The position numbers and the translations under genes were made by a program. A DNA stretch of 60,562 nucleotides from a virus, in the IMG/VR virus record IMGVR_UViG_3300046167_000012, positions 1 to 60,562 of that record. One strand, written 5' to 3'. Position 1 is the stretch's first letter, and every line of letters begins with the position of its first letter. The notes under the pieces are model-generated. The model had not been told where the DNA came from, searched no databases, and saw only the letters and a program-made list of their open reading frames with translations. Below, piece by piece: positions 1 to 60,562 of this stretch.

Positions 1-903
1 CATGTTACCAATCTGCTCACGAGTGTAGCCTTGTTGCTCAAGGAAGTTAGCATAATCTAAATCGAGCTGTGCCTGATCTCCAGCCTGTTCGGCTTGACCA
101 ACACCTTCAAGCAATTGTGTGTCTTGGATAGCTGTCTGACGCTCTAACTCACCTAGACGAGATAGCTCTGTACCCATCCCTGCACCGGCTCTAAGCGCCG
201 CAAGTCCTTGTCCTGCACCAAATTGACTAGCTGCTTCTTGTCCTGTCTGTACTCTTCCAAGTTCAGCGGCACGTCGCTGTTCTGCAGTCATTTGTGCGGC
301 TCTATCGGCACCGAACTGTTTAGCGGCGGCGTCAAACGCTCTCTGCGAGCCTTTAGCTTGTATATCTGCTAGCTGTCCTAATAGTTGTTCTTCCGCTATA
401 CCCTGCTGTACTGCTTGACGTGACCCTCCAAAAGCACCAGCTTGAACTGCCTTAGCATCTCGAGCGCCCTGTAAACGATTGAAGTCTGTGATAGCTGCTT
501 CTTTTTGTTGGTCTGTTACTAACTGTTGGTACGGAGACATGTACTGAGATACGTTGTCACCAGTAAACATAGCTGGATCAGAGTAGGCAAATTGTGAGTA
601 ATCACCACCAGTATAGTTACCAAGCTCAGTAGCACGATCCATTCCTGCAGTAGCGTAATCTTGTGCCGCCCCAAGTCCGGGTATTCCAGAACCTACGAGC
701 CCTTCGACCATCTCCCGAGACCTAGTTACATTCGGGTCGGTTGCCGCTAGGCGTTCCCCAGTGTAGGCTTCATACGGCTTATTAAACTCTGCCTCTGCTT
801 TGGCTATGTTGCGCTCAAAGTAAGGCTTCGCCCATTCCGGCAAATCCTGTTGAGAAGTTGTCGTCCCAGTAGTTTGATCGTATACTGTTTTACTGCCACA
901 CAT
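1..903 (-). CDS. Putative internal virion (ejection) protein, first 301 codons; continues at 60562
   Basis: The gene starts with ATG at 903 (MCGSKTVYDQTTG) and stays open to base 1. It resumes in frame at base 60562 and stops at 60413, giving 350 residues. Much of it is Ala/Gln/Glu-rich and predicted helical, with no transmembrane segment or enzyme motif. The Met-Cys-Gly start is shared with the next gene (MCGGG). It lies directly upstream of the transglycosylase protein and the giant polyvalent protein, where podoviruses keep the proteins ejected with DNA. That role is inferred from position and composition; I do not recognise a named family. Confidence 0.7.
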   Translation of the reverse strand, partial: MCGSKTVYDQTTGTTTSQQDLPEWAKPYFERNIAKAEAEFNKPYEAYTGERLAATDPNVTRSREMVEGLVGSGIPGLGAAQDYATAGMDRATELGNYTGGDYSQFAYSDPAMFTGDNVSQYMSPYQQLVTDQQKEAAITDFNRLQGARDAKAVQAGAFGGSRQAVQQGIAEEQLLGQLADIQAKGSQRAFDAAAKQFGADRAAQMTAEQRRAAELGRVQTGQEAASQFGAGQGLAALRAGAGMGTELSRLGELERQTAIQDTQLLEGVGQAEQAGDQAQLDLDYANFLEQQGYTREQIGNM

Positions 904-914
904 AGGTTAGCTCC

Positions 915-2690
915 TTACGCTGTTCTAGCCGCAAGCTCGCGTATAACACGCGGCGCATTGTCTTCGGATTCGTTTATAGTGTCGAGAAACCCGCCACCGT
1001 ACATCTTTTCAAGTGCTTTTGCAGTTTTTGCACGTAGTACATATTCTCCATCTGCAAGTAACACATCTTCTTGTCCTTCAAGGGAAGCAGGTACTTTGTC
1101 ATCAACACCAGAACCATCGCCCGGCCCGTTGACTTCACCAGCTTCACCATTAGCGAAACGCTCTATTGTATCGTCTAGCTCGCCAGACTGTACTGCCTCA
1201 ACTAAGTTTTTAAGAGCTTCTTCACCGTAGGTAGCTAAGAATTTACCTAACGCAACGGATGCTTCCTCTTTAGACATATCACCTTTTACAGCTCTAACTG
1301 CGTCGACTATATCAGTCTTCTCATTACCACCTTCTTGTGGGATAGCTGCAATACCTTCTTGTGGGACTTGCTCAAGCTCACCGCCTTCGGCAAAACCTCT
1401 CATAAGGTTCTGTGGGAAAATCCTGTCGTAACCTTCTGCCATCCCTAATTGGCCGGGTCCTCCTTGGTGCATACCAAACATAGGTCCACGAGGATCATCT
1501 AAGTGCGGGCCGGGTCTAGGTTGTGGTGCTATCAGGTTCCCGAGTCCGCCGCCAGTAGGAAGAAGCCCACCTTGACCAAACGTCTGCCGTTCTTTCATGT
1601 TAACTTCTTCTAGGAAATTATCCTTCTTTTGCTCAAAGCCAGAATCGCCGTATTCACCCTCTAGGTAGTTACCGTACTGCTTTAAAGGCTCGCTATACGC
1701 AGGTCGTCGCATTTTAAATGCTGCATTTGCTGAAAGCATTTGACCCGGATACCCACCCATAGCCATGCCTGTAACTTGGCTTTGTTGGTACTCAAGCAAC
1801 TGTTGATAGCTCGGGTTAATTATAAACTTAGGAGACATCGGGTCGTTAGGGTCATAGTCAGGATTTGGAATCGGCTCAAATCCACCTTGTGCGGCTGCCG
1901 CACTCATATCAGACCCCGCTGGCCCCGCTGGACCTGTAACTGTAGGTGTAGTTACTGTTTGCCTAACTCTATCGTCGTTATTGTCAGAACCATCTGCCAT
2001 AGATCGCCCAGCTTCAACAGCTTTATTTTTTTGTTCGAGCATGTACTTTGATCGTTCTTCAGCACTGCTAAACTCCGGACCTGCAAAAAAGCCTCCGGGT
2101 TGGAACATACCTTTAAAACCACCATCGTTTGTTGTGCCGTAATGTACACCTTTAGTGTATGTGCTTGGGTCTGTAAAACCACCCGGGGTTACACCCGCAA
2201 TTCCTGTAGCGCCTTGTATAGCATTACCAAAGCGATCACTTACTGTACCACTACCAACATTTGTATTTACTGCAGAAACGTTTCTTCTATCCCTGTTACC
2301 GTCACCGCCACCGGAGAATAGCGTGTTTCGTACCATGTTTCCGCCTATACCAGCAGCTATACCGGGTAGTCCGCCAGTTAACCCACCAACAACAGCAGAC
2401 ATAACCAGACGATCATTGTACTTTTTAGTTTCGCTTTTAGGTACAAAGAACGACCCCGTATTGTCTTTATTGCGCACAAGAATATTTCTGTCCCGCTCTT
2501 CATTAGGGTTTGAAGATACAGGTGTATAAGTATTTCTGCCTCTATCCGCGGTTAATACCCCATCTCTATAGGAGAATCCGTCGTTTGGAGTGATAGCGTT
2601 GGCTAACTTTTCTCCGGCACTGTTGCCAGAGCCTTTTTTGTTGTCGTTATCTTTATTGTTTGATCCGCCTAAGTCACCGCCGCCACACAT
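915..2690 (-). CDS. Putative virion/ejection protein with Gly-rich and acidic regions
   Basis: 591 residues. It begins MCGGGDLGG, followed by an Asn/Asp/Lys-rich low-complexity stretch. A Gly/Ala-rich hydrophobic segment (GGLTGGLPGIAAGIGG, about residues 103-118) could touch membrane. The middle is Pro/Gly/Met-rich and includes a GFAEGGE motif. The C-terminal part is acidic and carries VDDKVPASLEGQEDVLLADG-type sequence, a module I associate with virion proteins of marine phages. It sits between the acetyltransferase gene and the 350-residue ejection-type gene. Function is inferred from neighbours and composition; no catalytic motif is visible. Confidence 0.65.
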   Translation of the reverse strand: MCGGGDLGGSNNKDNDNKKGSGNSAGEKLANAITPNDGFSYRDGVLTADRGRNTYTPVSSNPNEERDRNILVRNKDNTGSFFVPKSETKKYNDRLVMSAVVGGLTGGLPGIAAGIGGNMVRNTLFSGGGDGNRDRRNVSAVNTNVGSGTVSDRFGNAIQGATGIAGVTPGGFTDPSTYTKGVHYGTTNDGGFKGMFQPGGFFAGPEFSSAEERSKYMLEQKNKAVEAGRSMADGSDNNDDRVRQTVTTPTVTGPAGPAGSDMSAAAAQGGFEPIPNPDYDPNDPMSPKFIINPSYQQLLEYQQSQVTGMAMGGYPGQMLSANAAFKMRRPAYSEPLKQYGNYLEGEYGDSGFEQKKDNFLEEVNMKERQTFGQGGLLPTGGGLGNLIAPQPRPGPHLDDPRGPMFGMHQGGPGQLGMAEGYDRIFPQNLMRGFAEGGELEQVPQEGIAAIPQEGGNEKTDIVDAVRAVKGDMSKEEASVALGKFLATYGEEALKNLVEAVQSGELDDTIERFANGEAGEVNGPGDGSGVDDKVPASLEGQEDVLLADGEYVLRAKTAKALEKMYGGGFLDTINESEDNAPRVIRELAARTA

Positions 2691-2720
2691 GTAAAAACCC
2701 TTTTTCTTAAACTTGTTGTG

Positions 2721-3179
2721 TTATTCTACTACACGTTGCTTATAATTTCCACCCACAACATTATATCCTAACTTTTGTAACATTGCCCCAGTTTTACCGG
2801 CACTTAAACCAGTAGAAACACCCATGTATATCTCTGCAGCATTACGCTCTTTTGACCATCTTTCGAAGGCACGTAGCAACTGCAACCCAACGCGAGAGCC
2901 CCTGCTTTGTGGAGATACATACCACACTGTGTCGGATGCTATCAAGTCAGTACCGAAATAATGTTCACCTATAGACCCAAGAAGCATACTATTAACCACC
3001 CCATTAGCAGTTCCTACATACGCAAAACGTGTATCTGGGTTAGTCATAAAGTCATATAACAGTCGCCCACACTTGTTTGAGTCGTAATCAAAATGCTTAT
3101 ATACGCTTTCTTGGTGCATCTTATGTCCGAGTTCGATAGCTATAGGCACATCGTTTGGTTCCATAGGACGTATAGGCAT
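2721..3179 (-). CDS. GNAT-family N-acetyltransferase
   Basis: 152 residues with the GNAT layout: an N-terminal MPIRPMEPNDVPIAIELGHK strand-helix, a central sheet, and an acetyl-CoA pyrophosphate-binding motif (SPQSRGSRVGLQLL, about residues 90-103), then a C-terminal LGYNVVGGNY strand. The start codon lies directly beside the endolysin stop, so the two are co-transcribed. Such enzymes are frequent next to lysis or ejection genes in marine podoviruses. The substrate is unknown; it could be a host protein, a virion protein or a small molecule. Confidence 0.85.
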   Translation of the reverse strand: MPIRPMEPNDVPIAIELGHKMHQESVYKHFDYDSNKCGRLLYDFMTNPDTRFAYVGTANGVVNSMLLGSIGEHYFGTDLIASDTVWYVSPQSRGSRVGLQLLRAFERWSKERNAAEIYMGVSTGLSAGKTGAMLQKLGYNVVGGNYKQRVVE

Positions 3180-3794
3180 CTAGCTTAACCACCCATATAT
3201 CTTATTAGTCTGCTCTATACGGTCGTCTAACCCATGGTACCCACCATTAACACGCTTAGTAATTTTCTTGATTACCTCTTCGGTTACACCTTCGTCGGCA
3301 ATGTCAAATAGTTTGTTCTTCTTAAAGAACCACAACGCTGTCTCAAACGCATAGTCTGTAGCAGCTAGATCGGGGTCAGTCATTACGTCAGGTAAACCCA
3401 TATCACTAGAAAAAGAACGGTAATTTGCCTTACCGGTTAATTGTAAAAATCCTCGGCCGATGAAGTCTTTAGCATCTTGCTCCGTAAGGTTACCAAGTGA
3501 TTTACGCAAATACACTTTACCTGCGATCTTGCTCGGCTGTCTTTCGTATTCTTTAGCTTCTTCCTCCGTAAACCTGCTAGGCCAAGTCCGCATAAGAGCT
3601 TCCCAACCGTAGTTTAAGTTTTCTCGACAGAGTCTAAAGCCCCCGCTCTCGTGAGCAGCTTGCCCCAGTAGGTGCGCCCCATGTTCAGGGGACAACTCGT
3701 AGTGAGATACAATAGCACGGGCTGTATTTGGCCCAAATCCTCCGTCGGGTGTAACCCCACATTTCTCTTGCAGTAGTTTTAAAGAGTCACTCAT
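3180..3794 (-). CDS. Endolysin, glycoside hydrolase family 19 (chitinase-like muramidase)
   Basis: 204 residues. Residues 1-30 (LLQEKCGVTPDGGFGPNTARAI) look like a short peptidoglycan-binding repeat. The rest matches GH19 phage lysozymes: AHESGGF with the likely catalytic Glu49, then FIGRGFLQLTGKANY as the substrate-binding core. There is no signal peptide, so release to the periplasm would need the holin encoded directly upstream (4-bp ATGA overlap). The role is to cleave host peptidoglycan at lysis. Family assignment is firm; the exact bond cleaved is inferred from the family. Confidence 0.9.
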   Translation of the reverse strand: MSDSLKLLQEKCGVTPDGGFGPNTARAIVSHYELSPEHGAHLLGQAAHESGGFRLCRENLNYGWEALMRTWPSRFTEEEAKEYERQPSKIAGKVYLRKSLGNLTEQDAKDFIGRGFLQLTGKANYRSFSSDMGLPDVMTDPDLAATDYAFETALWFFKKNKLFDIADEGVTEEVIKKITKRVNGGYHGLDDRIEQTNKIYGWLS

Positions 3795-4195
3795 TTTGTA
3801 ATTCCTTGCTTCTTTTCATAGCTGCGAAGTCCGCCCAATCCTAACATTCCCATCATCACAGTCATCAAGCTACCCATATCAAACTCTGGTAACGCAGGTA
3901 TGTCAACTCCAGCAGTAGTTACACCAAAGACTATAAGAGGTTGCAACACAAAATGGTAGGCAAAAGCAACGCCACATACCCAACCTATGAAGGGGCGCCA
4001 GCCGCCTTTAAATACAGAACCAGATGCAGCTTCAGCTTTGTTTATTTCTAATTGCCCCATTAAGGCTTGCTGGGCGTGCTGGTCGGACATCGTAGCGATC
4101 TCGTGGGCTAACTTGGCCTTTTGATCTTTGTCCTCAATAACTTTGTCTAGTAGCCCAGTAACAGGCCCTACCAAATTACTTACGAGACTCATCAT
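3791..4195 (-). CDS. Holin, three-transmembrane (GTA-holin-like)
   Basis: 134 residues. An amphipathic N-terminus (MMSLVSNLVGPVTGLLDKVI) and a charged helix precede the motif GGWRPFIGWVCGVAFAYHFV and two more hydrophobic segments, ending in a Lys-rich tail. The WRPFIGW motif and layout fit the three-TM holin family first named in gene transfer agents. It would permeabilise the inner membrane to free the endolysin. The gene overlaps the endolysin by ATGA and is itself entered from the preceding gene by a one-base overlap (TAATG), so the lysis genes are translationally coupled. Confidence 0.8.
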   Translation of the reverse strand: MMSLVSNLVGPVTGLLDKVIEDKDQKAKLAHEIATMSDQHAQQALMGQLEINKAEAASGSVFKGGWRPFIGWVCGVAFAYHFVLQPLIVFGVTTAGVDIPALPEFDMGSLMTVMMGMLGLGGLRSYEKKQGITK

Positions 4196-4515
4196 TAGTT
4201 ATTTTCCTTCCCTTTTGTGTAGGCTTCTTTACCATAAAATGCGGCAACTATAGCAGCTACAGAAACAAAATACACACCAGCGATAGAAGCTAGTGACTTC
4301 ATGGCTTCGTCGAGATTAGCCAAATTACAAATAATTATTGCAAAAGGGTACAACAACATGCCGAATAATGCAAACCATGCCATCTGTCTTTGAGCATCTC
4401 TTTGAGCATCCTCATCAGCCATTTTCAAACGCTTGTCTTCTAATGCTAATTTATCCCATTCGGCTTGGTCTATTGTACCGCTACCATCTAAATCGGCTTT
4501 GTCAAATTCTGTCAT
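4195..4515 (-). CDS. EF-hand membrane protein, lysis-region
   Basis: 106 residues. Residues 8-19 form a complete EF-hand loop (DLDGSGTIDQAE) with acidic or oxygen ligands at loop positions 1, 3, 5, 9 and 12. After a charged linker come two transmembrane segments, about residues 44-66 and 75-97, and a short Lys-rich tail. The loop is soluble while the rest is membrane-embedded, so calcium could affect membrane behaviour. It lies between a TM/coiled-coil protein and the holin, suggesting a second holin, an antiholin or a lysis regulator. Function is inferred; calcium binding is predicted from the motif. Confidence 0.75.
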   Translation of the reverse strand: MTEFDKADLDGSGTIDQAEWDKLALEDKRLKMADEDAQRDAQRQMAWFALFGMLLYPFAIIICNLANLDEAMKSLASIAGVYFVSVAAIVAAFYGKEAYTKGKENN

Positions 4516-4524
4516 AATAATCTC

Positions 4525-5034
4525 CTAATCTGCAAGGGGGTTGTCTAATGCCCGCTGTAGTTTGCCCATTAATTTATCTTCTAACTCTTTCATATCACCG
4601 CTTTGCGATACTCTAACACGTTCTCGTTGATTTTCGAAGCGGACTTCTGCGTTATCAATCATAGTACGAACCTTGTCTTCAGATTTACGCACCATATCCT
4701 CTATACGATCTGTTTGTTGTTCTATGCGTAGTATATCATCCTTCAAACCGTTTTTAATATCACGACTGTACTCTACAGATTCTTCTACCTTGTCGGCGAT
4801 ACCCGTGACTTTTGCATCCATTACATCCATTGCTTGTTGATACGCTCCAAGGTCTAGCCCCGCGACCTCTTCTATCTTTTGATACATTACGAACCCACCG
4901 TACAAACCACCTACAACTGTAGACAAGAAAGCAAATATGGCCATGATTGAACCAAAGGATAACTTCATGCCACCTGCCTTAAACTCGCGGTCTGCAAGTC
5001 CATCAATGTTATCGGCTATCTTGGTAGTATCCAT
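4525..5034 (-). CDS. Membrane-anchored coiled-coil protein
   Basis: 169 residues. One transmembrane segment (about residues 27-52, SIMAIFAFLSTVVGGLYGGF) is followed by a long heptad-rich, charged region to residue 160. This predicts a single-pass inner-membrane protein with an extended coiled coil. The start codon overlaps the stop of the preceding secreted-protein gene (TAATG), so it belongs to the same operon. Candidates are an inner-membrane spanin component or another lysis-timing factor. No sequence motif settles this. Confidence 0.65.
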   Translation of the reverse strand: MDTTKIADNIDGLADREFKAGGMKLSFGSIMAIFAFLSTVVGGLYGGFVMYQKIEEVAGLDLGAYQQAMDVMDAKVTGIADKVEESVEYSRDIKNGLKDDILRIEQQTDRIEDMVRKSEDKVRTMIDNAEVRFENQRERVRVSQSGDMKELEDKLMGKLQRALDNPLAD

Positions 5035-5432
5035 TAGTTTTCAAACTCCATCTCACCACCTGCATTTTGTAAATTCTTTAATGCTTCTAGCTCGTCGCGT
5101 AGCTTTTGTATCTCTAAACGGCGTTGCGCCAACTCTATCTGGTAAAGGTCGTCACAGTTAATCCGAGCCTTGGGTTTATCTAAGGGTATAACAATACGTG
5201 CGTATACGCCTATATCTTTACCACGACTATTGGTATCTAGGCCAGAAAGAACACCAGTTACGCCGTACTCTAAGTTTACACCACCACCTACAGCGTTACT
5301 ACACCGCGTACTACCTGTTGAAAACGAATCCGATTGGTAGTTCATTGGCGGGCTTGGTAAAGCAAGAGAAAGAGAGCTGTTGTCGGCCACAACAGAACTT
5401 GATAAAACACAAAAAGCTAACGCTAATCTCAT
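5034..5432 (-). CDS. Secreted protein with C-terminal coiled coil (secreted cassette)
   Basis: 132 residues from ATG 5432, chosen because it overlaps the preceding stop as ATGA and starts a signal peptide (MRLALAFCVLSSSVVA, cleavage near ADN). The mature part has a Cys/Gly segment (STRCSNAVGGGVNLEYG), a strand-like GVYARIVIPL and another Cys (INCDDLY). It ends in a charged helix (LAQRRLEIQKLRDELEAL) likely to form a coiled coil. It is the last of four consecutive exported proteins. I recall similar sequences in marine cyanomyoviruses but know no function; an outer-membrane or periplasmic role is inferred. Confidence 0.65.
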   Translation of the reverse strand: MRLALAFCVLSSSVVADNSSLSLALPSPPMNYQSDSFSTGSTRCSNAVGGGVNLEYGVTGVLSGLDTNSRGKDIGVYARIVIPLDKPKARINCDDLYQIELAQRRLEIQKLRDELEALKNLQNAGGEMEFEN

Positions 5433-5818
5433 GCAGGTTCTCCGTCTAGCCTTGAGCATATTATAGAAGAAACAAGTGTTCTAGATATATTAGTCTTCCT
5501 CACCTTTGAGGTTGTGCATAGAAAGACTGCTTCAGGTAAATCTCTCTTTCTTATATAGACATCAAAAGCTTTATGTTCTTTATAGTCAACTTTCATAATT
5601 CTATACGGCGTAGAAAAAGGTATAGGCATCCAATTTAGATCAAATAAATCGACCTGATAGTATCTTATTTCTTCCCTAGAGTTAAACAAAGACATCTCTA
5701 CTTTAACTACGTTTTTAACGTGGGACATTTTTACTTCTGGATAAGCAGGTGTCATTTCGTGCGCAGACGCACCAAAAGTAATTAGCGTACCTATTGCGAT
5801 GAACTTACTTAGCGACAC
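5429..5818 (-). CDS. Secreted beta-rich protein, possible periplasmic chaperone-like
   Basis: About 129 residues from a GTG at 5818, the start that gives a clean signal peptide (MSLSKFIAIGTLITFGASA, cleavage before HEM). The upstream in-frame ATG would put 22 polar residues before it. The mature protein alternates short hydrophobic strands (VVKVEMSLFNSREEIRYYQV, FDVYIRKRDLP) and has two Cys (FLCTTSK, IICSRL). Strand order and the N-terminal MTPAYPEVK strand loosely recall the first Ig-like domain of pilus chaperones; this is only a resemblance. It overlaps both neighbours and would be coexpressed with the pilin-like protein encoded before it. Confidence 0.55.
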   Translation of the reverse strand: MSLSKFIAIGTLITFGASAHEMTPAYPEVKMSHVKNVVKVEMSLFNSREEIRYYQVDLFDLNWMPIPFSTPYRIMKVDYKEHKAFDVYIRKRDLPEAVFLCTTSKVRKTNISRTLVSSIICSRLDGEPA

Positions 5819-6293
5819 AACTTGCCTGCACAACTGCGGTATAGTTTCCTCCGGGAAACGGTTTAGCTGAACCGTACACAGCACTAGAAGCTGTAGAGAA
5901 CCATGTTGATCCCGCGAGTGTAAGGTTAAATATCGAAGTGTTATCTACGACTACTTTAGCATCGTTATAAGCGGACATTCCTGACACAGACGTTTGCGTT
6001 ACACTTGTGCTTCCTGTCCACGCTAATGTGTCCGTTAATGTAGGAGAAGAACTAAACGACGTTGGATGCGTTATGTTAGCTGTGTAAGAATCCGCAATAG
6101 ATACATCGTATCTAATGACTGGCAGTACGCCACCATCTGAAGGAGTGGTGCTTAACTTACTAGCAATTGGGTTTCCGTACACACCTGCTTTAGTTGTTTG
6201 AATAACACATTTAGCTTCCACACTCCCCGTAATCTCGACGTTAGCTAGTGCTGGAAATGCGCACAAGGAAAGCGTTGCAATAAAATATTTCAT
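5805..6293 (-). CDS. Secreted pilin/spore-coat-U-like beta-sandwich protein
   Basis: 162 residues from ATG 6293, which has a GAGG ribosome-binding site 7 bases upstream. A start at 6305 (four more residues, ATGA overlap) is also possible. A textbook signal peptide (MKYFIATLSLCAFPALA) precedes VEITGSVEAKCVIQTTKAGVYG. A Cys near each end (AKCVI and QASCVAK) could form a disulphide closing a Ser/Thr-rich beta sandwich. This order resembles spore-coat-U/Csu-type secreted subunits. It overlaps the possible chaperone-like gene by 14 bases. No phage function is known to me. Confidence 0.6.
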   Translation of the reverse strand: MKYFIATLSLCAFPALANVEITGSVEAKCVIQTTKAGVYGNPIASKLSTTPSDGGVLPVIRYDVSIADSYTANITHPTSFSSSPTLTDTLAWTGSTSVTQTSVSGMSAYNDAKVVVDNTSIFNLTLAGSTWFSTASSAVYGSAKPFPGGNYTAVVQASCVAK

Positions 6294-6301
6294 AATAAAC
6301 C

Positions 6302-7171
6302 TCATCTATTGTACTGCATATCAACCATTTTCTCATGCAGTATTTGTTGTGCTAAGTTGTTACGCAAGGCTTTCTTGTTGTCGGCTATTTCCGAGTCAGC
6401 AAGACCGGGGGCGTCAGCATACACACCTCCCTTAATAGAAGCATTATAATACATAGCTATATTAGTCTGTTGGTTTATAGCCATAATAATATCATCTTGT
6501 CCTTGTGTCTTAAACAGAGTCAAAGCGTTGGCAGACGCCGTTAGACCCATCTCAATTCTAGTCTCTTCTTCTTCCTCTTCCTCAGAAAGAATTAGTTCGC
6601 CGTCTTCATCGTACTGAAACTCTTCTGCTTCTAACGTCTCAACAACAGCATCATCTTCAAGTGCATCATACACCTCTATAACAGGAAGAACAGGCATAGG
6701 CTTTACATACCCCGGGCAGTTTGGGTTGGACTGCGGTTCAAAGCACTCGTCGATCCTATAGTTATATATAACCACAGCATCTTTGACCGTACCTTCCCCT
6801 TCAATGTCAATCGAACCTGCGCCCCATTGGGTAGCTGGAATGTTAGCGAGGGGAAATGATTTAACGATGGTGTTACCGGGAACCCCCGACCAGTCATCGG
6901 TTTCTCGAAAGATATAGCCACCTCCGTTGGTGTTTTTATTACCAACGTGTACTTTCATGCCATCTTCAGGGTTCTTCACAGTAGTATATCTATACAGGAG
7001 ACCATTTATATCGACCCCCGGAACATCGGGTAAGACAGAACCCATTCCCCAACTCAGTGCTGTGGACGCCGCATTGCCTGTTGCCCCGTAGCTATAGGGA
7101 TCACATTGCGAGTAAGAAGGCCAGAGTAGCAATAATAACACCCAGACCTGTTTTTGTTTCAACGTTTTCAT
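6302..7171 (-). CDS. Secreted acidic protein (secreted cassette)
   Basis: 289 residues. A signal peptide (MKTLKQKQVWVLLLLLWPSYSQC) has a Cys at the cleavage region, so a lipoprotein is conceivable, although the lipobox is poor. The N-terminal half is Gly/Asp/Trp-rich with a short paired-Cys segment (DECFEPQSNPNCPGY). A Glu run (about residues 197-204) divides it from a helical C-terminus. The start overlaps the upstream gene by 71 bases. No other start keeps the signal peptide, so the overlap appears real. Function unknown; export is the only firm inference. Confidence 0.6.
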   Translation of the reverse strand: MKTLKQKQVWVLLLLLWPSYSQCDPYSYGATGNAASTALSWGMGSVLPDVPGVDINGLLYRYTTVKNPEDGMKVHVGNKNTNGGGYIFRETDDWSGVPGNTIVKSFPLANIPATQWGAGSIDIEGEGTVKDAVVIYNYRIDECFEPQSNPNCPGYVKPMPVLPVIEVYDALEDDAVVETLEAEEFQYDEDGELILSEEEEEEETRIEMGLTASANALTLFKTQGQDDIIMAINQQTNIAMYYNASIKGGVYADAPGLADSEIADNKKALRNNLAQQILHEKMVDMQYNR

Positions 7172-7667
7172 TGAACATCTTTCTCATAGGATTGTTCTGA
7201 TCTCTTTGTATTTCTTCCTTAACCGCTTCCATCTCCCATGCAAGCCTAGCTTTGTCTCCCACCAACCCATCCTTGGGACAGGGCGTCCCCGCGTTGAGCA
7301 TGGCTTCAAACACGCGAGAATCCTGACACATTACAGATACCGCTGCAACTTTCATCCCCATATCATACATGGTTTTGGCGTTCTTTAGTTTCTCACAGTT
7401 CATATCTCGTACAGTTCTACCTGCGGATATACCAAGTATCTGTGTCTGCACCGCCCCCGCGACACCTACAGTACATAGGTCAGAGTTGCTTGCGCTAATC
7501 TGCGGAGAAATCGCAGAAGGCGGCGGACTGTTGATGGTAGTGTCCATCGAACCATTAGAAGTTATTGTGCTATTCGTATCAGTTTTAATTACATCCTCGG
7601 CGAAGACAGAGTTACCTATAGCAAGACCTGCAATAAAGAAGAGCACTGCTATAAATAAACGTATCAT
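7101..7667 (-). CDS. Secreted Cys-containing protein with C-terminal hydrophobic tail (secreted cassette)
   Basis: 188 residues. A signal peptide (MIRLFIAVLFFIAGLAIGNSVFA) precedes a Ser/Thr/Asn-rich linker and a domain with four Cys (SDLCTVG, MNCEKL, VMCQDS, TPCPKD) and a YDMGMKVAAVSVMCQ helix. The protein ends in a hydrophobic helix (LGVIIATLAFLLAM) that could anchor it. The first four bases overlap the preceding membrane protein gene (ATGA). It opens the four-gene exported cassette between tail and lysis genes. I recall relatives in marine cyanophages, without function. Confidence 0.65.
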   Translation of the reverse strand: MIRLFIAVLFFIAGLAIGNSVFAEDVIKTDTNSTITSNGSMDTTINSPPPSAISPQISASNSDLCTVGVAGAVQTQILGISAGRTVRDMNCEKLKNAKTMYDMGMKVAAVSVMCQDSRVFEAMLNAGTPCPKDGLVGDKARLAWEMEAVKEEIQRDQNNPMRKMFNENVETKTGLGVIIATLAFLLAM

Positions 7668-7900
7668 TTTCTTTCCACCAGTCTGTCTAGCTTTTCTTCT
7701 ATCTTGTCAAACTTACTCATTATTTGGCCAAGCACTTGATTAGAGTCGTACTTAGTGACGTACTCTTTAGCTAATTCTTCTCGAGTTCTGTTAAGTAGAA
7801 TAGTTACCCGCTTGACTTCTTCATGGTGAGACTTAATCCACCACACTAAAAAACCGCCGCCAGCGGTTAAGCCAATATTCCAAATTGCAGACATCTCCAC
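7664..7900 (-). CDS. Small membrane-anchored coiled-coil protein
   Basis: 78 residues from a GTG at 7900 that overlaps the previous stop as TAGTG; an ATG lies two codons later. The N-terminus is one transmembrane segment (IWNIGLTAGGGFLVWWI). The rest is a charged helix (VKRVTILLNRTREELAKEYV, then SKFDKIEEKLDRL) with heptad character. Proteins of this build are common beside lysis genes of marine phages and may be holin accessory proteins or i-spanin-like. Position between tail and exported proteins fits an envelope role. Confidence 0.6.
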   Translation of the reverse strand: MEMSAIWNIGLTAGGGFLVWWIKSHHEEVKRVTILLNRTREELAKEYVTKYDSNQVLGQIMSKFDKIEEKLDRLVERK

Positions 7901-7983
7901 TAGAACACACCCCCACCAGCAGGTTTCGGCGCAGTGATCGGCACAGATATATCTTTACGTTCAGGTGTTGTTTTATCAGTCAT
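7900..7983 (-). CDS. 27-residue small protein
   Basis: A short reading frame from ATG 7983 to a TAG at 7900-7902, encoding MTDKTTPERKDISVPITAPK plus seven residues. It overlaps the previous gene by ATGA and the next by one base (TAGTG). These couplings, and the lack of any other gene in the gap, are the evidence that it is translated. It is polar, Pro-rich and has no recognisable domain. Confidence 0.4.
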   Translation of the reverse strand: MTDKTTPERKDISVPITAPKPAGGGVF

Positions 7984-8231
7984 ACTACTATCCTTAGTTC
8001 TCCAGTTGCGGTCTTATATACATCATTAACCGCAAGACCACCAGACACGGCGGCCGCATTGTTTGCGTAGACGGAAAGTCCAGTTAAATTTAAAGTATCA
8101 GCTCTAACAGGGCCGGGGTTTTGCTGTTGTTGAGCATATAAAGCAAACGCTCTTGTAACCTGTGATATGTACTCTTGGCTATACTCGGGGGGAGCGGCGG
8201 CGAAGAACGGGATTGGTGTTTGTTGAGCCAT
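7980..8231 (-). CDS. Small virion-associated protein
   Basis: 83 residues from ATG 8231, which overlaps the stop of the tail gene as TAATG. An in-frame start at 8282 would add 17 residues read out of the end of that gene and is less likely. The sequence has a Pro/Ala-rich start (PIPFFAAAPPEYSQEYI), a Gln-rich stretch (YAQQQQNPG) and a beta-like C-terminus. Coupling to the tail gene suggests a small tail or assembly component. No family recognised. Confidence 0.6.
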   Translation of the reverse strand: MAQQTPIPFFAAAPPEYSQEYISQVTRAFALYAQQQQNPGPVRADTLNLTGLSVYANNAAAVSGGLAVNDVYKTATGELRIVV

Positions 8232-10088
8232 TAACGCCTCCCATCTGTGCGCATATCTGCACGAGGTGTACCAAGCCTCCATTGTGTCCCGACCGTATTT
8301 GACGAAACTTTTAAAGCCATAGACCTACCTCGCAATCGGAAAAACAACTGCTCCGTAAATTGCTCGACAGGTGCTTCAGACGTACGCACTGCATTACCGG
8401 AATCTGTCTGATCAAAGTTAGCCCCGGGAAAATCCCTAGCACTCACTGTAAAAGTGGCTAGCGGAGTAGCGGTAGAATTACGAAATGTTAAGTCCGGTAA
8501 AACTCTTGACACAAACATAAACTTATCTCCGTCGCCCATATCTATAGCGCTGGATTCTATGTAGCTACTTATAGGGCTGGGAGGGTTAGTGCTACCATCG
8601 TCGAGCCCATCTTCATGGAAATATAAGTACCCATCGGTAGAAGCAGCTATAGGTAGATTGGAAAGAGCATTATCATACCATGCGGTGCGGGTAAGGTTTC
8701 CATAATACCAGCTGTTTTCGGCGTAGTTAAAAACTACATAACTATCATTTGTTTCGCTCTCGGTTGACGGGTAGAACCACCACACTTCGTTAAATTTACT
8801 GTTTAACCCTGAAGTTATTTTAGAACGTTGTGAAAGGTTCATACTGTCAAAAATATATTCTTCTATAGGACATGGGATAAGCTTTACGTTACCATCGTAC
8901 ACATAAAAGACTTCGTCGCCCATCCAGTAAACTGCGTCCCCAAAAGCAACGGCAGCGTTCTGTCCTGCGATAGAAGTATTTGTAGATACTTCAGATAAAC
9001 CAAAGGTAAACGGTGCCCCGATAAACTGCATTGAAGACACGGAGCGGTCTGTAAACACTATAACTTGTTGTTTGGTTTGTACCGCGGCAATGATTTCAGA
9101 ACCCGTACCTATACGTAGCTCTCCAGCAGTGTTAGTTGACGTTGCCGCCCAATCAGTAAAACTCTCTTGGTCAGAAAAACGTATAGTTAAAGGGTCAAGG
9201 TTTCCGGGATCACCTTGTGGATCACAGCCAAAAGCAAGAACGTGCCTGTCTCTTTCAGAAACAAGAACAAGATTAGCTGCTTGCGGCTGGTTGTTCCCGC
9301 TTAGTGTAGTAATATTCACCGCACGAGCAGAAGTACCCGCAGAAGCGTCCCAATAGTAGATGCCACCGCCACGTACATTAGCGATAAGGTCTTCCCCAAA
9401 ATTATCCATAGACCATAAACGAAGTTGAGCACCCGCTATAGATACGTCCGCCGCAGAACTCCAACTTCCACGACTCCAAGTACCCGCGCCCCACCCACTA
9501 CCACTAGCAGCAGAGTCTAAACCCGAATTTATTTGATACGTACCTACTACAGAACCGCCGCCATTTCCTGTATCTGATGAATTAGCTGTAACTGTAGCAC
9601 TAATGGTATACGAGTTGGCGTTGACTACGGAAGTAACCTGATACTCTTTGTTTAGTACTGCGGCGGTGATAGCACCACCAAGACTTACCGCCCCTGAAAA
9701 CGTGACAAAATCGTTTAAGAACACGCCATTATTTGTGTCTGATACAGTAATTGTAGAAGAACCATTAGTAGCCGCAAAGGTAACGTCCCCTGCGGAAGTT
9801 GTTGCACGTATAGGTGTAATGTCTATTGGATCGTTACCATCCAGTACATAAAGTTTTAAGTTAGTACCCGCGCTAATAAAAGTTTGCACCAGTAAGAGAT
9901 ATCCAACTATGAAGACCCCTACATGTGCCAAGAAAAGTACTGCTGGTGTATCGAGTCCAACCGCCGATAGTTTCAGGAAACCCTAAACGAAAACGGATTT
10001 TATCCCCATCTCGCCAACCACCTTCGTTAGTATAGTCAGTTGTATCCCGTACAATCCCGGGACGAAACTGAAGTTTTTGTAGTGGCAT
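8231..10088 (-). CDS. Tail stabilisation/nozzle-type protein, interrupted by a one-base frameshift
   Basis: The reading frame begins at ATG 10088 (MPLQKLQFRPGIVRDTTDYT) and stops after 71 codons at 9873. The sense continues in another frame from about 9880 to 8231 (SAGTNLKLYVLDGNDPIDIT and so on). Skipping one base in the AAAA run at 9878-9881 (TTTT in the coding strand) joins them into about 618 residues, reading NFISAGTNLK across the junction. That matches the order expected of this large structural family in marine podoviruses, which I liken to P22 gp10/T7 gp12. The TTG at 9931 is therefore not a real start. Whether the shift is a sequencing error, a mutation or programmed cannot be told here. 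Confidence 0.75.
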
Positions 10089-10119
10089 ATTAAACCTCCA
10101 ACGGAATAATTACGAGCAT

Positions 10120-11046
10120 TTATAGAGACTCAAATGCAGTGACATCACCTTTTGCAGCTATGTTACCAGAGCTATCTATACGGAAAACGTTTGTGCCGTT
10201 ATAGGCAAAAGTTAAGTTTGTGCCTGCTGCTGTTACCGTCCAGCTTTGCGTTCCGCCTGTTATTGTAATAGCAGAGCCAAGCGTAGGTGTTGTGAGCGTA
10301 GGGCTTGAAGAAGGTGCTTTAGCATTAAGTTGTGTTTGTATGTTTGAGGTAACTCCATCAACAAAGTTTAACTCTTGCGTTGTTGCCGTAACTCCATCCA
10401 TTAAGTTAAGTTCAGCAGTTGTAGCTGTTAAGTCATCAAGAATATCAAACTCAGCAGTTGTAACGCCTGTAGCTCGTAAATCTTTAGCGTAGTTTAAGTC
10501 GTTAACATCACCAGTAAACCCATCGAGTTTATTAATCTCGGCGGTAGTAGATGTTACTCCGTCCATTATGTTTAACTCTGCGACGGTTGCAGTGACTGTA
10601 GTGCCTCCTATAACTAACGCTCCAAGGTCCAAAGAACCTGTAATATCTACAACAGCCGCACCAGAACCTGCACCGTCACAATATATAATCTTAGTTGCAC
10701 CCGTCGCCACACTGACGTTTGCCCCAGAACCTTGAGTAAATGTAGCTGTTTGACCGCTATTGTTCTTAACAATATATACATGCTGTCCGTTGTTTGGAGC
10801 CACAGTTACCGTGTTAGTGCCAGAAGGAGAACCCCCTAGTACGAGAACTTTATAATGCCCGTCAGAAGGTGCGCCATCACTGGTAGTCAAAGTATGTGTC
10901 GTGCCAGATAGAGTAATCGCGCCTACACCATTAATCAGGCGGTCTATTATATTCATGTTGTCGTTGACAGTATTGCCCCATGTAGAGGCTTGTTCTCCGT
11001 TGGCTGGAAGCTCTATACCACCATTATCTGTATATGTACTAGGCAT
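10120..11046 (-). CDS. Tail fibre-like protein with TAELN repeats
   Basis: 308 residues. The N-terminus (STYTDNGGIELPANGEQAST then WGNTVNDNMNIIDRLI) is a module common in marine phage tail fibres. The middle carries degenerate repeats of the type TVAELNIMDGVTSTTAEINKLDG, ATTAELNLMDGVTATTQELNFVDGV, about residues 155-235. It ends with FRIDSSGNIAAKGDVTAFESL. In related fibres that sequence leads straight into an S74 self-cleaving chaperone domain, which is absent here. It is probably a trimeric tail fibre or appendage subunit. Confidence 0.75.
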   Translation of the reverse strand: MPSTYTDNGGIELPANGEQASTWGNTVNDNMNIIDRLINGVGAITLSGTTHTLTTSDGAPSDGHYKVLVLGGSPSGTNTVTVAPNNGQHVYIVKNNSGQTATFTQGSGANVSVATGATKIIYCDGAGSGAAVVDITGSLDLGALVIGGTTVTATVAELNIMDGVTSTTAEINKLDGFTGDVNDLNYAKDLRATGVTTAEFDILDDLTATTAELNLMDGVTATTQELNFVDGVTSNIQTQLNAKAPSSSPTLTTPTLGSAITITGGTQSWTVTAAGTNLTFAYNGTNVFRIDSSGNIAAKGDVTAFESL

Positions 11047-11055
11047 TGTTCATCC

Positions 11056-11688
11056 TCATGCTGCTATTCTTGTCCATACTGTACCGGGATTAGGTTTAAC
11101 TCTGCCCCATACAAGTGCTTGTCCGACACTACCTTCGGCCGATACCCCAATCAGAGTTACCAATCCTGTGCCTGTCATTGTTATAGAGCCTACACTACCT
11201 GTAGCTAAAACTCCAGTCACATCCGCACCTGCACCTGCTTGGCCTTGCGCCGTGCCTACAGACATAGCCCCGGATACACCTGTTACGGAGAACGTAGCGT
11301 TAGAAGTAGTAGAAACACTCGGAGTATTTGTAGTACCCGCAAGGCCCGAAAGGGCGATATCTGAACCACCTGTAGCAGTAACACTACCCGACGACCCAGT
11401 AGAACCTACACCGCTAACAGAAGTAGTAACATCAGTAGATGCGATTACGGGGTTAACACTGCCGCGTAATGGGTCAGTAGATAACGTAACTGTTGTCCCT
11501 GCATCTACCGATACATCGTTAACTACCCCAGAGCCTTGTACAGAGCCAAGAGTCAGACCTATCTGATCCCCAGTAACTGATGCAGTGCCTATAGCCCCGT
11601 TACCAACAACACCTGTAGCAACGAAAAGCTGCTCTCCACTACCTACGTCCGAGAAAGCTGCTGCTGAATATGGGGAGAAACCTAACAT
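11056..11688 (-). CDS. Repetitive beta-structured virion protein
   Basis: 210 residues, almost all Gly/Ser/Thr/Val. It consists of approximate 20-25 residue repeats alternating VTGV-type and ATGSVGSITMTG-type strands and ends in VWGRVKPNPGTVWTRIAA. I recognise this C-terminal style (VWG...PNPGT.W) from structural proteins of marine cyanophages and pelagiphages. It lies between the sugar-modification-like insert and the TAELN-repeat fibre, so a tail or host-contact role is likely. Confidence 0.65.
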   Translation of the reverse strand: MLGFSPYSAAAFSDVGSGEQLFVATGVVGNGAIGTASVTGDQIGLTLGSVQGSGVVNDVSVDAGTTVTLSTDPLRGSVNPVIASTDVTTSVSGVGSTGSSGSVTATGGSDIALSGLAGTTNTPSVSTTSNATFSVTGVSGAMSVGTAQGQAGAGADVTGVLATGSVGSITMTGTGLVTLIGVSAEGSVGQALVWGRVKPNPGTVWTRIAA

Positions 11689-11760
11689 GCTACATAAGCC
11701 CTTTCATACGGATTAATCTTAGCGGCTATTATACATTCGTAGGCTGTAAAACCAAGCATT

Positions 11761-12285
11761 TTATATTACCACCCTTTTTATCATATCCTCGTAAGTTATT
11801 TTTTGAAAATTAGTAAGTCTTGTAAGGCACTCAGGGCTTCTATCTTCAAAAGGATCAACATGATAAAAGTTAATCTTTGGGTATTTCTTTACAATCCATT
11901 CAAATTGTTTTTGCCAATCATTACTGATACTATCAGGTGCTACCCAGTTCTCAGGTGTATAGTATAGTTCACCAGAATATAAATTATTAACTTTCCCGTT
12001 GACACCATAGAAATCCATACCAACTAAGAATATATTATCTGATTTAACTTTTTTAGCCGCTAGGTATGCGCCTGTTGCCCCCGATGAGTACTTCACTGTA
12101 GACTTATGGTGGTTTTTAATATTAGGGTATTCCTCAGATATATGTTTAGTAATATCTTCATCGGAAGTTATTAGTATGTCAGGTTCAAATTCATCTCTGA
12201 AAAACCAATTACATGCTATTATGTAAGCATTAGGTATAGCCTTCAAGTCTCTACCTTTTCGGGATTTACCGTTACCGACTACCAC
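11761..12285 (-). CDS. Glycosyltransferase-like protein (CST/DUF115-type fold suspected)
   Basis: About 174 residues from a GTG at 12285, chosen because the conserved VVVGNGKSRKGRDL motif follows at once. A longer version would start at a TTG inside the previous gene. VGNGxSRKG, YIIACNWFFRDEFEPDILIT, a Gly-Ala-Thr-Gly helix start and IFLVGMDFYG are in the order seen in CST-I/MptE-like Rossmann proteins that act on nucleotide sugars or pterins. The exact reaction is uncertain. DNA here is visibly richer in A/T than the flanking tail genes, suggesting recent acquisition. Confidence 0.5.
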   Translation of the reverse strand: MVVGNGKSRKGRDLKAIPNAYIIACNWFFRDEFEPDILITSDEDITKHISEEYPNIKNHHKSTVKYSSGATGAYLAAKKVKSDNIFLVGMDFYGVNGKVNNLYSGELYYTPENWVAPDSISNDWQKQFEWIVKKYPKINFYHVDPFEDRSPECLTRLTNFQKITYEDMIKRVVI

Positions 12286-12763
12286 TGAGTTCAACAAGCG
12301 TTTCCTCCCACTCTGCGATAACTTCTTCAGAGAAACCTTCTGTTTCAAACCACTTCCTATCTAACAACCTATACTTTGGTTGAGGGTCAACGCATAGCAC
12401 TGTGGGGATATTTTGCTCGTAGTATAGGGAACACGCTATTCTATGTGCACCGCCGTTAATTGTTTTTACATAATCAGAGTATATAGGGTATTCTTTATTG
12501 TAACCTTGTGTTTCAAAGTTATTAATTAAACGGTCAAAACTATCTATGTAATCTTGTATATTATTCTTTGGGGTTTGCTTAGGTATATACTTATCAATAG
12601 GTTCTACTGCGTCTGTTTGCTGGTATATACACTTTTTGTACAGTTCTTTATAACGTGGGTAGTTTATATTAGTATGCTTAGATTTTACATATAGATATTT
12701 ACATATGATGTCTAACCTATCATCGGCTAAAAAATATGTAGGGGCTACTTCAACGGTTTTCAT
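12272..12763 (-). CDS. ParB-like/sugar-cluster-type protein of unknown function
   Basis: 163 residues. The only strong motif is INGGAHRIACSLYYEQNIPT near residue 110, resembling the DGxHR box of ParB/sulfiredoxin-fold proteins. Such proteins occur among capsular or sugar-modification genes. The N-terminal half is Lys/Tyr/Ile-rich. The start overlaps the preceding adhesin stop (TAATG), and the C-terminus overlaps the glycosyltransferase-like gene. The two share low G+C and probably entered together. Function unknown. Confidence 0.45.
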   Translation of the reverse strand: MKTVEVAPTYFLADDRLDIICKYLYVKSKHTNINYPRYKELYKKCIYQQTDAVEPIDKYIPKQTPKNNIQDYIDSFDRLINNFETQGYNKEYPIYSDYVKTINGGAHRIACSLYYEQNIPTVLCVDPQPKYRLLDRKWFETEGFSEEVIAEWEETLVELSGSR

Positions 12764-13701
12764 TACACACTTCCGTATACTGTACCGTTATTTGTGTAAG
12801 TATATGAGTAGCCTGTATTGATAGCGTCACCACCGACACCGCCACCATTCTCACCAGTGCGACCCCAACCGCCACCACCATTAGTATTAGCTCCATCTGT
12901 GTTCTGTGTTGCGCTTAGAACAGAACCACCTTGAGCAGGGTTATTAGGTACATTTCCAGATACAGTAACTGTTCCACAACCACCACCATAGAAAGAACCG
13001 CAAGACTGACCACTACATGAAGAATAGGTTGTAGAAGGTATAACACCTCCACCACCTTGATCACCACCTGTACCACCCTGTACTGTTACGGCACAAGTAA
13101 AACCACTTGCAGAACCGTTTGTTCTATTAAGACCGCCATAAGATAAATAACCTGTTGTACTACCATTATTTGAAGCTGTGTTATATGCACTTTGGCCAGC
13201 GCCACCGCCACCACCAGCACCGCCGCCTCCACCGCCACCCCCTGCAATAAATGCACCGGTGTTATTAGTCACTATAGTGCTAAGTGCGTTTATCTTAATA
13301 GCGTGTCCGCCCGCACCGCTAGCGCTGCCTCCATAACCAAAAATAGCACCATTGTTTATGACTTCTGACTCAGCTACATCAATCGTTAGTGCCGGTTCAG
13401 TTGTTGTCGTTGACCGAATATATACACCAGAGTTTACAGTCATTATAATAGGTACGGTTCCATCCCAACCCGCGGCTGTTGCTAAAGTACTCAAGTCAGT
13501 ACCGCCAGCTTCCACGCTAGATGTAAGGTTAAAAGCAAAGGCACTTTGTGCCCCATACCACTCAGACATAGACATTCGAGCTCCTGCGACCTTATCAATA
13601 AGCCCTCGAACATCCGCGTCGTTCATAGAAGTTGCACCAGAAATATCAAGTTCTGTCATTATGTTTTGAATAGATATTGTACCGCTTGGCGTTATTGGCA
13701 T
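12763..13701 (-). CDS. Glycine-rich adhesin-like tail protein 2
   Basis: 312 residues. The N-terminal module (SGTISIQNIMTELDISGAT, MNDADVRGLIDKVAG, MSEWYG) is shared with the glycine-rich protein encoded two genes upstream. A beta segment follows, then from about residue 155 long Gly runs, including a Cys cluster (SSCSGQSCGSFYGGGCG). Poly-Gly sandwiches of this type form receptor-binding tips in T-even-like phages (for example the gp38-type adhesin). It probably contacts the host surface; receptor unknown. Confidence 0.7.
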   Translation of the reverse strand: MPITPSGTISIQNIMTELDISGATSMNDADVRGLIDKVAGARMSMSEWYGAQSAFAFNLTSSVEAGGTDLSTLATAAGWDGTVPIIMTVNSGVYIRSTTTTEPALTIDVAESEVINNGAIFGYGGSASGAGGHAIKINALSTIVTNNTGAFIAGGGGGGGGAGGGGGAGQSAYNTASNNGSTTGYLSYGGLNRTNGSASGFTCAVTVQGGTGGDQGGGGVIPSTTYSSCSGQSCGSFYGGGCGTVTVSGNVPNNPAQGGSVLSATQNTDGANTNGGGGWGRTGENGGGVGGDAINTGYSYTYTNNGTVYGSV

Positions 13702-13714
13702 AATTTAAACCCTT

Positions 13715-14083
13715 CTACCCTAATAAATCTACTACCACCCACTGCAGGGTATCCTCATCCCATACATATTGATTTTCAGTATCCGATGGATATTTTACTG
13801 GGGCTTCGTATTTACAAATAGTTTCATTTAAAACCCATGATGGAAAGGCTTTACCTCCAATAAAAGCATCTCTATCTTTATCGTAAGTATCGCCAATACC
13901 AGCGTAGTTTTTTCTAAAATTTGAATTATAAGAAGTTTGCACCCAATCTCCACCCAAAAGATTAGTGCAAAAAGCTTTGCCAACTTCTTCAGACTCGTTC
14001 CCATCGGCGTCGAGTATATCAGAGTTATCTACAACTATAACATCAGTAACAATACCGTCTACAATTTTTGCAAAGTGTGCCAT
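13715..14083 (-). CDS. Tail fibre-associated conserved protein of marine phages
   Basis: 122 residues in a pattern I recognise from many marine phages. It opens MAHFAKIVDGIVTDVIVVDN, then FCTNLLGGDWVQTSY, RKNYAGIGDTYD, DAFIGGKAFPSWVLNETICKYEAP and a C-terminal YVWDEDTLQWV. It is all-beta in appearance, with two Cys. It sits between two glycine-rich adhesin genes, so it may be a tip cap or an assembly chaperone for them. That is inference from position. Confidence 0.7.
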   Translation of the reverse strand: MAHFAKIVDGIVTDVIVVDNSDILDADGNESEEVGKAFCTNLLGGDWVQTSYNSNFRKNYAGIGDTYDKDRDAFIGGKAFPSWVLNETICKYEAPVKYPSDTENQYVWDEDTLQWVVVDLLG

Positions 14084-14094
14084 AGTATTCCTCT

Positions 14095-15051
14095 TTATTG
14101 ATATTTGTATTTAATTACGACAATGCCCGAACCACCAGTTCCTGATGAATTTCCACCACCCCAACTAGCACCTCCGCCGCCGCCAGTGTTTGTCGATCCG
14201 CTTCCAGCAGTATAAAAACTGCTACCGCTACCGCCACCGCCGTAGCCGTAGCCGCCACCAGACCAACCAGTACCACCGCCGCCACCACCTCTTGTTACTG
14301 AAGTACCAGTTATTGAGCTAGATTTACCATTACCGCCGTGACCGCCTAGATTACCGCCTCTTGCGTTGGCATTTTGTCCAGACGCATTTGCTCCGCCGCC
14401 GCCGCCGCCAGCGAGTCTTTGTCCATAACCACCATTATAACCTTGCCCTGATGTTCCAGCTCCACCACTATAAGTCGAACCACCACCACCGGGCATACCG
14501 CCACCACCGCCAGAACCCCCTGATCGTCCATTTTGGTTCTGTGCGCCGCCGCCACCGCCACCTGTTGAGGTAATTCCTACCGCATAACTACTGCCACCAT
14601 TGCCTCCCAAACCCCATTCGCTAGTGCTTCGACTACCGCCGCCGCCTATTGAAACTGAGTATCCAGTTGCGCTGAGTACACCGCTAGTGCCTGTTTGGTA
14701 GCCGCCGCCGCCACCACCACCTAAAGAGCCGCCGCCGCCACCACCAGCAACTATTAAGTATTCCACAGTATTAGAACCAGCCGCATTACCAATAGTAGTA
14801 ACTATAAACGTACCAGAACCTGTGAACACATGGATTTTATAGTCACCACTTGTTGTTACGCTACCACCAGTAGCGGCGATAAATTGAGCATTAGCTTTGC
14901 CGTGGCCTTGAGCCATAGTAATTTGACCTGAAGCATCATCAAATAGAGTTCTTACAGCACTGTCATTCATACTTATTTGGGCTGTACCACTTAGGCCAAG
15001 CTCTACATTAACTTGGTTAAGAGTTATCTGTCCGCTAGATGGTAACGTCAT
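14095..15051 (-). CDS. Glycine-rich adhesin-like tail protein 1
   Basis: 318 residues. Residues 1-50 form the SGQITLNQVNVELGLSG/MNDSAVRTLF/GQITMAQGHGK module. A strand-rich segment (YKIHVFTGSGTFIVTTI) precedes an extended poly-Gly domain from about residue 95 to 305, broken by short Tyr/Ser/Thr segments. The C-terminus GTGGSGIVVIKYKYQ is typical of this class. It directly follows the S74 tail fibre and probably forms part of the receptor-binding tip. It is likely a fast-evolving host-range determinant. Confidence 0.7.
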   Translation of the reverse strand: MTLPSSGQITLNQVNVELGLSGTAQISMNDSAVRTLFDDASGQITMAQGHGKANAQFIAATGGSVTTSGDYKIHVFTGSGTFIVTTIGNAAGSNTVEYLIVAGGGGGGSLGGGGGGGYQTGTSGVLSATGYSVSIGGGGSRSTSEWGLGGNGGSSYAVGITSTGGGGGGAQNQNGRSGGSGGGGGMPGGGGSTYSGGAGTSGQGYNGGYGQRLAGGGGGGANASGQNANARGGNLGGHGGNGKSSSITGTSVTRGGGGGGTGWSGGGYGYGGGGSGSSFYTAGSGSTNTGGGGGASWGGGNSSGTGGSGIVVIKYKYQ

Positions 15052-15054
15052 GTG

Positions 15055-18000
15055 TTATCTCGCTTTTAGCTCTTCGATTTCAGCTTTAAGTTCTTTGATT
15101 GCTTCAATCATTAAGCCATGAAGTTGATCGTATTGCACTGTCTTGTATTCAGTCTTATCATCTTCACCCATCTTGAGGGGCAACGTGCTTTCAGTAATTG
15201 CACTTGGCATTACCTTCTCAACTTCTTGCGCTATAACACCAGCAGACTTTTTGCCATCAGCTAAGTATTCAAATGTGTAGCCATTTAGCTGTGATACTTT
15301 ATCCAAGGCATTGTCTATCTTAACGATGTCTTTCTTTAGACGCTCATCTGATATTGTTGTAGAGTAAGCAATGACGTTGCCATCTGCATGAATATCCCCA
15401 TCAGATTCAATTCTAGCACGAATACCGCCGTTGATTACAAAATCAAGGTATGAGTTGTCGCCCCATCCTAAATAGTCATTACTATCAAGGCCAAAGCTAG
15501 ATGCATGAACACTGCCTGTTACTGTGACACCGCTACTCGTTGTCTCAAGTTTCTTGGAGTTGTTGTGGTATAGCTCTACTGCTCCATTCGGTATAGCTTT
15601 AATCATATTTTCAGATGCTGTTTTAATCTGGATTGGGTGGTCATTTTGAGCCACAATCTGATTATAACCGCCAGCATCATGGTAAATCTGAAGGTCATCA
15701 CTAGTCCCTAAGACAACTCTTTGATTGTCTGTAAACTTTGCATAGCTATTAAAATAAGCATAACCAGCATCAGACATATCAAGGGTGAGGGCTGTGATAC
15801 CCACACCACCATCAACGCCTTCAAACTTTATATCTGCGTCTGAACGAGCAGAGTAGATTTGCACATCAGAACCTGTATTTCGTATTTTGAAAAACTCAGT
15901 TCCTGCATCTTTAAAAAATACACTGCCACCATCAGCATCAAGATTAATGTTTCCTGTAACGTCTAATGTTAAGTCGCCGTTAGGTGCAGATATAAGACCA
16001 TTTACACCAGAGTTACCTATTGATAAATCTCCGTCATTTCCAAATATAGCCACGCCATTATCATTGACGATTAAATTGTTAGTGCCTCCAACAGTAATAT
16101 TACCACCAGATGTTATAGCACCATTAAAAGTAGCCGCACCTGCCGCTGACATATCAAGTGTGAGAGCGACTATGTTACTGCCGCCATCACTACCTCTAAA
16201 TATTATATCTCCATCTGAAATGGATGACTCTATAAAGAAATTGTTTCCGTTTTTGAAGAAAGTTCCGTATCTAGTCCCACCATCTTCTATATGTACTGCA
16301 CCTACATTATCAGCATCAAGGATAATGTCTCCTGATACATCTAGCGTTAGATTGCCGTTTTGTGCCGCAATCTGTCCGTTTGTTCCATCGCTGTATATTT
16401 CTAAATCGTTTCCTACACCTAGACTTAGGACGTTTCCATCACCAAGTTTTACTGCATCATTAAAAGTAGCCGCACCTGCCGCTGACATATCAAGGGTGAG
16501 GGCTGTTATTTCACTACCGCCATCGTTACCTTTAAAAAACATATCTCTGTCTGAACCAATTGCCCTAAACTCTACTCCATTATTTGCAGGTTTAGTGATA
16601 CTTGCAAAATGAAATGCACCTGCTTTTAGCTGTATATCGTCACCATCAGCATCAAGAATTATGTCACCTGCAACGTCTAGTGTTAAGTCGCCAGCGCTAT
16701 TTTCAAGATAACCATTAGAATTATCGTGATAAAAAACAATGTCACCATCAGTACCAAGCCTTATAGCGTGGTTATCAGTAAGCCTTACATCATCAGCAAA
16801 GTACGCTGTGCCGCCTGTTGACATATCAAGGGTGAGCGCTGTGATGGTTGAACCGCCATCATTACCTTGGAATATCATGTCTTTGTCTTGAACTTTACTT
16901 ATTAATGTAAAATTAGAACTAGCGCCGTAAACCATTCCGAAGTTAGTGCCATTATCGTTGAAGCGAATTGTTCCATCGCCATCAGCATCAAGGTTAATTT
17001 CTCCTGCAACGTCTAGTGTGAAGTTGCCAGTAGCATTAGATATGTTCCCTGAAACTTGGACGCCTGTTGATGTTGTAGCTAGTTTTGTAGAGCCGTTGTG
17101 CATTAACTCCACAGCACCATTGGCTATGGCTCTAAGTGAAGTCTCATCTCCCGATGTTTTAAGTCGAATGTCATTGTTTCTTATGTTTAAAACGCCTGTA
17201 TTATTGATAATTTCAGAGTTAGACCCATCATGGTAAATTTGTAGGTCAGACCCAGTACCAAACTTAGCTTTGACGTTATCATTATACAGGACATCGCCTG
17301 TCATAGTGCCACCAGCTAGTGCCAAGGTGGTTGATTCATTAGCTAACGGAACCCACGCACCAGAGTGTGCGAAGTAGGCTTTTCCTGTTGCATGGACATG
17401 AGCAAACATACCGTGATAAGTAGTAGCACTTGGCAAGTCAACTAGGTTTGAATACATGTTAGCGAAGAGCATCTTGTTGCCGTTGCCATCTATATTACCG
17501 GACATAGTGCCGCCAGCTTTTGGTAAAGCATTATTTGCGGTTGTGCCTTGAGCGGCGGTTGCGTAATCGCTAGAGTTGAAAGCCTTAACTTGTGCAAGGT
17601 TAGTAACCTCACTATCCATCAAGGCTCCGGCAGAAGTGACATTAGCCGTATCAGTTACGTCTGCGCCGTCTTCTACATTTAAAGCGGATAAGAGAGAACC
17701 TTTTGCGATAGAACCAGTTAAACCTACAACGGCTTGGACAGCATCTGTCTGATCGTGTTTCGACCAATTACTCGCATAAGTAGAAGTAGACGCATTATCT
17801 GTAGTAGCAACAATGTTGTCTCCCACTGCAAATGATATACCATTAACCGTACCCGCCCCTGAAACGTAATAGAACCAGCCTGTTTGGGCAGAGCCACTAC
17901 CGGGGAAACTACCTGAACCTGCGTTCCAGTCACCTTTATAGACCATACCGTTTTCAAGTGCGGCAATATCAGTCTCCATTTGGTCAAGATTGACCGCTTG

Positions 18001-18417
18001 TGTAACCGTAACAAAGTCTAACTTAGTTCCGTCAGCGGCTACGTCACGCCCGTCAACTGTACCGCCCACAACTAAGTTGTTGCCAATGGTTACATTATTA
18101 CTCGCATCCTCAACTACAGCCTTATCTGCAGGGTAGGTCAGAAATATATTCTTTGTCCCTACACCCCAGTTAACAGCGCTATTGGAGTTAGAAGACGTAA
18201 ACACCGTTGTGCGGGTAATAGTCCCCCCACTAGACGCATAAGTTCCAAGGCCAACCTCGAAATCCACATTATCCGTTATCGAGTAATAGACAGTGTCAGC
18301 GTTAGATACCTCGGAAGCAAATGTTTGGAAGCCCGGTACCGCACCTCCCAGAGTGTAAGCCCCTGTACCCGTAGAGTTAGTAGTTTCTTGTACGCGATCG
18401 GCGACGATTAAGGCCAT
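15055..18417 (-). CDS. Tail fibre with C-terminal S74 intramolecular chaperone/autoprotease
   Basis: 1120 residues. The N-terminal part (ADRVQETTNSTGTGAYTLGG) attaches to the tail and includes a carbohydrate-binding-like segment (KGDWNAGSGSFPGSGSAQTG). Residues about 380-990 hold repeated blocks of the type NLTLDVSGDIILDADNVGAV with ALTLDMS(A/D) and D(I/M)xFxGxDGG. From about residue 1021, SDERLKKDIVKIDNALDKVS, GYTFEYLADGKKSAGVIAQE and a final coiled coil (LMIEAIKELKAEIEELKAR) mark an S74 domain. Its Ser/Lys dyad in SDERLKK cuts the chaperone off after trimerisation. It is probably the main host-recognition fibre. Confidence 0.88.
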   Translation of the reverse strand: MALIVADRVQETTNSTGTGAYTLGGAVPGFQTFASEVSNADTVYYSITDNVDFEVGLGTYASSGGTITRTTVFTSSNSNSAVNWGVGTKNIFLTYPADKAVVEDASNNVTIGNNLVVGGTVDGRDVAADGTKLDFVTVTQAVNLDQMETDIAALENGMVYKGDWNAGSGSFPGSGSAQTGWFYYVSGAGTVNGISFAVGDNIVATTDNASTSTYASNWSKHDQTDAVQAVVGLTGSIAKGSLLSALNVEDGADVTDTANVTSAGALMDSEVTNLAQVKAFNSSDYATAAQGTTANNALPKAGGTMSGNIDGNGNKMLFANMYSNLVDLPSATTYHGMFAHVHATGKAYFAHSGAWVPLANESTTLALAGGTMTGDVLYNDNVKAKFGTGSDLQIYHDGSNSEIINNTGVLNIRNNDIRLKTSGDETSLRAIANGAVELMHNGSTKLATTSTGVQVSGNISNATGNFTLDVAGEINLDADGDGTIRFNDNGTNFGMVYGASSNFTLISKVQDKDMIFQGNDGGSTITALTLDMSTGGTAYFADDVRLTDNHAIRLGTDGDIVFYHDNSNGYLENSAGDLTLDVAGDIILDADGDDIQLKAGAFHFASITKPANNGVEFRAIGSDRDMFFKGNDGGSEITALTLDMSAAGAATFNDAVKLGDGNVLSLGVGNDLEIYSDGTNGQIAAQNGNLTLDVSGDIILDADNVGAVHIEDGGTRYGTFFKNGNNFFIESSISDGDIIFRGSDGGSNIVALTLDMSAAGAATFNGAITSGGNITVGGTNNLIVNDNGVAIFGNDGDLSIGNSGVNGLISAPNGDLTLDVTGNINLDADGGSVFFKDAGTEFFKIRNTGSDVQIYSARSDADIKFEGVDGGVGITALTLDMSDAGYAYFNSYAKFTDNQRVVLGTSDDLQIYHDAGGYNQIVAQNDHPIQIKTASENMIKAIPNGAVELYHNNSKKLETTSSGVTVTGSVHASSFGLDSNDYLGWGDNSYLDFVINGGIRARIESDGDIHADGNVIAYSTTISDERLKKDIVKIDNALDKVSQLNGYTFEYLADGKKSAGVIAQEVEKVMPSAITESTLPLKMGEDDKTEYKTVQYDQLHGLMIEAIKELKAEIEELKAR

Positions 18418-18435
18418 AGGGCAACCCCTTTATTT

Positions 18436-18873
18436 TTAAGCGATTCGAATAATAGCGTTCGAAGCGTCCGCTGCTGGGAACTGGATAGTAAACGTACCAG
18501 TTGTAGAAGTTTTGTCTGCTCCAAAGTCCAGAACTGCAACTGTAGGATCACCTGCAGTTGTGCTGTTATAGATTAACGCCCCACGAGCCGTAATTGTAGC
18601 TGATGTAAACGCAAGATCAGCGAAGTCTGTCAACGCTGTCGTACCTGAAGAAGTAGGTGTCACATTTGTAAGCGCGCCGCCTCCAGCAGAATAACTACCT
18701 GAGTTACTTACTTCGTTACTAGAAGTGTATGCGGTAGTCGCTTGGGTGAAAGATGCGCTATTTGTATATAGAGCAAGTTTGAACGCATTGCCTGAAGAGG
18801 CAGTGAAGTTGTGTTTACCTTGAAGAAGTTCTTTCTTGAACGATGTACACATGAAGTTACCTGAAAAGGCCAT
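18436..18873 (-). CDS. Small virion protein (tail/fibre base, marine podovirus type)
   Basis: 145 residues beginning MAFSGNFMCTSFKKELLQGK HNF, then FKLALYTNSASF and Ser/Thr/Ala-rich beta segments, ending AVLDFGADKTSTTGTFTIQF. I recognise this family from structural gene blocks of marine podoviruses, where it is found in virions. It sits between a small helical protein and the big tail fibre. A beta-sandwich decoration or a fibre base are the likely roles. No enzyme motif. Confidence 0.65.
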   Translation of the reverse strand: MAFSGNFMCTSFKKELLQGKHNFTASSGNAFKLALYTNSASFTQATTAYTSSNEVSNSGSYSAGGGALTNVTPTSSGTTALTDFADLAFTSATITARGALIYNSTTAGDPTVAVLDFGADKTSTTGTFTIQFPAADASNAIIRIA

Positions 18874-19161
18874 TTAAAGTCTCCTAAGTTGGGTTGCGAG
18901 GTCAGGAAACCCAGCCTCTTGTAGTTTTACGCATGTTGTTGCGCGATCTTCCTTGACCGCTACTTTAATATAATGCGCGATAATTTGCAACATCTGCGAT
19001 TTGTACGCCTCTGCTTGCATTCGTATCTCGGGCGGGGCCGAAGCAGACACGCTCATTAGCTTGTCTACACACATTTCCGCTACAGAATCAGGACTATGCC
19101 CCCCTTTGTTAGCGGTGTGTACTTTTATGGCGTCAAAGCCAAAATCCATTTCAACTTGCAT
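18874..19161 (-). CDS. Small helical protein of the tail block
   Basis: 95 residues from ATG 19161, which overlaps the adaptor stop (TGATG). The in-frame TTG one codon earlier is not needed. It reads MQVEMDFGFDAIKVHTANKG, then a predicted helix pair with SAPPEIRMQAEAYKSQMLQI in the middle. Two Cys are present. Similar small proteins occur at this position in marine podoviruses, perhaps as tail-assembly chaperones. I know no function. Confidence 0.6.
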   Translation of the reverse strand: MQVEMDFGFDAIKVHTANKGGHSPDSVAEMCVDKLMSVSASAPPEIRMQAEAYKSQMLQIIAHYIKVAVKEDRATTCVKLQEAGFPDLATQLRRL

Positions 19162-19796
19162 CAAAGTCTCCCATCTCTGTACTCGTCTGTCGAGCTACGT
19201 ATTTGAACCCCGGTAAGCTGTCCAAGAGCTTCGTCGTAACGAGTAGTATATAATTGGATGAGGTCGGTCTCACCCTTCATGTATGTGTATGCCTCAATCA
19301 AAGAACCATAAAGCAGGGCAGATTCGGCGTTATCGCCATACCAAGATGTTCCTGCGGTAACGATTGAAGCTGGGTCGTAATAGTAGTGTAATTCTACTGT
19401 GTAGTTATTGTCAGGTGTTGGGCCAAGAATAAAGTTACCTTGCTCTCCTTCATAATCCCCGTCAAACTGTGCGTAGTACTTAGGTAGTCCAGAAGTGCTT
19501 GTTGAAGGGTAGGCTTCACGAATAAAGTTAACGTCTTTGTCTATAAGGAACGAATAATCCCCAGACGAATCTACGACAGACAAAGAAAACACAGAGATGA
19601 AATCTTCTGGCCGCGATAAATATATATTACCATTAGTAGTAAGTGCTGTAGCATTTTTACGTAGTTCAGGCACCATAATAGATCGGTTAAGGCGTTCTTC
19701 TGACTGCCTAACGAACGTAGGAATGTTAGAGACGAAGCTCGTCTCCTCATTCTGTGTATAATCTTTTATCGCTGCAACCAGCTCTGTGTAGTTCAT
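19161..19796 (-). CDS. Head-tail adaptor-like protein 2
   Basis: 211 residues. Helical N-terminus MNYTELVAAIKDYTQNEETS, FVRQSEERLNRSIMVPELRK, followed by beta strands (LSRPEDFISVFSLSV, YTVELHYYYDP) and a final helical hairpin. This is the layout of the P22 gp4/T7 gp11 adaptor superfamily, which joins the portal to the tail. A second protein of the same type is encoded just upstream, so the two may form successive rings. Confidence 0.7.
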   Translation of the reverse strand: MNYTELVAAIKDYTQNEETSFVSNIPTFVRQSEERLNRSIMVPELRKNATALTTNGNIYLSRPEDFISVFSLSVVDSSGDYSFLIDKDVNFIREAYPSTSTSGLPKYYAQFDGDYEGEQGNFILGPTPDNNYTVELHYYYDPASIVTAGTSWYGDNAESALLYGSLIEAYTYMKGETDLIQLYTTRYDEALGQLTGVQIRSSTDEYRDGRL

Positions 19797-19802
19797 CAGA
19801 AC

Positions 19803-20096
19803 TTACCCCATCTTACTATAGTTACCGCCTTGCGTAGCCTTACCCATACCACGGCATTTGCGGACCATGCCGCCGCCCATGCCCATTTTCTTAACTTTAC
19901 CGCCGTAAGCCATTTTCATAACTTCTCTTTCGCGGCCTTCCATTTCTTGAATACGGAAACCACTATCCAACGCATCCTTTTCCTTCTTAGTAGCTAGGTT
20001 TCTTGGACGAGGTTTAGGTGTTGGAGAGTTGGCAGGTGCGCCACCCTTCTTCTTTTTCTTTTTTAAGTTTTTTGGTCTAAGTTTAGGGGTCTGCAT
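19803..20096 (-). CDS. Small basic protein with GG-M-GG motif
   Basis: 97 residues from ATG 20096, which has GGAG six bases upstream; an ATG at 20108 lacks a ribosome-binding site. The N-terminus is extremely Lys/Pro/Arg-rich (PKLRPKNLKKKKKKGGAP). The C-terminus carries MAYGGKVKKMGMGGGMVRKC and RGMGKATQGG. High charge suggests nucleic-acid contact, either in the packaged head or at ejection. It belongs to the run of small basic genes ending at 22090. Not a named family to my knowledge. Confidence 0.6.
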   Translation of the reverse strand: MQTPKLRPKNLKKKKKKGGAPANSPTPKPRPRNLATKKEKDALDSGFRIQEMEGREREVMKMAYGGKVKKMGMGGGMVRKCRGMGKATQGGNYSKMG

Positions 20097-20097
20097 A

Positions 20098-20418
20098 TTA
20101 GTCTCCATCTGTTGTTGCTATGGTAACGCTTCCTACAGAGCCTACCATATATTGAGCCGGGTTCCAAATAGGATTCCAGCCAAATAAACCTCTTCCCGGA
20201 TTAACATCTGGGCGTGGGTTAAGTAAAGATTGCGGGTCTGCTGTGTTAACATCCCCAAGAAAGTTCTGTGGTTGATCAGGATCAAACACATCCTTGCCCA
20301 CACGTAGCCCTGTACGTACTCCATGTTGAACCTCATATATAAGGTCTTCCAGCTTGTAGCGAAACCCAGTCCGGTCACATATACCGTATGCGTGTTTACC
20401 ACTAGCGTAACCGGGCAT
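20098..20418 (-). CDS. Conserved small virion-block protein, zinc-ribbon-derived
   Basis: 106 residues. ASGKHAYGICDRTGFRYKLE, LIYEVQHGVRTGLRVGKDVFDPDQPQ follow the pattern of a marine-phage protein that in other genomes carries paired CxxC motifs. Here only one Cys (GICDR) remains, so metal binding is probably lost. The C-terminus is Pro/Gly/Asn-rich. The start overlaps the first adaptor stop (TAATG). The role is likely structural, near the portal-tail junction; this is inference. Confidence 0.6.
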   Translation of the reverse strand: MPGYASGKHAYGICDRTGFRYKLEDLIYEVQHGVRTGLRVGKDVFDPDQPQNFLGDVNTADPQSLLNPRPDVNPGRGLFGWNPIWNPAQYMVGSVGSVTIATTDGD

Positions 20419-21095
20419 TACATAGCTCCTCTAAACGGCACTATACGAAGGGTAGACCTATCTTGATCTTGATCTGCAGCTCTAAGGAATTGCTCTTCGT
20501 ACTCTTGTTTTAAAGGGCCAACTCTTTCTGCGACTTCGGGTTTTTTCATAGCGACATAGTATGCCAAACCAGACACAAGAGCAGGAATAAAACGAGGGGG
20601 TATAGAAGTAGTAGCCCCTCCAACACCGCTTGCCAGCCCATCTATACCTTTAAGGCGGTAGTAAGCCAACTTATATGTCGTAGCATCATTCGGTACAGGC
20701 CAAAGAGTAACTTGCACGTCTGTAGCATTGCGCTGTACGTATATTTGAGATGGGCGCCCTTGTGTATTCTTATTCCCTTGCTGTGAGTATGTAGAAACAC
20801 TCATACGTTGAATATACGAATCAAGTTGTTGCGCCGTGCCTTCGTCAGTGCGAAGTTGATGTTCAATTAGGTCAATAGTATCAGAAGGCAATGTATAAGT
20901 CGCTGTACCCGCAACAAGAGGTAGGGTTCCAGCCTCTATGGTAAATAGGTTCAAACCTCGGTTTTGCCACTCTAGCGTCATAATATTAAGGCTGCGACGG
21001 GCGGTTTTTAAGTCATACCCCGAACGCATTTCAAGTCCCGCACGTTCGTACGCCTCTTCAAATAATTCATTTAGCTCTGGTACAACAACTGCCAT
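20418..21095 (-). CDS. Head-tail adaptor-like protein 1
   Basis: 225 residues. ELNELFEEAYERAGLEMRSG, DLKTARRSLNIMTLEWQNRG, then beta segment YTLPSDTIDLIEHQ, PSQIYVQR and LWPVPNDATTYKLAYYRLK, and helices PPRFIPALVSGLAYYVAMKK and LKQEYEEQFLRAADQD. This helix-sheet-helix order is typical of podoviral adaptor or tail tubular protein A families. It follows the small basic genes and precedes a second adaptor. It should form a dodecameric ring below the portal. Confidence 0.7.
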   Translation of the reverse strand: MAVVVPELNELFEEAYERAGLEMRSGYDLKTARRSLNIMTLEWQNRGLNLFTIEAGTLPLVAGTATYTLPSDTIDLIEHQLRTDEGTAQQLDSYIQRMSVSTYSQQGNKNTQGRPSQIYVQRNATDVQVTLWPVPNDATTYKLAYYRLKGIDGLASGVGGATTSIPPRFIPALVSGLAYYVAMKKPEVAERVGPLKQEYEEQFLRAADQDQDRSTLRIVPFRGAM

Positions 21096-21098
21096 GAT

Positions 21099-21350
21099 CT
21101 AAGTCTTTCTATACTTTGCCGTCTTCTTGGCTATCTTTTTAGGTTGTTTAGAAACCTGTTTACCTTTTTTAGTAGCCGCTCGTTTAGCCTTGGTAGTAGC
21201 AGCGTATTCTTTAGATGACAAAGCCTTTATAGCTTTAGCGGGTAGATACCGCTCACCTGTAGCCTTTTTCCCTTGCGTCGACGGCTTACCAGACTTTGTA
21301 CGCCATTTCTGCTTAGTCCAAGCCTTCAGGCTTTTCTGTGGCTTCTTCAC
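21099..21350 (-). CDS. Small basic protein (DUF5872-like)
   Basis: 83 residues, strongly basic. SLKAWTKQKWRTKSGKPSTQ, GKKATGERYLPAKAIKALSS, EYAATTKAKRAATKKGKQ and SKQPKKIAKKTAKYRKT match a short family I recall from marine phages and giant viruses under DUF5872 (label from memory). It overlaps the previous basic gene by ATGA. A DNA- or chromatin-binding role is inferred from charge; alternatively it may be a minor virion protein. Confidence 0.65.
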   Translation of the reverse strand: MKKPQKSLKAWTKQKWRTKSGKPSTQGKKATGERYLPAKAIKALSSKEYAATTKAKRAATKKGKQVSKQPKKIAKKTAKYRKT

Positions 21351-21589
21351 TTCTTGTAGCCCCCACCTTTAGCTTTATACTGTTTTGCAAGCATCTGAGC
21401 TTTACGTGCAGACCATTGTCCGGGTTTACCACCTTTACCACCAGCTTTAATCTTGTTGAACAATGCCTTGCGCATTGTGGGTTTAGTGTAATTACCAGCC
21501 TCGTTCACACGACTCTTGGCCTTACCACCCTTAGCCATAGCCGCTACAGGTCTACGAGGTATAGCTTTTGTGCCTCGTGTAGCAGGCAT
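21347..21589 (-). CDS. Small basic protein with GQWSARKAQ motif
   Basis: 80 residues, Lys/Arg/Gly-rich: VAAMAKGGKAKSRVNEAGNY, TKPTMRKALFNKIKAGGKGG, KPGQWSARKAQMLAKQYKAK. The GxWSARKAQ segment recurs in small marine phage and algal-virus proteins. The start overlaps the upstream stop by one base (TAATG) and the end overlaps the next gene, so translation is coupled. No enzyme motif; probably virion-associated or DNA-binding. Confidence 0.65.
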   Translation of the reverse strand: MPATRGTKAIPRRPVAAMAKGGKAKSRVNEAGNYTKPTMRKALFNKIKAGGKGGKPGQWSARKAQMLAKQYKAKGGGYKK

Positions 21590-21795
21590 TAGCGCATCAC
21601 CCCTTTAGTTTTACCTCTGCTACAACAGCCATCACCGCGGGTTACTTTGCCTCCGGGGGCCATCTTAGTAACTCTACCGCCGTAGTTGCATCCGCAGTTA
21701 GCTTTGCCACACGACGGACAGGTGCGTCCACCTTTGCCCATCTTTCTAACTCGATCACCGGAGAGTTGGCTCCCCATAGAACTACGTCCCATCAT
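21589..21795 (-). CDS. Small Cys/Gly-rich zinc-ribbon-like protein
   Basis: 68 residues. A CPSCGKANCGC cluster (about residues 26-36) and a later CC pair can bind a metal. Around them are KMGKGGRT and YGGRVTKMAPGGKVTRG, the GG-M-GG motif shared with other virion genes here. The protein is basic throughout. It is coupled to its neighbours by one-base spacing or overlap. Function unknown. Confidence 0.55.
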   Translation of the reverse strand: MMGRSSMGSQLSGDRVRKMGKGGRTCPSCGKANCGCNYGGRVTKMAPGGKVTRGDGCCSRGKTKGVMR

Positions 21796-21796
21796 G

Positions 21797-22090
21797 TCAA
21801 CATTTCCACCTTTTTCTAGCTTGCCGCAATCTACTGTTAGGGTTCTTGGCCGCTTTAGGGAACTGTTTCATCTGTCCCGCAGAACGTGCACAATAGGATT
21901 TACGTCGTTTAGCCGCCGCACTTCCTTTTTTAACCTTACCAGTAACGGCGGTCTTTAGTTTAGAGCCGGGGTTATCCCGGCGATATTTGGCCACACCTTT
22001 TTTAGTCATCCCCGCGCCAGATTTAGTTGGGCGTTTTTGACCACCTTTTATGGTGTGACCTTTCATTGTACCTTTTTTCTTAGCAGCCAT
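21797..22090 (-). CDS. Small basic protein (DUF6321-like)
   Basis: 97 residues. GGQKRPTKSGAGMTKKGVAK, YRRDNPGSKLKTAVTGKVKK, AAKRRKSYCARSAGQMKQF and LRQARKRWKC are the hallmarks of a conserved marine-phage/cyanophage family that I recall as DUF6321 (label from memory). About one residue in three is Lys or Arg. Two conserved Cys are near the C-terminal half. It resembles ribosomal or histone-like proteins in composition; packaging or ejection of DNA is a plausible but unproven role. Confidence 0.7.
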   Translation of the reverse strand: MAAKKKGTMKGHTIKGGQKRPTKSGAGMTKKGVAKYRRDNPGSKLKTAVTGKVKKGSAAAKRRKSYCARSAGQMKQFPKAAKNPNSRLRQARKRWKC

Positions 22091-22091
22091 A

Positions 22092-22376
22092 TTACTCTAT
22101 AAGCAATGTCATTTTGTTTCCTGAACCTGTGAAGGCAGAAACAAAACAACCGTTATCAGCTAAAATACCGTCATTTGGAATATATACGTCGTTCCAACCA
22201 ACAGGTAGAGTTAGCTGTAATATAATAGGGCCAGTAGCTGACCCACTACGAATAGTAAAAGCAGCTGCAGATGCGGCGTTCACTAGAACCCCCTGCAGTC
22301 TACCGCGTGATGGGCCTACAAGTGCGGCGCTATCGCCTACCGCAAAGTTATAAGCTCGTACTTCTTGACCAGCCAT
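22092..22376 (-). CDS. Small beta-rich virion protein
   Basis: 94 residues. SRGRLQGVLVNAASAAAFTI, PIILQLTLPVGWNDVYIPND, DNGCFVSAFTGSGNKMTLLI suggest a compact beta-sandwich. In marine phages such proteins occur just after the capsid gene, where they may decorate the head or bind the tail. No catalytic residues are visible. Confidence 0.55.
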   Translation of the reverse strand: MAGQEVRAYNFAVGDSAALVGPSRGRLQGVLVNAASAAAFTIRSGSATGPIILQLTLPVGWNDVYIPNDGILADNGCFVSAFTGSGNKMTLLIE

Positions 22377-22379
22377 AAT

Positions 22380-22565
22380 CTAGTCCTTTTTCTTTGCAGG
22401 ACGGCCACGTTTCTTAACAGGTTTTTCTTCCCACGCCTCATTTACATCAGGTGTAGAAGGGTCATCTGCTTGAAGAGTGCCATCTTTTTTTCGTGCGCGA
22501 ACTTTAACAGTACCAATTCCTCGGGCTGCTAGTTCTTCTTCGGATGGAGGTGCAAATCTACTCAT
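22380..22565 (-). CDS. Small charged protein
   Basis: 61 residues: SRFAPPSEEELAARGIGTVK, VRARKKDGTLQADDPSTPDV and a C-terminus of VKKRGRPAKKKD. That tail contains an AT-hook-like GRP core flanked by basic residues, hinting at minor-groove DNA contact. It is one of a row of tiny genes downstream of the capsid. No family recognised. Confidence 0.55.
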   Translation of the reverse strand: MSRFAPPSEEELAARGIGTVKVRARKKDGTLQADDPSTPDVNEAWEEKPVKKRGRPAKKKD

Positions 22566-22576
22566 TAGGTACCCCC

Positions 22577-22801
22577 TTATGATGCTGCTATTGTGCCGCC
22601 TGTGTCAGAACGCTTCCAGTTTGTTCCGTCAGAGAAAGCCAATATCGCAGAACCTGCTGCGCCATTTGAAACAAATACAACAGTACCTGCGCCAGCGGCT
22701 GAAGCTGAAGGTGCGTTTGCTACGGTGTAAGTTGGGACGACGATGTCGCCAATAAAGCCAGCAGTTGAAGTCACTGGACCTGAAAATGTAGTCGATGCCA
22801 T
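22577..22801 (-). CDS. Small Gly/Ala/Ser-rich virion protein
   Basis: 74 residues, low in charge: TSTAGFIGDIVVPTYTVANA, AAGAGTVVFVSNGAAGSAIL, DGTNWKRSDTGGTIAAS. The ILAFSDGTNWKRS segment is typical of short head-fibre or structural proteins of marine phages, which recur as modules at fibre C-termini. It is the first gene after the terminator that follows the capsid gene. Confidence 0.6.
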   Translation of the reverse strand: MASTTFSGPVTSTAGFIGDIVVPTYTVANAPSASAAGAGTVVFVSNGAAGSAILAFSDGTNWKRSDTGGTIAAS

Positions 22802-22881
22802 TTTAGTACCCTTTGCATAAGGATTCGCCTTGTAGTCTATGCAACGTCAGGTGGGTATATAGACCTGTCTACAAAGCTAAT

Positions 22882-22909
22882 GTTGTACCCGTTAACGGGA
22901 TCATACAAC
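22882..22909. other. Nested palindrome behind the capsid gene
   Basis: A perfect 12-bp palindrome CCCGTTAACGGG (22888-22899) is flanked by the inverted arms GTTGTA (22882-22887) and TACAAC (22904-22909). It lies between the capsid terminator and the next gene. It may be a second RNA hairpin or a protein-binding site. Confidence 0.45.
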
Positions 22910-22916
22910 ACCTTTA

Positions 22917-22950
22917 CACAAAAAGAAAGCCCCACCGAAGCGGAGCCTTC
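22917..22950 (-). terminator. Rho-independent terminator after the capsid gene
   Basis: Read on the minus strand, an eight-pair stem with a TTCG tetraloop (GGCTCCGC-TTCG-GTGGGGCT, with G-T pairs) is followed by TTCTTTTTG. It lies just after the capsid stop, where partial termination would let capsid be made in excess of downstream genes. Confidence 0.75.
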
Positions 22951-22970
22951 TAAATTTAAGTATTAGGAGC

Positions 22971-23876
22971 TTACGCGCCTTGTGATCCGTAGATACCTAA
23001 TGGGTCAGAAACACCGAAGCTGTAACGCTCACGCGCTTTGTAGCGCACGTTTCCAGTGTCGAAGTCTCCATCCATTCCTGTAGCCATCGCAGAACGTACG
23101 AAATGCTTCATGCCGTTAGGGATGTCTGTAGTCAGGAACCAAGCGTCAGCGTCTGTAAGATAGTGGTTTACGCCATATCCTTCAGGAACTGCACCGTTTG
23201 AACTGATAGCGTTAATATCGTTATCAGCTGTACCTACACGTAGAGTTGTTTCCAACAAACGAGTCGCTACGAACTGTAGAGCAGACGGGATGATTAGCTT
23301 TTTAGCGCGAGCTGCGATAAGTAAGCCACGTTCGTCTGTGTACGCTGCGATGTCGATAATCGCTTGTTCAAGAGAAGTCTCGTTAAGGTCAGCACTAACC
23401 GCTGGACGGTTAGAGTTTGTGCCGCCACCAACTGTTGGATGTGCAGTACTGAACAATGTTACACCATCACCAGATTGGAAAGTGTCAAAGCCCGTGTTGA
23501 GCAATGAAGCAGCTTTAACCTGCTTAGTGTAAGCCATAGCGCGAGCTAAAGCTTTTGTGTAACGTGAAGACAAAGAATCGTATAAGTTATCTTCCATCGC
23601 TTCTTCAGTGATGGCGAAACCCATAGCGATGGTTTCGTGTGTGTAGCGAGCTGTGAACGCCTCTTGCGCATTATCGTACGCAATAGATGAACCTTCAGCT
23701 TTTGTTGGTGCTGCACCGAAACCAGACAATTTAACTTCTTCTTCAAAGCTGCGCTCTGAATTTTCTGTCTCATAGATGTCTGCATGTTCGTTTTCGTATT
23801 TACCGTACTCAAGCCCAAATAAGGCATTAAGTCCGGGTAAGAGCTCTTTAAGCGCCTGTGCGCGTGAAATAGCCAT
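22971..23876 (-). CDS. Major capsid protein
   Basis: 301 residues. ISRAQALKELLPGLNALFGL, YGKYENEHADIYETENSERS, FEEEVKLSGFGAAPTKAEGS resemble the N-arm and E-loop of Mu gpT-like/HK97-fold capsids. ARAMAYTKQVKAASLLNTGF is the spine-helix region. RAKKLIIPSALQFVATRLLE and the C-terminal RERYSFGVSDPLGIYGSQGA complete the domain. It has the strongest ribosome-binding site seen in the block, follows scaffold genes and precedes a terminator. No protease gene is evident, so the coat is probably not processed. The family label is by pattern. Confidence 0.88.
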   Translation of the reverse strand: MAISRAQALKELLPGLNALFGLEYGKYENEHADIYETENSERSFEEEVKLSGFGAAPTKAEGSSIAYDNAQEAFTARYTHETIAMGFAITEEAMEDNLYDSLSSRYTKALARAMAYTKQVKAASLLNTGFDTFQSGDGVTLFSTAHPTVGGGTNSNRPAVSADLNETSLEQAIIDIAAYTDERGLLIAARAKKLIIPSALQFVATRLLETTLRVGTADNDINAISSNGAVPEGYGVNHYLTDADAWFLTTDIPNGMKHFVRSAMATGMDGDFDTGNVRYKARERYSFGVSDPLGIYGSQGA

Positions 23877-23880
23877 GTGT

Positions 23881-23892
23881 TATCCCTCCTTA
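23881..23892 (-). promoter_or_regulatory. Strong Shine-Dalgarno of the capsid gene
   Basis: On the minus strand AAGGAGGGATAACAC precedes the capsid ATG, an extended match to the anti-Shine-Dalgarno sequence at good spacing. It is consistent with the capsid being the most abundant product. Confidence 0.7.
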
Positions 23893-24495
23893 CAAGCCAA
23901 CAGCGTTAGTCATGCTGCTGTAGCCGGGGTTGAGTTTAACCAAAAGATCAGGGAACGCATCACCAATAGGTGATACAGCGGCCACGATACGGAAGGCGGC
24001 GGTAGTAGTCTTTGTTGTCGCGTCGACAGCACTTGTAGAGTTACCAGTAGAAGTGTTGCCAGTAGACGTAGACTGAGCAGCTGCGAAGAAAGTGTTCGCA
24101 CCTATGTCAGATTGGTCCATAGCGCCATCTGCTTGTACTTGGAATAGTACGTTTGGATCGTCTACAACTAACGCTTTTGCGTTAAGAGCGCCCGCTGGGT
24201 AGTATTGCGAGTGTACGGTCTGACCAAGGTCATTTACGTACTCACAACCCACAAACACACCAAGAGAACCCGTTAGAGTTGTTCCTGTTGGTAATGCGTT
24301 TGTAGTACCGTCGGCACCTGTTGCGGTTGATAGTGCGATGTAACCATCAGCACCGATATGAACGACTTGGCCGTAGAAAAGGTTTGTTGCCTCTCCAGCG
24401 GGGTCGATCAGAAACTGGGATGTCGCCCCAGCGTAGGCCATTCCGTCGGCACGTTTTACCGGCTTTAGACCATAGGGAGCAGCTGTAGTAGCCAT
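23890..24495 (-). CDS. Virion protein, probable capsid decoration protein
   Basis: 201 residues. TTAAPYGLKPVKRADGMAYA, GATSQFLIDPAGEATNLFYG, VVHIGADGYIALST and GSLGVFVGCEYVNDLGQT show an all-beta start. A Ser/Thr/Gly-rich loop follows (about residues 136-165), then FRIVAAVSPIGDAFPDLLVK. It is encoded directly upstream of the capsid, as head-decoration proteins often are. I know this family only as a structural protein in marine phages. Confidence 0.65.
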   Translation of the reverse strand: MATTAAPYGLKPVKRADGMAYAGATSQFLIDPAGEATNLFYGQVVHIGADGYIALSTATGADGTTNALPTGTTLTGSLGVFVGCEYVNDLGQTVHSQYYPAGALNAKALVVDDPNVLFQVQADGAMDQSDIGANTFFAAAQSTSTGNTSTGNSTSAVDATTKTTTAAFRIVAAVSPIGDAFPDLLVKLNPGYSSMTNAVGL

Positions 24496-24516
24496 GATGC
24501 TCTTCCTCCAGATTTA

Positions 24517-24533
24517 TTTACTTTTGAAGTAAA
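24517..24533. other. Small hairpin upstream of the decoration gene
   Basis: TTTACTT and AAGTAAA form a 7-bp inverted repeat with a three-base loop, just before the ribosome-binding site of the next minus-strand gene. It could be an mRNA-processing or stability hairpin. It is short, so chance cannot be excluded. Confidence 0.3.
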
Positions 24534-24559
24534 GAGCCTCATTGCCCCTTACCATATAG

Positions 24560-24988
24560 TTACCGCGAACTACGCTCAGGTTTAAGCATAGGCATCCGCG
24601 GGTCAGACTCACGCATGTAGTTTCTATCGACAGCTTCAGCCTGATTTTGTGCAGACTCAAGTTGACCATGGATACGATCGTCCCTTAGTTCGGTCGGGAT
24701 AGCGCAAAGCAATAACCCACCAACTTCGATATTGTCTTTAAAACGAGAATCAATATCTGACATGATGTGTAGCTCAGGATAATCCACTGCCTTTACGGGC
24801 ACATAGCCATCACGAAATCTCCCAGAAACATTTGTCATATCTGCATTACCCAATGTAGCTGTGCGAATCCAGCGGAACGAAAGTCCGTCTCGTGGTTCGG
24901 GGGTAGGTAGCATTGACGAGCGCTTCCAAGGTTTACGACGTTCTTCCGCTTCGCGGGTTTCAGTTGTACGAGGTTTTCTATCAGCCAT
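24560..24988 (-). CDS. Conserved head-region protein
   Basis: 142 residues. Basic N-terminus (ADRKPRTTETREAEERRKPW), then SFRWIRTATLGNADMTNVSG, GYVPVKAVDYPELHIMSDID, EVGGLLLCAIPTELRDDRIH and a Met/Arg-rich tail. I recall homologs between scaffold and capsid genes in marine podoviruses, of unknown function. It overlaps the scaffold gene by 8 bases. A minor head or assembly protein is likely. Confidence 0.65.
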   Translation of the reverse strand: MADRKPRTTETREAEERRKPWKRSSMLPTPEPRDGLSFRWIRTATLGNADMTNVSGRFRDGYVPVKAVDYPELHIMSDIDSRFKDNIEVGGLLLCAIPTELRDDRIHGQLESAQNQAEAVDRNYMRESDPRMPMLKPERSSR

Positions 24989-25940
24989 TTTGCATATCCT
25001 TTAGCTTTTGCGCCGCATATTCTTTATTAGATAATCCAAGGCGCTTGGCGATTGCGGCCTCAGATGAGGTGATGACAACTTTATTGCGTGATGCGGCGGT
25101 ACTTCTACCACCCGGGGCCACCACGGAGCCAGCTTTACGTTGTGGTTGTCGAACCTCTGGTTCCACGTCCGCAAAGCGATCTGGGTATCGAGACCGCATG
25201 GCCTCGTTTATCTTACTATAGTACACATCGGACGTAGAATCAACGCCTGTCTCTAATAGTTCTTCGTGTATGAGCATAGCGTACCTTGTCATACCCGTGT
25301 CTTTCTGGAACCAATCGTTCTCAGCTACCCATTCCTGTGCTTTACGATCTGGTACAGGAACACGAGGCGCTGCTTGTGGTGCTGGAGCTCGAGACTGGTC
25401 TTGTACAACCTTCTCTGCTGGTTTCCAGTTTTCTACACGATCAGCTTCAAGTTGTAGCTTAGACAATGACATCTGCGCTTCTAGCACAGCATCAGTATCC
25501 CCAGCCTCATAAGCCTCTTTATAAGCTCGTTTCGCGCTGTTAAGTTCTGATGCTACTCGTGCCTTGGCTTCATTAACCAATACACCTTCACCTTCAGAAA
25601 GGTTTTTACGGAGGCGTTCAGCTTCGTTCTTCTGCGATTCTGCATACTGAACTGCCGCTTCACGTTCTCGCTCGGCTTCTTCCTTACGACGACGTTCTTC
25701 GTGGTACTCGAACTTTAGCTTCTTGATACGTTTTTGTACCGAGTCGCTGTGTTTTTCAAGTTCCTCGTCTTCTGGGATATCTGCTTCAGCATCAGATGCC
25801 CGACGTGGACGACCTTTGTCCTCTTCAGGAGTATCGTCAGCTATTTCAACTTCGAAATCATCTTCGCCTTCAACGTCTACTTCTAACGCTCCAGCTTCAA
25901 TTACGTCCTCTTCAACGATTTTTTCTACTTCTTCACTCAT
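24981..25940 (-). CDS. Scaffolding protein
   Basis: 319 residues. The first 60 are highly acidic (EEVEKIVEEDVIEAGALEVD and on). A long Glu/Arg/Lys heptad region (about residues 65-175, HEERRRKEEAEREREAAVQY) should be coiled coil. A Pro-rich link leads to a basic C-terminus (GLSNKEYAAQKLKDMQ) likely to bind capsid. Charge pattern, helix content and position just before the capsid are characteristic of scaffolds. It overlaps the GroES-like gene by ATGA. Confidence 0.8.
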   Translation of the reverse strand: MSEEVEKIVEEDVIEAGALEVDVEGEDDFEVEIADDTPEEDKGRPRRASDAEADIPEDEELEKHSDSVQKRIKKLKFEYHEERRRKEEAEREREAAVQYAESQKNEAERLRKNLSEGEGVLVNEAKARVASELNSAKRAYKEAYEAGDTDAVLEAQMSLSKLQLEADRVENWKPAEKVVQDQSRAPAPQAAPRVPVPDRKAQEWVAENDWFQKDTGMTRYAMLIHEELLETGVDSTSDVYYSKINEAMRSRYPDRFADVEPEVRQPQRKAGSVVAPGGRSTAASRNKVVITSSEAAIAKRLGLSNKEYAAQKLKDMQNG

Positions 25941-26305
25941 GCTCTACTATACCCCCGTGGGTCTTCGACTACCGCTTCAACAGTATCGTCGTTGATAATA
26001 CGGAACTCTTTGTTGTGTAATTTAAAACGTGTACCTGAATACGAACGGAAGATGATAAAATCACCTTTTTCGCACCAAGGTCCATTCGGGAACCGCTCTT
26101 TGTCGGTATAGGCTTCAGCGCCTACACTTATGACATAGCCAATGATGGTAGCGGTTTCTTCCATCTTGGTTAGAGAATCCGGCATATAAACACCGCCCTC
26201 TGTCTTGCCATCTAGTTCTGGGATTGCGATAAGCAGTTTATAACCTTTCGGTTCTGGCAACTTCGCCAATGTCTGCTCGTCATCTACTTTGTCGGTAGCG
26301 TACAT
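25937..26305 (-). CDS. GroES-like co-chaperonin (Cpn10 family)
   Basis: 122 residues. PKGYKLLIAIPELDGKTEGG and VYMPDS give the Cpn10 first strand and GG-x-x-x-P start of the mobile-loop region. TATIIGYVISVGAEAY, GPWCEKGDFIIFRSYSGTRF and KEFRIINDDTVEAVVEDP follow the family order. It should cap host GroEL, perhaps altering which proteins fold, as T4 gp31 does for its capsid. It lies between portal and scaffold and overlaps the latter by ATGA, which supports a capsid-folding role. Confidence 0.85.
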   Translation of the reverse strand: MYATDKVDDEQTLAKLPEPKGYKLLIAIPELDGKTEGGVYMPDSLTKMEETATIIGYVISVGAEAYTDKERFPNGPWCEKGDFIIFRSYSGTRFKLHNKEFRIINDDTVEAVVEDPRGYSRA

Positions 26306-26390
26306 TTTAGTCTCCTGCAGTGATTAAAGGCTCACAGCGCCCTTTGCGTGGATTATTCCACGTTATGTCATATATCTACACGTAAGATAT

Positions 26391-26579
26391 CTAATCTTCA
26401 ATATACCTTTGTTCAATATCTTTTACATCATTACGTATAATAGTTAATGCTTCATACTTTCCTACTAGCTTCCAATAGGTTTCTTGATCTTTTGCGCCGC
26501 CATTTGCTAAATGTTCGGCGATAGACGTGCGACTTTCTTCAAGTCGGGTTAGTACATGGTGAAATACAGTATCAGCCAT
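26391..26579 (-). CDS. Small helical protein
   Basis: 62 residues: ADTVFHHVLTRLEESRTSIA, EHLANGGAKDQETYWKLVGK and a charged helical C-terminus. It overlaps the portal gene by 8 bases. This size and position are common in marine podoviruses, but no function is known to me. A portal or scaffold accessory role is possible. Confidence 0.6.
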   Translation of the reverse strand: MADTVFHHVLTRLEESRTSIAEHLANGGAKDQETYWKLVGKYEALTIIRNDVKDIEQRYIED

Positions 26580-29004
26580 CTAGATTTACTTTCTCCGCAA
26601 TATCCAAGGCTAGACGCGCCGCGGATTCTTTCTGGTCTGTTTCAAGCTCGGCTACCTTAACGCCTATACGTGCAGCTTCTTTCTCTTCCTCAGAGTCGAT
26701 ACGCGCTTGTTGTAGCCTAGCGTTCTCTTGTTTAGCTAGAGCATCAATGTTTACCTTCATCTTGTCCATCTCAATTTTGTGCTTCAGCTCAGTTTCTTTA
26801 ATCATCAACTCGCGTTGCTGTATTTGAGTAAGTGGATCAGCTTGCTGCGCCGCTGCTTTTTCTGCAGCTGCCTCGGCTTGGTCTTTCTTGAATAACTTAT
26901 CCGCGGCTTGTGCAGCTAAACGTGAAACCTGAAGTTCTACATCTTCTGGTAGCGGTGCCTCTGGGTCTGGTAATTCTACACCTAACTGTTTCTGTATCTC
27001 TACACGATACTGCAGAGCTACGTGCTCAGTAATATGAGACATCATAGCGGACTGAATAGCACTTGCGAACGGTGACTGCCCTACAATCTGCATGATCTTA
27101 GGGTCTTGCATCGCCATCATATGCGTCTGGATATGCGCTTCGTGGTCTTGGTAAGCGAAAGGTTTGACTGGCTCTTGTTTAAGGATAGCCATATTCTCCG
27201 TTACTGGATCAGCAGGTTTGATATCATCAGGTAGTTTAATGATGTCCTCAGCATCCTTGATGCCTAGAACCTCTAACATTTGTCGGTGTAGTTTACCCAT
27301 GTCGTACATTTGAGGTGCTTGTTGAGCTAACTGTAGGGCTGCTTGGTACTGCATTATACGCTGTGCCATTGTAGCTGCGTTAGGGTCAGACACTGGGATA
27401 ACGTCTACTCGACCATCAAAGTCAGATATACGGTCTGCGGGTTCATCCATTTCGTACGCATATTCAGCAGGCATGTAGTCATGTACGATGCTAGCTAGGA
27501 TACGTAGCTCTTGTTTCATAGCTGCATGTAAACGAGCCTGAATACCTGACATAACCTGCATAGAACGCTCCATAAGCGCCAGAGTCGTGCCTACAGGGGC
27601 TTGAGCGTTAATGTCACCCACTTGTATGTCACCTACAGCCCCAATACGTCTTCCTTCGTCTACGACGTTACCTAGAAGGCTGTAAAGTACGCTCGATGGT
27701 TCTTTGTACGGTAGCGGTACGATATTTTCTTTAATCGCGCCAGCAGGTACATCCACATCTCTAAACTCACCCGGCATGATGGGAGTGTTGTCGCCGGTGA
27801 TTCGCATGCCCCGGGCTTTAAAGCCAGCTGGGAGGTTAGACAGCGTACCAGCGTCAATGAGTTGACGCATGATGGACGTGGCAGACTTAGTAAGCCCACC
27901 GAGCGTATGTATAAGCCCTGTGCCGTAGAAGCCCATACCGGGCAAATATGGGTAGTGTACGACGTGCATACGCTTCTCACGTTTGCTGTCGTCTTCATAC
28001 CAATTTCGGCGGATAGCTAAGACTATGCTAGACGATTTATCAACTGTAACTACGTAAGGTAGTGCAACACCGTCTATATCGTCAAAAGGCTCAGGTAAGT
28101 CCAAATCTACGTGCATTTCTAGTATAGTATGCCGTGGATCATCAGAAAAAGTAGGCTCTGAACCTTCTAACTCGTTATACTTCTCTTCAATGTCAGTAAC
28201 ATCTCTAGTAGCTGCAGGTAGCTCTATGTCCCGGTAGAACCCGTTTACCTGTAGCTTGAGTACTTCTTCTGGTGTCTTCTTCATAACGTGTGTAAACCGC
28301 GGGGCTGTACGTAGGTTAGACGCGCCGTAAGCGACTACGAGGTCTTCTGCAGGTACAAACTGGGATACTGGACGTTCTGTAAGCGGATCGAAGTATATTT
28401 TCTTAAACGCGGAGCCCGCCATAGGCAATTTAAACAGCATTTGCTCCATTTCGTCACGATAATCAGGCATTTTCTCAGTTATGAGGTAGTTAAGCTCGGT
28501 CTCGACACGCTGTGCCTGCTCAAACTTCTCAGTTGTTAGTTTACCCATAATCTTACTACGTACTGGGCCTGATGCAGGCATAAGTTCGCTCATCGCTTGG
28601 GCTTGGAATTTAACTACTGCTTCAGTCATCATAGGGTGGTAAACTCCGGAAGCGCCGTTCCACGGCTCTGTACGCTCCTCCACTTTCATCCCTAAAAGGT
28701 CCATACCCTTAATATAGGCACTAGCCCATTCACCACGAGACTCCCGATCGGATGAAAAATGTTCTATTAGTTCGTTTGCTATTTCCTCGAGGTCGGCATC
28801 TTCAATGTATTCGGCGAGGTTAGAGTCATGTGAGACATCCCCATCCATTTCAGGAGTGTCACCAAACTCAATTACAACTGACCCATCGTCCATTTCGACC
28901 TCAACAGCCTCGGGGTCTTCTACTACGACCGTTAGATCAGGGGCTAATCCATCCTCGGTTGCTTCAAGGATATCACTAGGTTCCATAGGTTTTTCGACTG
29001 CCAT
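26572..29004 (-). CDS. Portal protein
   Basis: 810 residues. After an acidic N-terminus come EWASAYIKGMDLLGMKVEER, PWNGASGVYHPMMTEAVVKF and QAQAMSELMPASGPVRSKIM, the clip/wing start of large podoviral portals. TSIMRQLIDAGTLSNLPAGF and DIQVGDINAQAPVGTTLALM fit the stem and crown. A long Gln/Ala/Glu-rich coiled coil (about residues 690-800) forms the C-terminal barrel. It should form the dodecamer through which DNA enters and leaves. Its position after the terminase genes supports this. Confidence 0.88.
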   Translation of the reverse strand: MAVEKPMEPSDILEATEDGLAPDLTVVVEDPEAVEVEMDDGSVVIEFGDTPEMDGDVSHDSNLAEYIEDADLEEIANELIEHFSSDRESRGEWASAYIKGMDLLGMKVEERTEPWNGASGVYHPMMTEAVVKFQAQAMSELMPASGPVRSKIMGKLTTEKFEQAQRVETELNYLITEKMPDYRDEMEQMLFKLPMAGSAFKKIYFDPLTERPVSQFVPAEDLVVAYGASNLRTAPRFTHVMKKTPEEVLKLQVNGFYRDIELPAATRDVTDIEEKYNELEGSEPTFSDDPRHTILEMHVDLDLPEPFDDIDGVALPYVVTVDKSSSIVLAIRRNWYEDDSKREKRMHVVHYPYLPGMGFYGTGLIHTLGGLTKSATSIMRQLIDAGTLSNLPAGFKARGMRITGDNTPIMPGEFRDVDVPAGAIKENIVPLPYKEPSSVLYSLLGNVVDEGRRIGAVGDIQVGDINAQAPVGTTLALMERSMQVMSGIQARLHAAMKQELRILASIVHDYMPAEYAYEMDEPADRISDFDGRVDVIPVSDPNAATMAQRIMQYQAALQLAQQAPQMYDMGKLHRQMLEVLGIKDAEDIIKLPDDIKPADPVTENMAILKQEPVKPFAYQDHEAHIQTHMMAMQDPKIMQIVGQSPFASAIQSAMMSHITEHVALQYRVEIQKQLGVELPDPEAPLPEDVELQVSRLAAQAADKLFKKDQAEAAAEKAAAQQADPLTQIQQRELMIKETELKHKIEMDKMKVNIDALAKQENARLQQARIDSEEEKEAARIGVKVAELETDQKESAARLALDIAEKVNLDG

Positions 29005-29079
29005 GTTTTTGCCTCACTCTGTGCGTTTAATGGCACTATAGCAGATATAGTACCTAAATAGAAAGATATCTTCGTAGGG

Positions 29080-29123
29080 TGGGGACACAACGAACGAGGG
29101 AGAGCCGATGCGCAGTGTCCCCA
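29080..29123. other. Inverted repeat between terminase and portal genes
   Basis: TGGGGACAC (29080-29088) and GTGTCCCCA (29115-29123) are exact 9-bp inverted arms with a 26-base loop. A second small hairpin (GGACG/CGTCC, 29125-29141) lies beside it. These fill most of the 179-bp gap. There is no T-run on either side, so a regulatory or processing structure is as likely as a terminator. Confidence 0.4.
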
Positions 29124-29183
29124 CGGACGCTACCAACGTCCTGTAGATAGCCATACTACACATGTACATGTATGTCATCCCCA

Positions 29184-30764
29184 TCAATAATATGCCGCCT
29201 TACGATGTAAATACGAATCATCGTCTTCCATATCCGTAGGTAAGCGGATAAATCCACCCTGACGGAATCTTAGGAGAGCCATAACCGTACTATCGACCAA
29301 GTCATCGTTCGACATGAACGGAAACCCAGCCACTTCTTCTACAAGCTCGTCTGCCCAGCGCGTCGCGGGAACCCAGACCATGCCTGAAGATATAATATCT
29401 GATACAGAATTGAGCCTTGCCAGCTTATCACCAGTCCCCCGGTGGGGTGTATACTCGGTGACGGGCAGTCCCATACGTCTCATCTCTTGATAAAGTGCAA
29501 CACCAGAACTTTTCTTCTCCACAATGAACGCATCTGGCTCCCAGTACCTGTACTGTTCCATAGCCAGCTCCTTTAATTCAGGAAATTCAAGCCGTTCTTT
29601 CGTGCTGTCAAGTAAAATAATGTTGTGTGAGCCTGATTCTTCGTGAAAAAACACGCCCCAAGTGGTCAAAGCGGTGTAATCGGCCCTATTATGCTTCTCT
29701 GCGGCGGCATCTAGGGACATAATCACGTATTCTACCGGCGGAAGAGTGTCATTCTCCCATATATTCCACCATTCACGCTTAACAATCGACGCTTCTTCGG
29801 CTGTCGGCTGCTGTTGATACTGCGAGTTCCACTGGAACGCAGGCATCGAAGCCTTAGTTCTTTCCAATGCAGCTAGATCAAAGAACTCTGGCCATAAAGG
29901 TTTCTGTATTGGCTTACCATCTTTGTCTTCAGAGTCTAAAATCGCAGGAAACTCAACGATTTCGTACTGATCGGCCATCTCATTCTTGACCATATCGTTA
30001 GTTACACGCCCTGTTAGGTCGTCCATATGCCATCTAGTCTGCACGATAGCTACACGCCCGCCGGGCATTAGCCTTGTTCGGGCACCGAAGGTAAACCATT
30101 CGTAAGCCTTTTCAAAGACAGAAAAGTTCCCGTTGATAACATCTTGTTCAGAGTGTGGGTCGTCGACCAGCAATAGGTCAGCGCCACGCCCAGCCAAAGC
30201 AGAACCAATACCACACGCAAAATACTCTCCTCCAAAGTTTGTATTCCATCTCCCCGCTGATTTACTGTCCACCGCAAGAGAAACCTCTGGGAATATGGAC
30301 TTATAGTCGTCTAAGGCGATCAAATTACGGACTTTACGCCCAAAATCCACCGCCAAGTCTGTGGTGTGCGACACCATCATTACTTTCTTATCAGGATTCC
30401 GCCCTAAAAACCAAGCGGGGTAAAATATCGACACGAGCTGCGACTTACCATGGCGCGGGGGTATGTTTACGCACACCCTGTCCTTACCTTCCTTAGCTGT
30501 CGGCCCACGTTCAACGTCCATCAACATGTTTGCAAGTATGCGATGATGCCTACCAACTTTGTAATCTGGCTGCATCCGCTTGCAAAACTCTATCAGATCA
30601 TCATGCGCGGCCTTATTTGTCTGCCGTGTGGACAATTCCCCCACGATTGAGTCTATTTCGACCAGCTCTTCAGGACTAAACGAGTCCAGATTGTCCAATA
30701 TGTGCTGGATATCCTCCGGTGAGAAATCCATATCTTTAGCTAAACTAGCTAAATTGTCAGACAT
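29184..30764 (-). CDS. terL: Terminase large subunit (TerL)
   Basis: 526 residues. Deviant Walker A PPRHGKSQ (residues 102-109), Walker B LLLVDD (197-202) with SGSALAGRGAD-type sequence before it, and motif III-like VAIVQTRWHMDDL. The C-terminal nuclease half has MSLDAAAEK, VEKKSSG and DDLVDSTVMALLRF acidic residues of the RNase-H fold. The enzyme powers DNA packaging and cuts concatemers. It overlaps the small subunit by 8 bases. Confidence 0.93.
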   Translation of the reverse strand: MSDNLASLAKDMDFSPEDIQHILDNLDSFSPEELVEIDSIVGELSTRQTNKAAHDDLIEFCKRMQPDYKVGRHHRILANMLMDVERGPTAKEGKDRVCVNIPPRHGKSQLVSIFYPAWFLGRNPDKKVMMVSHTTDLAVDFGRKVRNLIALDDYKSIFPEVSLAVDSKSAGRWNTNFGGEYFACGIGSALAGRGADLLLVDDPHSEQDVINGNFSVFEKAYEWFTFGARTRLMPGGRVAIVQTRWHMDDLTGRVTNDMVKNEMADQYEIVEFPAILDSEDKDGKPIQKPLWPEFFDLAALERTKASMPAFQWNSQYQQQPTAEEASIVKREWWNIWENDTLPPVEYVIMSLDAAAEKHNRADYTALTTWGVFFHEESGSHNIILLDSTKERLEFPELKELAMEQYRYWEPDAFIVEKKSSGVALYQEMRRMGLPVTEYTPHRGTGDKLARLNSVSDIISSGMVWVPATRWADELVEEVAGFPFMSNDDLVDSTVMALLRFRQGGFIRLPTDMEDDDSYLHRKAAYY

Positions 30765-31344
30765 CGAGCCCTAGCTCCTTATCTACGTCGATAACATCCC
30801 CATTTATTGTAATTGCATCCTCAACTTCGTCAGGATTTACCAGTCGAGACAGCTTTTCGCGCAATTTGTCCTTCAGATCGTCCGATGTCTGGTGCGTTAT
30901 AGTCACTTCAGACTTCTCAGCGAATAACCCAACGTCTGAGACCTTACCCAACAGCTCCAACGCACGTATTCGTATCCGCGGATCAGGGTTTTCGGTCTCT
31001 TCTATCAGTTTATTTGTAACTAAGTGGCGTACCTGCGTCGCACTTTTCACCACAGAGTGCCCAAAGTCCTTCAGGATTCTATCTGTCAGCAATAAAGTCG
31101 CGGGTGTCAACTGGGCCACTCGTTTCGGCGTTGCAACTTTGGATGTTTTTTGAGGGTTTTCAGCGTAAGATACTGCTAAAGAAGCCGCGGTATCCTTGTC
31201 TTCACTGGTTGCTTCGACCTCTAATCCGTTAGCATGCAAGTACTCTACCGTCTTCGCAGCTGCAGACGTTTTGATTGCAAGGTCTTTCATGTCCGGAGCT
31301 TTGCGGGTCGGTACTCCGCGCTCAGGTTCGATATGTATAGCCAT
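30757..31344 (-). CDS. terS: Terminase small subunit-like protein
   Basis: 195 residues, the first gene of the leftward virion operon. The core DPRIRIRALELLGKVSDVGL, preceded by VAQLTPATLLLTDRILKDFG, is a helical HEAT-like segment that I associate with small terminase proteins of marine podoviruses. SEVTITHQTSDDLKDKLREK follows. It overlaps TerL by 8 bases. The role is recognition of the packaging site and regulation of TerL. Assignment rests on position and pattern. Confidence 0.7.
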   Translation of the reverse strand: MAIHIEPERGVPTRKAPDMKDLAIKTSAAAKTVEYLHANGLEVEATSEDKDTAASLAVSYAENPQKTSKVATPKRVAQLTPATLLLTDRILKDFGHSVVKSATQVRHLVTNKLIEETENPDPRIRIRALELLGKVSDVGLFAEKSEVTITHQTSDDLKDKLREKLSRLVNPDEVEDAITINGDVIDVDKELGLDV

Positions 31345-31364
31345 TTTTAGCCCTCGTTTGTGAA

Positions 31365-31393
31365 ACTATACAAAAAATTTTACAGCATTTCAA
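31365..31393 (-). promoter_or_regulatory. Sigma70-type promoter for the virion operon
   Basis: On the minus strand TTGAAA (31393-31388), a 17-base spacer and TATAGT (31370-31365) lie 21 bases before the terminase start. Each box matches the consensus at 5 of 6 positions. Confidence 0.65.
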
Positions 31394-31580
31394 TCCAGTT
31401 TGATAGGAGACGTTTTTATATACGAGGGGGTGGGGTCACTTAGCGCGCCGAAAACGCTAGGTAGGGGGGTCTGTTTTGATACCCGTGACGATACTTTGTG
31501 GGGTCGGATTCGTTTTTGGAAAAACGTAAAATATTTGTGAATAATAGTATTATATAGACGCGCGGACAGGTAGCCGTACT

Positions 31581-31603
31581 GGGGGGTGGGGGGTAGGTGG
31601 GGG
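31581..31603 (+). other. G-tract cluster, possible G-quadruplex
   Basis: Two runs of six G separated by one T, then TA, GG, T and five G. This is enough for a stable intramolecular quadruplex on the plus strand. It abuts the palindrome copy at 31603. Confidence 0.5.
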
Positions 31604-31617
31604 TAGTGAGTCACTAC
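31603..31617. repeat. 15-bp palindrome, copy 1
   Basis: GTAGTGAGTCACTAC, exact palindrome with central G. It is 18 bp before the -35 box of the early promoter. Confidence 0.85.
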
Positions 31618-31635
31618 TTTTTATACCCTGATACT

Positions 31636-31664
31636 GTGACACAACACACACAAACAAGTATACT
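31636..31664 (+). promoter_or_regulatory. Sigma70-type promoter for the early operon
   Basis: GTGACA (31636-31641), 17-base spacer, TATACT (31659-31664); 5 of 6 matches in each box. The first early gene starts 63 bases downstream. Confidence 0.6.
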
Positions 31665-31726
31665 GGTGTTATCAAAAGCGAAACATGGTGTATCGCTAGA
31701 TAAAATATTCTTGAAAGGAATATACT

Positions 31727-32278
31727 ATGACTAAAATTAATCAACCAAAACTAAGCGCAGAACTAGGTAAAGAGATTGCACAGTTCAGTAAACATAAAGT
31801 TAATCAGGACAAGCGAACAACAAAAGTTCTTGATCTGTTTAAATCATGTGGGTTCAAAAGCACCGACCTAATCAGCAACACCTCAAAAGGTTCTACAGCC
31901 ACAGAGGAGCAATTCACATGGTGCAAGCAAATGATAGCGAATGGCTTTCCAGATGGAGTTAAAGAGCTTTGTGAACTATCTGCAAAGGCCGCAGGCGATA
32001 AGGTTATCGATGGTCGCAATAGATCATACTGGTCAAAACAACCAAACTCTATAATGGGCGCGTTAAATACCCAACTAAGGAATAGGGAAGAAATTGACGC
32101 TGAGATAGCAAGCGGCAAGCAGGGTGCTGATGCTAGAACAAGATCATCTGAAGCGATTGCCAAGGATCAACTAGGCAAAATAATAACTCGCTTACAAAAA
32201 GCTGAGACATTCGAAACAACTATGGATTTGGATGTTATGATCTCGCAACTACAAGCGATGGTTAAATCAATCGGCTAA
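31727..32278 (+). CDS. First early gene, helical protein of unknown function
   Basis: 183 residues with GAAAGGA ahead of ATG 31727. It is polar and helical: SAELGKEIAQFSKHKVNQDK, TATEEQFTWCKQMIANGFPD, and a C-terminal IAKDQLGKIITRLQKAETFE. As the promoter-proximal early gene it could be a host-takeover or DNA-binding protein. I do not recognise a domain. Confidence 0.7.
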   Translation: MTKINQPKLSAELGKEIAQFSKHKVNQDKRTTKVLDLFKSCGFKSTDLISNTSKGSTATEEQFTWCKQMIANGFPDGVKELCELSAKAAGDKVIDGRNRSYWSKQPNSIMGALNTQLRNREEIDAEIASGKQGADARTRSSEAIAKDQLGKIITRLQKAETFETTMDLDVMISQLQAMVKSIG

Positions 32279-32287
32279 ACTAAACTT

Positions 32288-32307
32288 GGAGCGGCCTAGG
32301 CCGCTCC
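32288..32307. other. Perfect 20-bp palindrome after the first early gene
   Basis: GGAGCGGCCTAGGCCGCTCC is an unbroken palindrome 10 bases past the stop codon. With no T-run after it, it is more likely an mRNA 3' stabiliser, a processing hairpin or a protein site than a classical terminator. Confidence 0.6.
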
Positions 32308-32328
32308 ATACTAACAGGAAATAAAACA

Positions 32329-32580
32329 ATGTTAAAAACACTATCATATAAACAAGATCAAAACAGAATTGGGGAAGCAATGGGATTTAAACGTATTGGA
32401 ATGGTTGCAATAGATATGATTGCAAAATGGCCAGATGAAAAGTTTGACATATTCTTTCCCGCTTTAAGCGTTCGAATGTGTCCGGAAGAAATTGAACGCG
32501 TTCACGATAAAAGACGTTTCAACAAAGAACAAGATGAACCATTTACCAAACAAATGTCTTTTACATTTATACCAAAATAA
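32329..32580 (+). CDS. Small early protein of unknown function
   Basis: 83 residues: LKTLSYKQDQNRIGEAMGFK, MVAIDMIAKWPDEKFDIFFP, VRMCPEEIERVHDKRRFNKE. It has its own spacing, with a palindrome before it and a strong terminator 6 bases after the stop, so the first two early genes form a short transcription unit. No domain recognised. Confidence 0.65.
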   Translation: MLKTLSYKQDQNRIGEAMGFKRIGMVAIDMIAKWPDEKFDIFFPALSVRMCPEEIERVHDKRRFNKEQDEPFTKQMSFTFIPK

Positions 32581-32586
32581 CCACAC

Positions 32587-32617
32587 GCCCCGAGCCGAAA
32601 GGTTCGGGGCTTTTTTT
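32587..32617 (+). terminator. Rho-independent terminator of the first early unit
   Basis: GCCCCGAGCC-GAAA-GGTTCGGGGC forms a ten-pair stem (one G-T) with a GNRA loop, followed by seven T (32611-32617). It separates the first two early genes from the repeat region. Confidence 0.92.
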
Positions 32618-32656
32618 GTGTCTAGATTTCTGTATGTGTTACACCACACAATTATA

Positions 32657-32679
32657 CCAGTTCTCTGAATAGCTTCGCG
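32657..32679 (+). repeat. 23-bp direct repeat, copy 1
   Basis: Begins CCAGTTCTCTGAATAG and ends CTTCGCG. This copy has no palindrome before it. Confidence 0.85.
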
Positions 32680-32720
32680 TCGCAGAGCAATCGGCCTCGT
32701 TATTCGCTTTATCAAAACAA

Positions 32721-32735
32721 GTAGTGACTCACTAC
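32721..32735. repeat. 15-bp palindrome, copy 2
   Basis: GTAGTGACTCACTAC, exact. It stands 9 bp before direct repeat copy 2. Confidence 0.9.
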
Positions 32736-32744
32736 CCATCGACA

Positions 32745-32767
32745 CCAGTTCTCTGAATAGCTTCGCG
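32745..32767 (+). repeat. 23-bp direct repeat, copy 2
   Basis: Identical to copy 1 and 88 bp from it; preceded by TCGACA and the palindrome. Confidence 0.85.
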
Positions 32768-32839
32768 GATCATATGTACTTCGTGTGTACATCTTCTCGT
32801 ATGTTTATGTATGTCGTGTTTACCGGGCCCGTAAGTAAG

Positions 32840-32854
32840 GTAGTGACTCACTAC
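32840..32854. repeat. 15-bp palindrome, copy 3
   Basis: GTAGTGACTCACTAC, exact. It again stands 9 bp before a direct repeat. Confidence 0.9.
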
Positions 32855-32863
32855 ACGTCGACG

Positions 32864-32886
32864 CCAGTTCTCTAAGTAGCTTCGCG
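32864..32886 (+). repeat. 23-bp direct repeat, copy 3
   Basis: Differs from copies 1 and 2 at two positions (CTAAGTAG for CTGAATAG); preceded by TCGACG and the palindrome. Confidence 0.85.
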
Positions 32887-32918
32887 GAGCAACACGTACG
32901 CAGATACCTTGTTTTTAT

Positions 32919-33020
32919 AATGTTCCATTGTAATGTTCCTAATGTTCCACAAGAAGTTCCACAATGTGCAAAAATAAGTCATTGATTTTATTATAATGTT
33001 CCTAATGTTCCTAATGTTCC
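32919..33020 (+). repeat. Left iteron array, six AATGTTCC
   Basis: Copies start at 32919, 32932, 32941, 32995, 33004 and 33013; spacing of 9 bp recurs three times. A degenerate GAAGTTCC lies at 32953-32960. Confidence 0.85.
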
Positions 33021-33109
33021 ATGAAAAAAAATATAGCACCCCATACGCGACCCCCTCTATAATGCGATACCAACCTCACACACAATTTGCCTACACCCCA
33101 AAAATTAAC

Positions 33110-33229
33110 GGAACATTTGGAACATTGGAACATTCCAATGATTTCAAGCACTTACAGACACACCAAATGGAACATTATAAAACCCGATTGGAACATTGTA
33201 ATCTTATCAATAACTTAGCACGGAACATT
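33110..33229 (-). repeat. Right iteron array, six GGAACATT
   Basis: Reverse complements of the left iteron, starting at 33110, 33119, 33127, 33169, 33190 and 33222. The first three are nearly tandem (9 and 8 bp apart). Confidence 0.85.
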
Positions 33230-33242
33230 ACCTTTTAACCCA

Positions 33243-33257
33243 GTAGTGTCTCACTAC
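33243..33257. repeat. 15-bp palindrome, copy 4
   Basis: GTAGTGTCTCACTAC, one change from copy 2. It follows the right iteron array. Confidence 0.8.
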
Positions 33258-33324
33258 CATATACAACCTCGCAATACCTGACGATACCCTGTAATACTTG
33301 ACATAACAAAACACTCTGAAAAAC

Positions 33325-33353
33325 TTGACATTACATGGTTATCATGTTATATT
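33325..33353 (+). promoter_or_regulatory. Near-consensus sigma70 promoter
   Basis: TTGACA (33325-33330), 17-base spacer, TATATT (33348-33353). This is the best promoter match noticed in the window. It is flanked by palindrome copies 4 and 5 and reads into the replication operon. Confidence 0.75.
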
Positions 33354-33410
33354 GGTATATGTTCTGGTGTGATGGCTAACGCCCCAGCTCCACGAGCATC
33401 GCTACCTAGT

Positions 33411-33425
33411 GTAGTGTCTCACTAC
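33411..33425. repeat. 15-bp palindrome, copy 5
   Basis: GTAGTGTCTCACTAC, in the 5' leader between the promoter and the gene at 33462. Confidence 0.8.
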
Positions 33426-33461
33426 CAATCTAATCAACTAATCAAACGAATGGAGATTATC

Positions 33462-33671
33462 ATGCCTATCAAAGCCTATTGCCTCTCATGCGAGCAACCT
33501 TACTCACAACGCCGAAAACAATTGGGTTACAACTTCTGCCTAGATTGCGGTGAATACCAAGCGACTAAGCAACGCGCAGGATGGTGTATCGCACCTATCG
33601 CGCACAAGCAAGGCGCAACACTTGTCACCAATCCAAAAGACCTCAAAGGTCTAAACAAGTATTCGTCATGA
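33462..33671 (+). CDS. Small zinc-ribbon protein
   Basis: 69 residues from ATG 33462, preceded by TGGAGATT; an in-frame ATG at 33369 would translate the palindrome and leader. KAYCLSCEQPYSQRRKQLGY and FCLDCGEYQATKQRAGWCIA give a CxxC-x(n)-CxxC metal site, followed by PIAHKQGATLVTNPKDLKGL. I recall this family from the early region of marine phages. A nucleic-acid or protein-binding role is inferred. Confidence 0.75.
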   Translation: MPIKAYCLSCEQPYSQRRKQLGYNFCLDCGEYQATKQRAGWCIAPIAHKQGATLVTNPKDLKGLNKYSS

Positions 33672-33898
33672 TGAAATTCTGGACAGTACTTCTACTGACG
33701 TATCACGCAGGGTCTGACGATGTCGAACCTATGACTTCAAGTATCCTGTTACCCTCGATGGAAATATGCGGTGATGTGATGGACGACTTCTATCCAACTA
33801 TATTCACGCACTATCCTGACAGCATGGCTCAATGCCTAGAAACCGCAGAGGCTTCAACAACTATGACAAGCCCAATGCCAAAACTAAGACCGTTCTAA
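33668..33898 (+). CDS. Small exported or membrane-anchored protein
   Basis: 76 residues from ATG 33668 (ATGA overlap with the zinc-ribbon gene; a second ATG follows). MMKFWTVLLLTYHAGSDDVE looks like a short signal or anchor sequence. ICGDVMDDFYPTIFTHYPDS and MAQCLETAEA hold two Cys, and the tail is Pro-rich. It resembles a small family seen after the zinc-ribbon gene in marine phages. Function unknown. Confidence 0.6.
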   Translation: MMKFWTVLLLTYHAGSDDVEPMTSSILLPSMEICGDVMDDFYPTIFTHYPDSMAQCLETAEASTTMTSPMPKLRPF

Positions 33899-33909
33899 AG
33901 GAGGACATT

Positions 33910-34827
33910 ATGAACAACGTACACCAACTAACCGCCGCGAGTAGTGAGCCACTACCAACAGATGCACCGACACTTGGCTCATCTGCAATGCTCGTAGAAG
34001 TCAACATCTCTACATGGGCAGGTCGAAGGGAAGACAAGCGGGCTTCCGCTAAAGTCACACAAGACGCCCATGCAAAAAAGGGTATAGCAAACGTGACGAA
34101 GAAGTTACTCGCTAACTCTGACACACTGAGAGCAATACATGTACACGTTACTGCTACTCGCAACATGCACTCGAATATGACGATGCCTTGGTCTAATTCT
34201 GGGCTACGTCTGTTACCTACAGCGCAATACTTCAACTACAGCGAAGCTATGTCTCAAATGCAGAATGAGTTTGAAGCACTAAAGACTAAGTTTCTAGACT
34301 CGTACAACGACGCAGTGGTAGATGTACAGTTAGAGCTTGGCTCGTTGTTCTTACGTGACGACTATCCCACATTAGAAAGTCTAGATAGTAAGTTTGCTTT
34401 CCGTACAAATTACATGCCGTTGCCAGATGTCGGTGACTTCCGTGTCGATGTGGGCAACGAAGCACTACTCGAAATCAAGCAGAAGTATGAGGACTTCTAT
34501 TCCAAACAATACAATACAGCTATGAATGACGTGTGGACACGTTTGCACAAGGCACTGACAAATATGTCTGAGCGCCTAGACTACAGCGGTAAAGAGGACA
34601 AGAAAGTATTTCGTGATACGCTCGTTGGTAATGTCACTGACATGATAGAACTACTACGTGTGTGTAACGTGACGAAGTCGATCCAGATGTCCGACATGGC
34701 AAACAAACTCGAAGATGCAATGTCTGGTGTATCCGCCGTGGTATTGCGTGACGACAATACGTTCCGCGTCAGAACCAAAGCGAAGGTCGACGACATTATC
34801 AAAACACTACCATCATTAGATATGTAA
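33910..34827 (+). CDS. DUF3150-type protein, partner of MoxR ATPase
   Basis: 305 residues from ATG 33910, which has GGAGGACATT just upstream. MLVEVNISTWAGRREDKRAS, AKKGIANVTKKLLANSDTLR and WSNSGLRLLPTAQYF match the start of DUF3150 proteins as I know them. The rest is long helices. These proteins travel with MoxR AAA ATPases and VWA proteins in phages, as here. Palindrome copy 6 lies within codons 11-16 (33941-33955). The biochemical role is unknown; a substrate or adaptor for the ATPase is plausible. Confidence 0.75.
   Translation: MNNVHQLTAASSEPLPTDAPTLGSSAMLVEVNISTWAGRREDKRASAKVTQDAHAKKGIANVTKKLLANSDTLRAIHVHVTATRNMHSNMTMPWSNSGLRLLPTAQYFNYSEAMSQMQNEFEALKTKFLDSYNDAVVDVQLELGSLFLRDDYPTLESLDSKFAFRTNYMPLPDVGDFRVDVGNEALLEIKQKYEDFYSKQYNTAMNDVWTRLHKALTNMSERLDYSGKEDKKVFRDTLVGNVTDMIELLRVCNVTKSIQMSDMANKLEDAMSGVSAVVLRDDNTFRVRTKAKVDDIIKTLPSLDM
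33941..33955. repeat. 15-bp palindrome, copy 6 (in gene)
   Basis: GTAGTGAGCCACTAC inside the DUF3150 gene, starting at codon position 2 and encoding SSEPLP. Confidence 0.75.
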
Positions 34828-34832
34828 GAATG

Positions 34833-34847
34833 GTAGTGGCTCACTAC
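34833..34847. repeat. 15-bp palindrome, copy 7
   Basis: GTAGTGGCTCACTAC in the gap before the MoxR-type gene, 5 bases after the DUF3150 stop. Confidence 0.8.
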
Positions 34848-34884
34848 TTAACAACACTAAACTTAAACAAGAAAGAAGAACAAC

Positions 34885-35997
34885 ATGAATAATCAAGCAC
34901 AATCAATGTACGCACTAAGCCCAGATCAAGTTTCTGATGCAATCAAGAGCCAACTACATGTGGATGAAGAGGATAAGAACACACTTATCGTTGAGGGTCA
35001 CATGGGTAGCGGCAAATCTTCGATACTGAAAACACTGGACGCGCAGTTACCGAAACACAAAGCAATCTATTTTGATTGCACAACCAAGGCAGATGCAGGT
35101 GACTTGATGATGCCCAAGTTCAAAGACCTAGAAGGTAACGACTATGTGACCTTTGCCACTAACGAGGAACTAGGTGTACACATCAAAGATCAACCACTCA
35201 TTATTATGATAGACGAGGTGGGTAAGAACAAGAGCTTACAGAACCCACTCAATCGTTTGTTCCAAGAGCGTATGATTGGTATGAACAAACTACATCCTGA
35301 CACGCTAGTGTTTGCTACAACTAATATTGGTGCAGAAGGTGTCGGTGATATGTTCATGCCACACACATGTAACCGCGTCACGTTTGTACGCATGCGTAAA
35401 CCTAACAATACGGAATGGATCGAATGGGGTATCAACAACGACATAGACCACAGCATGCTTGGTTGGTGTAAGGACAATCCACAGTTGTTTGCATCGTTTG
35501 AAGATGTGAAAGACCCAGACGAAAACCCGTGGATATTTCACCCAAAAGCTTTTAGACGTTCGTTCTTTACGCCGCGCTCTGGTCACAAAGCATCTAACTG
35601 GCTAAAACAACGCCACCTCCTTGATGATCAAACACTCACAGCCGCATTAATGGGTACGATTGGTGATCGTGCGGCAATGGACTTGATGGCGTTTGTAACA
35701 CTAGCTGATCAGCTACCTACCTTGCAGTCTATCAAAGACAATCCAAAGAGTGCCAAAGTGCCTGACAGCGCCGCCGCCATATGTATGGTTGTGTATAGAA
35801 CTCTGTCTGCGTTGGAAAAAGACTGGCTCAACAGCTGGATGGATTACTTGCCACGCCTCGATACCGAAGCACAAGCTATGTTTGCTAATGGTGTACGCGC
35901 ACCGAAGTATTCAAAGCAGTCAATGGTTATGACTAACAAGAAGTTCACCGAGTGGGCTATGAAGAACAACCACCTATACACAGCAGATAAAATATAA
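34885..35997 (+). CDS. MoxR-type AAA+ ATPase
   Basis: 370 residues. Walker A GHMGSGKSS (residues 38-46), Walker B PLIIMIDEVGK (about 104-114), sensor 1 TLVFATTNIGAEG and a later helical lid. This is the MoxR/dynein-related branch, which remodels partner proteins, often VWA-containing ones. Here it is flanked by DUF3150 and VWA genes and a SANT-domain gene, all in the same direction. The likely role is ATP-driven activation or insertion of a metal or cofactor; the target is unknown. Confidence 0.85.
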   Translation: MNNQAQSMYALSPDQVSDAIKSQLHVDEEDKNTLIVEGHMGSGKSSILKTLDAQLPKHKAIYFDCTTKADAGDLMMPKFKDLEGNDYVTFATNEELGVHIKDQPLIIMIDEVGKNKSLQNPLNRLFQERMIGMNKLHPDTLVFATTNIGAEGVGDMFMPHTCNRVTFVRMRKPNNTEWIEWGINNDIDHSMLGWCKDNPQLFASFEDVKDPDENPWIFHPKAFRRSFFTPRSGHKASNWLKQRHLLDDQTLTAALMGTIGDRAAMDLMAFVTLADQLPTLQSIKDNPKSAKVPDSAAAICMVVYRTLSALEKDWLNSWMDYLPRLDTEAQAMFANGVRAPKYSKQSMVMTNKKFTEWAMKNNHLYTADKI

Positions 35998-36008
35998 GGA
36001 GAGAAATA

Positions 36009-36401
36009 ATGGGTAAACGATGGACAGATAAAGAGGACGGTATCCTCGAAGCATTACGTGATGGGGGCATGACCTTTGAGGAGATTGCTTCCGTAATGGG
36101 TCGCACAAAGCAAGCAGTACAGCAACGTGCGCATATGTTGAAACGTAACGAGCCTACGTTTCGTGAAGTTGTGGATACAGCTTTTGCCAAGCACGGTATC
36201 GAGTTCGGTGAACCTGATAAAGTTGATGCGGCGTATGAACACTTTAAAGAACAGCTATACCCTAATGGTGTTAGCGACATTCATGCTTCATTACAGAAGA
36301 ACAAGCCGTTGCCGAGAATACAATACATGCTCAGTCAAATGGAACGAGACTTAAAGCCGAAGCCGCAGTGGTGGAAAGCTATGATGTGGTGGAGGAAATA
36401 A
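36009..36401 (+). CDS. SANT/Myb-like helix-turn-helix protein
   Basis: 130 residues. GKRWTDKEDGILEALRDGGM, TFEEIASVMGRTKQAVQQRA is a SANT/Myb-type three-helix fold with the Trp and a recognition helix. The C-terminal part is helical and basic. It lies between the ATPase and the VWA gene. It is one of the candidate DNA-binding proteins for the palindrome family; that link is only a hypothesis. Confidence 0.75.
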   Translation: MGKRWTDKEDGILEALRDGGMTFEEIASVMGRTKQAVQQRAHMLKRNEPTFREVVDTAFAKHGIEFGEPDKVDAAYEHFKEQLYPNGVSDIHASLQKNKPLPRIQYMLSQMERDLKPKPQWWKAMMWWRK

Positions 36402-36402
36402 C

Positions 36403-37674
36403 ATGCTAGCAATTAAACAACTAACTGAGGAGCAACGCCTAACAAAAGCCGTTGTATCTATTATGAGTAGCCCGAAGTATGTCGCACTCGCAGGGGTGCT
36501 AATGATCGGGGAGCGTTCTGTAGTGGACGACCCGAGCGTACCGACGGCATGTACCAATGGGCGTGACGAGTTCTACGGACGTGAGTTTGTAAGTAAGCTC
36601 AACGATGCCGAGCTTAGATTTCTGGTATTGCACGAAGTGTACCACAAGTTGTTCCGTCACTTGACCACATGGAAACATCTATACATGCAAGACGCATACC
36701 TTGCGAATGTATCGTGTGACTACGTGATCAACCTAAAGATTGTAGATGATAACTACGAAGATGGGTTTGCTACTATGACAGGCGAGCTTGCGAAAGGTTG
36801 CTATGATCGTAAGTATGTGGGTATGGACACCGCGCAGGTGTACAACTTGCTACGTAAAGATCAACCGCAAGGCGGCGCGGGTCGTGGTGGTGTTATCGTA
36901 ATCGGTGATCCCGAAGATGGTGATGGTACACCGCAGAACGGTAGTGGCTCACTACCTGATGGACAAGAACCATTCGATGCACATGATTGGGAAGGCGCAC
37001 AAGAAATGACCGCCGACGAACAACGTGATCTTGCCAGAGAGATTGACGAGGCAGTACGTCAAGGTGCATTGGTTGCAGGGAAGATGGGCAGTGGTGGTGA
37101 TCGTGACCTAGAAGCATTACTAGAACCACAAGTCGATTGGCGTGAAGTGTTGCGTGAGTTTGTGCAGGCTACATGTACAGGCAATGATTACTCTACATGG
37201 CGTAAACCAAAACGTAGGTTGCTTGGTCAAGGTATATACATGCCTAGCACGTACAGCGAACAGGTCGGGGAACTGGTGGTTGCAATCGACACGTCTGGGT
37301 CTATCCAACAGCCCGAAGTCACCGCGTTTCTTTCCGAGGTCAAAGCAATATGCGATATGGTACACCCAGATAAAGTACGTCTGTTGTATTGGGACACGAA
37401 GGTATGTGGTGATGAAACGTATGACACGCATGAACTAGAAACACTTATACAATCTACCAAGATCAAAGGCGGTGGCGGTACAGATGTAGACTGTGTGACT
37501 GAATACATTCGTGAAGAAAGCATCAACGCGCAAGCGGCTATCGTACTAACAGATGGAGAACTATACAGTGGTTGGGGTCAGTGGACTATGCCTGTGTTGT
37601 GGTGCGTTATCGACAACAAGCACAAAGTGCCAGACGTAGGTAAATGTGTACACATAAAATCGAGGGACATGTAA
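36403..37674 (+). CDS. VWA metallopeptidase-like protein (DUF2201 type)
   Basis: 423 residues in two parts. The N-terminal part has HEVYHKLF (residues 77-84, zinc HExxH) and a second acidic or Cys region (VSCDYVINLKIVDD). The C-terminal VWA domain has the MIDAS motif DTSGS (296-300) and GGGGTDVD with the conserved Thr and Asp. Known relatives pair with MoxR ATPases. The gene is 2 bases after the SANT gene. Palindrome copy 8 lies within it. Probably a metal-dependent partner of the ATPase; substrate unknown. Confidence 0.85.
   Translation: MLAIKQLTEEQRLTKAVVSIMSSPKYVALAGVLMIGERSVVDDPSVPTACTNGRDEFYGREFVSKLNDAELRFLVLHEVYHKLFRHLTTWKHLYMQDAYLANVSCDYVINLKIVDDNYEDGFATMTGELAKGCYDRKYVGMDTAQVYNLLRKDQPQGGAGRGGVIVIGDPEDGDGTPQNGSGSLPDGQEPFDAHDWEGAQEMTADEQRDLAREIDEAVRQGALVAGKMGSGGDRDLEALLEPQVDWREVLREFVQATCTGNDYSTWRKPKRRLLGQGIYMPSTYSEQVGELVVAIDTSGSIQQPEVTAFLSEVKAICDMVHPDKVRLLYWDTKVCGDETYDTHELETLIQSTKIKGGGGTDVDCVTEYIREESINAQAAIVLTDGELYSGWGQWTMPVLWCVIDNKHKVPDVGKCVHIKSRDM
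36941..36955. repeat. 15-bp palindrome, copy 8 (in gene)
   Basis: GTAGTGGCTCACTAC, identical to copy 7, in the linker of the VWA gene. It starts at codon position 2 and encodes GSGSLP. Confidence 0.8.
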
Positions 37675-37847
37675 TGAGTAAAACTTATATTGGAGTGTGG
37701 GAGTGTACCTTCTACAAGAGCGATGCCGATGGCAACGAACTCAAGAACGCCGATGGTAGTATCAAACTATTCGATGCACCTAAATTAGATATGTCTCACT
37801 TTGCGGAGTACGTAGACGACGATGATTTAGTGGAGGTGAAGCGATGA
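37674..37847 (+). CDS. Small protein of unknown function
   Basis: 57 residues from ATG 37674, which overlaps the VWA stop (TAATG). KTYIGVWECTFYKSDADGNE, then DAPKLDMSHFAEYVDDDDLV; acidic, no domain recognised. An earlier in-frame ATG (37644) lies inside the VWA gene and is unlikely. Confidence 0.6.
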   Translation: MSKTYIGVWECTFYKSDADGNELKNADGSIKLFDAPKLDMSHFAEYVDDDDLVEVKR

Positions 37848-38065
37848 GTAAGATTGGAAACTATGTAGTAGAACTACAGGAGCAAGAGATTTTCATCGAA
37901 TGTCCTGAGTGCAAAGACACAGACCGACAGGGCAAAGTTACAGGCGAGGAGTTCAAGTGGACGGGCGATATGTACGAGCCATTTGAAACATGGGTTGATT
38001 GCGAAAACTGTAATGGACTTGGGGAGATCGAACGTGATTACGACGACGATTCGTGTGGGCAATAA
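37844..38065 (+). CDS. Small protein with DnaJ-like zinc motif
   Basis: 73 residues. Two pairs, ECPECKDTDRQG and DCENCNGLGEI, resemble the CxxCxGxG repeats of the DnaJ central domain. The C-terminus is acidic. It overlaps the previous gene by ATGA. Likely a zinc-stabilised adaptor; partner unknown. Confidence 0.65.
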   Translation: MSKIGNYVVELQEQEIFIECPECKDTDRQGKVTGEEFKWTGDMYEPFETWVDCENCNGLGEIERDYDDDSCGQ

Positions 38066-38122
38066 ATGCCCACGCAGATGCTTTAAACTAAACAATAACA
38101 TTTAACAACAGGATAAAAACAA

Positions 38123-39220
38123 ATGGCACTAACATATTCATCATTCGAGAGCTTCGACGAGGTAGTGGCTCACTACGAAAACATAAAGCCAATGGGCGGT
38201 AGTGGTAACAAGGGTAAAGATATCAGACCCATAGGTGATCGTAAACGTAAGTACGAACGTATCGTAAAGATCAGCAACAACTGCTACGCACTATCAGACG
38301 GCTTTCACTTTGGTGACAAGTACTTCAACTGGGGTTGGGGCTATACTGCTTCTGCTGAGTTTGTACCTACACTAAAGGACATGGAGAAGTATGCACCTAT
38401 CATATGGCGCAAGAAACGTGACGGCACAGAACAAGTCACAATACGTAATGGGTATGGAAATCACGCACACAACGGACGTTATGCTTTTATAAACAGGCAT
38501 ACACCAAAAGGTCTGGGGTTTGTTGTCGACAATGGTAAACAGTATGTGACTAAGACAATGGGTAGGTATCCTGACCATAGGCATGACGAACGATATTACT
38601 TAGCCAAGACCCATACCGCACCGCGTATTGTCTACGACCATATAAAAGATCAGCAAAACGCTAATTGGTATCAAGAAAATGCTAAGAAGTGGGTCATGTT
38701 ACACGACGACAACTCTGCCTTAGTGTTCAACAAAGCCGAAAGTAAAGATCGGTTCTCTGGTGTTGACTGGGTACATGTCAAGGGAACAGGGCGCGCACTG
38801 CCGAAAGCGCCGCGTGTGAACATAGAAATCAAAGCCAAGTACAAAGACTCAATCAAAAAGTTTTTCGAATGGGGTATGACTATGTCACCGCTAATGCCAT
38901 TGGAGGACAACGAGTACCTGTATAAACATCATCAAGACTTGGTTGAAGCCTACGGTCAAACAAGGGGCAACCACTGGAGGAAAGTAGATGGTATGAGAGG
39001 ACGTGAGATTGTGCGTAGTAGTAGACACCCTGCACGGCTAGCGTTTTGGATAGAGTTTGCCAAACAATGCTACGCGCCAGACGAGCAGAGTTGGAGTTTC
39101 AACAGTTCGCCGTTGCTCACTAAAATAAAAACCAAAGAAGATATTTCCCATGTACGAGCATGCTTCAACAGATTTATCAACACAGAACTTGGGTTCATTA
39201 CAAAAGGAGAACAACCATGA
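38123..39220 (+). CDS. Early protein of unknown function
   Basis: 365 residues, rich in Lys, Tyr and Trp. KRKYERIVKISNNCYALSDG, FHFGDKYFNWGWGYTASAE, IIWRKKRDGTEQVTIRNGYG, then RYAFINRHTPKGLGFVVDNG. No catalytic motif is clear. Palindrome copy 9 lies at codons 14-18. It precedes a paired gene (ATGA overlap) of similar expression context. I recall similar proteins in marine phages, without function. Confidence 0.65.
   Translation: MALTYSSFESFDEVVAHYENIKPMGGSGNKGKDIRPIGDRKRKYERIVKISNNCYALSDGFHFGDKYFNWGWGYTASAEFVPTLKDMEKYAPIIWRKKRDGTEQVTIRNGYGNHAHNGRYAFINRHTPKGLGFVVDNGKQYVTKTMGRYPDHRHDERYYLAKTHTAPRIVYDHIKDQQNANWYQENAKKWVMLHDDNSALVFNKAESKDRFSGVDWVHVKGTGRALPKAPRVNIEIKAKYKDSIKKFFEWGMTMSPLMPLEDNEYLYKHHQDLVEAYGQTRGNHWRKVDGMRGREIVRSSRHPARLAFWIEFAKQCYAPDEQSWSFNSSPLLTKIKTKEDISHVRACFNRFINTELGFITKGEQP
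38162..38176. repeat. 15-bp palindrome, copy 9 (in gene)
   Basis: GTAGTGGCTCACTAC, identical to copies 7 and 8 but starting at codon position 1, so it encodes VVAHY. Confidence 0.8.
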
Positions 39221-40107
39221 GTGACTTAGAATTAAAATTAGTAAGGGATATTGAAAAACCAAACCCAGATTATAAGGTATATACACCTAATCTAGATGTG
39301 CAGATGATGGCAGATGCACTAACCAAAAAGGTTCGCGGTTACAAGACCGCGCCTAAAAGTTTGGAATCCATGTGGGTTTACAGACCGCAAGACACCTACG
39401 CTATGGGTTGGATAAGATACGCAGACGTGTTTGAAGGTGGTACAGGTGACAAGCGGCATGCTGTTTATTCGCCTAACATACAGAACGGCAAGTACTCGTA
39501 TGGAGATAATTGCTTCATGTCTTCAGCACTGCATTTCAACAAGGGGTTACTTAACGCATGTAAATACCTACGCCCACCAACCGCAAAGCAAGTTGTGGAA
39601 CAAGTGCAAAGGGATTTTGCTAGAGGTGTGTCTCGTTCGTTGGACGAAGTAAAGACCAAGGCACACAAGATAACGAACAAGATTGACACCGATGTATTTG
39701 GTAGGACACGCCTAAACACCGCACCTCTTAAAAGAGAACTCGCTAACATATTAAAGTCAGACTACGAGTTTCTCGACAAAGAACTTGAAGTGCAACTAAT
39801 CGAAGCCTTTGAAGCGGTTAAGGAGCTACATGATAGTAGAGATATACATGATAAAGACCACACGTTTATCGAGGTTGTACAAGCTCAAGGTGCTAACCTA
39901 TACCGAGGCTTCAAGAAAATACCGCAACACTTCACACTGTTTCATCACGACGATAGTGCTGATAACAAGATAGCGTACACACAGGAAGAACTACCAGAGA
40001 GACTACTCGGTGCTATGTCTGTGTTGTCTATGGTCGACGAAGGCCAATACGTTGCGGGTGTTGGGTATCGTGCAGGTGAAAATATGTTCTACATTAAAGG
40101 CGAGTAA
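39217..40107 (+). CDS. Early protein of unknown function
   Basis: 296 residues from ATG 39217 (AAGGAGA upstream; ATGA overlap). It reads SDLELKLVRDIEKPNPDYKV, AVYSPNIQNGKYSYGDNCFM, PPTAKQVVEQVQRDFARGVS, a helical middle, and ends YVAGVGYRAGENMFYIKGE. Mixed alpha/beta with no motif that I can name. Coupling to the previous gene suggests that the two products act together. Confidence 0.65.
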   Translation: MSDLELKLVRDIEKPNPDYKVYTPNLDVQMMADALTKKVRGYKTAPKSLESMWVYRPQDTYAMGWIRYADVFEGGTGDKRHAVYSPNIQNGKYSYGDNCFMSSALHFNKGLLNACKYLRPPTAKQVVEQVQRDFARGVSRSLDEVKTKAHKITNKIDTDVFGRTRLNTAPLKRELANILKSDYEFLDKELEVQLIEAFEAVKELHDSRDIHDKDHTFIEVVQAQGANLYRGFKKIPQHFTLFHHDDSADNKIAYTQEELPERLLGAMSVLSMVDEGQYVAGVGYRAGENMFYIKGE

Positions 40108-40109
40108 GT

Positions 40110-40367
40110 GTGGGAACAACTGACACTATCACGTACCGCGTGACAATACATCCTACTACAAATAAGGTTAATGTAATGTCTTTTGATCTAGACGCTATTG
40201 ACGCGACAGGTTTAGGAGTATATGACACTATAAACGAAACACCTAAATGGATCAGGGAGCGTATTGCTACACTTATGCTCGTTGATCCTACACCACCGAC
40301 TGAACCAATAGAAGGTGTAGGTCACAGGATCGACAAAACTACTTATTGGATTTACGCTGATAGGTAG
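40110..40367 (+). CDS. Small protein of unknown function, GTG start
   Basis: 85 residues from GTG 40110, 2 bases after the previous stop. TITYRVTIHPTTNKVNVMSF, LGVYDTINETPKWIRERIAT, with Pro-rich TPPTEPIEG near the end. The stop TAG is the second to fourth base of palindrome copy 10. No domain recognised. Confidence 0.55.
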   Translation: MGTTDTITYRVTIHPTTNKVNVMSFDLDAIDATGLGVYDTINETPKWIRERIATLMLVDPTPPTEPIEGVGHRIDKTTYWIYADR

Positions 40368-40378
40368 TGACACACTAC
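40364..40378. repeat. 15-bp palindrome, copy 10
   Basis: GTAGTGACACACTAC, one change from copy 2. It supplies the stop codon (TAG TGA) of the gene ending at 40367. Confidence 0.75.
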
Positions 40379-40389
40379 CAATTTAACTT

Positions 40390-40413
40390 TGGGGGGCGGA
40401 CATCTGCCCCCCA
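40390..40413. other. Stable 8-bp hairpin before the VRR-NUC gene
   Basis: TGGGGGGC and GCCCCCCA form an exact stem around GGACATCT. It is 33 bases before the next start codon. No adjacent T-run; it may be a processing or attenuation hairpin. Confidence 0.55.
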
Positions 40414-40445
40414 TCGAAGCCAGTTATTTTACATGGAGATCAACA

Positions 40446-40754
40446 ATGGCAACAACACCAGAAGCTAAAGTAAAGAAGGTAGTGACTAACTACCTAAAGA
40501 AGATGGGAGCATACTACTTCTACCCTGTTACAGGTGGATTTGGACGAAGCGGCGTACCTGACATAATCGCATGCTACAAAGGTCTGTTCCTTGGTATTGA
40601 ATGTAAAGCAGGGAAGGGGAAGACTACCGCACTGCAACAGAAGAACCTAGATGATATCAAAACAGCAGGGGGTTTTGATTGGGTTGTAAACGAAACAAAT
40701 ATGCACCAAACAGAAACACAGATTAAGTATTGGGCATCAACACAACAGGAATAA
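40446..40754 (+). CDS. VRR-NUC domain nuclease
   Basis: 102 residues from ATG 40446 (ATGGAGATC upstream). GGFGRSGVPDIIACYKGLFL, GIECKAGKGKTTALQQKNLD holds the PD-(D/E)xK core: Asp39, Glu52 and Lys54. The family includes phage Holliday-junction or flap endonucleases and the catalytic part of FAN1. In this operon it probably resolves branched replication DNA before packaging. Palindrome copy 11 lies at codons 12-16. Confidence 0.88.
   Translation: MATTPEAKVKKVVTNYLKKMGAYYFYPVTGGFGRSGVPDIIACYKGLFLGIECKAGKGKTTALQQKNLDDIKTAGGFDWVVNETNMHQTETQIKYWASTQQE
40479..40493. repeat. 15-bp palindrome, copy 11 (in gene)
   Basis: GTAGTGACTAACTAC, one change from copy 2, inside the VRR-NUC gene at codon position 1, encoding VVTNY. 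Confidence 0.65.
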
Positions 40755-40759
40755 ACAAT

Positions 40760-41245
40760 ATGAACATTTTGAATAACATGGAATCGCAAGAAGTTTTTAT
40801 CGTACATCAAATGCCTACAGGCACTGCCTTTGGGGTACGTGTCGATAACGGCGAGAAGGTCTTTATAAACTCTAAGCTAGCTAAGAAGCACACCGTCGCA
40901 GAAGAACAAGTACGGACGCTTACACTAATACCAAACACTAAAGTTGACACGCCTTGGCAAGCGGTTGGTGTATCTGCAAACGTCGAAGAACCTACACCGA
41001 GAGTTGAGGTAGCCAATCTGGAAGATCGTATCGAAGAGTATTTCCAAGAGGAAGCTAATCAGGTTGCATCTACTTCTAAAGTATTAGCTGACGCATTAGA
41101 CGTTGACGTTGTGTCTGTACAAACAGCACTTATTCGTATGCACAATGCAGGGGAAATGACCAAGGCTCAAGTGCATTGTAAAGGTGGGCAAGACAAAGCC
41201 TCTTGGGTTTTATGGGCGCCAAATACAGATTGGTATGAAATGTAA
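40760..41245 (+). CDS. Putative OB-fold/winged-helix protein
   Basis: 161 residues from ATG 40760. The N-terminal half (EVFIVHQMPTGTAFGVRVDN, GEKVFINSKLAKKHTVAEEQ, VRTLTLIPN) looks like a small beta barrel. The second half (EEYFQEEANQVASTSKVLAD, ALDVDVVSVQTALIRMHNAG) is winged-helix-like. It could be a regulator or a replication accessory factor. The domain reading is by pattern only. Confidence 0.6.
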   Translation: MNILNNMESQEVFIVHQMPTGTAFGVRVDNGEKVFINSKLAKKHTVAEEQVRTLTLIPNTKVDTPWQAVGVSANVEEPTPRVEVANLEDRIEEYFQEEANQVASTSKVLADALDVDVVSVQTALIRMHNAGEMTKAQVHCKGGQDKASWVLWAPNTDWYEM

Positions 41246-41436
41246 TGCACAACAAAAAGAAACTAACGCCCGCCCTCGAGTACGAGTTACAGTTCTTACG
41301 TAAACAAGTAGACTTTTGGCAACAGCAATACATACAACCAACTGCATCACCATCTGCAAGAGATCGTTACGACTACGCCAAAGCAGACTTAACTAAGTTT
41401 GTTAGTAACAGGCGCAAAGAAGGATACAACATATGA
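41245..41436 (+). CDS. Small helical protein
   Basis: 63 residues; the start overlaps the previous stop (TAATG). HNKKKLTPALEYELQFLRKQ then a Gln/Tyr-rich helix and basic tail RRKEGYNI. It overlaps the next gene by 4 bases. Function unknown. Confidence 0.55.
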   Translation: MHNKKKLTPALEYELQFLRKQVDFWQQQYIQPTASPSARDRYDYAKADLTKFVSNRRKEGYNI

Positions 41437-41888
41437 CCAAGAAAGAAGAACGTGTATGGACGTATCTACTTGCTAACCGCAAGGCAACTTCTAGTGAAGT
41501 AGCTAAAGCCGTAGGGGTAAGTATAAAATACGTAGACAAGATGATAGCAACTATATCGTCACCTAACTGGAGAGAAGAAATACCTGTGCCTAAGTTTGTA
41601 AAGGACGACAACGCTAAAACTAGGTACGACCTGTTACCACCAGAGTTGCTCGAAGAAACAGCAAGAGTTCTTACGTTTGGCGCACAGAAGTATAGCGCAC
41701 ACAACTGGGCGCAAGGTGCATCTTGGAGTAGATACTTTAGCGCAATGATGCGTCACATGTGGGCTTGGTGGAGAGGTGAAGATAATGACCCCGAAACAGG
41801 GTTTTCACATTTAGCACACGCCGCATGCTGTCTTAGCTTTCTCATAGCTTATCAGCGGCGCGGCCTTGGAGAGGACGATAGAGTATAA
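41433..41888 (+). CDS. dATP/dGTP diphosphohydrolase-like protein with N-terminal HTH
   Basis: 151 residues. Residues 1-40 (RVWTYLLANRKATSSEVAKA, VGVSIKYVDKMIATI) look like a winged helix. From about residue 67, RYDLLPPELLEETARVLTFG, AQKYSAHNWAQGASWSRYFS and HMWAWWRGEDNDPETGFSHL resemble the DUF5664/dATP-dGTP diphosphohydrolase N-terminal family. It may adjust purine nucleotide pools during replication. No PurZ-like gene is present, so a 2-aminoadenine genome is not indicated. Confidence 0.7.
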   Translation: MTKKEERVWTYLLANRKATSSEVAKAVGVSIKYVDKMIATISSPNWREEIPVPKFVKDDNAKTRYDLLPPELLEETARVLTFGAQKYSAHNWAQGASWSRYFSAMMRHMWAWWRGEDNDPETGFSHLAHAACCLSFLIAYQRRGLGEDDRV

Positions 41889-42250
41889 TGGGCAGTAAAA
41901 TTAAACCTATAACTGAAAAGATAATTACTCTTAGTAAAGCGGGTATGTGTAAGGAAGACATAGCACGAGAAGTACAAGGGACTTACGCACAGGTTGCCGC
42001 GTCCATAGCAAGGGCGCAAAGGCGTGGAGATTTGCCGCCAAATAAGCCAGTTCCCATCACAGATATAGCATCGTTTAGGCGTCGCTACGATATTAAGACA
42101 GGTAGTGTTGGTTCGTCGTTGGTAGAAAACACCACCAAAGAAGTATGGGATTTTGCCGCAGACCAAATGCTAAGAAACGATTACCCTAGCTTGGCAGATT
42201 ACCTCGTCGATTTGTTAGTAGATGAATACTACAAAAAGAAAGTTAACTAA
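41888..42250 (+). CDS. Helix-turn-helix protein upstream of the polymerase
   Basis: 120 residues. KPITEKIITLSKAGMCKEDI, AREVQGTYAQVAASIARAQR is a clear HTH. The second half is acidic and helical (SLADYLVDLLVDEYYKKK). Its start overlaps the previous stop and its stop overlaps the polymerase start (TAATG both times). Possible regulator or polymerase-loading factor. Confidence 0.65.
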   Translation: MGSKIKPITEKIITLSKAGMCKEDIAREVQGTYAQVAASIARAQRRGDLPPNKPVPITDIASFRRRYDIKTGSVGSSLVENTTKEVWDFAADQMLRNDYPSLADYLVDLLVDEYYKKKVN

Positions 42251-44076
42251 TGGATGTATACACGCTCGACTTTGAGACTTACTATGATCAGGACTACTCA
42301 CTATCTAAGATGACGACAGAAGATTATGTGCGCGACTCACGGTTCGAAGTAATCGGCCTTGCTATAAAAAAGAATGATAAAGCCACTCAGTACTTAAACG
42401 ACCCCGTGACCATTGAACGTCTACTATCATACATAGACTTCTCTCAGAGCGCCATCCTAGCACAGAACACTATGTTCGATGGAGCTATACTAAGTTGGAG
42501 ATATGGTGTGAAGCCGAAGGTTTGGTTCGATACTATGTGCATGGGTAGAGGTTTACACGGCGTGGATGCAGGCGCATCATTGCGGGCTTTGTCTGAACGC
42601 TACGGTATCGGCGAAAAAGGTTTCGAAGTACACAACGCCAAGGGCAAACGCCGCGCCGATTTCACTGCGGAAGAAGCTAAGAAGTACGGCGAGTATTGTA
42701 TACAGGATGTCGAGCTAACGTATAAACTGTTTAAGATCATGGGGGCTAACTTCCCTCGCACTGAGCTAAAGCTAATCGACGTTACATTGCGTATGTTTAT
42801 TGATCCGATACTTGATCTAGACCTTGGGTTGTTGGAACAGCACTTGGAAGACACGCAAGATCGTAAGGATAAACTACTGCGCGATGCAGGGGTGACAGAT
42901 AAGAAAGACTTGATGTCAAATCTCAAGTTTGCTGACATGCTACGTGATCTTGGTGTCGAGCCGCCTATGAAGACCAGTCTGACAACAGGTAAGGAGACGT
43001 ACGCCTTTGCTAAGAGCGACGAAGACTTCAAGGCATTGCAGGAGCATGCTGATGATCGTGTGCAATCTCTAGTAGCGGCGCGCCTTGGGAACAAATCTAC
43101 TCTTGAGGAAACACGTACGCAGAGGTTTATAGGTATATCTAAACGTGGGCGTTTACCCGTACCGATTAGGTACTACGCGGCGCACACCGGCAGATGGGGT
43201 GGGTCAGATAAAATTAACTTACAAAACCTACCGAGCCGTGGGCCAAATGGTAAGAAGCTAAAGAAGGCTATCATTGCACCAGAAGGACACACAGTTGTCG
43301 AAGCCGATTCGTCCCAAATCGAGGCGCGAGTGCTTGCGTGGTTCGCAGGGCAGAACGATCTTGTAGATCAGTTCGCCAAGGGTGAGGACGTGTACAAGTA
43401 TATGGCGTCAAGTATATACAACGTGGCCGTAGAAGACGTAACTAAAGACCAAAGGTTCGTGGGTAAGACTACAATTCTAGGTGCGGGCTACGGCATGGGG
43501 GCAGAGAAGTTCGGCATGCAGTTAAAGACGTTTGGGTTTGAGGTGTCTGAGGACGAGGCAAGACGGATTATATCTATCTATCGAGAAGCTAACTTTAAGA
43601 TAAGCAAGGTATGGAGAGATGCTAACTACATGGTTAAGCAGTTGGCTAACTACCGTGCTGTGCAGTTTGGTAAGAAGGGTATCATTGGGGTAGACCCTAA
43701 AAACCAAGCCCTGATAGTACCTAGTGGGTTAAAGATATTTTACCCTGAGTTACATGGGGAGCAGTCTGAGAGTGGTTTCGAATATACATACAAAGTACGC
43801 CGAGGCCGAACACGGATATATGGCGGTAAAGTTATCGAGAACGTGTGTCAGGCTATAGCGCGTTGCATAATAGGTGAGCAGATGCTACTAATTAATAAGA
43901 AGTATAAAGTAGTGCTTACTGTACACGATTCGATTGCATGTTGTGTACCCGACGAGGAGGTCGCTGAAGCACAAGCATACGTGGAGAGATGTATGAGATG
44001 GACACCAGACTGGGCAGAGGGCCTTCCTGTCGATTGCGAAAGTGGCACTGGCAAATCCTATGGAGATTGTGAATGA
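42250..44076 (+). CDS. polA: DNA polymerase, family A, with 3'-5' exonuclease
   Basis: 608 residues, short because there is no 5' nuclease domain. The exonuclease begins LDFETYY (Asp7, Glu9). Polymerase motif A VVEADSSQIEARVLAWF has Asp353. Motif B has Arg402, Lys406, Leu410 and Tyr414 (RFVGKTTILGAGYG). Motif C is VHDS (559-561). Leu410 aligns with E. coli Pol I Phe762, the residue that in marine phages distinguishes polymerase classes. It replicates the phage genome with the primase-helicase and SSB-like protein. Confidence 0.95.
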   Translation: MDVYTLDFETYYDQDYSLSKMTTEDYVRDSRFEVIGLAIKKNDKATQYLNDPVTIERLLSYIDFSQSAILAQNTMFDGAILSWRYGVKPKVWFDTMCMGRGLHGVDAGASLRALSERYGIGEKGFEVHNAKGKRRADFTAEEAKKYGEYCIQDVELTYKLFKIMGANFPRTELKLIDVTLRMFIDPILDLDLGLLEQHLEDTQDRKDKLLRDAGVTDKKDLMSNLKFADMLRDLGVEPPMKTSLTTGKETYAFAKSDEDFKALQEHADDRVQSLVAARLGNKSTLEETRTQRFIGISKRGRLPVPIRYYAAHTGRWGGSDKINLQNLPSRGPNGKKLKKAIIAPEGHTVVEADSSQIEARVLAWFAGQNDLVDQFAKGEDVYKYMASSIYNVAVEDVTKDQRFVGKTTILGAGYGMGAEKFGMQLKTFGFEVSEDEARRIISIYREANFKISKVWRDANYMVKQLANYRAVQFGKKGIIGVDPKNQALIVPSGLKIFYPELHGEQSESGFEYTYKVRRGRTRIYGGKVIENVCQAIARCIIGEQMLLINKKYKVVLTVHDSIACCVPDEEVAEAQAYVERCMRWTPDWAEGLPVDCESGTGKSYGDCE

Positions 44077-44405
44077 AGGATAAATACATCAATGCGTATG
44101 AAGCGCAGCTGCTTGGGGCTCGAAATACTCCAACGCAGGGGCGAGCCGAGGTTAAGTTAGCTGGTGGAGAGTTAGAGGTTAAGTTAGGTGGTGGAGAGTT
44201 AATTTGTTGCCCGCTCTGTGACGGTGCCGAGCTAACAATGCGGACTTGGGAGTTACGGAACGGTCTTGTTATGGAGTATAGTGGTATGTTCGCGGATTAT
44301 CACTGCCGAGACTGCGATGAGGTAATGACGTTGGGTTTCTTCAACCAACCTATAGGAGAGGATAGGATGGCCGCAAGAATAAACTGGGTGGTAAAAGATG
44401 AGTAA
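44073..44405 (+). CDS. Zinc-ribbon protein with an internal tandem duplication
   Basis: 110 residues. EVKLAGGELEVKLGGGELIC is a 9-residue unit present twice, encoded by the adjoining 27-bp repeats at 44148-44201. After it CCPLCDGAE and YHCRDCDEVMTLGFF make a zinc ribbon. It overlaps the polymerase by ATGA and the nuclease by 8 bases. Function unknown. Confidence 0.65.
   Translation: MKDKYINAYEAQLLGARNTPTQGRAEVKLAGGELEVKLGGGELICCPLCDGAELTMRTWELRNGLVMEYSGMFADYHCRDCDEVMTLGFFNQPIGEDRMAARINWVVKDE
44148..44201 (+). repeat. 27-bp tandem duplication inside a gene
   Basis: Two units, 44148-44174 and 44175-44201, differ at one base (GCT against GGT). The duplication preserves frame. Confidence 0.9.
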
Positions 44406-45072
44406 AGCCGCGCCGTGGTCGTTTAGCCGTATCAAAGCATTTGAGCAATGCCCCAAACAGTTCTACCATGAGAAGGTACTCAAGCAGTATCCGTTCAGAG
44501 AAACCGAGGCTATGCGCTACGGCACTGAGTTCCACAAGGCATGTGAGGATTACATAGGTAAAGGTACTCCTGTACCCGCCAAGTTTGACTTTATAAAACC
44601 TACGTTGGATTCCCTTAATAACAAAAAAGGTAAGAAGATAGTAGAGCAGAAGTTAGGCTTGACCGCTGACCTAGAACCCTGCAGTTTCTTTGCAAAAGAT
44701 GTATGGTTTCGAGGCATTGTTGATCTTGCGATCATAGATAAAGAAACTGGGGTGGGTTGGATAATTGACTACAAGACAGGCAGATCGGCGAAGTATGCTG
44801 ACAAAGGCCAGTTGGAGTTGATGGCGTTGACAATTTTTAAACATTACCCCGAGGTCACTAAGCTAAATGCAGGTCTGTTGTTCGTTATTGCCAAGAGCCT
44901 TGTCAAAGCCGAATATGAAATAGACTTACAGCAACTTCTATGGGGGAAATGGTTAGCAAACTATGCTAAGATGGAGAAAGCGTTCGAGGTGGATGTTTGG
45001 AATCCAAAGCCATCTGGTCTGTGTAAACGACACTGTCAAGTAGTTGAGTGTCCCCATAATGGAGCAAACTAA
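44398..45072 (+). CDS. PD-(D/E)xK nuclease of the Cas4/AddB iron-sulfur type
   Basis: 224 residues. SFSRIKAFEQCPKQFYHEKV opens the RecB-nuclease fold. TEFHKACEDYI, FRGIVDLAIIDKETG and GWIIDYKTGR supply the active-site Asp, Asp and Lys. Cys18 with Cys209, Cys213 and Cys218 (LCKRHCQVVECPH) has the spacing of the 4Fe-4S cluster in Cas4 and AddB. There is no CRISPR gene nearby, so the role is probably end processing or recombination in replication. Confidence 0.85.
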   Translation: MSKAAPWSFSRIKAFEQCPKQFYHEKVLKQYPFRETEAMRYGTEFHKACEDYIGKGTPVPAKFDFIKPTLDSLNNKKGKKIVEQKLGLTADLEPCSFFAKDVWFRGIVDLAIIDKETGVGWIIDYKTGRSAKYADKGQLELMALTIFKHYPEVTKLNAGLLFVIAKSLVKAEYEIDLQQLLWGKWLANYAKMEKAFEVDVWNPKPSGLCKRHCQVVECPHNGAN

Positions 45073-45362
45073 TGCCATACGTAAATAAACCCCGCCCGTA
45101 TAAAAAAGAATATCAACAGCAGAAAGCGAGAGGAGAACACGAAGCTCGTATGGAGCGACAACGCGCCAGACGTGCGATGGATAAGAAAGGTAAAGATGCC
45201 AACAAGAATGGCAAAGCCGACAAGCGAGAAGGTAAAGATATCGCTCACAAGAAGGCACTAAGTAAAGGCGGCACAAACAAGGACGGATACAAAGTCCAAA
45301 GCCGTAAGAAAAATCGAGCCGCGGGTGGTGCTATGAGCAGCCCCAAAAAGAAGAAAAAGTAG
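45072..45362 (+). CDS. Basic protein with degenerate HNH-like motif
   Basis: 96 residues, very basic. NKPRPYKKEYQQQKARGEHE, ARMERQRARRAMDKKGKD, then DIAHKKALSKGGTNKDGYKV and SRKKNRAAGG. The last parts follow the D-x-H-x(n)-GG-x-N-x(n)-N pattern of HNH-like proteins in marine phages. It lacks a clear second metal His, so activity is doubtful. Its stop TAG is the second to fourth base of palindrome copy 12. Confidence 0.65.
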   Translation: MPYVNKPRPYKKEYQQQKARGEHEARMERQRARRAMDKKGKDANKNGKADKREGKDIAHKKALSKGGTNKDGYKVQSRKKNRAAGGAMSSPKKKKK

Positions 45363-45373
45363 TGACTCACTAC
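45359..45373. repeat. 15-bp palindrome, copy 12
   Basis: GTAGTGACTCACTAC, exact. It supplies the stop codon (TAG TGA) of the basic HNH-like gene and sits 14 bases before the helicase start. This is the last copy seen. Confidence 0.9.
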
Positions 45374-45386
45374 TACGGAGAACAAC

Positions 45387-46922
45387 ATGGAAATTTTGCG
45401 GGATAAAGCAATAATGCTACGGGTACGCAACCCAAAGCAAATAACAACAGCTATCCCCAACAGCAAGGAGCTACCTATGAACAAGGTCGTCGTAAAGTGG
45501 GGGTTAGATGAAGTTCTATCCCTGCGTTCGTTAAACATAAACGCACCATCACCGATTACAAAACGGTACAGTTGGCCGGGGCAATACACGCCCTTCGATC
45601 ATCAGAAAGACACCGCGTCTTTTATGACACTGAACAAGAAGTCCTTTTGCTTTAACGAGCAGGGCACAGGTAAAACTGCATCGGCTATATGGGCGGCAGA
45701 CTATCTTATGACCCAAGGCAAAGTTAAACGTGTACTTGTTGTATGTCCTTTGTCGATTATGGATAGCGCATGGCGCAACGACTTGTTCTCCTTCGCTATG
45801 CACCGCACGGTAGATGTAGCACATGGGAGCAAAGAGAAACGTAAAAAGATAATCAACAGTGGGGCTGAGTTTGTAATTATAAACTACGATGGTGTTGAAG
45901 TTGTCAAAGACGAGATCGCCGCGGGTGGGTTTGATTTGTTTATTGTAGACGAGGCTACACACTATAAGAACGCACAGACAAAACGATGGAAGACACTAAA
46001 CAAACTAATCAAAGAAGACGATTGGTTGTGGATGATGACAGGTACACCCGCCGCACAAAGTCCAGTTGATGCTTACGGGCTAGCTAAACTTGTGAACCCG
46101 TTGGCAGTGCCGAGATTCTTTGGGGCATGGAGAGATATGGTCATGTGGAAAGTCACGCAGTTCTCTTACAAACCTAAAGAGACCGCCAAGGATACAGTGT
46201 TTCGCGCACTACAACCTGCGATCAGATTTACCAAAGAAGAGTGCCTCGACTTACCCGACATGATCTACACTAAGCGCTTTGTCGAGATGACACCACAGCA
46301 GAAGAAGTACTACGAAACATTACGTAAGCAGATGCTAATGCAGGTAGCAGGGGAGTCCGTGACTTCGGCCAACGCCGCGATCAACATGAACAAGCTACTG
46401 CAAATTAGCGCGGGTGCAGTTTATACTGACGATGGAGATTCGGTTGAGTTCGACATCAGAAGCCGATACCAAGCGTTGAAAGAAACTATAGACGAGAGCA
46501 GTAAGAAGGTAATTGTATTCGTGCCGTTCCGACATACTATAGATATGCTAGCACAGAAGCTCCGAGATGACGGCGTCACGTCTGAGATCATACGAGGAGA
46601 TGTATCTGCGGCTAACCGCACACAGATATTTGACAGGTTCCAATCAACGCCTGATCCGAAAGTTCTAGTAATTCAACCGCAGTCCGCCGCGCATGGTGTG
46701 ACCTTGACTGCGGCGAATACAATAGTATGGTGGGGGCCTACTTCTTCTTTGGAGACTTATCTACAAGCAAACGCCCGCATACACCGTGCAGGGCAAGACC
46801 ATAAGTGTACTGTAATTCAATTAGCGGGGTCAGCCGCGGAAAAACGTATTTACCGCATGCTAGACGAACGTATAAACATACACACTGCGATGATAGATTT
46901 ATATAAAGAAATACTTGACTAA
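45387..46922 (+). CDS. SNF2/superfamily 2 DNA helicase-translocase
   Basis: 511 residues from ATG 45387 (GGAGAACAAC upstream). Motif I NEQGTGKTASA (90-100), motif II VDEATHYKNA, motif III MMTGTPAAQSP, motif V-like PQSAAHGVTLTAANTIVWWG and motif VI QANARIHRAGQ identify an SNF2-type ATPase. It translocates on duplex DNA, perhaps for fork remodelling or displacing host proteins. Its location between nuclease and SSB-like genes places it in the replication set. Confidence 0.92.
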   Translation: MEILRDKAIMLRVRNPKQITTAIPNSKELPMNKVVVKWGLDEVLSLRSLNINAPSPITKRYSWPGQYTPFDHQKDTASFMTLNKKSFCFNEQGTGKTASAIWAADYLMTQGKVKRVLVVCPLSIMDSAWRNDLFSFAMHRTVDVAHGSKEKRKKIINSGAEFVIINYDGVEVVKDEIAAGGFDLFIVDEATHYKNAQTKRWKTLNKLIKEDDWLWMMTGTPAAQSPVDAYGLAKLVNPLAVPRFFGAWRDMVMWKVTQFSYKPKETAKDTVFRALQPAIRFTKEECLDLPDMIYTKRFVEMTPQQKKYYETLRKQMLMQVAGESVTSANAAINMNKLLQISAGAVYTDDGDSVEFDIRSRYQALKETIDESSKKVIVFVPFRHTIDMLAQKLRDDGVTSEIIRGDVSAANRTQIFDRFQSTPDPKVLVIQPQSAAHGVTLTAANTIVWWGPTSSLETYLQANARIHRAGQDHKCTVIQLAGSAAEKRIYRMLDERINIHTAMIDLYKEILD

Positions 46923-46973
46923 CTACCATACAATCGTATATGACAGTAAAACAAGTATAAAACGGAGAACAAC

Positions 46974-47363
46974 ATGGCTGTGTCAGTAGACAAGTTAGTT
47001 AATGCGTACACTAAGATACGCGACAAACGCTCGGAGTTAACTTCCAAATATAAAGAGGAAGAGGGCAAGCTCCGAGAACAGCAGGACAGGGTAAAACTTG
47101 CCCTGCTGGAATATTGCAAGGAACACGAGGTCGATAGTGTGCGCACTGCTTCGGGTTTGTTCTATCGCACTGTGAAGCAACGCTATTGGACAAGCGACTG
47201 GGAATCCATGCACAAGTTTATTATGGATAACGAAGTCCCTGAGTTTTTTGAAAAGCGTTTAAATCAAACCCATGTACGTCAGTTCATTGAGGAAAACCCT
47301 GACCTAGTACCGGCAGGTCTTAATGTGGATTCTGAGTACGCAATATCTGTGAGGAAAAAATGA
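46974..47363 (+). CDS. Conserved helical protein of replication region
   Basis: 129 residues. DKLVNAYTKIRDKRSELTSK, YKEEEGKLREQQDRVKLALL is a coiled-coil pair, followed by RYWTSDWESMHKFIMDNEVP and NQTHVRQFIEENPDLVPAGL. The layout recalls a widespread marine-phage family and is faintly Gam-like (host nuclease inhibitor). No function is assured. GGAGAACAAC precedes the start. Confidence 0.65.
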   Translation: MAVSVDKLVNAYTKIRDKRSELTSKYKEEEGKLREQQDRVKLALLEYCKEHEVDSVRTASGLFYRTVKQRYWTSDWESMHKFIMDNEVPEFFEKRLNQTHVRQFIEENPDLVPAGLNVDSEYAISVRKK

Positions 47364-47590
47364 GTGATATTGAATCGCCATATGTGAATATAAATACTGT
47401 AGTGGATTACTTCCAAGTGTCCCTATCTACAATTCGCAAGTGGGTATATACAGGTGAAATCCCTGCGAGTAGCTACATAAAGGTGGGTGATATCTACCGG
47501 TTTCGGCTCGATGAAGTGGAAGCGGCATTAGCTTCTAAAACTAAAAAGGCTACAAAAGAAGCCCCAAAAACAAATTCAGAAGGAGAATAG
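47360..47590 (+). CDS. MerR/excisionase-type HTH protein
   Basis: 76 residues: INTVVDYFQVSLSTIRKWVY, TGEIPASSYIKVGDIYRFRL, DEVEAAL is the standard helix-turn-helix with wing of the excisionase/MerR-like group. The tail is Lys/Thr-rich. With no integrase in the genome it is probably a transcription factor, and one of the candidate readers of the palindrome. It overlaps the preceding gene by ATGA. Confidence 0.75.
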   Translation: MSDIESPYVNINTVVDYFQVSLSTIRKWVYTGEIPASSYIKVGDIYRFRLDEVEAALASKTKKATKEAPKTNSEGE

Positions 47591-47593
47591 TAC

Positions 47594-48472
47594 ATGTCAG
47601 AAGTATCATTGTTTGGGGAAGGCAACTCCCTAGTAAGTAGTGACCTGTTTAAACAACTGCAGGAAGCCGACGATAATCTAGCCGGTGGCAGTGGTGGTGG
47701 CGGATCAAACCGTATCAGCCTACGTGGTGGCCGATTCCGTCAAATGGTCAGCGGAGAACAAGTCAATGTTAAGAGCGATGGCCTCTTAAACGTAGTCGTT
47801 ATCAACGCGGCAAAGTTATCACGTACATACTATGCAGGGGCATACGATCCTGAGAACCCAACTCCACCTGCTTGTTGGTCTCCTGATACACAAACTCCGT
47901 CTAAAGATGTACCTGCGGATACCCGCCAAGCATCTCGTTGTATGGATTGTCCACAGAATATCAAAGGCTCTGGGCAAGGCGAAAGCCGTGCATGTCGCTA
48001 CAATCAGCGCGTTGCTGTATTGCTCGAAGGTGAGTACGACACTGTGTACCAATTACAACTACCTGCTACGTCTATATTTGGCGAAGCTAAAGATGGTAAG
48101 ATGGGCATGCAAGCATACGCTAAATACCTTAAAGCTCACAAGACACCGTCAATCGCTGTGCTTACGCAGATGTATTTTGACGAAAACAGTGACACACCTA
48201 AACTGTTCTTCAAGCCAGTCCGTCCATTGACTGAGGAAGAACTAAATCAAGCTGTGTCCATGAAAGATAGCGATGACGCTATCAAAGCAATTACGTTAAC
48301 TGTTTCCCAAACCGACAAGGTAGAGACACAACGTAATGGATCAGTGGCAAAGCAAGAGCCTGTACTCGACGATGCACCTGAACCTAAGAAGGTCGCCAAG
48401 AAGAAAGAGGTTACTGCTCCCTCTCCTGACGAGGCCGATCTTGCTTCTATCGTAGACAACTGGGACGACTGA
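47594..48472 (+). CDS. Single-stranded DNA-binding protein-like
   Basis: 292 residues. A Gly-rich linker (LAGGSGGGGSNRI) precedes SLRGGRFRQMVSGEQVNVKS and LNVVVINAAKLSRTYYAGAY. A Cys set (PACWSPD, SRCMDCPQNI, SRACRYNQR) suggests a zinc-stabilised OB-like fold. LQLPATSIFGEAKDG closes the core. After a Lys/Pro/Glu linker the C-terminus ends LASIVDNWDD, an acidic tail with an aromatic residue like those of phage SSBs. It probably covers single strands during replication. Confidence 0.75.
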   Translation: MSEVSLFGEGNSLVSSDLFKQLQEADDNLAGGSGGGGSNRISLRGGRFRQMVSGEQVNVKSDGLLNVVVINAAKLSRTYYAGAYDPENPTPPACWSPDTQTPSKDVPADTRQASRCMDCPQNIKGSGQGESRACRYNQRVAVLLEGEYDTVYQLQLPATSIFGEAKDGKMGMQAYAKYLKAHKTPSIAVLTQMYFDENSDTPKLFFKPVRPLTEEELNQAVSMKDSDDAIKAITLTVSQTDKVETQRNGSVAKQEPVLDDAPEPKKVAKKKEVTAPSPDEADLASIVDNWDD

Positions 48473-48503
48473 GGGGTCAGTCACCTAGTTTAACGATAGG
48501 CAG

Positions 48504-48542
48504 TCGTGGCGGGTTTACCACCCTTTCGAGAGCCCGCCACGA
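48504..48542 (+). terminator. 10-bp hairpin before the primase-helicase gene
   Basis: TCGTGGCGGG (48504-48513) pairs exactly with CCCGCCACGA (48533-48542); a 19-base loop lies between. TATATTTTT follows, so it may end or attenuate transcription from the SSB-like gene before the primase start at 48564. Confidence 0.6.
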
Positions 48543-48563
48543 TATATTTTTGGAGCAGTAACA

Positions 48564-51389
48564 ATGAACAACTTAGACTTTTTAAAAGGATTACTCAGCG
48601 ACTCAGGACACTATTGCGTATTCGCCGCTAAAGGTGCCGTACGTAAACAGAAGTTTTACGATACTATTGAAGACGCAGAGAGAGCTACACGTAAGTTTAT
48701 AGCAGACGGGCTAAACACGTACTTTGCTTTAAGTACATTTAAAGAACCAACAGTCGATGCAGGTCGTAAAGGTGCAAACGCACACGAGTTGAAGTCTTTC
48801 TTCCTCGACTTGGATTGTGGACCAACATACGAATACCCTACTAAAGAAGCCGCAGTATTTGCAGTGCGTGATTTCTGCAAGAAACTATCACTCCCTAAAC
48901 CCTTGATGGTTAACAGTGGACGTGGTGTGCATGTATATTGGCCTCTTACCGAAGCACTTTCGGCGGAGCAATGGGCTGTGGAAGCTGACAGATTAAAGCG
49001 GTGCTGTTCTGAGAACGGATTACTTGCTGACCCTGCTGTTACTGCTGACGTAGTACGTATCCTGCGTATGCCTAACTCAAAGAACTATAAGGAAGACCCG
49101 CCTTTACCAGTAGAGTTTCTTGGCGTGTCTATGCCAGAACCTGTTATGCTTGAAGATTTTACATCCAAGCTAGGGGTATTAGCGAAGCCAGTTATCAAGA
49201 TTGACTTAGGTACTGATGCTCTTTACGAAGCCTACGCCGAGAACAGCGAGAATGTTTTTAAGACAATCATAAAGAAAACTGTGCAGGGGAAAGGGTGCGA
49301 ACAATTAAAGTACATCGCCATGAACCAAGCAGAAGTTAGCGAACCTCTGTGGAGAGCAGGGCTATCTATTGCGAAGTTCTGTAGTGATGGAGCCACAGCC
49401 GCAGTAAAAATATCAGAGAAACATCCCGAATACAACGAAGCAGATATGCGCAAGAAGATGGACGAGATAAAAGGCCCATACACCTGTGCACGTTTCAACG
49501 ACCTTAACGAAGGTACATGCGAGAACTGTCCTTTATGGAACGAGATTAAATCACCGATTGTACTGGGTAAACGTATTCGGGAGTCCGAAGGTGACGTGGT
49601 GGTGTCTGCACCGATAGTAAAGGCAGGGGTAAAAAAGTCTGAAGATTTTGAGATACCAGAATATCCTAATCCTTACTTCCGTGGAGCGGCGGGCGGCGTA
49701 TTCTTACGCAGTAGTAACTCTGACGGGGATATCGAAGAAGAGGTTATATACCACTACGACATTTATATTACTCGGCGTCTGCATGACATCGAACTGGGCG
49801 AGACGCTAGTGTTCCGCCTACATTTACCAAAAGACGGTGTACGACAGTTTAACGTACCTCTTACGAGTATAACTTCCCGTGAGGAGTTCCGTAAGTGTAT
49901 GGCGAAAGAAGGCGTCACTGCATGGGGAAAGGCTCTAGATAAATTAATGGCATACACAACAAAATGGGTTGACGAACTACAGCGTACAACTGTAGCCGAC
50001 GAGGCACACCGACAATTTGGTTGGGCTGGTGACGATATGGAAGCGTTCGTATTAGGCGACAAGTTAGTTACTGCGACAGGCGTGGACTTTAATCCGACTT
50101 CCTCTAGTACAGCAGCGTTAATGGATTCGTTTGAGGCTAAAGGCACCCGCGAACGTAACTTTGAGCTATTGGATTTTTATAACAAAGAAGGGTTTGAACT
50201 ACATCAATACGTGGTAGGCATTGGTTTCGGCTCGCCGCTCATGGCGCTTACAGGGTTGAACAGTATGTCTGTACATCTTTATGGTGGGTCAGGGGTAGGT
50301 AAAACTACTGCACAGATGGCGGCAATAGGTATATGGGGAAGCCCTGAACAACTACAGTTAAACACAGACGACACACATAACTCACGCATGCACCGTGGGG
50401 AAGTTATGCACAACCTACCGCTAGTGTCTGATGAGCTGACTAACGTAACAGGTGAGCAAATGTCCCAATACGTTTATCAAGTATCCAGTGGGCGGCAAAA
50501 AAATAGACTAGCTGCCAACGGCAACGTCGAACGGGCGCGGGGTAAACCTTGGCAACTACTCGCGTTGAGCTCAGGTAACACAAGTGCATGGGAAATACTG
50601 GGTCGGCACAAAGCAACGCCGAAAGCGGAACTGTATAGGATGTTTGAAATCCATGTGCAGAAGAAGAATTTTACTTTGGGGAATAACACGGAAACCAAAA
50701 AACTATTTGAAGATTTTAAAAACAACTATGGGCATATAGGTATAGAGTATATTCAGTGGGTTATGGGTAACAAAGAAGAAGTAATCCGCATCGTTGAGTC
50801 TGTACGTACACGTTTAGACAAAGCGGCCGGACTTAGCACGGAGCATCGGTTCTGGTCTTGTGGCAATGCCGCAATCCTAGCGGGTCTTATTATTGCTAAG
50901 AAGTTGAATCTTGTTAATTATGATGTCGGTGCTGTGTATAAGTGGGTTGTACGTGAATTGATTTCTCGTAATAGCTATGTGAACGATGTAGGCTCGTCTG
51001 TTACACAAACACTTAATAACTACTTGTCAGAAAACTACAACAACATGCTGAAGATCGAAAGCACTGAAGACCTTCGTGGTAAAAACGACAACGGCTTAGA
51101 CCAACTTGTACCTGTAGGCGCGTCACCCCGCGGCCATTTAGTTGCACGTTACGAGCCTGATACGAAGCTATTGTTCCTACGGTTGAAGCCATTCCGAGAG
51201 TGGTGCATTGATCAACAGATAAACTACGCGGGTGTAGTGGACGAATTAAAAACTAAGTTAGGCGCAAAACGAACAAAGAAACGACTTACTAAAGGCACTG
51301 ACTTTAACCTACCGCCGGATTGGGTACTAGAGATGGAGTTTGCAGAGATGGAGCAAGATAGTGATGGATCAGAAAGTATTGAAGGTTGA
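48564..51389 (+). CDS. Primase-helicase (AEP-like primase fused to DUF927-type ATPase)
   Basis: 941 residues. The N-terminal part has FFLDLDCG, VNSGRGVHVYWPLTEA and ADVVRILRMPNSKNY, the acidic, Arg/His and Arg/Asn motifs of archaeo-eukaryotic primase folds. A Cys segment (CARFNDLNEGTCENCPLW) may bind zinc. The ATPase part (DUF927 style) has Walker A GGSGVGKTT (574-582) and LVSDELTNV as Walker B. It should prime and unwind phage DNA. The gene is directly preceded by GGAGCAG. Confidence 0.85.
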   Translation: MNNLDFLKGLLSDSGHYCVFAAKGAVRKQKFYDTIEDAERATRKFIADGLNTYFALSTFKEPTVDAGRKGANAHELKSFFLDLDCGPTYEYPTKEAAVFAVRDFCKKLSLPKPLMVNSGRGVHVYWPLTEALSAEQWAVEADRLKRCCSENGLLADPAVTADVVRILRMPNSKNYKEDPPLPVEFLGVSMPEPVMLEDFTSKLGVLAKPVIKIDLGTDALYEAYAENSENVFKTIIKKTVQGKGCEQLKYIAMNQAEVSEPLWRAGLSIAKFCSDGATAAVKISEKHPEYNEADMRKKMDEIKGPYTCARFNDLNEGTCENCPLWNEIKSPIVLGKRIRESEGDVVVSAPIVKAGVKKSEDFEIPEYPNPYFRGAAGGVFLRSSNSDGDIEEEVIYHYDIYITRRLHDIELGETLVFRLHLPKDGVRQFNVPLTSITSREEFRKCMAKEGVTAWGKALDKLMAYTTKWVDELQRTTVADEAHRQFGWAGDDMEAFVLGDKLVTATGVDFNPTSSSTAALMDSFEAKGTRERNFELLDFYNKEGFELHQYVVGIGFGSPLMALTGLNSMSVHLYGGSGVGKTTAQMAAIGIWGSPEQLQLNTDDTHNSRMHRGEVMHNLPLVSDELTNVTGEQMSQYVYQVSSGRQKNRLAANGNVERARGKPWQLLALSSGNTSAWEILGRHKATPKAELYRMFEIHVQKKNFTLGNNTETKKLFEDFKNNYGHIGIEYIQWVMGNKEEVIRIVESVRTRLDKAAGLSTEHRFWSCGNAAILAGLIIAKKLNLVNYDVGAVYKWVVRELISRNSYVNDVGSSVTQTLNNYLSENYNNMLKIESTEDLRGKNDNGLDQLVPVGASPRGHLVARYEPDTKLLFLRLKPFREWCIDQQINYAGVVDELKTKLGAKRTKKRLTKGTDFNLPPDWVLEMEFAEMEQDSDGSESIEG

Positions 51390-51591
51390 CGATCTAAACC
51401 CAGATGGGTTACGGATCACTGTTGACTGGGAGGACATGAGTGTGGGGGCATCCATATTTGTGCCTTGTGTCAACACTGAGAAGGGTAAAGAGCAACTAAA
51501 TAAACTCGCAAAACGTAAAGAATGGAAGTTTGATACGCAAACCTGCATAGAAAACGGTAAATTAGGTTTACGTACGTGGCGTACTGTGTAA
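51364..51591 (+). CDS. Small conserved protein, end of early operon
   Basis: 75 residues from ATG 51364, overlapping the primase-helicase gene by 26 bases. VLKVDDLNPDGLRITVDWED, GASIFVPCVNTEKGKEQLNK, and GLRTWRTV match a family I recall from marine phages (FVPC-N motif and RxWRT end). Last rightward gene, just before the terminator. Function unknown. Confidence 0.65.
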   Translation: MDQKVLKVDDLNPDGLRITVDWEDMSVGASIFVPCVNTEKGKEQLNKLAKRKEWKFDTQTCIENGKLGLRTWRTV

Positions 51592-51642
51592 CAATACTGG
51601 TACGACGTTCGCCTGTGAATGTTGTTCTCAACCTGAATACTT

Positions 51643-51667
51643 GCCCCTGCTTCGGCGGGGGCTTTTT
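51643..51667 (+). terminator. Rho-independent terminator of the early operon
   Basis: GCCCCTGC-TTCG-GCGGGGGC is an eight-pair stem (one T-G) with a TTCG loop, followed by five T. It ends the rightward unit exactly where the leftward virion unit ends (stop 51666), so the two operons converge on it. Confidence 0.9.
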
Positions 51668-54600
51668 ATTCGTACTCTTCGAAACTCTTACGCATAGCGT
51701 CTGTATACACAATACCGTTAATCATTTTACCGGTTGTTGTGAGGAACCCGCTGAGAGACTTCTTCAACGCTTTGCCATCAATCGCATCTTCCTTATATTC
51801 TGCGGGCAAAGATTGGTTGAACTCTCGTATATCTTCGCGTATCTTGCGAACCGCTTCTCTATCACCTTGAGTTTTAGCCATGTTGTGCCGACGTAATAAC
51901 TTACGGCGTCTTTCATCCACAGCGTTTTGTCTACGCCGCTCACTGCTGTTGATCTTTAAATTTTCTACATAGTCTGCAGGGGCGAAGCCTAACAACTGCA
52001 TAAACGAGTTGTATGGGTTTATATCATCTACGATTGGATTGCCTCGCATCGTGTTCGCTCCCTCGGTAGAGAACCTTTGAAACTTGCTCAAGTTACGCAT
52101 AGCGGCAGGTGCCATAGCCTCAAGCCCACGTTGAACTTCACCTTCTTGTAGAAGATCATACCCTCGCTCAACGCTCAAACCTACCCCAACAACAGGGCCG
52201 CCTAGCTGTTCTATAAGTGTGTAGAACCTGCTCTGGTCTTTGTCGATAAACGGCTGGCGATATAACAAGCTGTTCATAGACACACGACTAGCAATATCCA
52301 CGCCTAGTAGTTCGTTGGCTAACCCATCGTATAACGTACCGGGCACCATCTTACGCATCATAGCTTCGAAGTCATCTTCGTCATCATCAGCAAACATATC
52401 GTAGATTGCGCCCACTGCACCCATCAAAGGTAGCCCAGCGACACCGGCCAATGACCCAGTAGTTACCATAAAGTACGCAAGTTGTTTCCGTGCAATCTTA
52501 CGGATGTCTGGGTCTGCTTCGGCTAGTGCTTGGTCTACTAAGTGTGCCATGAAGTAATATCGAGACACCGCGAACCGTTTAAACAAGAAGGCTATGTTAC
52601 CCACGGGCTTCTGCGCCCACACCGGACGACCTGCGGAAGCCGTAGAACCTAGTGTTAACTCCGTAGCCTCCATAGCTTTTTGTGCCGCCGCATCATAATC
52701 GGCTTGGGTTGCTGGTTTTTTACCGTTATCAGTACGATTGTTTAATTCTAAGTCATATGTAGCCATTAATGATATCTGACGTCCAAAGCGCTCGCCGTGA
52801 TGTACAAGGAACCCACTTACTTGATTCATCTTAGCTAAAACATCTTTGCGGTTAGTTAAGTCCACATGCTCTTGGTCTATACTCTGATTAAACATACCCC
52901 TAGCACCGGCCTTCTCAACCAATGTTTTATACCTTAGAATATCTTCAGGTGTGTTAGGATCGTCGAAGTTGTAGTTATCAAACCCTTTGTTATGCTTACC
53001 TAGCTGTACTTCTCGTACCTCTGGTTTGCCATCTGCACCCATAACAGTGATCATCTTTGTAGATGGAGACCCCATGAACAACTTTGTTGCTCGAGATATA
53101 GCTGACGTAGCTTTCCTCCCACCGTACTGTCCAGCTAGATAAGGGTGTACCGCCATAGGAATATCAAACATTATGTTAAAGGCAGACGATATGTTAGCCC
53201 CCATCGTCCAGCCGAAACCCATAGAAGTAGCGATTTGTGACCACCGTGCCATTGATGGGGCTTGCGCAAACTCTGCAACTTTGTCTAGCTTCTCCGCTAT
53301 GTCCGCAGTGTCGAGTCTTGTTAGGTAGTCGCCATCTTGAAGTTTGTTTCGGAAAACCTGTATTTTTGCGCCGTATTCCAACTGCACAAGCTGTTTTTCA
53401 ATACTTCGAAAATTGTCACGGAATCTTTCTGCAGGGTCAACTTCCATTCCCGGCATACCAGACGGAGTAACATCACCCAATGCACCTAGAATACCGCGTT
53501 TACCTTCACTACGCTCTTTACGACTACGAAACGACTGCATAAATGATCGTTCTGGTATCGCATCTAAGGACAGGTCAATAATTCTATCTATAGCTTGTTG
53601 ATCTACCCCCGCCCCCTGTAGAGTTTGCAGTACTTCAAATACAAACGAGGAGCTTGGAGCTTTACTGTAGTCCCTCTGTGCGTCGCGTTTACCAACTTCA
53701 ATCTTACTAACGTCGTCGTCACGTCCAATACTTCGTAAGTATTTAACGACATTTTCCTGTGCCTGCAGCATATCTTTTTCAGATGTGTAGTATTCAGTAA
53801 ACACCTCTATACCGCCATTCCTAAGAGGGTCGGGGGCATTGTATGATAATCTGAAATCCCCATCGCGACCTAGTTTAAAATAGGGGCGGATGACACCACC
53901 TTGAGCATGCAGTAGGTCAGATAGTTTTTCAAACGCAGTTTTCTGGGCTTCTGCATCTATACCTAAAGAAGATATACGTGCTTTAATGGCAGGCATAATA
54001 CGGTCCTGCGCAGCTTCACCCATGTCACGAGTAATTTTATACAGGTCTTGCCCTTGTTTACCGAGTAGTTTGTACTCTTTATTTAAAGTATCCCATATTT
54101 CGCCTTTTTCGTCAGATGGTTCCCCTGCTTTCTTAGCTTTTGACCTCGGCATGTCTTGACCACCGAACTTTTGTTCTAAGTCGTCATTTAATTTTTTAAC
54201 CTCTGCGTTTCGATCTTTGACATTGCTGAAGTCCTGCATAACCGTTCTTTCGGTTTTCATGTCGTAGTACGATAACCAATACTTATCATAGGTGCTTCGC
54301 GGACGGGCAGGATCGACTTCGTCTTGCGTAGCACGGTTCATCAGTGCCTGCATCCTGTTGTACCCTTCAGGGTTTGCTTTGCGGTAGGCTCTGTAATCGT
54401 TATATAGCACGTCCACAGGCTCGAAGGATTTACGCAGTGCGCCCGATGTTTGGTCGATTAAGACGTTTAACTCATCGGCGAAAGGTATTCTATCTTTAGC
54501 TAGCCGTGCCAAGTTGTTTACAGGCTGTACTGCGAGCACCCACTGTTTTAATTTACGAGGAGTGTTTTCGCTAATAAAGTCTCTTGCCTGTTCGTAACGA

Positions 54601-57600
54601 TTTTTATCTGCCAGAGGCACTACTGTAACGTGTTTACGTAACAACTCGGTTGCACCTTTTGCAGTGCGTCCCAGCAACAACATATCAGGAGCTGCTCGTG
54701 TATCCGGTGCTGGAGTAAGCAGACCCGTAACTAAACGGTCTATATCGTCGAGTGGTGATTCCGGAGGTTTCGGCTTAAACCCTAGCATCTTGCGGAAAGC
54801 GCGCATGACTGCACTTGCAAACTTCTTCCACCCTGCCATTTTGCCGCCGTCTACACTCATAAGAGCTAGAGCTCTTTGGAACTCAGGATTACCGAACGCC
54901 TCTGCAACAAACTCATCTAAGTTTTTCGTACCGTACACATCGCCAAGTTGTTCTCTCGCCGCTTCAAGAAGCGCTTGCAACTGCTTAACTTCTGGTAAAT
55001 TAGGGTTAGCTAAAGATGCTGAAGTGACCGCGTGAGCCATCTCGTGTAAAACAGTATGCACGTTCATACCATTGTTAGCGTCTATAAATACTGTGTTCGT
55101 TGCGGGGCGGAACATACCAGCCGCTTTGCGTCCTACCATTGTAGATAGATCGTCAACCACTTGAACTTGTGTAGTACCAATAGTTTCGGCCAACTTACCT
55201 GCAATCTGACGAACACGCTCTACTGGGTTTGTAGCGGCTATCGCATTAAGAGCAAACTGTAAGTCACCTCTTTGCAGTGCGTTCTGTATACTAGGTAGTA
55301 ATACCTGATCTAAACCATGCACAGGATCAGTTAGTAAGAAGCCCAAATCTCGTGAGTGTGCATAGCCGTCATACAGACCCATAATTTCTTCGCCTGATAT
55401 AACTGATTTAGCTTCAGGGTCGTACACTATCCTTGTAGTTTGCGGTAGGACAGTAGATACTTTATTATTTTCTCTAAGCTGAAGACCCGTGCCGATAAGA
55501 TATGATTCAAACGCAGTGCGACCTCTAACCGGTTTAGTTACGCGGAATAATTCCTCGCCTGACTTCAATGTCGTTGTTTTAACGTCGCTAGCCATAGAAC
55601 TGTCTAGTGCAAGAGTTTTGTTTATCCGTTCGTTTGCAACTTTTAAACGCTCCGCCGCCGCTATTTCTTTTGCATCTTTGCTTTGCTGTTTTTTAAATGT
55701 CCTATCTATACTTTTCTGTATTGATTTAGCGGCATTGACCACGCCTATGTAGGCATCAGACGGATTAAACTTAGAAGTATCACGGTTAGCCATACGGCGG
55801 GCACGTATCATCTCTTGTATAGCACTGTCAGACATGTTTTCGTGGACCCAACGACGTGCGTCCATAGCCGCAGGTTGTGTCATACCGTTGTAAAAAGCAA
55901 ACTGCGCAGGAGTATAGTCCTTCTTAATAGTTTGCGTAGCCCCAATAGCGGCTTGCGAACCGATTTCGGCGAGGGCGTCAACAGGTCTACGGAATCGTTT
56001 GAAGAATAACTTAGCTTTTTGAGCTGGTTTGTTCCCTTTAAGGGCGGCGTCCGAAGTAGTGAGAAGTTCAATAATACCTTCTTTATCCACTGCAGTAGTA
56101 ACTTCAGGTGCAGCTTGTGCGTCTATCTGCGTATCGTGATACTCTTGTAATCCTTCTGAACGACGTCCGTCTTCGAATAAGGCATCAAGTTTAGCCTGAG
56201 CTTCTTGGTCACGGGTATCTTCAGCGGCTTGTAGTTGTGCTTGTGGTACTGTTTCCCCTTGAATTTCCTTGGGAGGTGTCGGTGCAAGTGCTGTACCTTC
56301 TTCACTTAGTACAGGCATAACGGAGCGCGGGCTATCTGCATCAACACCTTCTACTACTTGCTCGTCAACTTGCTCCGTAAGGGCTTCAACAGCTTGTGGG
56401 TCAACATCTTCGGCTTTGTCTTGAATATCTACTTCAACGATCTCATTGCCGAAATGTATGTTTCTGCCTCCTCCCGGAGCGTTGTTCTTATCGTTTAAAA
56501 TCTCTACGGGGATAAGACCTACTCTGGGCTGAACCTCAAAAGTAACAGTTTCACTAGCATCGGAGCCAGCTTTCTTCTGATTCTTCCCTGTACCGTAAGG
56601 TTCTAGATGTACAAGTTTAGCTTTGTTGTCGCCAGTAGCGGTAAACTGCACAGGCATTTCTTCGTTTTGGAATAAACCACCTATCTTAGCGGCTTCCTCA
56701 TAAGGCATGTATATAGTCCTGCTTACACGAGGCTGTATTCCTGCACCCTTACCATATTTTTTGTCTCGTATTGTAGTCGCGTCGGGGTACAGATCGTATA
56801 TAGAACCTTTCTCTATACTACGCCCTTTTTTCAAAGTCCTAAATCTGCTTACAGGATCGTCTTCTTGTTGAGCTGCGGCTTCTTCTAGTGTATTGAACTC
56901 TGGTCCCGCTGGTCCTCCAGACTCATCAACATCTGGCAAATCTGTTCCCAGTGCATCGGCGTTAGATGCTGTAGATTCTCTGGAATCTCTACGTTTACTT
57001 GATCTATCTCCGCCATCTCCCACGCGGTCTCCACTACTCGAAACGCTTGTTCCAGCTCCTTCGCCTCCAGATTCAACTTCTGTTGCCACTTCTCCATTAA
57101 TCAGAGCCTCTATATTAGCTTCTAAGTCAGGTCGTTGATTACGGATTATTGTATTTTTTGCGTATTTACGCAAGAGTGCTTGTACCTCTGGGTCAGTAAT
57201 ATCCTTACCTAATACTTTTTGACGGAACGGTGCCCGAGGAAACACACCTGCATTATCAAGCATTTGGTCGTCTATAACAGTAGGTGTAGTGACGGGTGTC
57301 ACTTCAGAAGTATCGGGTGTCACTGTACGAGTAGGGATTATGCTTTTACCCTCGCCGAACGCACCAAGTGTAGCTCGTGTACCACCACCGATTAGACCAC
57401 CTGCAATGGCGGCTTCACGATACTCTGCAATGGCATCGTCACTATCAATAGGTAGTCCAGCTTGCGCACGTTCTAGCATTTGTTGTCCGACTTCAGTCAA
57501 ACTTTCAGTACCAGCGCCGCCTGTAGCACGAGAACCTGTACGTGTGAGTACGCCTTTCCAGCCTTCTTTCGTAGAACCGACCGGTTTTAGTAACTTAAAC

Positions 57601-58301
57601 CCACCTAGCAATAACTTGTCTGCAACACCTTCAAGTGCCGCTTGGCCGAAAGTGGCGGTCAGCGCATCGCCTACGTCGACTCTATCTTTCTTACCCGCGG
57701 CTACTTCGTCTTCTTGACGTTGTATGTTGTTACCAAACAGAATCGGAGCGGTTACAAGACCAGCAGCTGTAGCACCAACAACAAACGGTGCAGCTGCACC
57801 CAAAACAGGAGCCGCTACAGGAGCCGCTAGGGTACCTAGTGTAGCCGCGCCAAGACCAAGACCTAATTGTGTACCTTGCTCACCAATAGTTTCACCTGCG
57901 AATGTCAACATCGAGCCAAAACCATCAACGTCTGTAGACTGTAGTCGCTTAGGTTGTTCAAGGGACAAGAGACCAAGTTGTTGACCAGCACGTTCTTCTA
58001 CACCGGTACCATACTTTTCAAGAAACCCAAGGCCAGTCTGCTCTCCGATAGTGCCGATAGTCTCACCAACAGCTTGCTTAACTTGTTGGAAACCCCTAGC
58101 ACCACCACGACCTAACGCGGTACCATCGTCTACATATAAGTCTTCACCGTATCTATCTTTGTATGCTTTGAGGTCTTCTTCTCTATCACGCTGAAGAATC
58201 TGCGCTATTTTAGCAAACTCTGCGTCTGAAGGATTTTCTCCGGATATAGTAAAGTCGTAACCTTTACCCGTTTGGGAGTCTACGTATTGGAAAATACCCA
58301 T
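51666..58301 (-). CDS. Giant polyvalent internal virion protein with metalloprotease motif
   Basis: 2211 residues. An N-terminal module (MGIFQYVDSQTGKGYDFTIS) is followed by hydrophobic Gly/Ala-rich segments (about 145-190) fit for membrane insertion. A Ser/Asp/Glu-rich linker comes next. HEMAH (about 1086-1090) is a zinc-protease motif in TVLHEMAHAVTSAS, with a downstream EFVAEAFG. Long helical domains follow, and the C-terminal third (VGNIAFLFKRFAVSRYYFMA) recalls LPD38-type polyvalent domains. It is probably ejected with DNA to cross the envelope or protect DNA, like DarB or T7 gp16. Confidence 0.8.
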   Translation of the reverse strand: MGIFQYVDSQTGKGYDFTISGENPSDAEFAKIAQILQRDREEDLKAYKDRYGEDLYVDDGTALGRGGARGFQQVKQAVGETIGTIGEQTGLGFLEKYGTGVEERAGQQLGLLSLEQPKRLQSTDVDGFGSMLTFAGETIGEQGTQLGLGLGAATLGTLAAPVAAPVLGAAAPFVVGATAAGLVTAPILFGNNIQRQEDEVAAGKKDRVDVGDALTATFGQAALEGVADKLLLGGFKLLKPVGSTKEGWKGVLTRTGSRATGGAGTESLTEVGQQMLERAQAGLPIDSDDAIAEYREAAIAGGLIGGGTRATLGAFGEGKSIIPTRTVTPDTSEVTPVTTPTVIDDQMLDNAGVFPRAPFRQKVLGKDITDPEVQALLRKYAKNTIIRNQRPDLEANIEALINGEVATEVESGGEGAGTSVSSSGDRVGDGGDRSSKRRDSRESTASNADALGTDLPDVDESGGPAGPEFNTLEEAAAQQEDDPVSRFRTLKKGRSIEKGSIYDLYPDATTIRDKKYGKGAGIQPRVSRTIYMPYEEAAKIGGLFQNEEMPVQFTATGDNKAKLVHLEPYGTGKNQKKAGSDASETVTFEVQPRVGLIPVEILNDKNNAPGGGRNIHFGNEIVEVDIQDKAEDVDPQAVEALTEQVDEQVVEGVDADSPRSVMPVLSEEGTALAPTPPKEIQGETVPQAQLQAAEDTRDQEAQAKLDALFEDGRRSEGLQEYHDTQIDAQAAPEVTTAVDKEGIIELLTTSDAALKGNKPAQKAKLFFKRFRRPVDALAEIGSQAAIGATQTIKKDYTPAQFAFYNGMTQPAAMDARRWVHENMSDSAIQEMIRARRMANRDTSKFNPSDAYIGVVNAAKSIQKSIDRTFKKQQSKDAKEIAAAERLKVANERINKTLALDSSMASDVKTTTLKSGEELFRVTKPVRGRTAFESYLIGTGLQLRENNKVSTVLPQTTRIVYDPEAKSVISGEEIMGLYDGYAHSRDLGFLLTDPVHGLDQVLLPSIQNALQRGDLQFALNAIAATNPVERVRQIAGKLAETIGTTQVQVVDDLSTMVGRKAAGMFRPATNTVFIDANNGMNVHTVLHEMAHAVTSASLANPNLPEVKQLQALLEAAREQLGDVYGTKNLDEFVAEAFGNPEFQRALALMSVDGGKMAGWKKFASAVMRAFRKMLGFKPKPPESPLDDIDRLVTGLLTPAPDTRAAPDMLLLGRTAKGATELLRKHVTVVPLADKNRYEQARDFISENTPRKLKQWVLAVQPVNNLARLAKDRIPFADELNVLIDQTSGALRKSFEPVDVLYNDYRAYRKANPEGYNRMQALMNRATQDEVDPARPRSTYDKYWLSYYDMKTERTVMQDFSNVKDRNAEVKKLNDDLEQKFGGQDMPRSKAKKAGEPSDEKGEIWDTLNKEYKLLGKQGQDLYKITRDMGEAAQDRIMPAIKARISSLGIDAEAQKTAFEKLSDLLHAQGGVIRPYFKLGRDGDFRLSYNAPDPLRNGGIEVFTEYYTSEKDMLQAQENVVKYLRSIGRDDDVSKIEVGKRDAQRDYSKAPSSSFVFEVLQTLQGAGVDQQAIDRIIDLSLDAIPERSFMQSFRSRKERSEGKRGILGALGDVTPSGMPGMEVDPAERFRDNFRSIEKQLVQLEYGAKIQVFRNKLQDGDYLTRLDTADIAEKLDKVAEFAQAPSMARWSQIATSMGFGWTMGANISSAFNIMFDIPMAVHPYLAGQYGGRKATSAISRATKLFMGSPSTKMITVMGADGKPEVREVQLGKHNKGFDNYNFDDPNTPEDILRYKTLVEKAGARGMFNQSIDQEHVDLTNRKDVLAKMNQVSGFLVHHGERFGRQISLMATYDLELNNRTDNGKKPATQADYDAAAQKAMEATELTLGSTASAGRPVWAQKPVGNIAFLFKRFAVSRYYFMAHLVDQALAEADPDIRKIARKQLAYFMVTTGSLAGVAGLPLMGAVGAIYDMFADDDEDDFEAMMRKMVPGTLYDGLANELLGVDIASRVSMNSLLYRQPFIDKDQSRFYTLIEQLGGPVVGVGLSVERGYDLLQEGEVQRGLEAMAPAAMRNLSKFQRFSTEGANTMRGNPIVDDINPYNSFMQLLGFAPADYVENLKINSSERRRQNAVDERRRKLLRRHNMAKTQGDREAVRKIREDIREFNQSLPAEYKEDAIDGKALKKSLSGFLTTTGKMINGIVYTDAMRKSFEEYE

Positions 58302-58322
58302 TTATTTAGCCTATTTAGTTAA

Positions 58323-60413
58323 TTAGCGTACATCGTATGCAGAGTTTTTACTACCTGTAGGATTAACGTTAATGTTAGCACTAAGGTATGCTTGCCTTAT
58401 AGCTTGTTCTAACTCAGCTATTCGGTCGTTTATTCTTTCACGAGCTACTCTATCAGGGTCGCTCACACCACTACCTCCATTGACGATGCGTTTCCAGTAA
58501 GGTAGTTTTTCGGGGTCTTCAAGCATTTCGCGTTCTGCTACTAGCGCCTCTATCTGCTTTCGCATATCTGTAAGGTACGCCCCAGTAACAGGTTTGCGCA
58601 TGCCTGCTTTTGCTTTGGCTAAATCAATCGACGTTAAGTCTTTATATGCAGATAGACCAGCTTGCCCTGCTTTGCCGAAATCACCTGTACTCATTAACGT
58701 AAGACCAGCTTGCGCTAGAGATAGCCATTGGTTTTGGTTTAACTTAGATGCGGTGGCCTTAAAGGACTTGTCCTCGGCTTTGCTATCTTCTTCTTTAAGC
58801 AGAGTCCTAATCCCCTGATTCTGCTGCATCTTTTTTTCTTCTATAGAATTAGCTTCTTTCGCCAGCTCTATGTCTCGTTGTCTTTTTTCTTCTACCTCCA
58901 ACTGTTTCTTTTCATACTCTCGCCCGCCCATAAGTCGAGCAACCTCATTAGGGTATTCGTAACCTTCTCTACCGCCAAAGTATTTTTCTTCACGGGCTCT
59001 AAGAGCTCCTTCGTAGCCACGTTTGTCACGTTTATCTTTTGCAATTTTCTCCATACGCGCAACTTGTTTGTCAATCGGGCCGGGGTTATTCGGATCGCGC
59101 ATAAACCCACTAAAAGCAGATTGCCCTTCATACCTAGGGAACCCCTTAGAAGCAGAGTCAAGAAAAGGGCCGATCCCTTCAGATACATTTTCTGCTATTC
59201 TTTCTACAAAGCCGGGGTTTTCTGGGTCACGCCCATACCCACCATAAACAGAAGTAGCGTTGGGGTCTAAGATTTGACCTAAGCCCATGCCTCCTTGCAC
59301 CTGCTGTCCGAGGTATGCTTTAGGAACAAAATTTGGATCAGCGTTTGGATAAAATTTATCTAACTCAGTAGTCTTAATAGCATCGGGAGCATATAGCCCT
59401 TGCTTCTGTGCTAGTATAGCCTGTGCGACTTCGTCCGGAGAGTTAGAAGTTTGGTTTATCGGGTTAGTCGTAGGATCGTTAAGTAACTCAGAAGTTTGGT
59501 TCAACTGCCCAGAGAACTTTAGGCCATAATCCCTTAAAGTCGTGCCGTTGGAATCCGCTGGGTTATACTCACCCCCAGATTCTATAAACTGACGCATGCC
59601 ACTTTTACCGCCCAAATGAGCCATAGCCATGATGCTATCGTCGTTAATTAGCACTCCATTAATTGTTTGGCCTTTATACTCATCCAAGCCTGTGTCACTC
59701 GCATAGTCCGAAATATCTTTCTGGTGCCATTGCACAACTTCTTCTTGCAGTGCTGGACTAGCTTTAAACTGCTCCATAGTAAAATCTTTACCTGTCGCAT
59801 CACGAAAGTCTGTAAGCCTAGCATCTCCAAACTGGTACTTACCGACGAAACCTTCACTGTTCTGTGCGTTGTACCCACCACTTCCTTGACTCTCACTCTC
59901 GCCAAGCTGTGTTAACATGTTAGAGGATAAAGATGCTGCAATCCGAGCAAGTTCTTCTGGGTTGTCTTTGTACTGTTCATATAAAGCTGGATTACTTATT
60001 TTTAATCTTGCGATAGCGTTCATATCGCCACCTGACACAAACCCACCGGGAGCTAGGCGCATAATGCCACCATCAGCCATACGTTGAGGTTGATTAGGTT
60101 GTCCGGGTAGCTTTGATGTTTGTACGCTCGGCACACCTGTATTCTGTGCCATGTCTGTTTTAGGAGCCATAGCCTGTGCAACTTGTGCAATGCCTTGCTG
60201 TGGTACGCCCGCCGCAGATACAGCTTCTTGGGCAACGGTAGGCTGCATTAACCCTTCTTGGCGTTGTGCATCTGATCGCATACGCTTTCGACGTTCAATC
60301 TCACTCAACACCATGAACTGAGGCGCAGAACCCGAAGGCATCTGCATTTCTCTTATCAACTGTTCTTCGGAGAAGTTCTTTAGTTTGTCTTGAGTGTCGA
60401 TCATATTAAGCAT
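58323..60413 (-). CDS. Internal virion protein with lytic transglycosylase domain
   Basis: 696 residues. After a Gln/Ala-rich start and the motif ADGGIMRLAPGGFVSGGD (113-130) comes a transglycosylase-like domain. LTQLGESESQGSGGYNAQNS holds the likely catalytic Glu (172 or 174), then GFVGKYQFGDARLTDFRDAT, EEVVQWHQKDISDYA and DSIMAMAHLGGKSGMRQFIE. The C-terminal part is charged helix. It should open a small hole in peptidoglycan at DNA entry. It overlaps the 350-residue ejection gene (TAATG at 60411-60415). Confidence 0.82.
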   Translation of the reverse strand: MLNMIDTQDKLKNFSEEQLIREMQMPSGSAPQFMVLSEIERRKRMRSDAQRQEGLMQPTVAQEAVSAAGVPQQGIAQVAQAMAPKTDMAQNTGVPSVQTSKLPGQPNQPQRMADGGIMRLAPGGFVSGGDMNAIARLKISNPALYEQYKDNPEELARIAASLSSNMLTQLGESESQGSGGYNAQNSEGFVGKYQFGDARLTDFRDATGKDFTMEQFKASPALQEEVVQWHQKDISDYASDTGLDEYKGQTINGVLINDDSIMAMAHLGGKSGMRQFIESGGEYNPADSNGTTLRDYGLKFSGQLNQTSELLNDPTTNPINQTSNSPDEVAQAILAQKQGLYAPDAIKTTELDKFYPNADPNFVPKAYLGQQVQGGMGLGQILDPNATSVYGGYGRDPENPGFVERIAENVSEGIGPFLDSASKGFPRYEGQSAFSGFMRDPNNPGPIDKQVARMEKIAKDKRDKRGYEGALRAREEKYFGGREGYEYPNEVARLMGGREYEKKQLEVEEKRQRDIELAKEANSIEEKKMQQNQGIRTLLKEEDSKAEDKSFKATASKLNQNQWLSLAQAGLTLMSTGDFGKAGQAGLSAYKDLTSIDLAKAKAGMRKPVTGAYLTDMRKQIEALVAEREMLEDPEKLPYWKRIVNGGSGVSDPDRVARERINDRIAELEQAIRQAYLSANINVNPTGSKNSAYDVR

Positions 60414-60562
60414 TATGCGAAAGCCTTATATAGAGATAGTCCAGTTAAACCTGCGCCAAGCGCCTGTTGAGCCGCGCCGGGTTGTTGTCGAGGCGTAGTT
60501 GTAGTGGTTGTACCTGAGCTTGTGCCTGTTGCGGCGATAGGCATACCGGATAATATACCCGT
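60413..60562 (-). CDS. C-terminal 49 codons of the gene that starts at 903
   Basis: From base 60562 the frame reads TGILSGMPIAATGTSSGTTT, a Thr run, then PRQQPGAAQQALGAGLTGLS and LYKAFA before TAA at 60413-60415. It is 50 codons long with the stop and fits exactly onto the 301 codons at 1-903. The stop overlaps the next start by TAATG, as is usual in this operon. No repeated sequence is needed at the join. Confidence 0.75.
   Translation of the reverse strand, partial: TGILSGMPIAATGTSSGTTTTTTPRQQPGAAQQALGAGLTGLSLYKAFA

Follow-up and report, generated by a model that had tools for sequence, protein, structure and literature searches.

The window, by which we mean the whole stretch of DNA that was analysed (60,562 bp), is an IMG/VR virus contig, and the phage is marine. 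Two facing arrays of a short iteron lie at 32919-33229 (Table 1). Left of the arrays are the terminase and structural genes, which are read leftward, with the TerS gene 1.6 kb away; the genes at 31727-32580 are read rightward and have a terminator at their end. Downstream of the arrays the replication operon starts at around 33462. It sits between the arrays and the gene of the proposed initiator, a primase-helicase that is its last gene. TTGACA-type promoters are visible at a position equivalent to that of the window promoter in several relatives.

Table 1. Coordinates of the array region, its flanking signals and the proposed initiator gene in the window.
Feature	Position	Strand	Basis
Intrinsic terminator closing the two rightward genes left of the arrays	32587-32610	+	
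Left iteron array, six copies of AATGTTCC pointing to the spacer	32919-33020	+	exact match
Triples of the left array	32919/32932/32941 and 32995/33004/33013	+	exact AATGTTCC
Exact IHF-consensus match AATCAATGACTTA, in the gap separating the left triples	32975-32987	-	
AT-rich stretch of 50 bp with the lowest stability in the array region, covering the inner left triple and the following A-tract	32985-33034		nearest-neighbour profile
Central spacer, A/C-rich and G-poor	33021-33109		base composition and relatives
Right iteron array, six copies of AATGTTCC pointing to the spacer (33110, 33119, 33127, 33169, 33190, 33222)	33110-33229	-	
IHF-like site TTTCAAGCACTTA, one mismatch to the consensus	33142-33154	+	
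Exact IHF-consensus match TATCAATAACTTA, located between right iterons five and six	33205-33217	+	
Sigma-70 promoter TTGACA-17-TATATT, immediately to the right of the array	33325-33353	+	consensus match
Replication/early operon: DUF3150, AAA ATPase, HTH, VWA, PolA, exonuclease, SNF2 helicase, small genes	33832-48472	+	
Primase-helicase, proposed origin-binding initiator, 941 aa: N-terminal PrimPol, DUF927 MCM-like helicase, C-terminal winged helix	48564-51389	+	
C-terminal winged-helix domain (residues ~858-925)	51135-51338	+	model prediction

The record contains 12 exact copies of AATGTTCC, all at 32919-33229 and none outside this cluster; the first six are on the plus strand and the other six on the minus strand. 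By chance 2.0 copies would be expected in the whole record, and none of 100 shuffles contained as many as 12. In a scan for facing arrays the locus scored 12, compared to a maximum of 4 in 40 shuffles. Start-to-start spacings are 13, 9, 54, 9 and 9 bp on the left and 9, 8, 42, 21 and 32 bp on the right. The central spacer (91 bp, or about 90) consists of 40% A and 34% C. A sequence-only reading of the window had described six direct and six inverted 8-mers at these coordinates, several of them 9 bp apart, around an A/C-rich spacer of roughly 90 bp, preceded by a terminator and followed by the replication operon, and all of this held. Its claim that the area is non-coding held with a qualification, as an 80-aa open reading frame at 32996-33238 overlaps the right half of the array. 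The spacer of the relative G018 is 35 bp shorter than that of the window (56 versus 91 bp), a length difference that would shift the reading frame, and the region therefore shows no conservation as coding sequence. An Rfam search gave no matches. A role for DnaA boxes was considered and dropped: the window has a single TTTTGCACA and none was present in the 18 other arrays scanned.

Relatives were gathered by TerL and AAA ATPase searches, and 40 contigs were opened further. The anchored scan was printed for 26 contigs, with a score of at least 8 counted as an array; by this measure 20 of them have facing arrays upstream of DUF3150, in front of the replication operon. Iteron positions can be superimposed in the closest group, where four genomes (G001, G018, G030 and G032) match the relative positions of the window, and the exact layout of six plus six is a feature of this group. 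Over the wider set of relatives there are four to seven iterons per side, and each lineage has its own 8-mer: AATGTTC with C, G or T as the eighth base, AAAGTTC with C or T, AATGTATC, or AATGTCG. The spacer varies in both sequence and length (56-162 bp), while the facing geometry is constant. No clear array was found in the anchored scan of G023, G026 and G028. Relatives by terminase include, among isolates, Planktothrix phage Pag-Yong1 and the pelagiphages HTVC023P and HTVC027P (41-47% identity); no comparable array was seen near TerL in the more distant isolates HTVC023P, HTVC027P, 023Pt_psg01 and DSL-LC04. A pattern scan of the collection for AATGTWAC iterons was abandoned, as it returned mostly chance matches and two relatives without the primase gene. 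Some contigs end within the spacer (L004, L016, L035), and these ends were considered as genome termini; on visual inspection they were not more frequent than contig ends elsewhere upstream of TerL.

The arrays also carry consensus sites for a host protein. The consensus for IHF binding is WATCAANNNNTTR, and exact matches among the iterons number 22 in 19 genomes, where dinucleotide shuffles predict 0.8. In the window and its closest relatives these sites mirror each other in the same way as the iterons do. The presence of IHF-consensus sites within the array, as in an IHF-assisted origin, is thus established, and their occupancy by IHF is inferred. The least stable 50 bp have the same location in several relatives as in the window, and in others they fall in a different part of the array or next to it. 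We regard this stretch in the window as a candidate unwinding element, a role that is inferred.

The primase-helicase encoded at the end of the operon is related to initiators that bind iterons. It has a Pfam DUF927 match (E 5.8e-24), and a profile of 37 homologues matched the Rep protein of SaPIbov1 (8tch, E 1.6e-23) and Cch of SCCmec (5dgk, E 3.5e-15). A full-length AlphaFold2 model (mean pLDDT 83) gave the same two proteins as best folds (5dgk, E 1.5e-18; 8tch, E 3e-17), and its N-terminus gave PrimPol fold matches. For the C-terminal domain the prediction is a pair of strands and a pair of helices, with a wing of two strands. A fold search with the C-terminal fragment again placed Cch first (5dgk, E 9.6e-4), ahead of weak winged-helix (HSF) matches. 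A C-terminal winged-helix domain that binds double-stranded DNA is therefore present as far as the model predicts, and this rests on the model only. Two further observations concern homologues of this protein. The contigs with the primase of G013 and G012 (L185 and L187) have one in-frame TAG within the primase-helicase match. The homologue in a Rhizobium phage (L549, 11239-14322; MN988472, 42239-45322) is annotated as ‘putative integrase protein’, apparently a misannotation.

Within one clade the iterons change as a set, and this offers a way to identify the protein that reads them. Two genomes, G007 and G009, have about 95% DNA identity through most of their length and the same array, and their main iterons read AATGTATC at all positions in G007 and AATGTTCC in G009. 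Since the main iterons differ, the protein that reads them must differ as well. TerS differs by one residue between the two genomes and the AAA ATPase by none. Of the 947 positions of the primase-helicase, 27 differ, and a close group of changes lies in the C-terminal domain (K909T, V911T, Q912R, M913I). The corresponding variable positions of the window protein are 902-906, with the sequence KRTKK, and form the first strand of the predicted wing. The winged-helix segment follows the iteron: TKTRI is found with AATGTTCC, KKVQM with AATGTATC and, by inference across two contigs, KKVSI with AATGTTAC. Four segment types occur in the clade (ATKTRI, AKKVQM, AKKVSI and AKKMHI), and among 14 distinct proteins position 912 is R, Q, S or H and position 911 takes three residues, with the domain otherwise nearly constant. 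The most variable stretch of five residues in the clade protein is a looser loop at 218-222, so variability as such is not unique to the C-terminus; it is the match with the iteron that singles the C-terminus out.

A third iteron was predicted for the AKKVSI phages before their arrays were looked at, and AATGTTAC was then found on an adjoining contig. The AKKVSI contig (L309/L423) starts inside the AAA gene, and L422 ends inside this gene and carries AATGTTAC at every main position. L422 was the only other contig found in the same metagenome with that AAA ATPase. The two ends overlap by 395 bp at 98% identity, with 7 mismatches and 1 gap, for which reason the link can only be inferred; the pairing of AKKVSI with AATGTTAC joins two contigs and was not seen on one molecule. 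Initiators of the AATGTTAC and AATGTATC types differ at only 9 of 947 residues, and 6 of these lie in 904-929. Residue 912 is K or R wherever base 7 of the iteron is C, and Q where base 7 is T. This would be consistent with the standard contacts of arginine to G and glutamine to A, in the absence of binding data. The AKKMHI type predicts a fourth iteron. This segment type is found on contig L315 (primase at 3812-6652), and contig L420 from the same metagenome has an AAA gene and starts just past the array.

Other proteins were considered as readers of the iterons. The AAA ATPase was rejected, as it is 63-65% identical where the iterons are equal (G001 and G018) and 90-91% where they differ; G001, whose AAA ATPase is 63-64% identical, has the same 12 iterons as the window and G039/L085 has AAAGTTCC instead. 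TerS is nearly invariant across the switch, and PolA, o298 and o104 carry identical or almost identical changes in genomes of the AATGTATC and of the AATGTTAC type. The products of o210, o82, o86, HTH165, o174 and o220 also differ among the three iteron types, but in none of them do the differences form a matching cluster within a DNA-binding motif, and none has the homology that such a reader should have. It is thus the C-terminal domain of the primase-helicase that appears to set which iteron is recognised. The support is natural covariation in one clade, to which the clean iteron switch is limited, and it is indirect as there is no binding assay.

Based on these results we propose that 32919-33229 is a replication origin bound by the PrimPol-DUF927 primase-helicase. 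We consider this very likely (probability about 0.85), without binding or replication data. The sequence-only reading had likewise proposed a candidate origin, which is supported, with origin activity inferred and not measured. It held that absence of the iterons from close relatives would refute this, and they are present in dozens. The primase-helicase, one of the initiators it had named, is now the best supported candidate, because its C-terminal domain changes with the iteron and it is homologous to iteron-binding initiators. GC skew, which it had suggested as a check, cannot decide on the origin: the cumulative minimum lies near 34-35 kb, but the skew follows the coding strand, and the third-position skew of the coding strand gave no replication signal.

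The following sequence of events would fit this proposal. The primase-helicase may bind the iterons through its C-terminal winged helix, and the six iterons on each side would probably nucleate one helicase hexamer, so that two assemble in head-to-head orientation on either side of the spacer. Between the iterons, host IHF would bind and bend the DNA, and the AT-rich block at the inner left triple would open. The self-loading DUF927 helicase rings would then move outward and unwind in both directions, after which the fused PrimPol would prime and the phage PolA would synthesise DNA. The arrays, their conservation, the IHF sites, the homology to SaPI Rep and Cch and the joint change of iteron and C-terminus are shown; direct binding, the number of hexamers, the melting site and bidirectional firing remain inferences.

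Several known systems share parts of this arrangement. SaPIbov1 Rep (8tch) is likewise a self-loading DUF927 initiator helicase, with homology in both sequence and fold, and SaPI Reps bind iteron origins through their C-terminal domain. The SaPIbov1 origin has multiple short iterons, as does the window with its six plus six AATGTTCC, and binding of the iterons by Rep has been proposed to involve two hexamers (PMC7581432). In contrast, SaPI is a satellite island, while here the helicase is fused to a PrimPol and encoded in a phage replication operon, and IHF sites lie among the iterons. Moreover, the SaPI origin directly follows rep, whereas in the window about 15 kb separate the array from the initiator gene downstream of it. 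Because it is not directly downstream of that gene, we classify the array as a variant and not as a member of the SaPI type; what sets this variant of the SaPI Rep/Cch iteron origin apart is the tailed phage, the PrimPol fusion, the distance of 15 kb, the IHF sites and the switch of specificity as a unit. SCCmec Cch (5dgk), the best fold match of both the full-length model and the C-terminal fragment, belongs to a cassette element. Cch2, for which origin work has been described, is from a different helicase family than Cch and has three AAGTG iterons (PMC7581432).

Two phage systems are also comparable. The alpha protein of phage P4 combines primase, helicase and origin binding in one polypeptide and uses short iterons (ori/crr). 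It was not among the sequence or fold matches of the primase-helicase; by analogy it resembles the window initiator in the way it works, and kinship is not shown. In lambda, another tailed phage, the O protein also binds an origin built of iterons. These are located within the gene of the initiator, and O has no helicase function, while the window iterons are intergenic and far from the initiator gene, so the window does not qualify as a lambda-type origin. In the literature searched, which left most subscription journals uncovered, no description of a system like that of the window was found.

Among isolates, Pseudomonas phage Rollin (OR577172) offers a parallel. Its initiator is 30% identical, and it has orthologues of PolA, SNF2 and other genes of the operon. 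The best facing array in its 61 kb is formed by TATGCAA, with three plus copies followed by four minus copies at 260-679 and an extra plus copy at 617 (score 6, with a maximum of 5 in 40 shuffles of the genome). Rollin thus shares the facing array, a perfect IHF site and long palindromes on either side, and differs in the sequence of the iteron; its record has no annotated origin. In Rhizobium phage RHph_TM3_14A, with an initiator that is 24% identical, no clear array was recovered.

Four other explanations of the arrays were weighed. Firstly, instead of an origin they could form operators through which the early operon is regulated, perhaps by the initiator as a repressor of its own operon. 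They lie just upstream of a strong promoter, and many iteron initiators autoregulate. Against this, the mirror-image sites would have no obvious purpose, since nothing leftward needs a promoter (the genes at 31727-32580 are read rightward and terminated); the covarying protein is a helicase initiator and not a repressor; and a separate family of palindromes fits the operator role better. We consider this reading unlikely, although dual use as origin and autoregulatory site is possible. Secondly, they could be a packaging site (pac or cosB-like), bound by TerS with IHF as in lambda cosB. The TerS gene is close by, and lambda cosB also pairs repeats with an IHF site. However, the changes in TerS (1 residue between G007 and G009, 2 between G009 and the AATGTTAC contig) are too few for a full change of the repeat, and the facing layout of six plus six is unlike cosB, which makes this reading very unlikely. 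Thirdly, the initiator could bind the arrays as an incompatibility, copy-control or partition region that is not itself the start point, as iteron plasmids and the satellite P4 have accessory iteron clusters. This is very unlikely as well, given that the arrays are the only cluster of AATGTTCC in the record, which leaves no other site for the origin, and that the region has IHF sites and an AT block of low stability. Lastly, inverted repeats can break assemblies, but functionless repeats or an assembly artefact are all but excluded by the equal positions in many independent metagenomes and the coordinated switching of copies.

For the origin reading, the natural series of iteron and protein pairs makes origin specificity testable in the SaPI Rep/Cch class of helicases. 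Origins are unknown for most uncultivated marine phages, and a large group of them now has a recognisable architecture with a matched initiator. It also comes within reach to ask why a whole set of iterons changes together with its initiator. A bolder reading is that initiator and origin form a switchable code, in which a few wing-strand residues and all iterons change together between near-identical phages; we offer this tentatively, as the balance of evidence does not yet favour it. If true, such a code would give mutually orthogonal origins, which could limit cross-replication in mixed infections or satellite parasitism.

Several other elements were seen in the region. About 12 near-perfect palindromes, GTAGTGNCTCACTAC, occur at 31603-45373 and in the early region only; four of them flank the iteron arrays (32721, 32840, 33243 and 33411). 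Relatives have palindromes specific to their lineage at matching places, and that of phage Rollin is AAAAGGTAGYAACTTRCTACCTTTT. They are likely operators or hairpin elements, with a partner that is unidentified. An N4-type virion RNA polymerase was rejected as this partner, as the 2211-aa protein considered matches no solved structure and is DarB/LPD39-like. This protein is encoded on the minus strand at 51666-58301 and has an LPD39 domain and similarity to DarB-like antirestriction proteins. Left of the arrays, CCAGTTCTCTGAATAGCTTCGCG is present three times at 32657-32886, without Rfam matches, and CCAGTTCT followed by variable sequence recurs at the equivalent place in several relatives. Inside the replication operon, the AAA ATPase adjoins a metallopeptidase/VWA protein at 34885-37674, a pair that is conserved throughout the group, and the ATPase is distantly related to those of 70-76 kb phages of Stenotrophomonas, Achromobacter and Salmonella.
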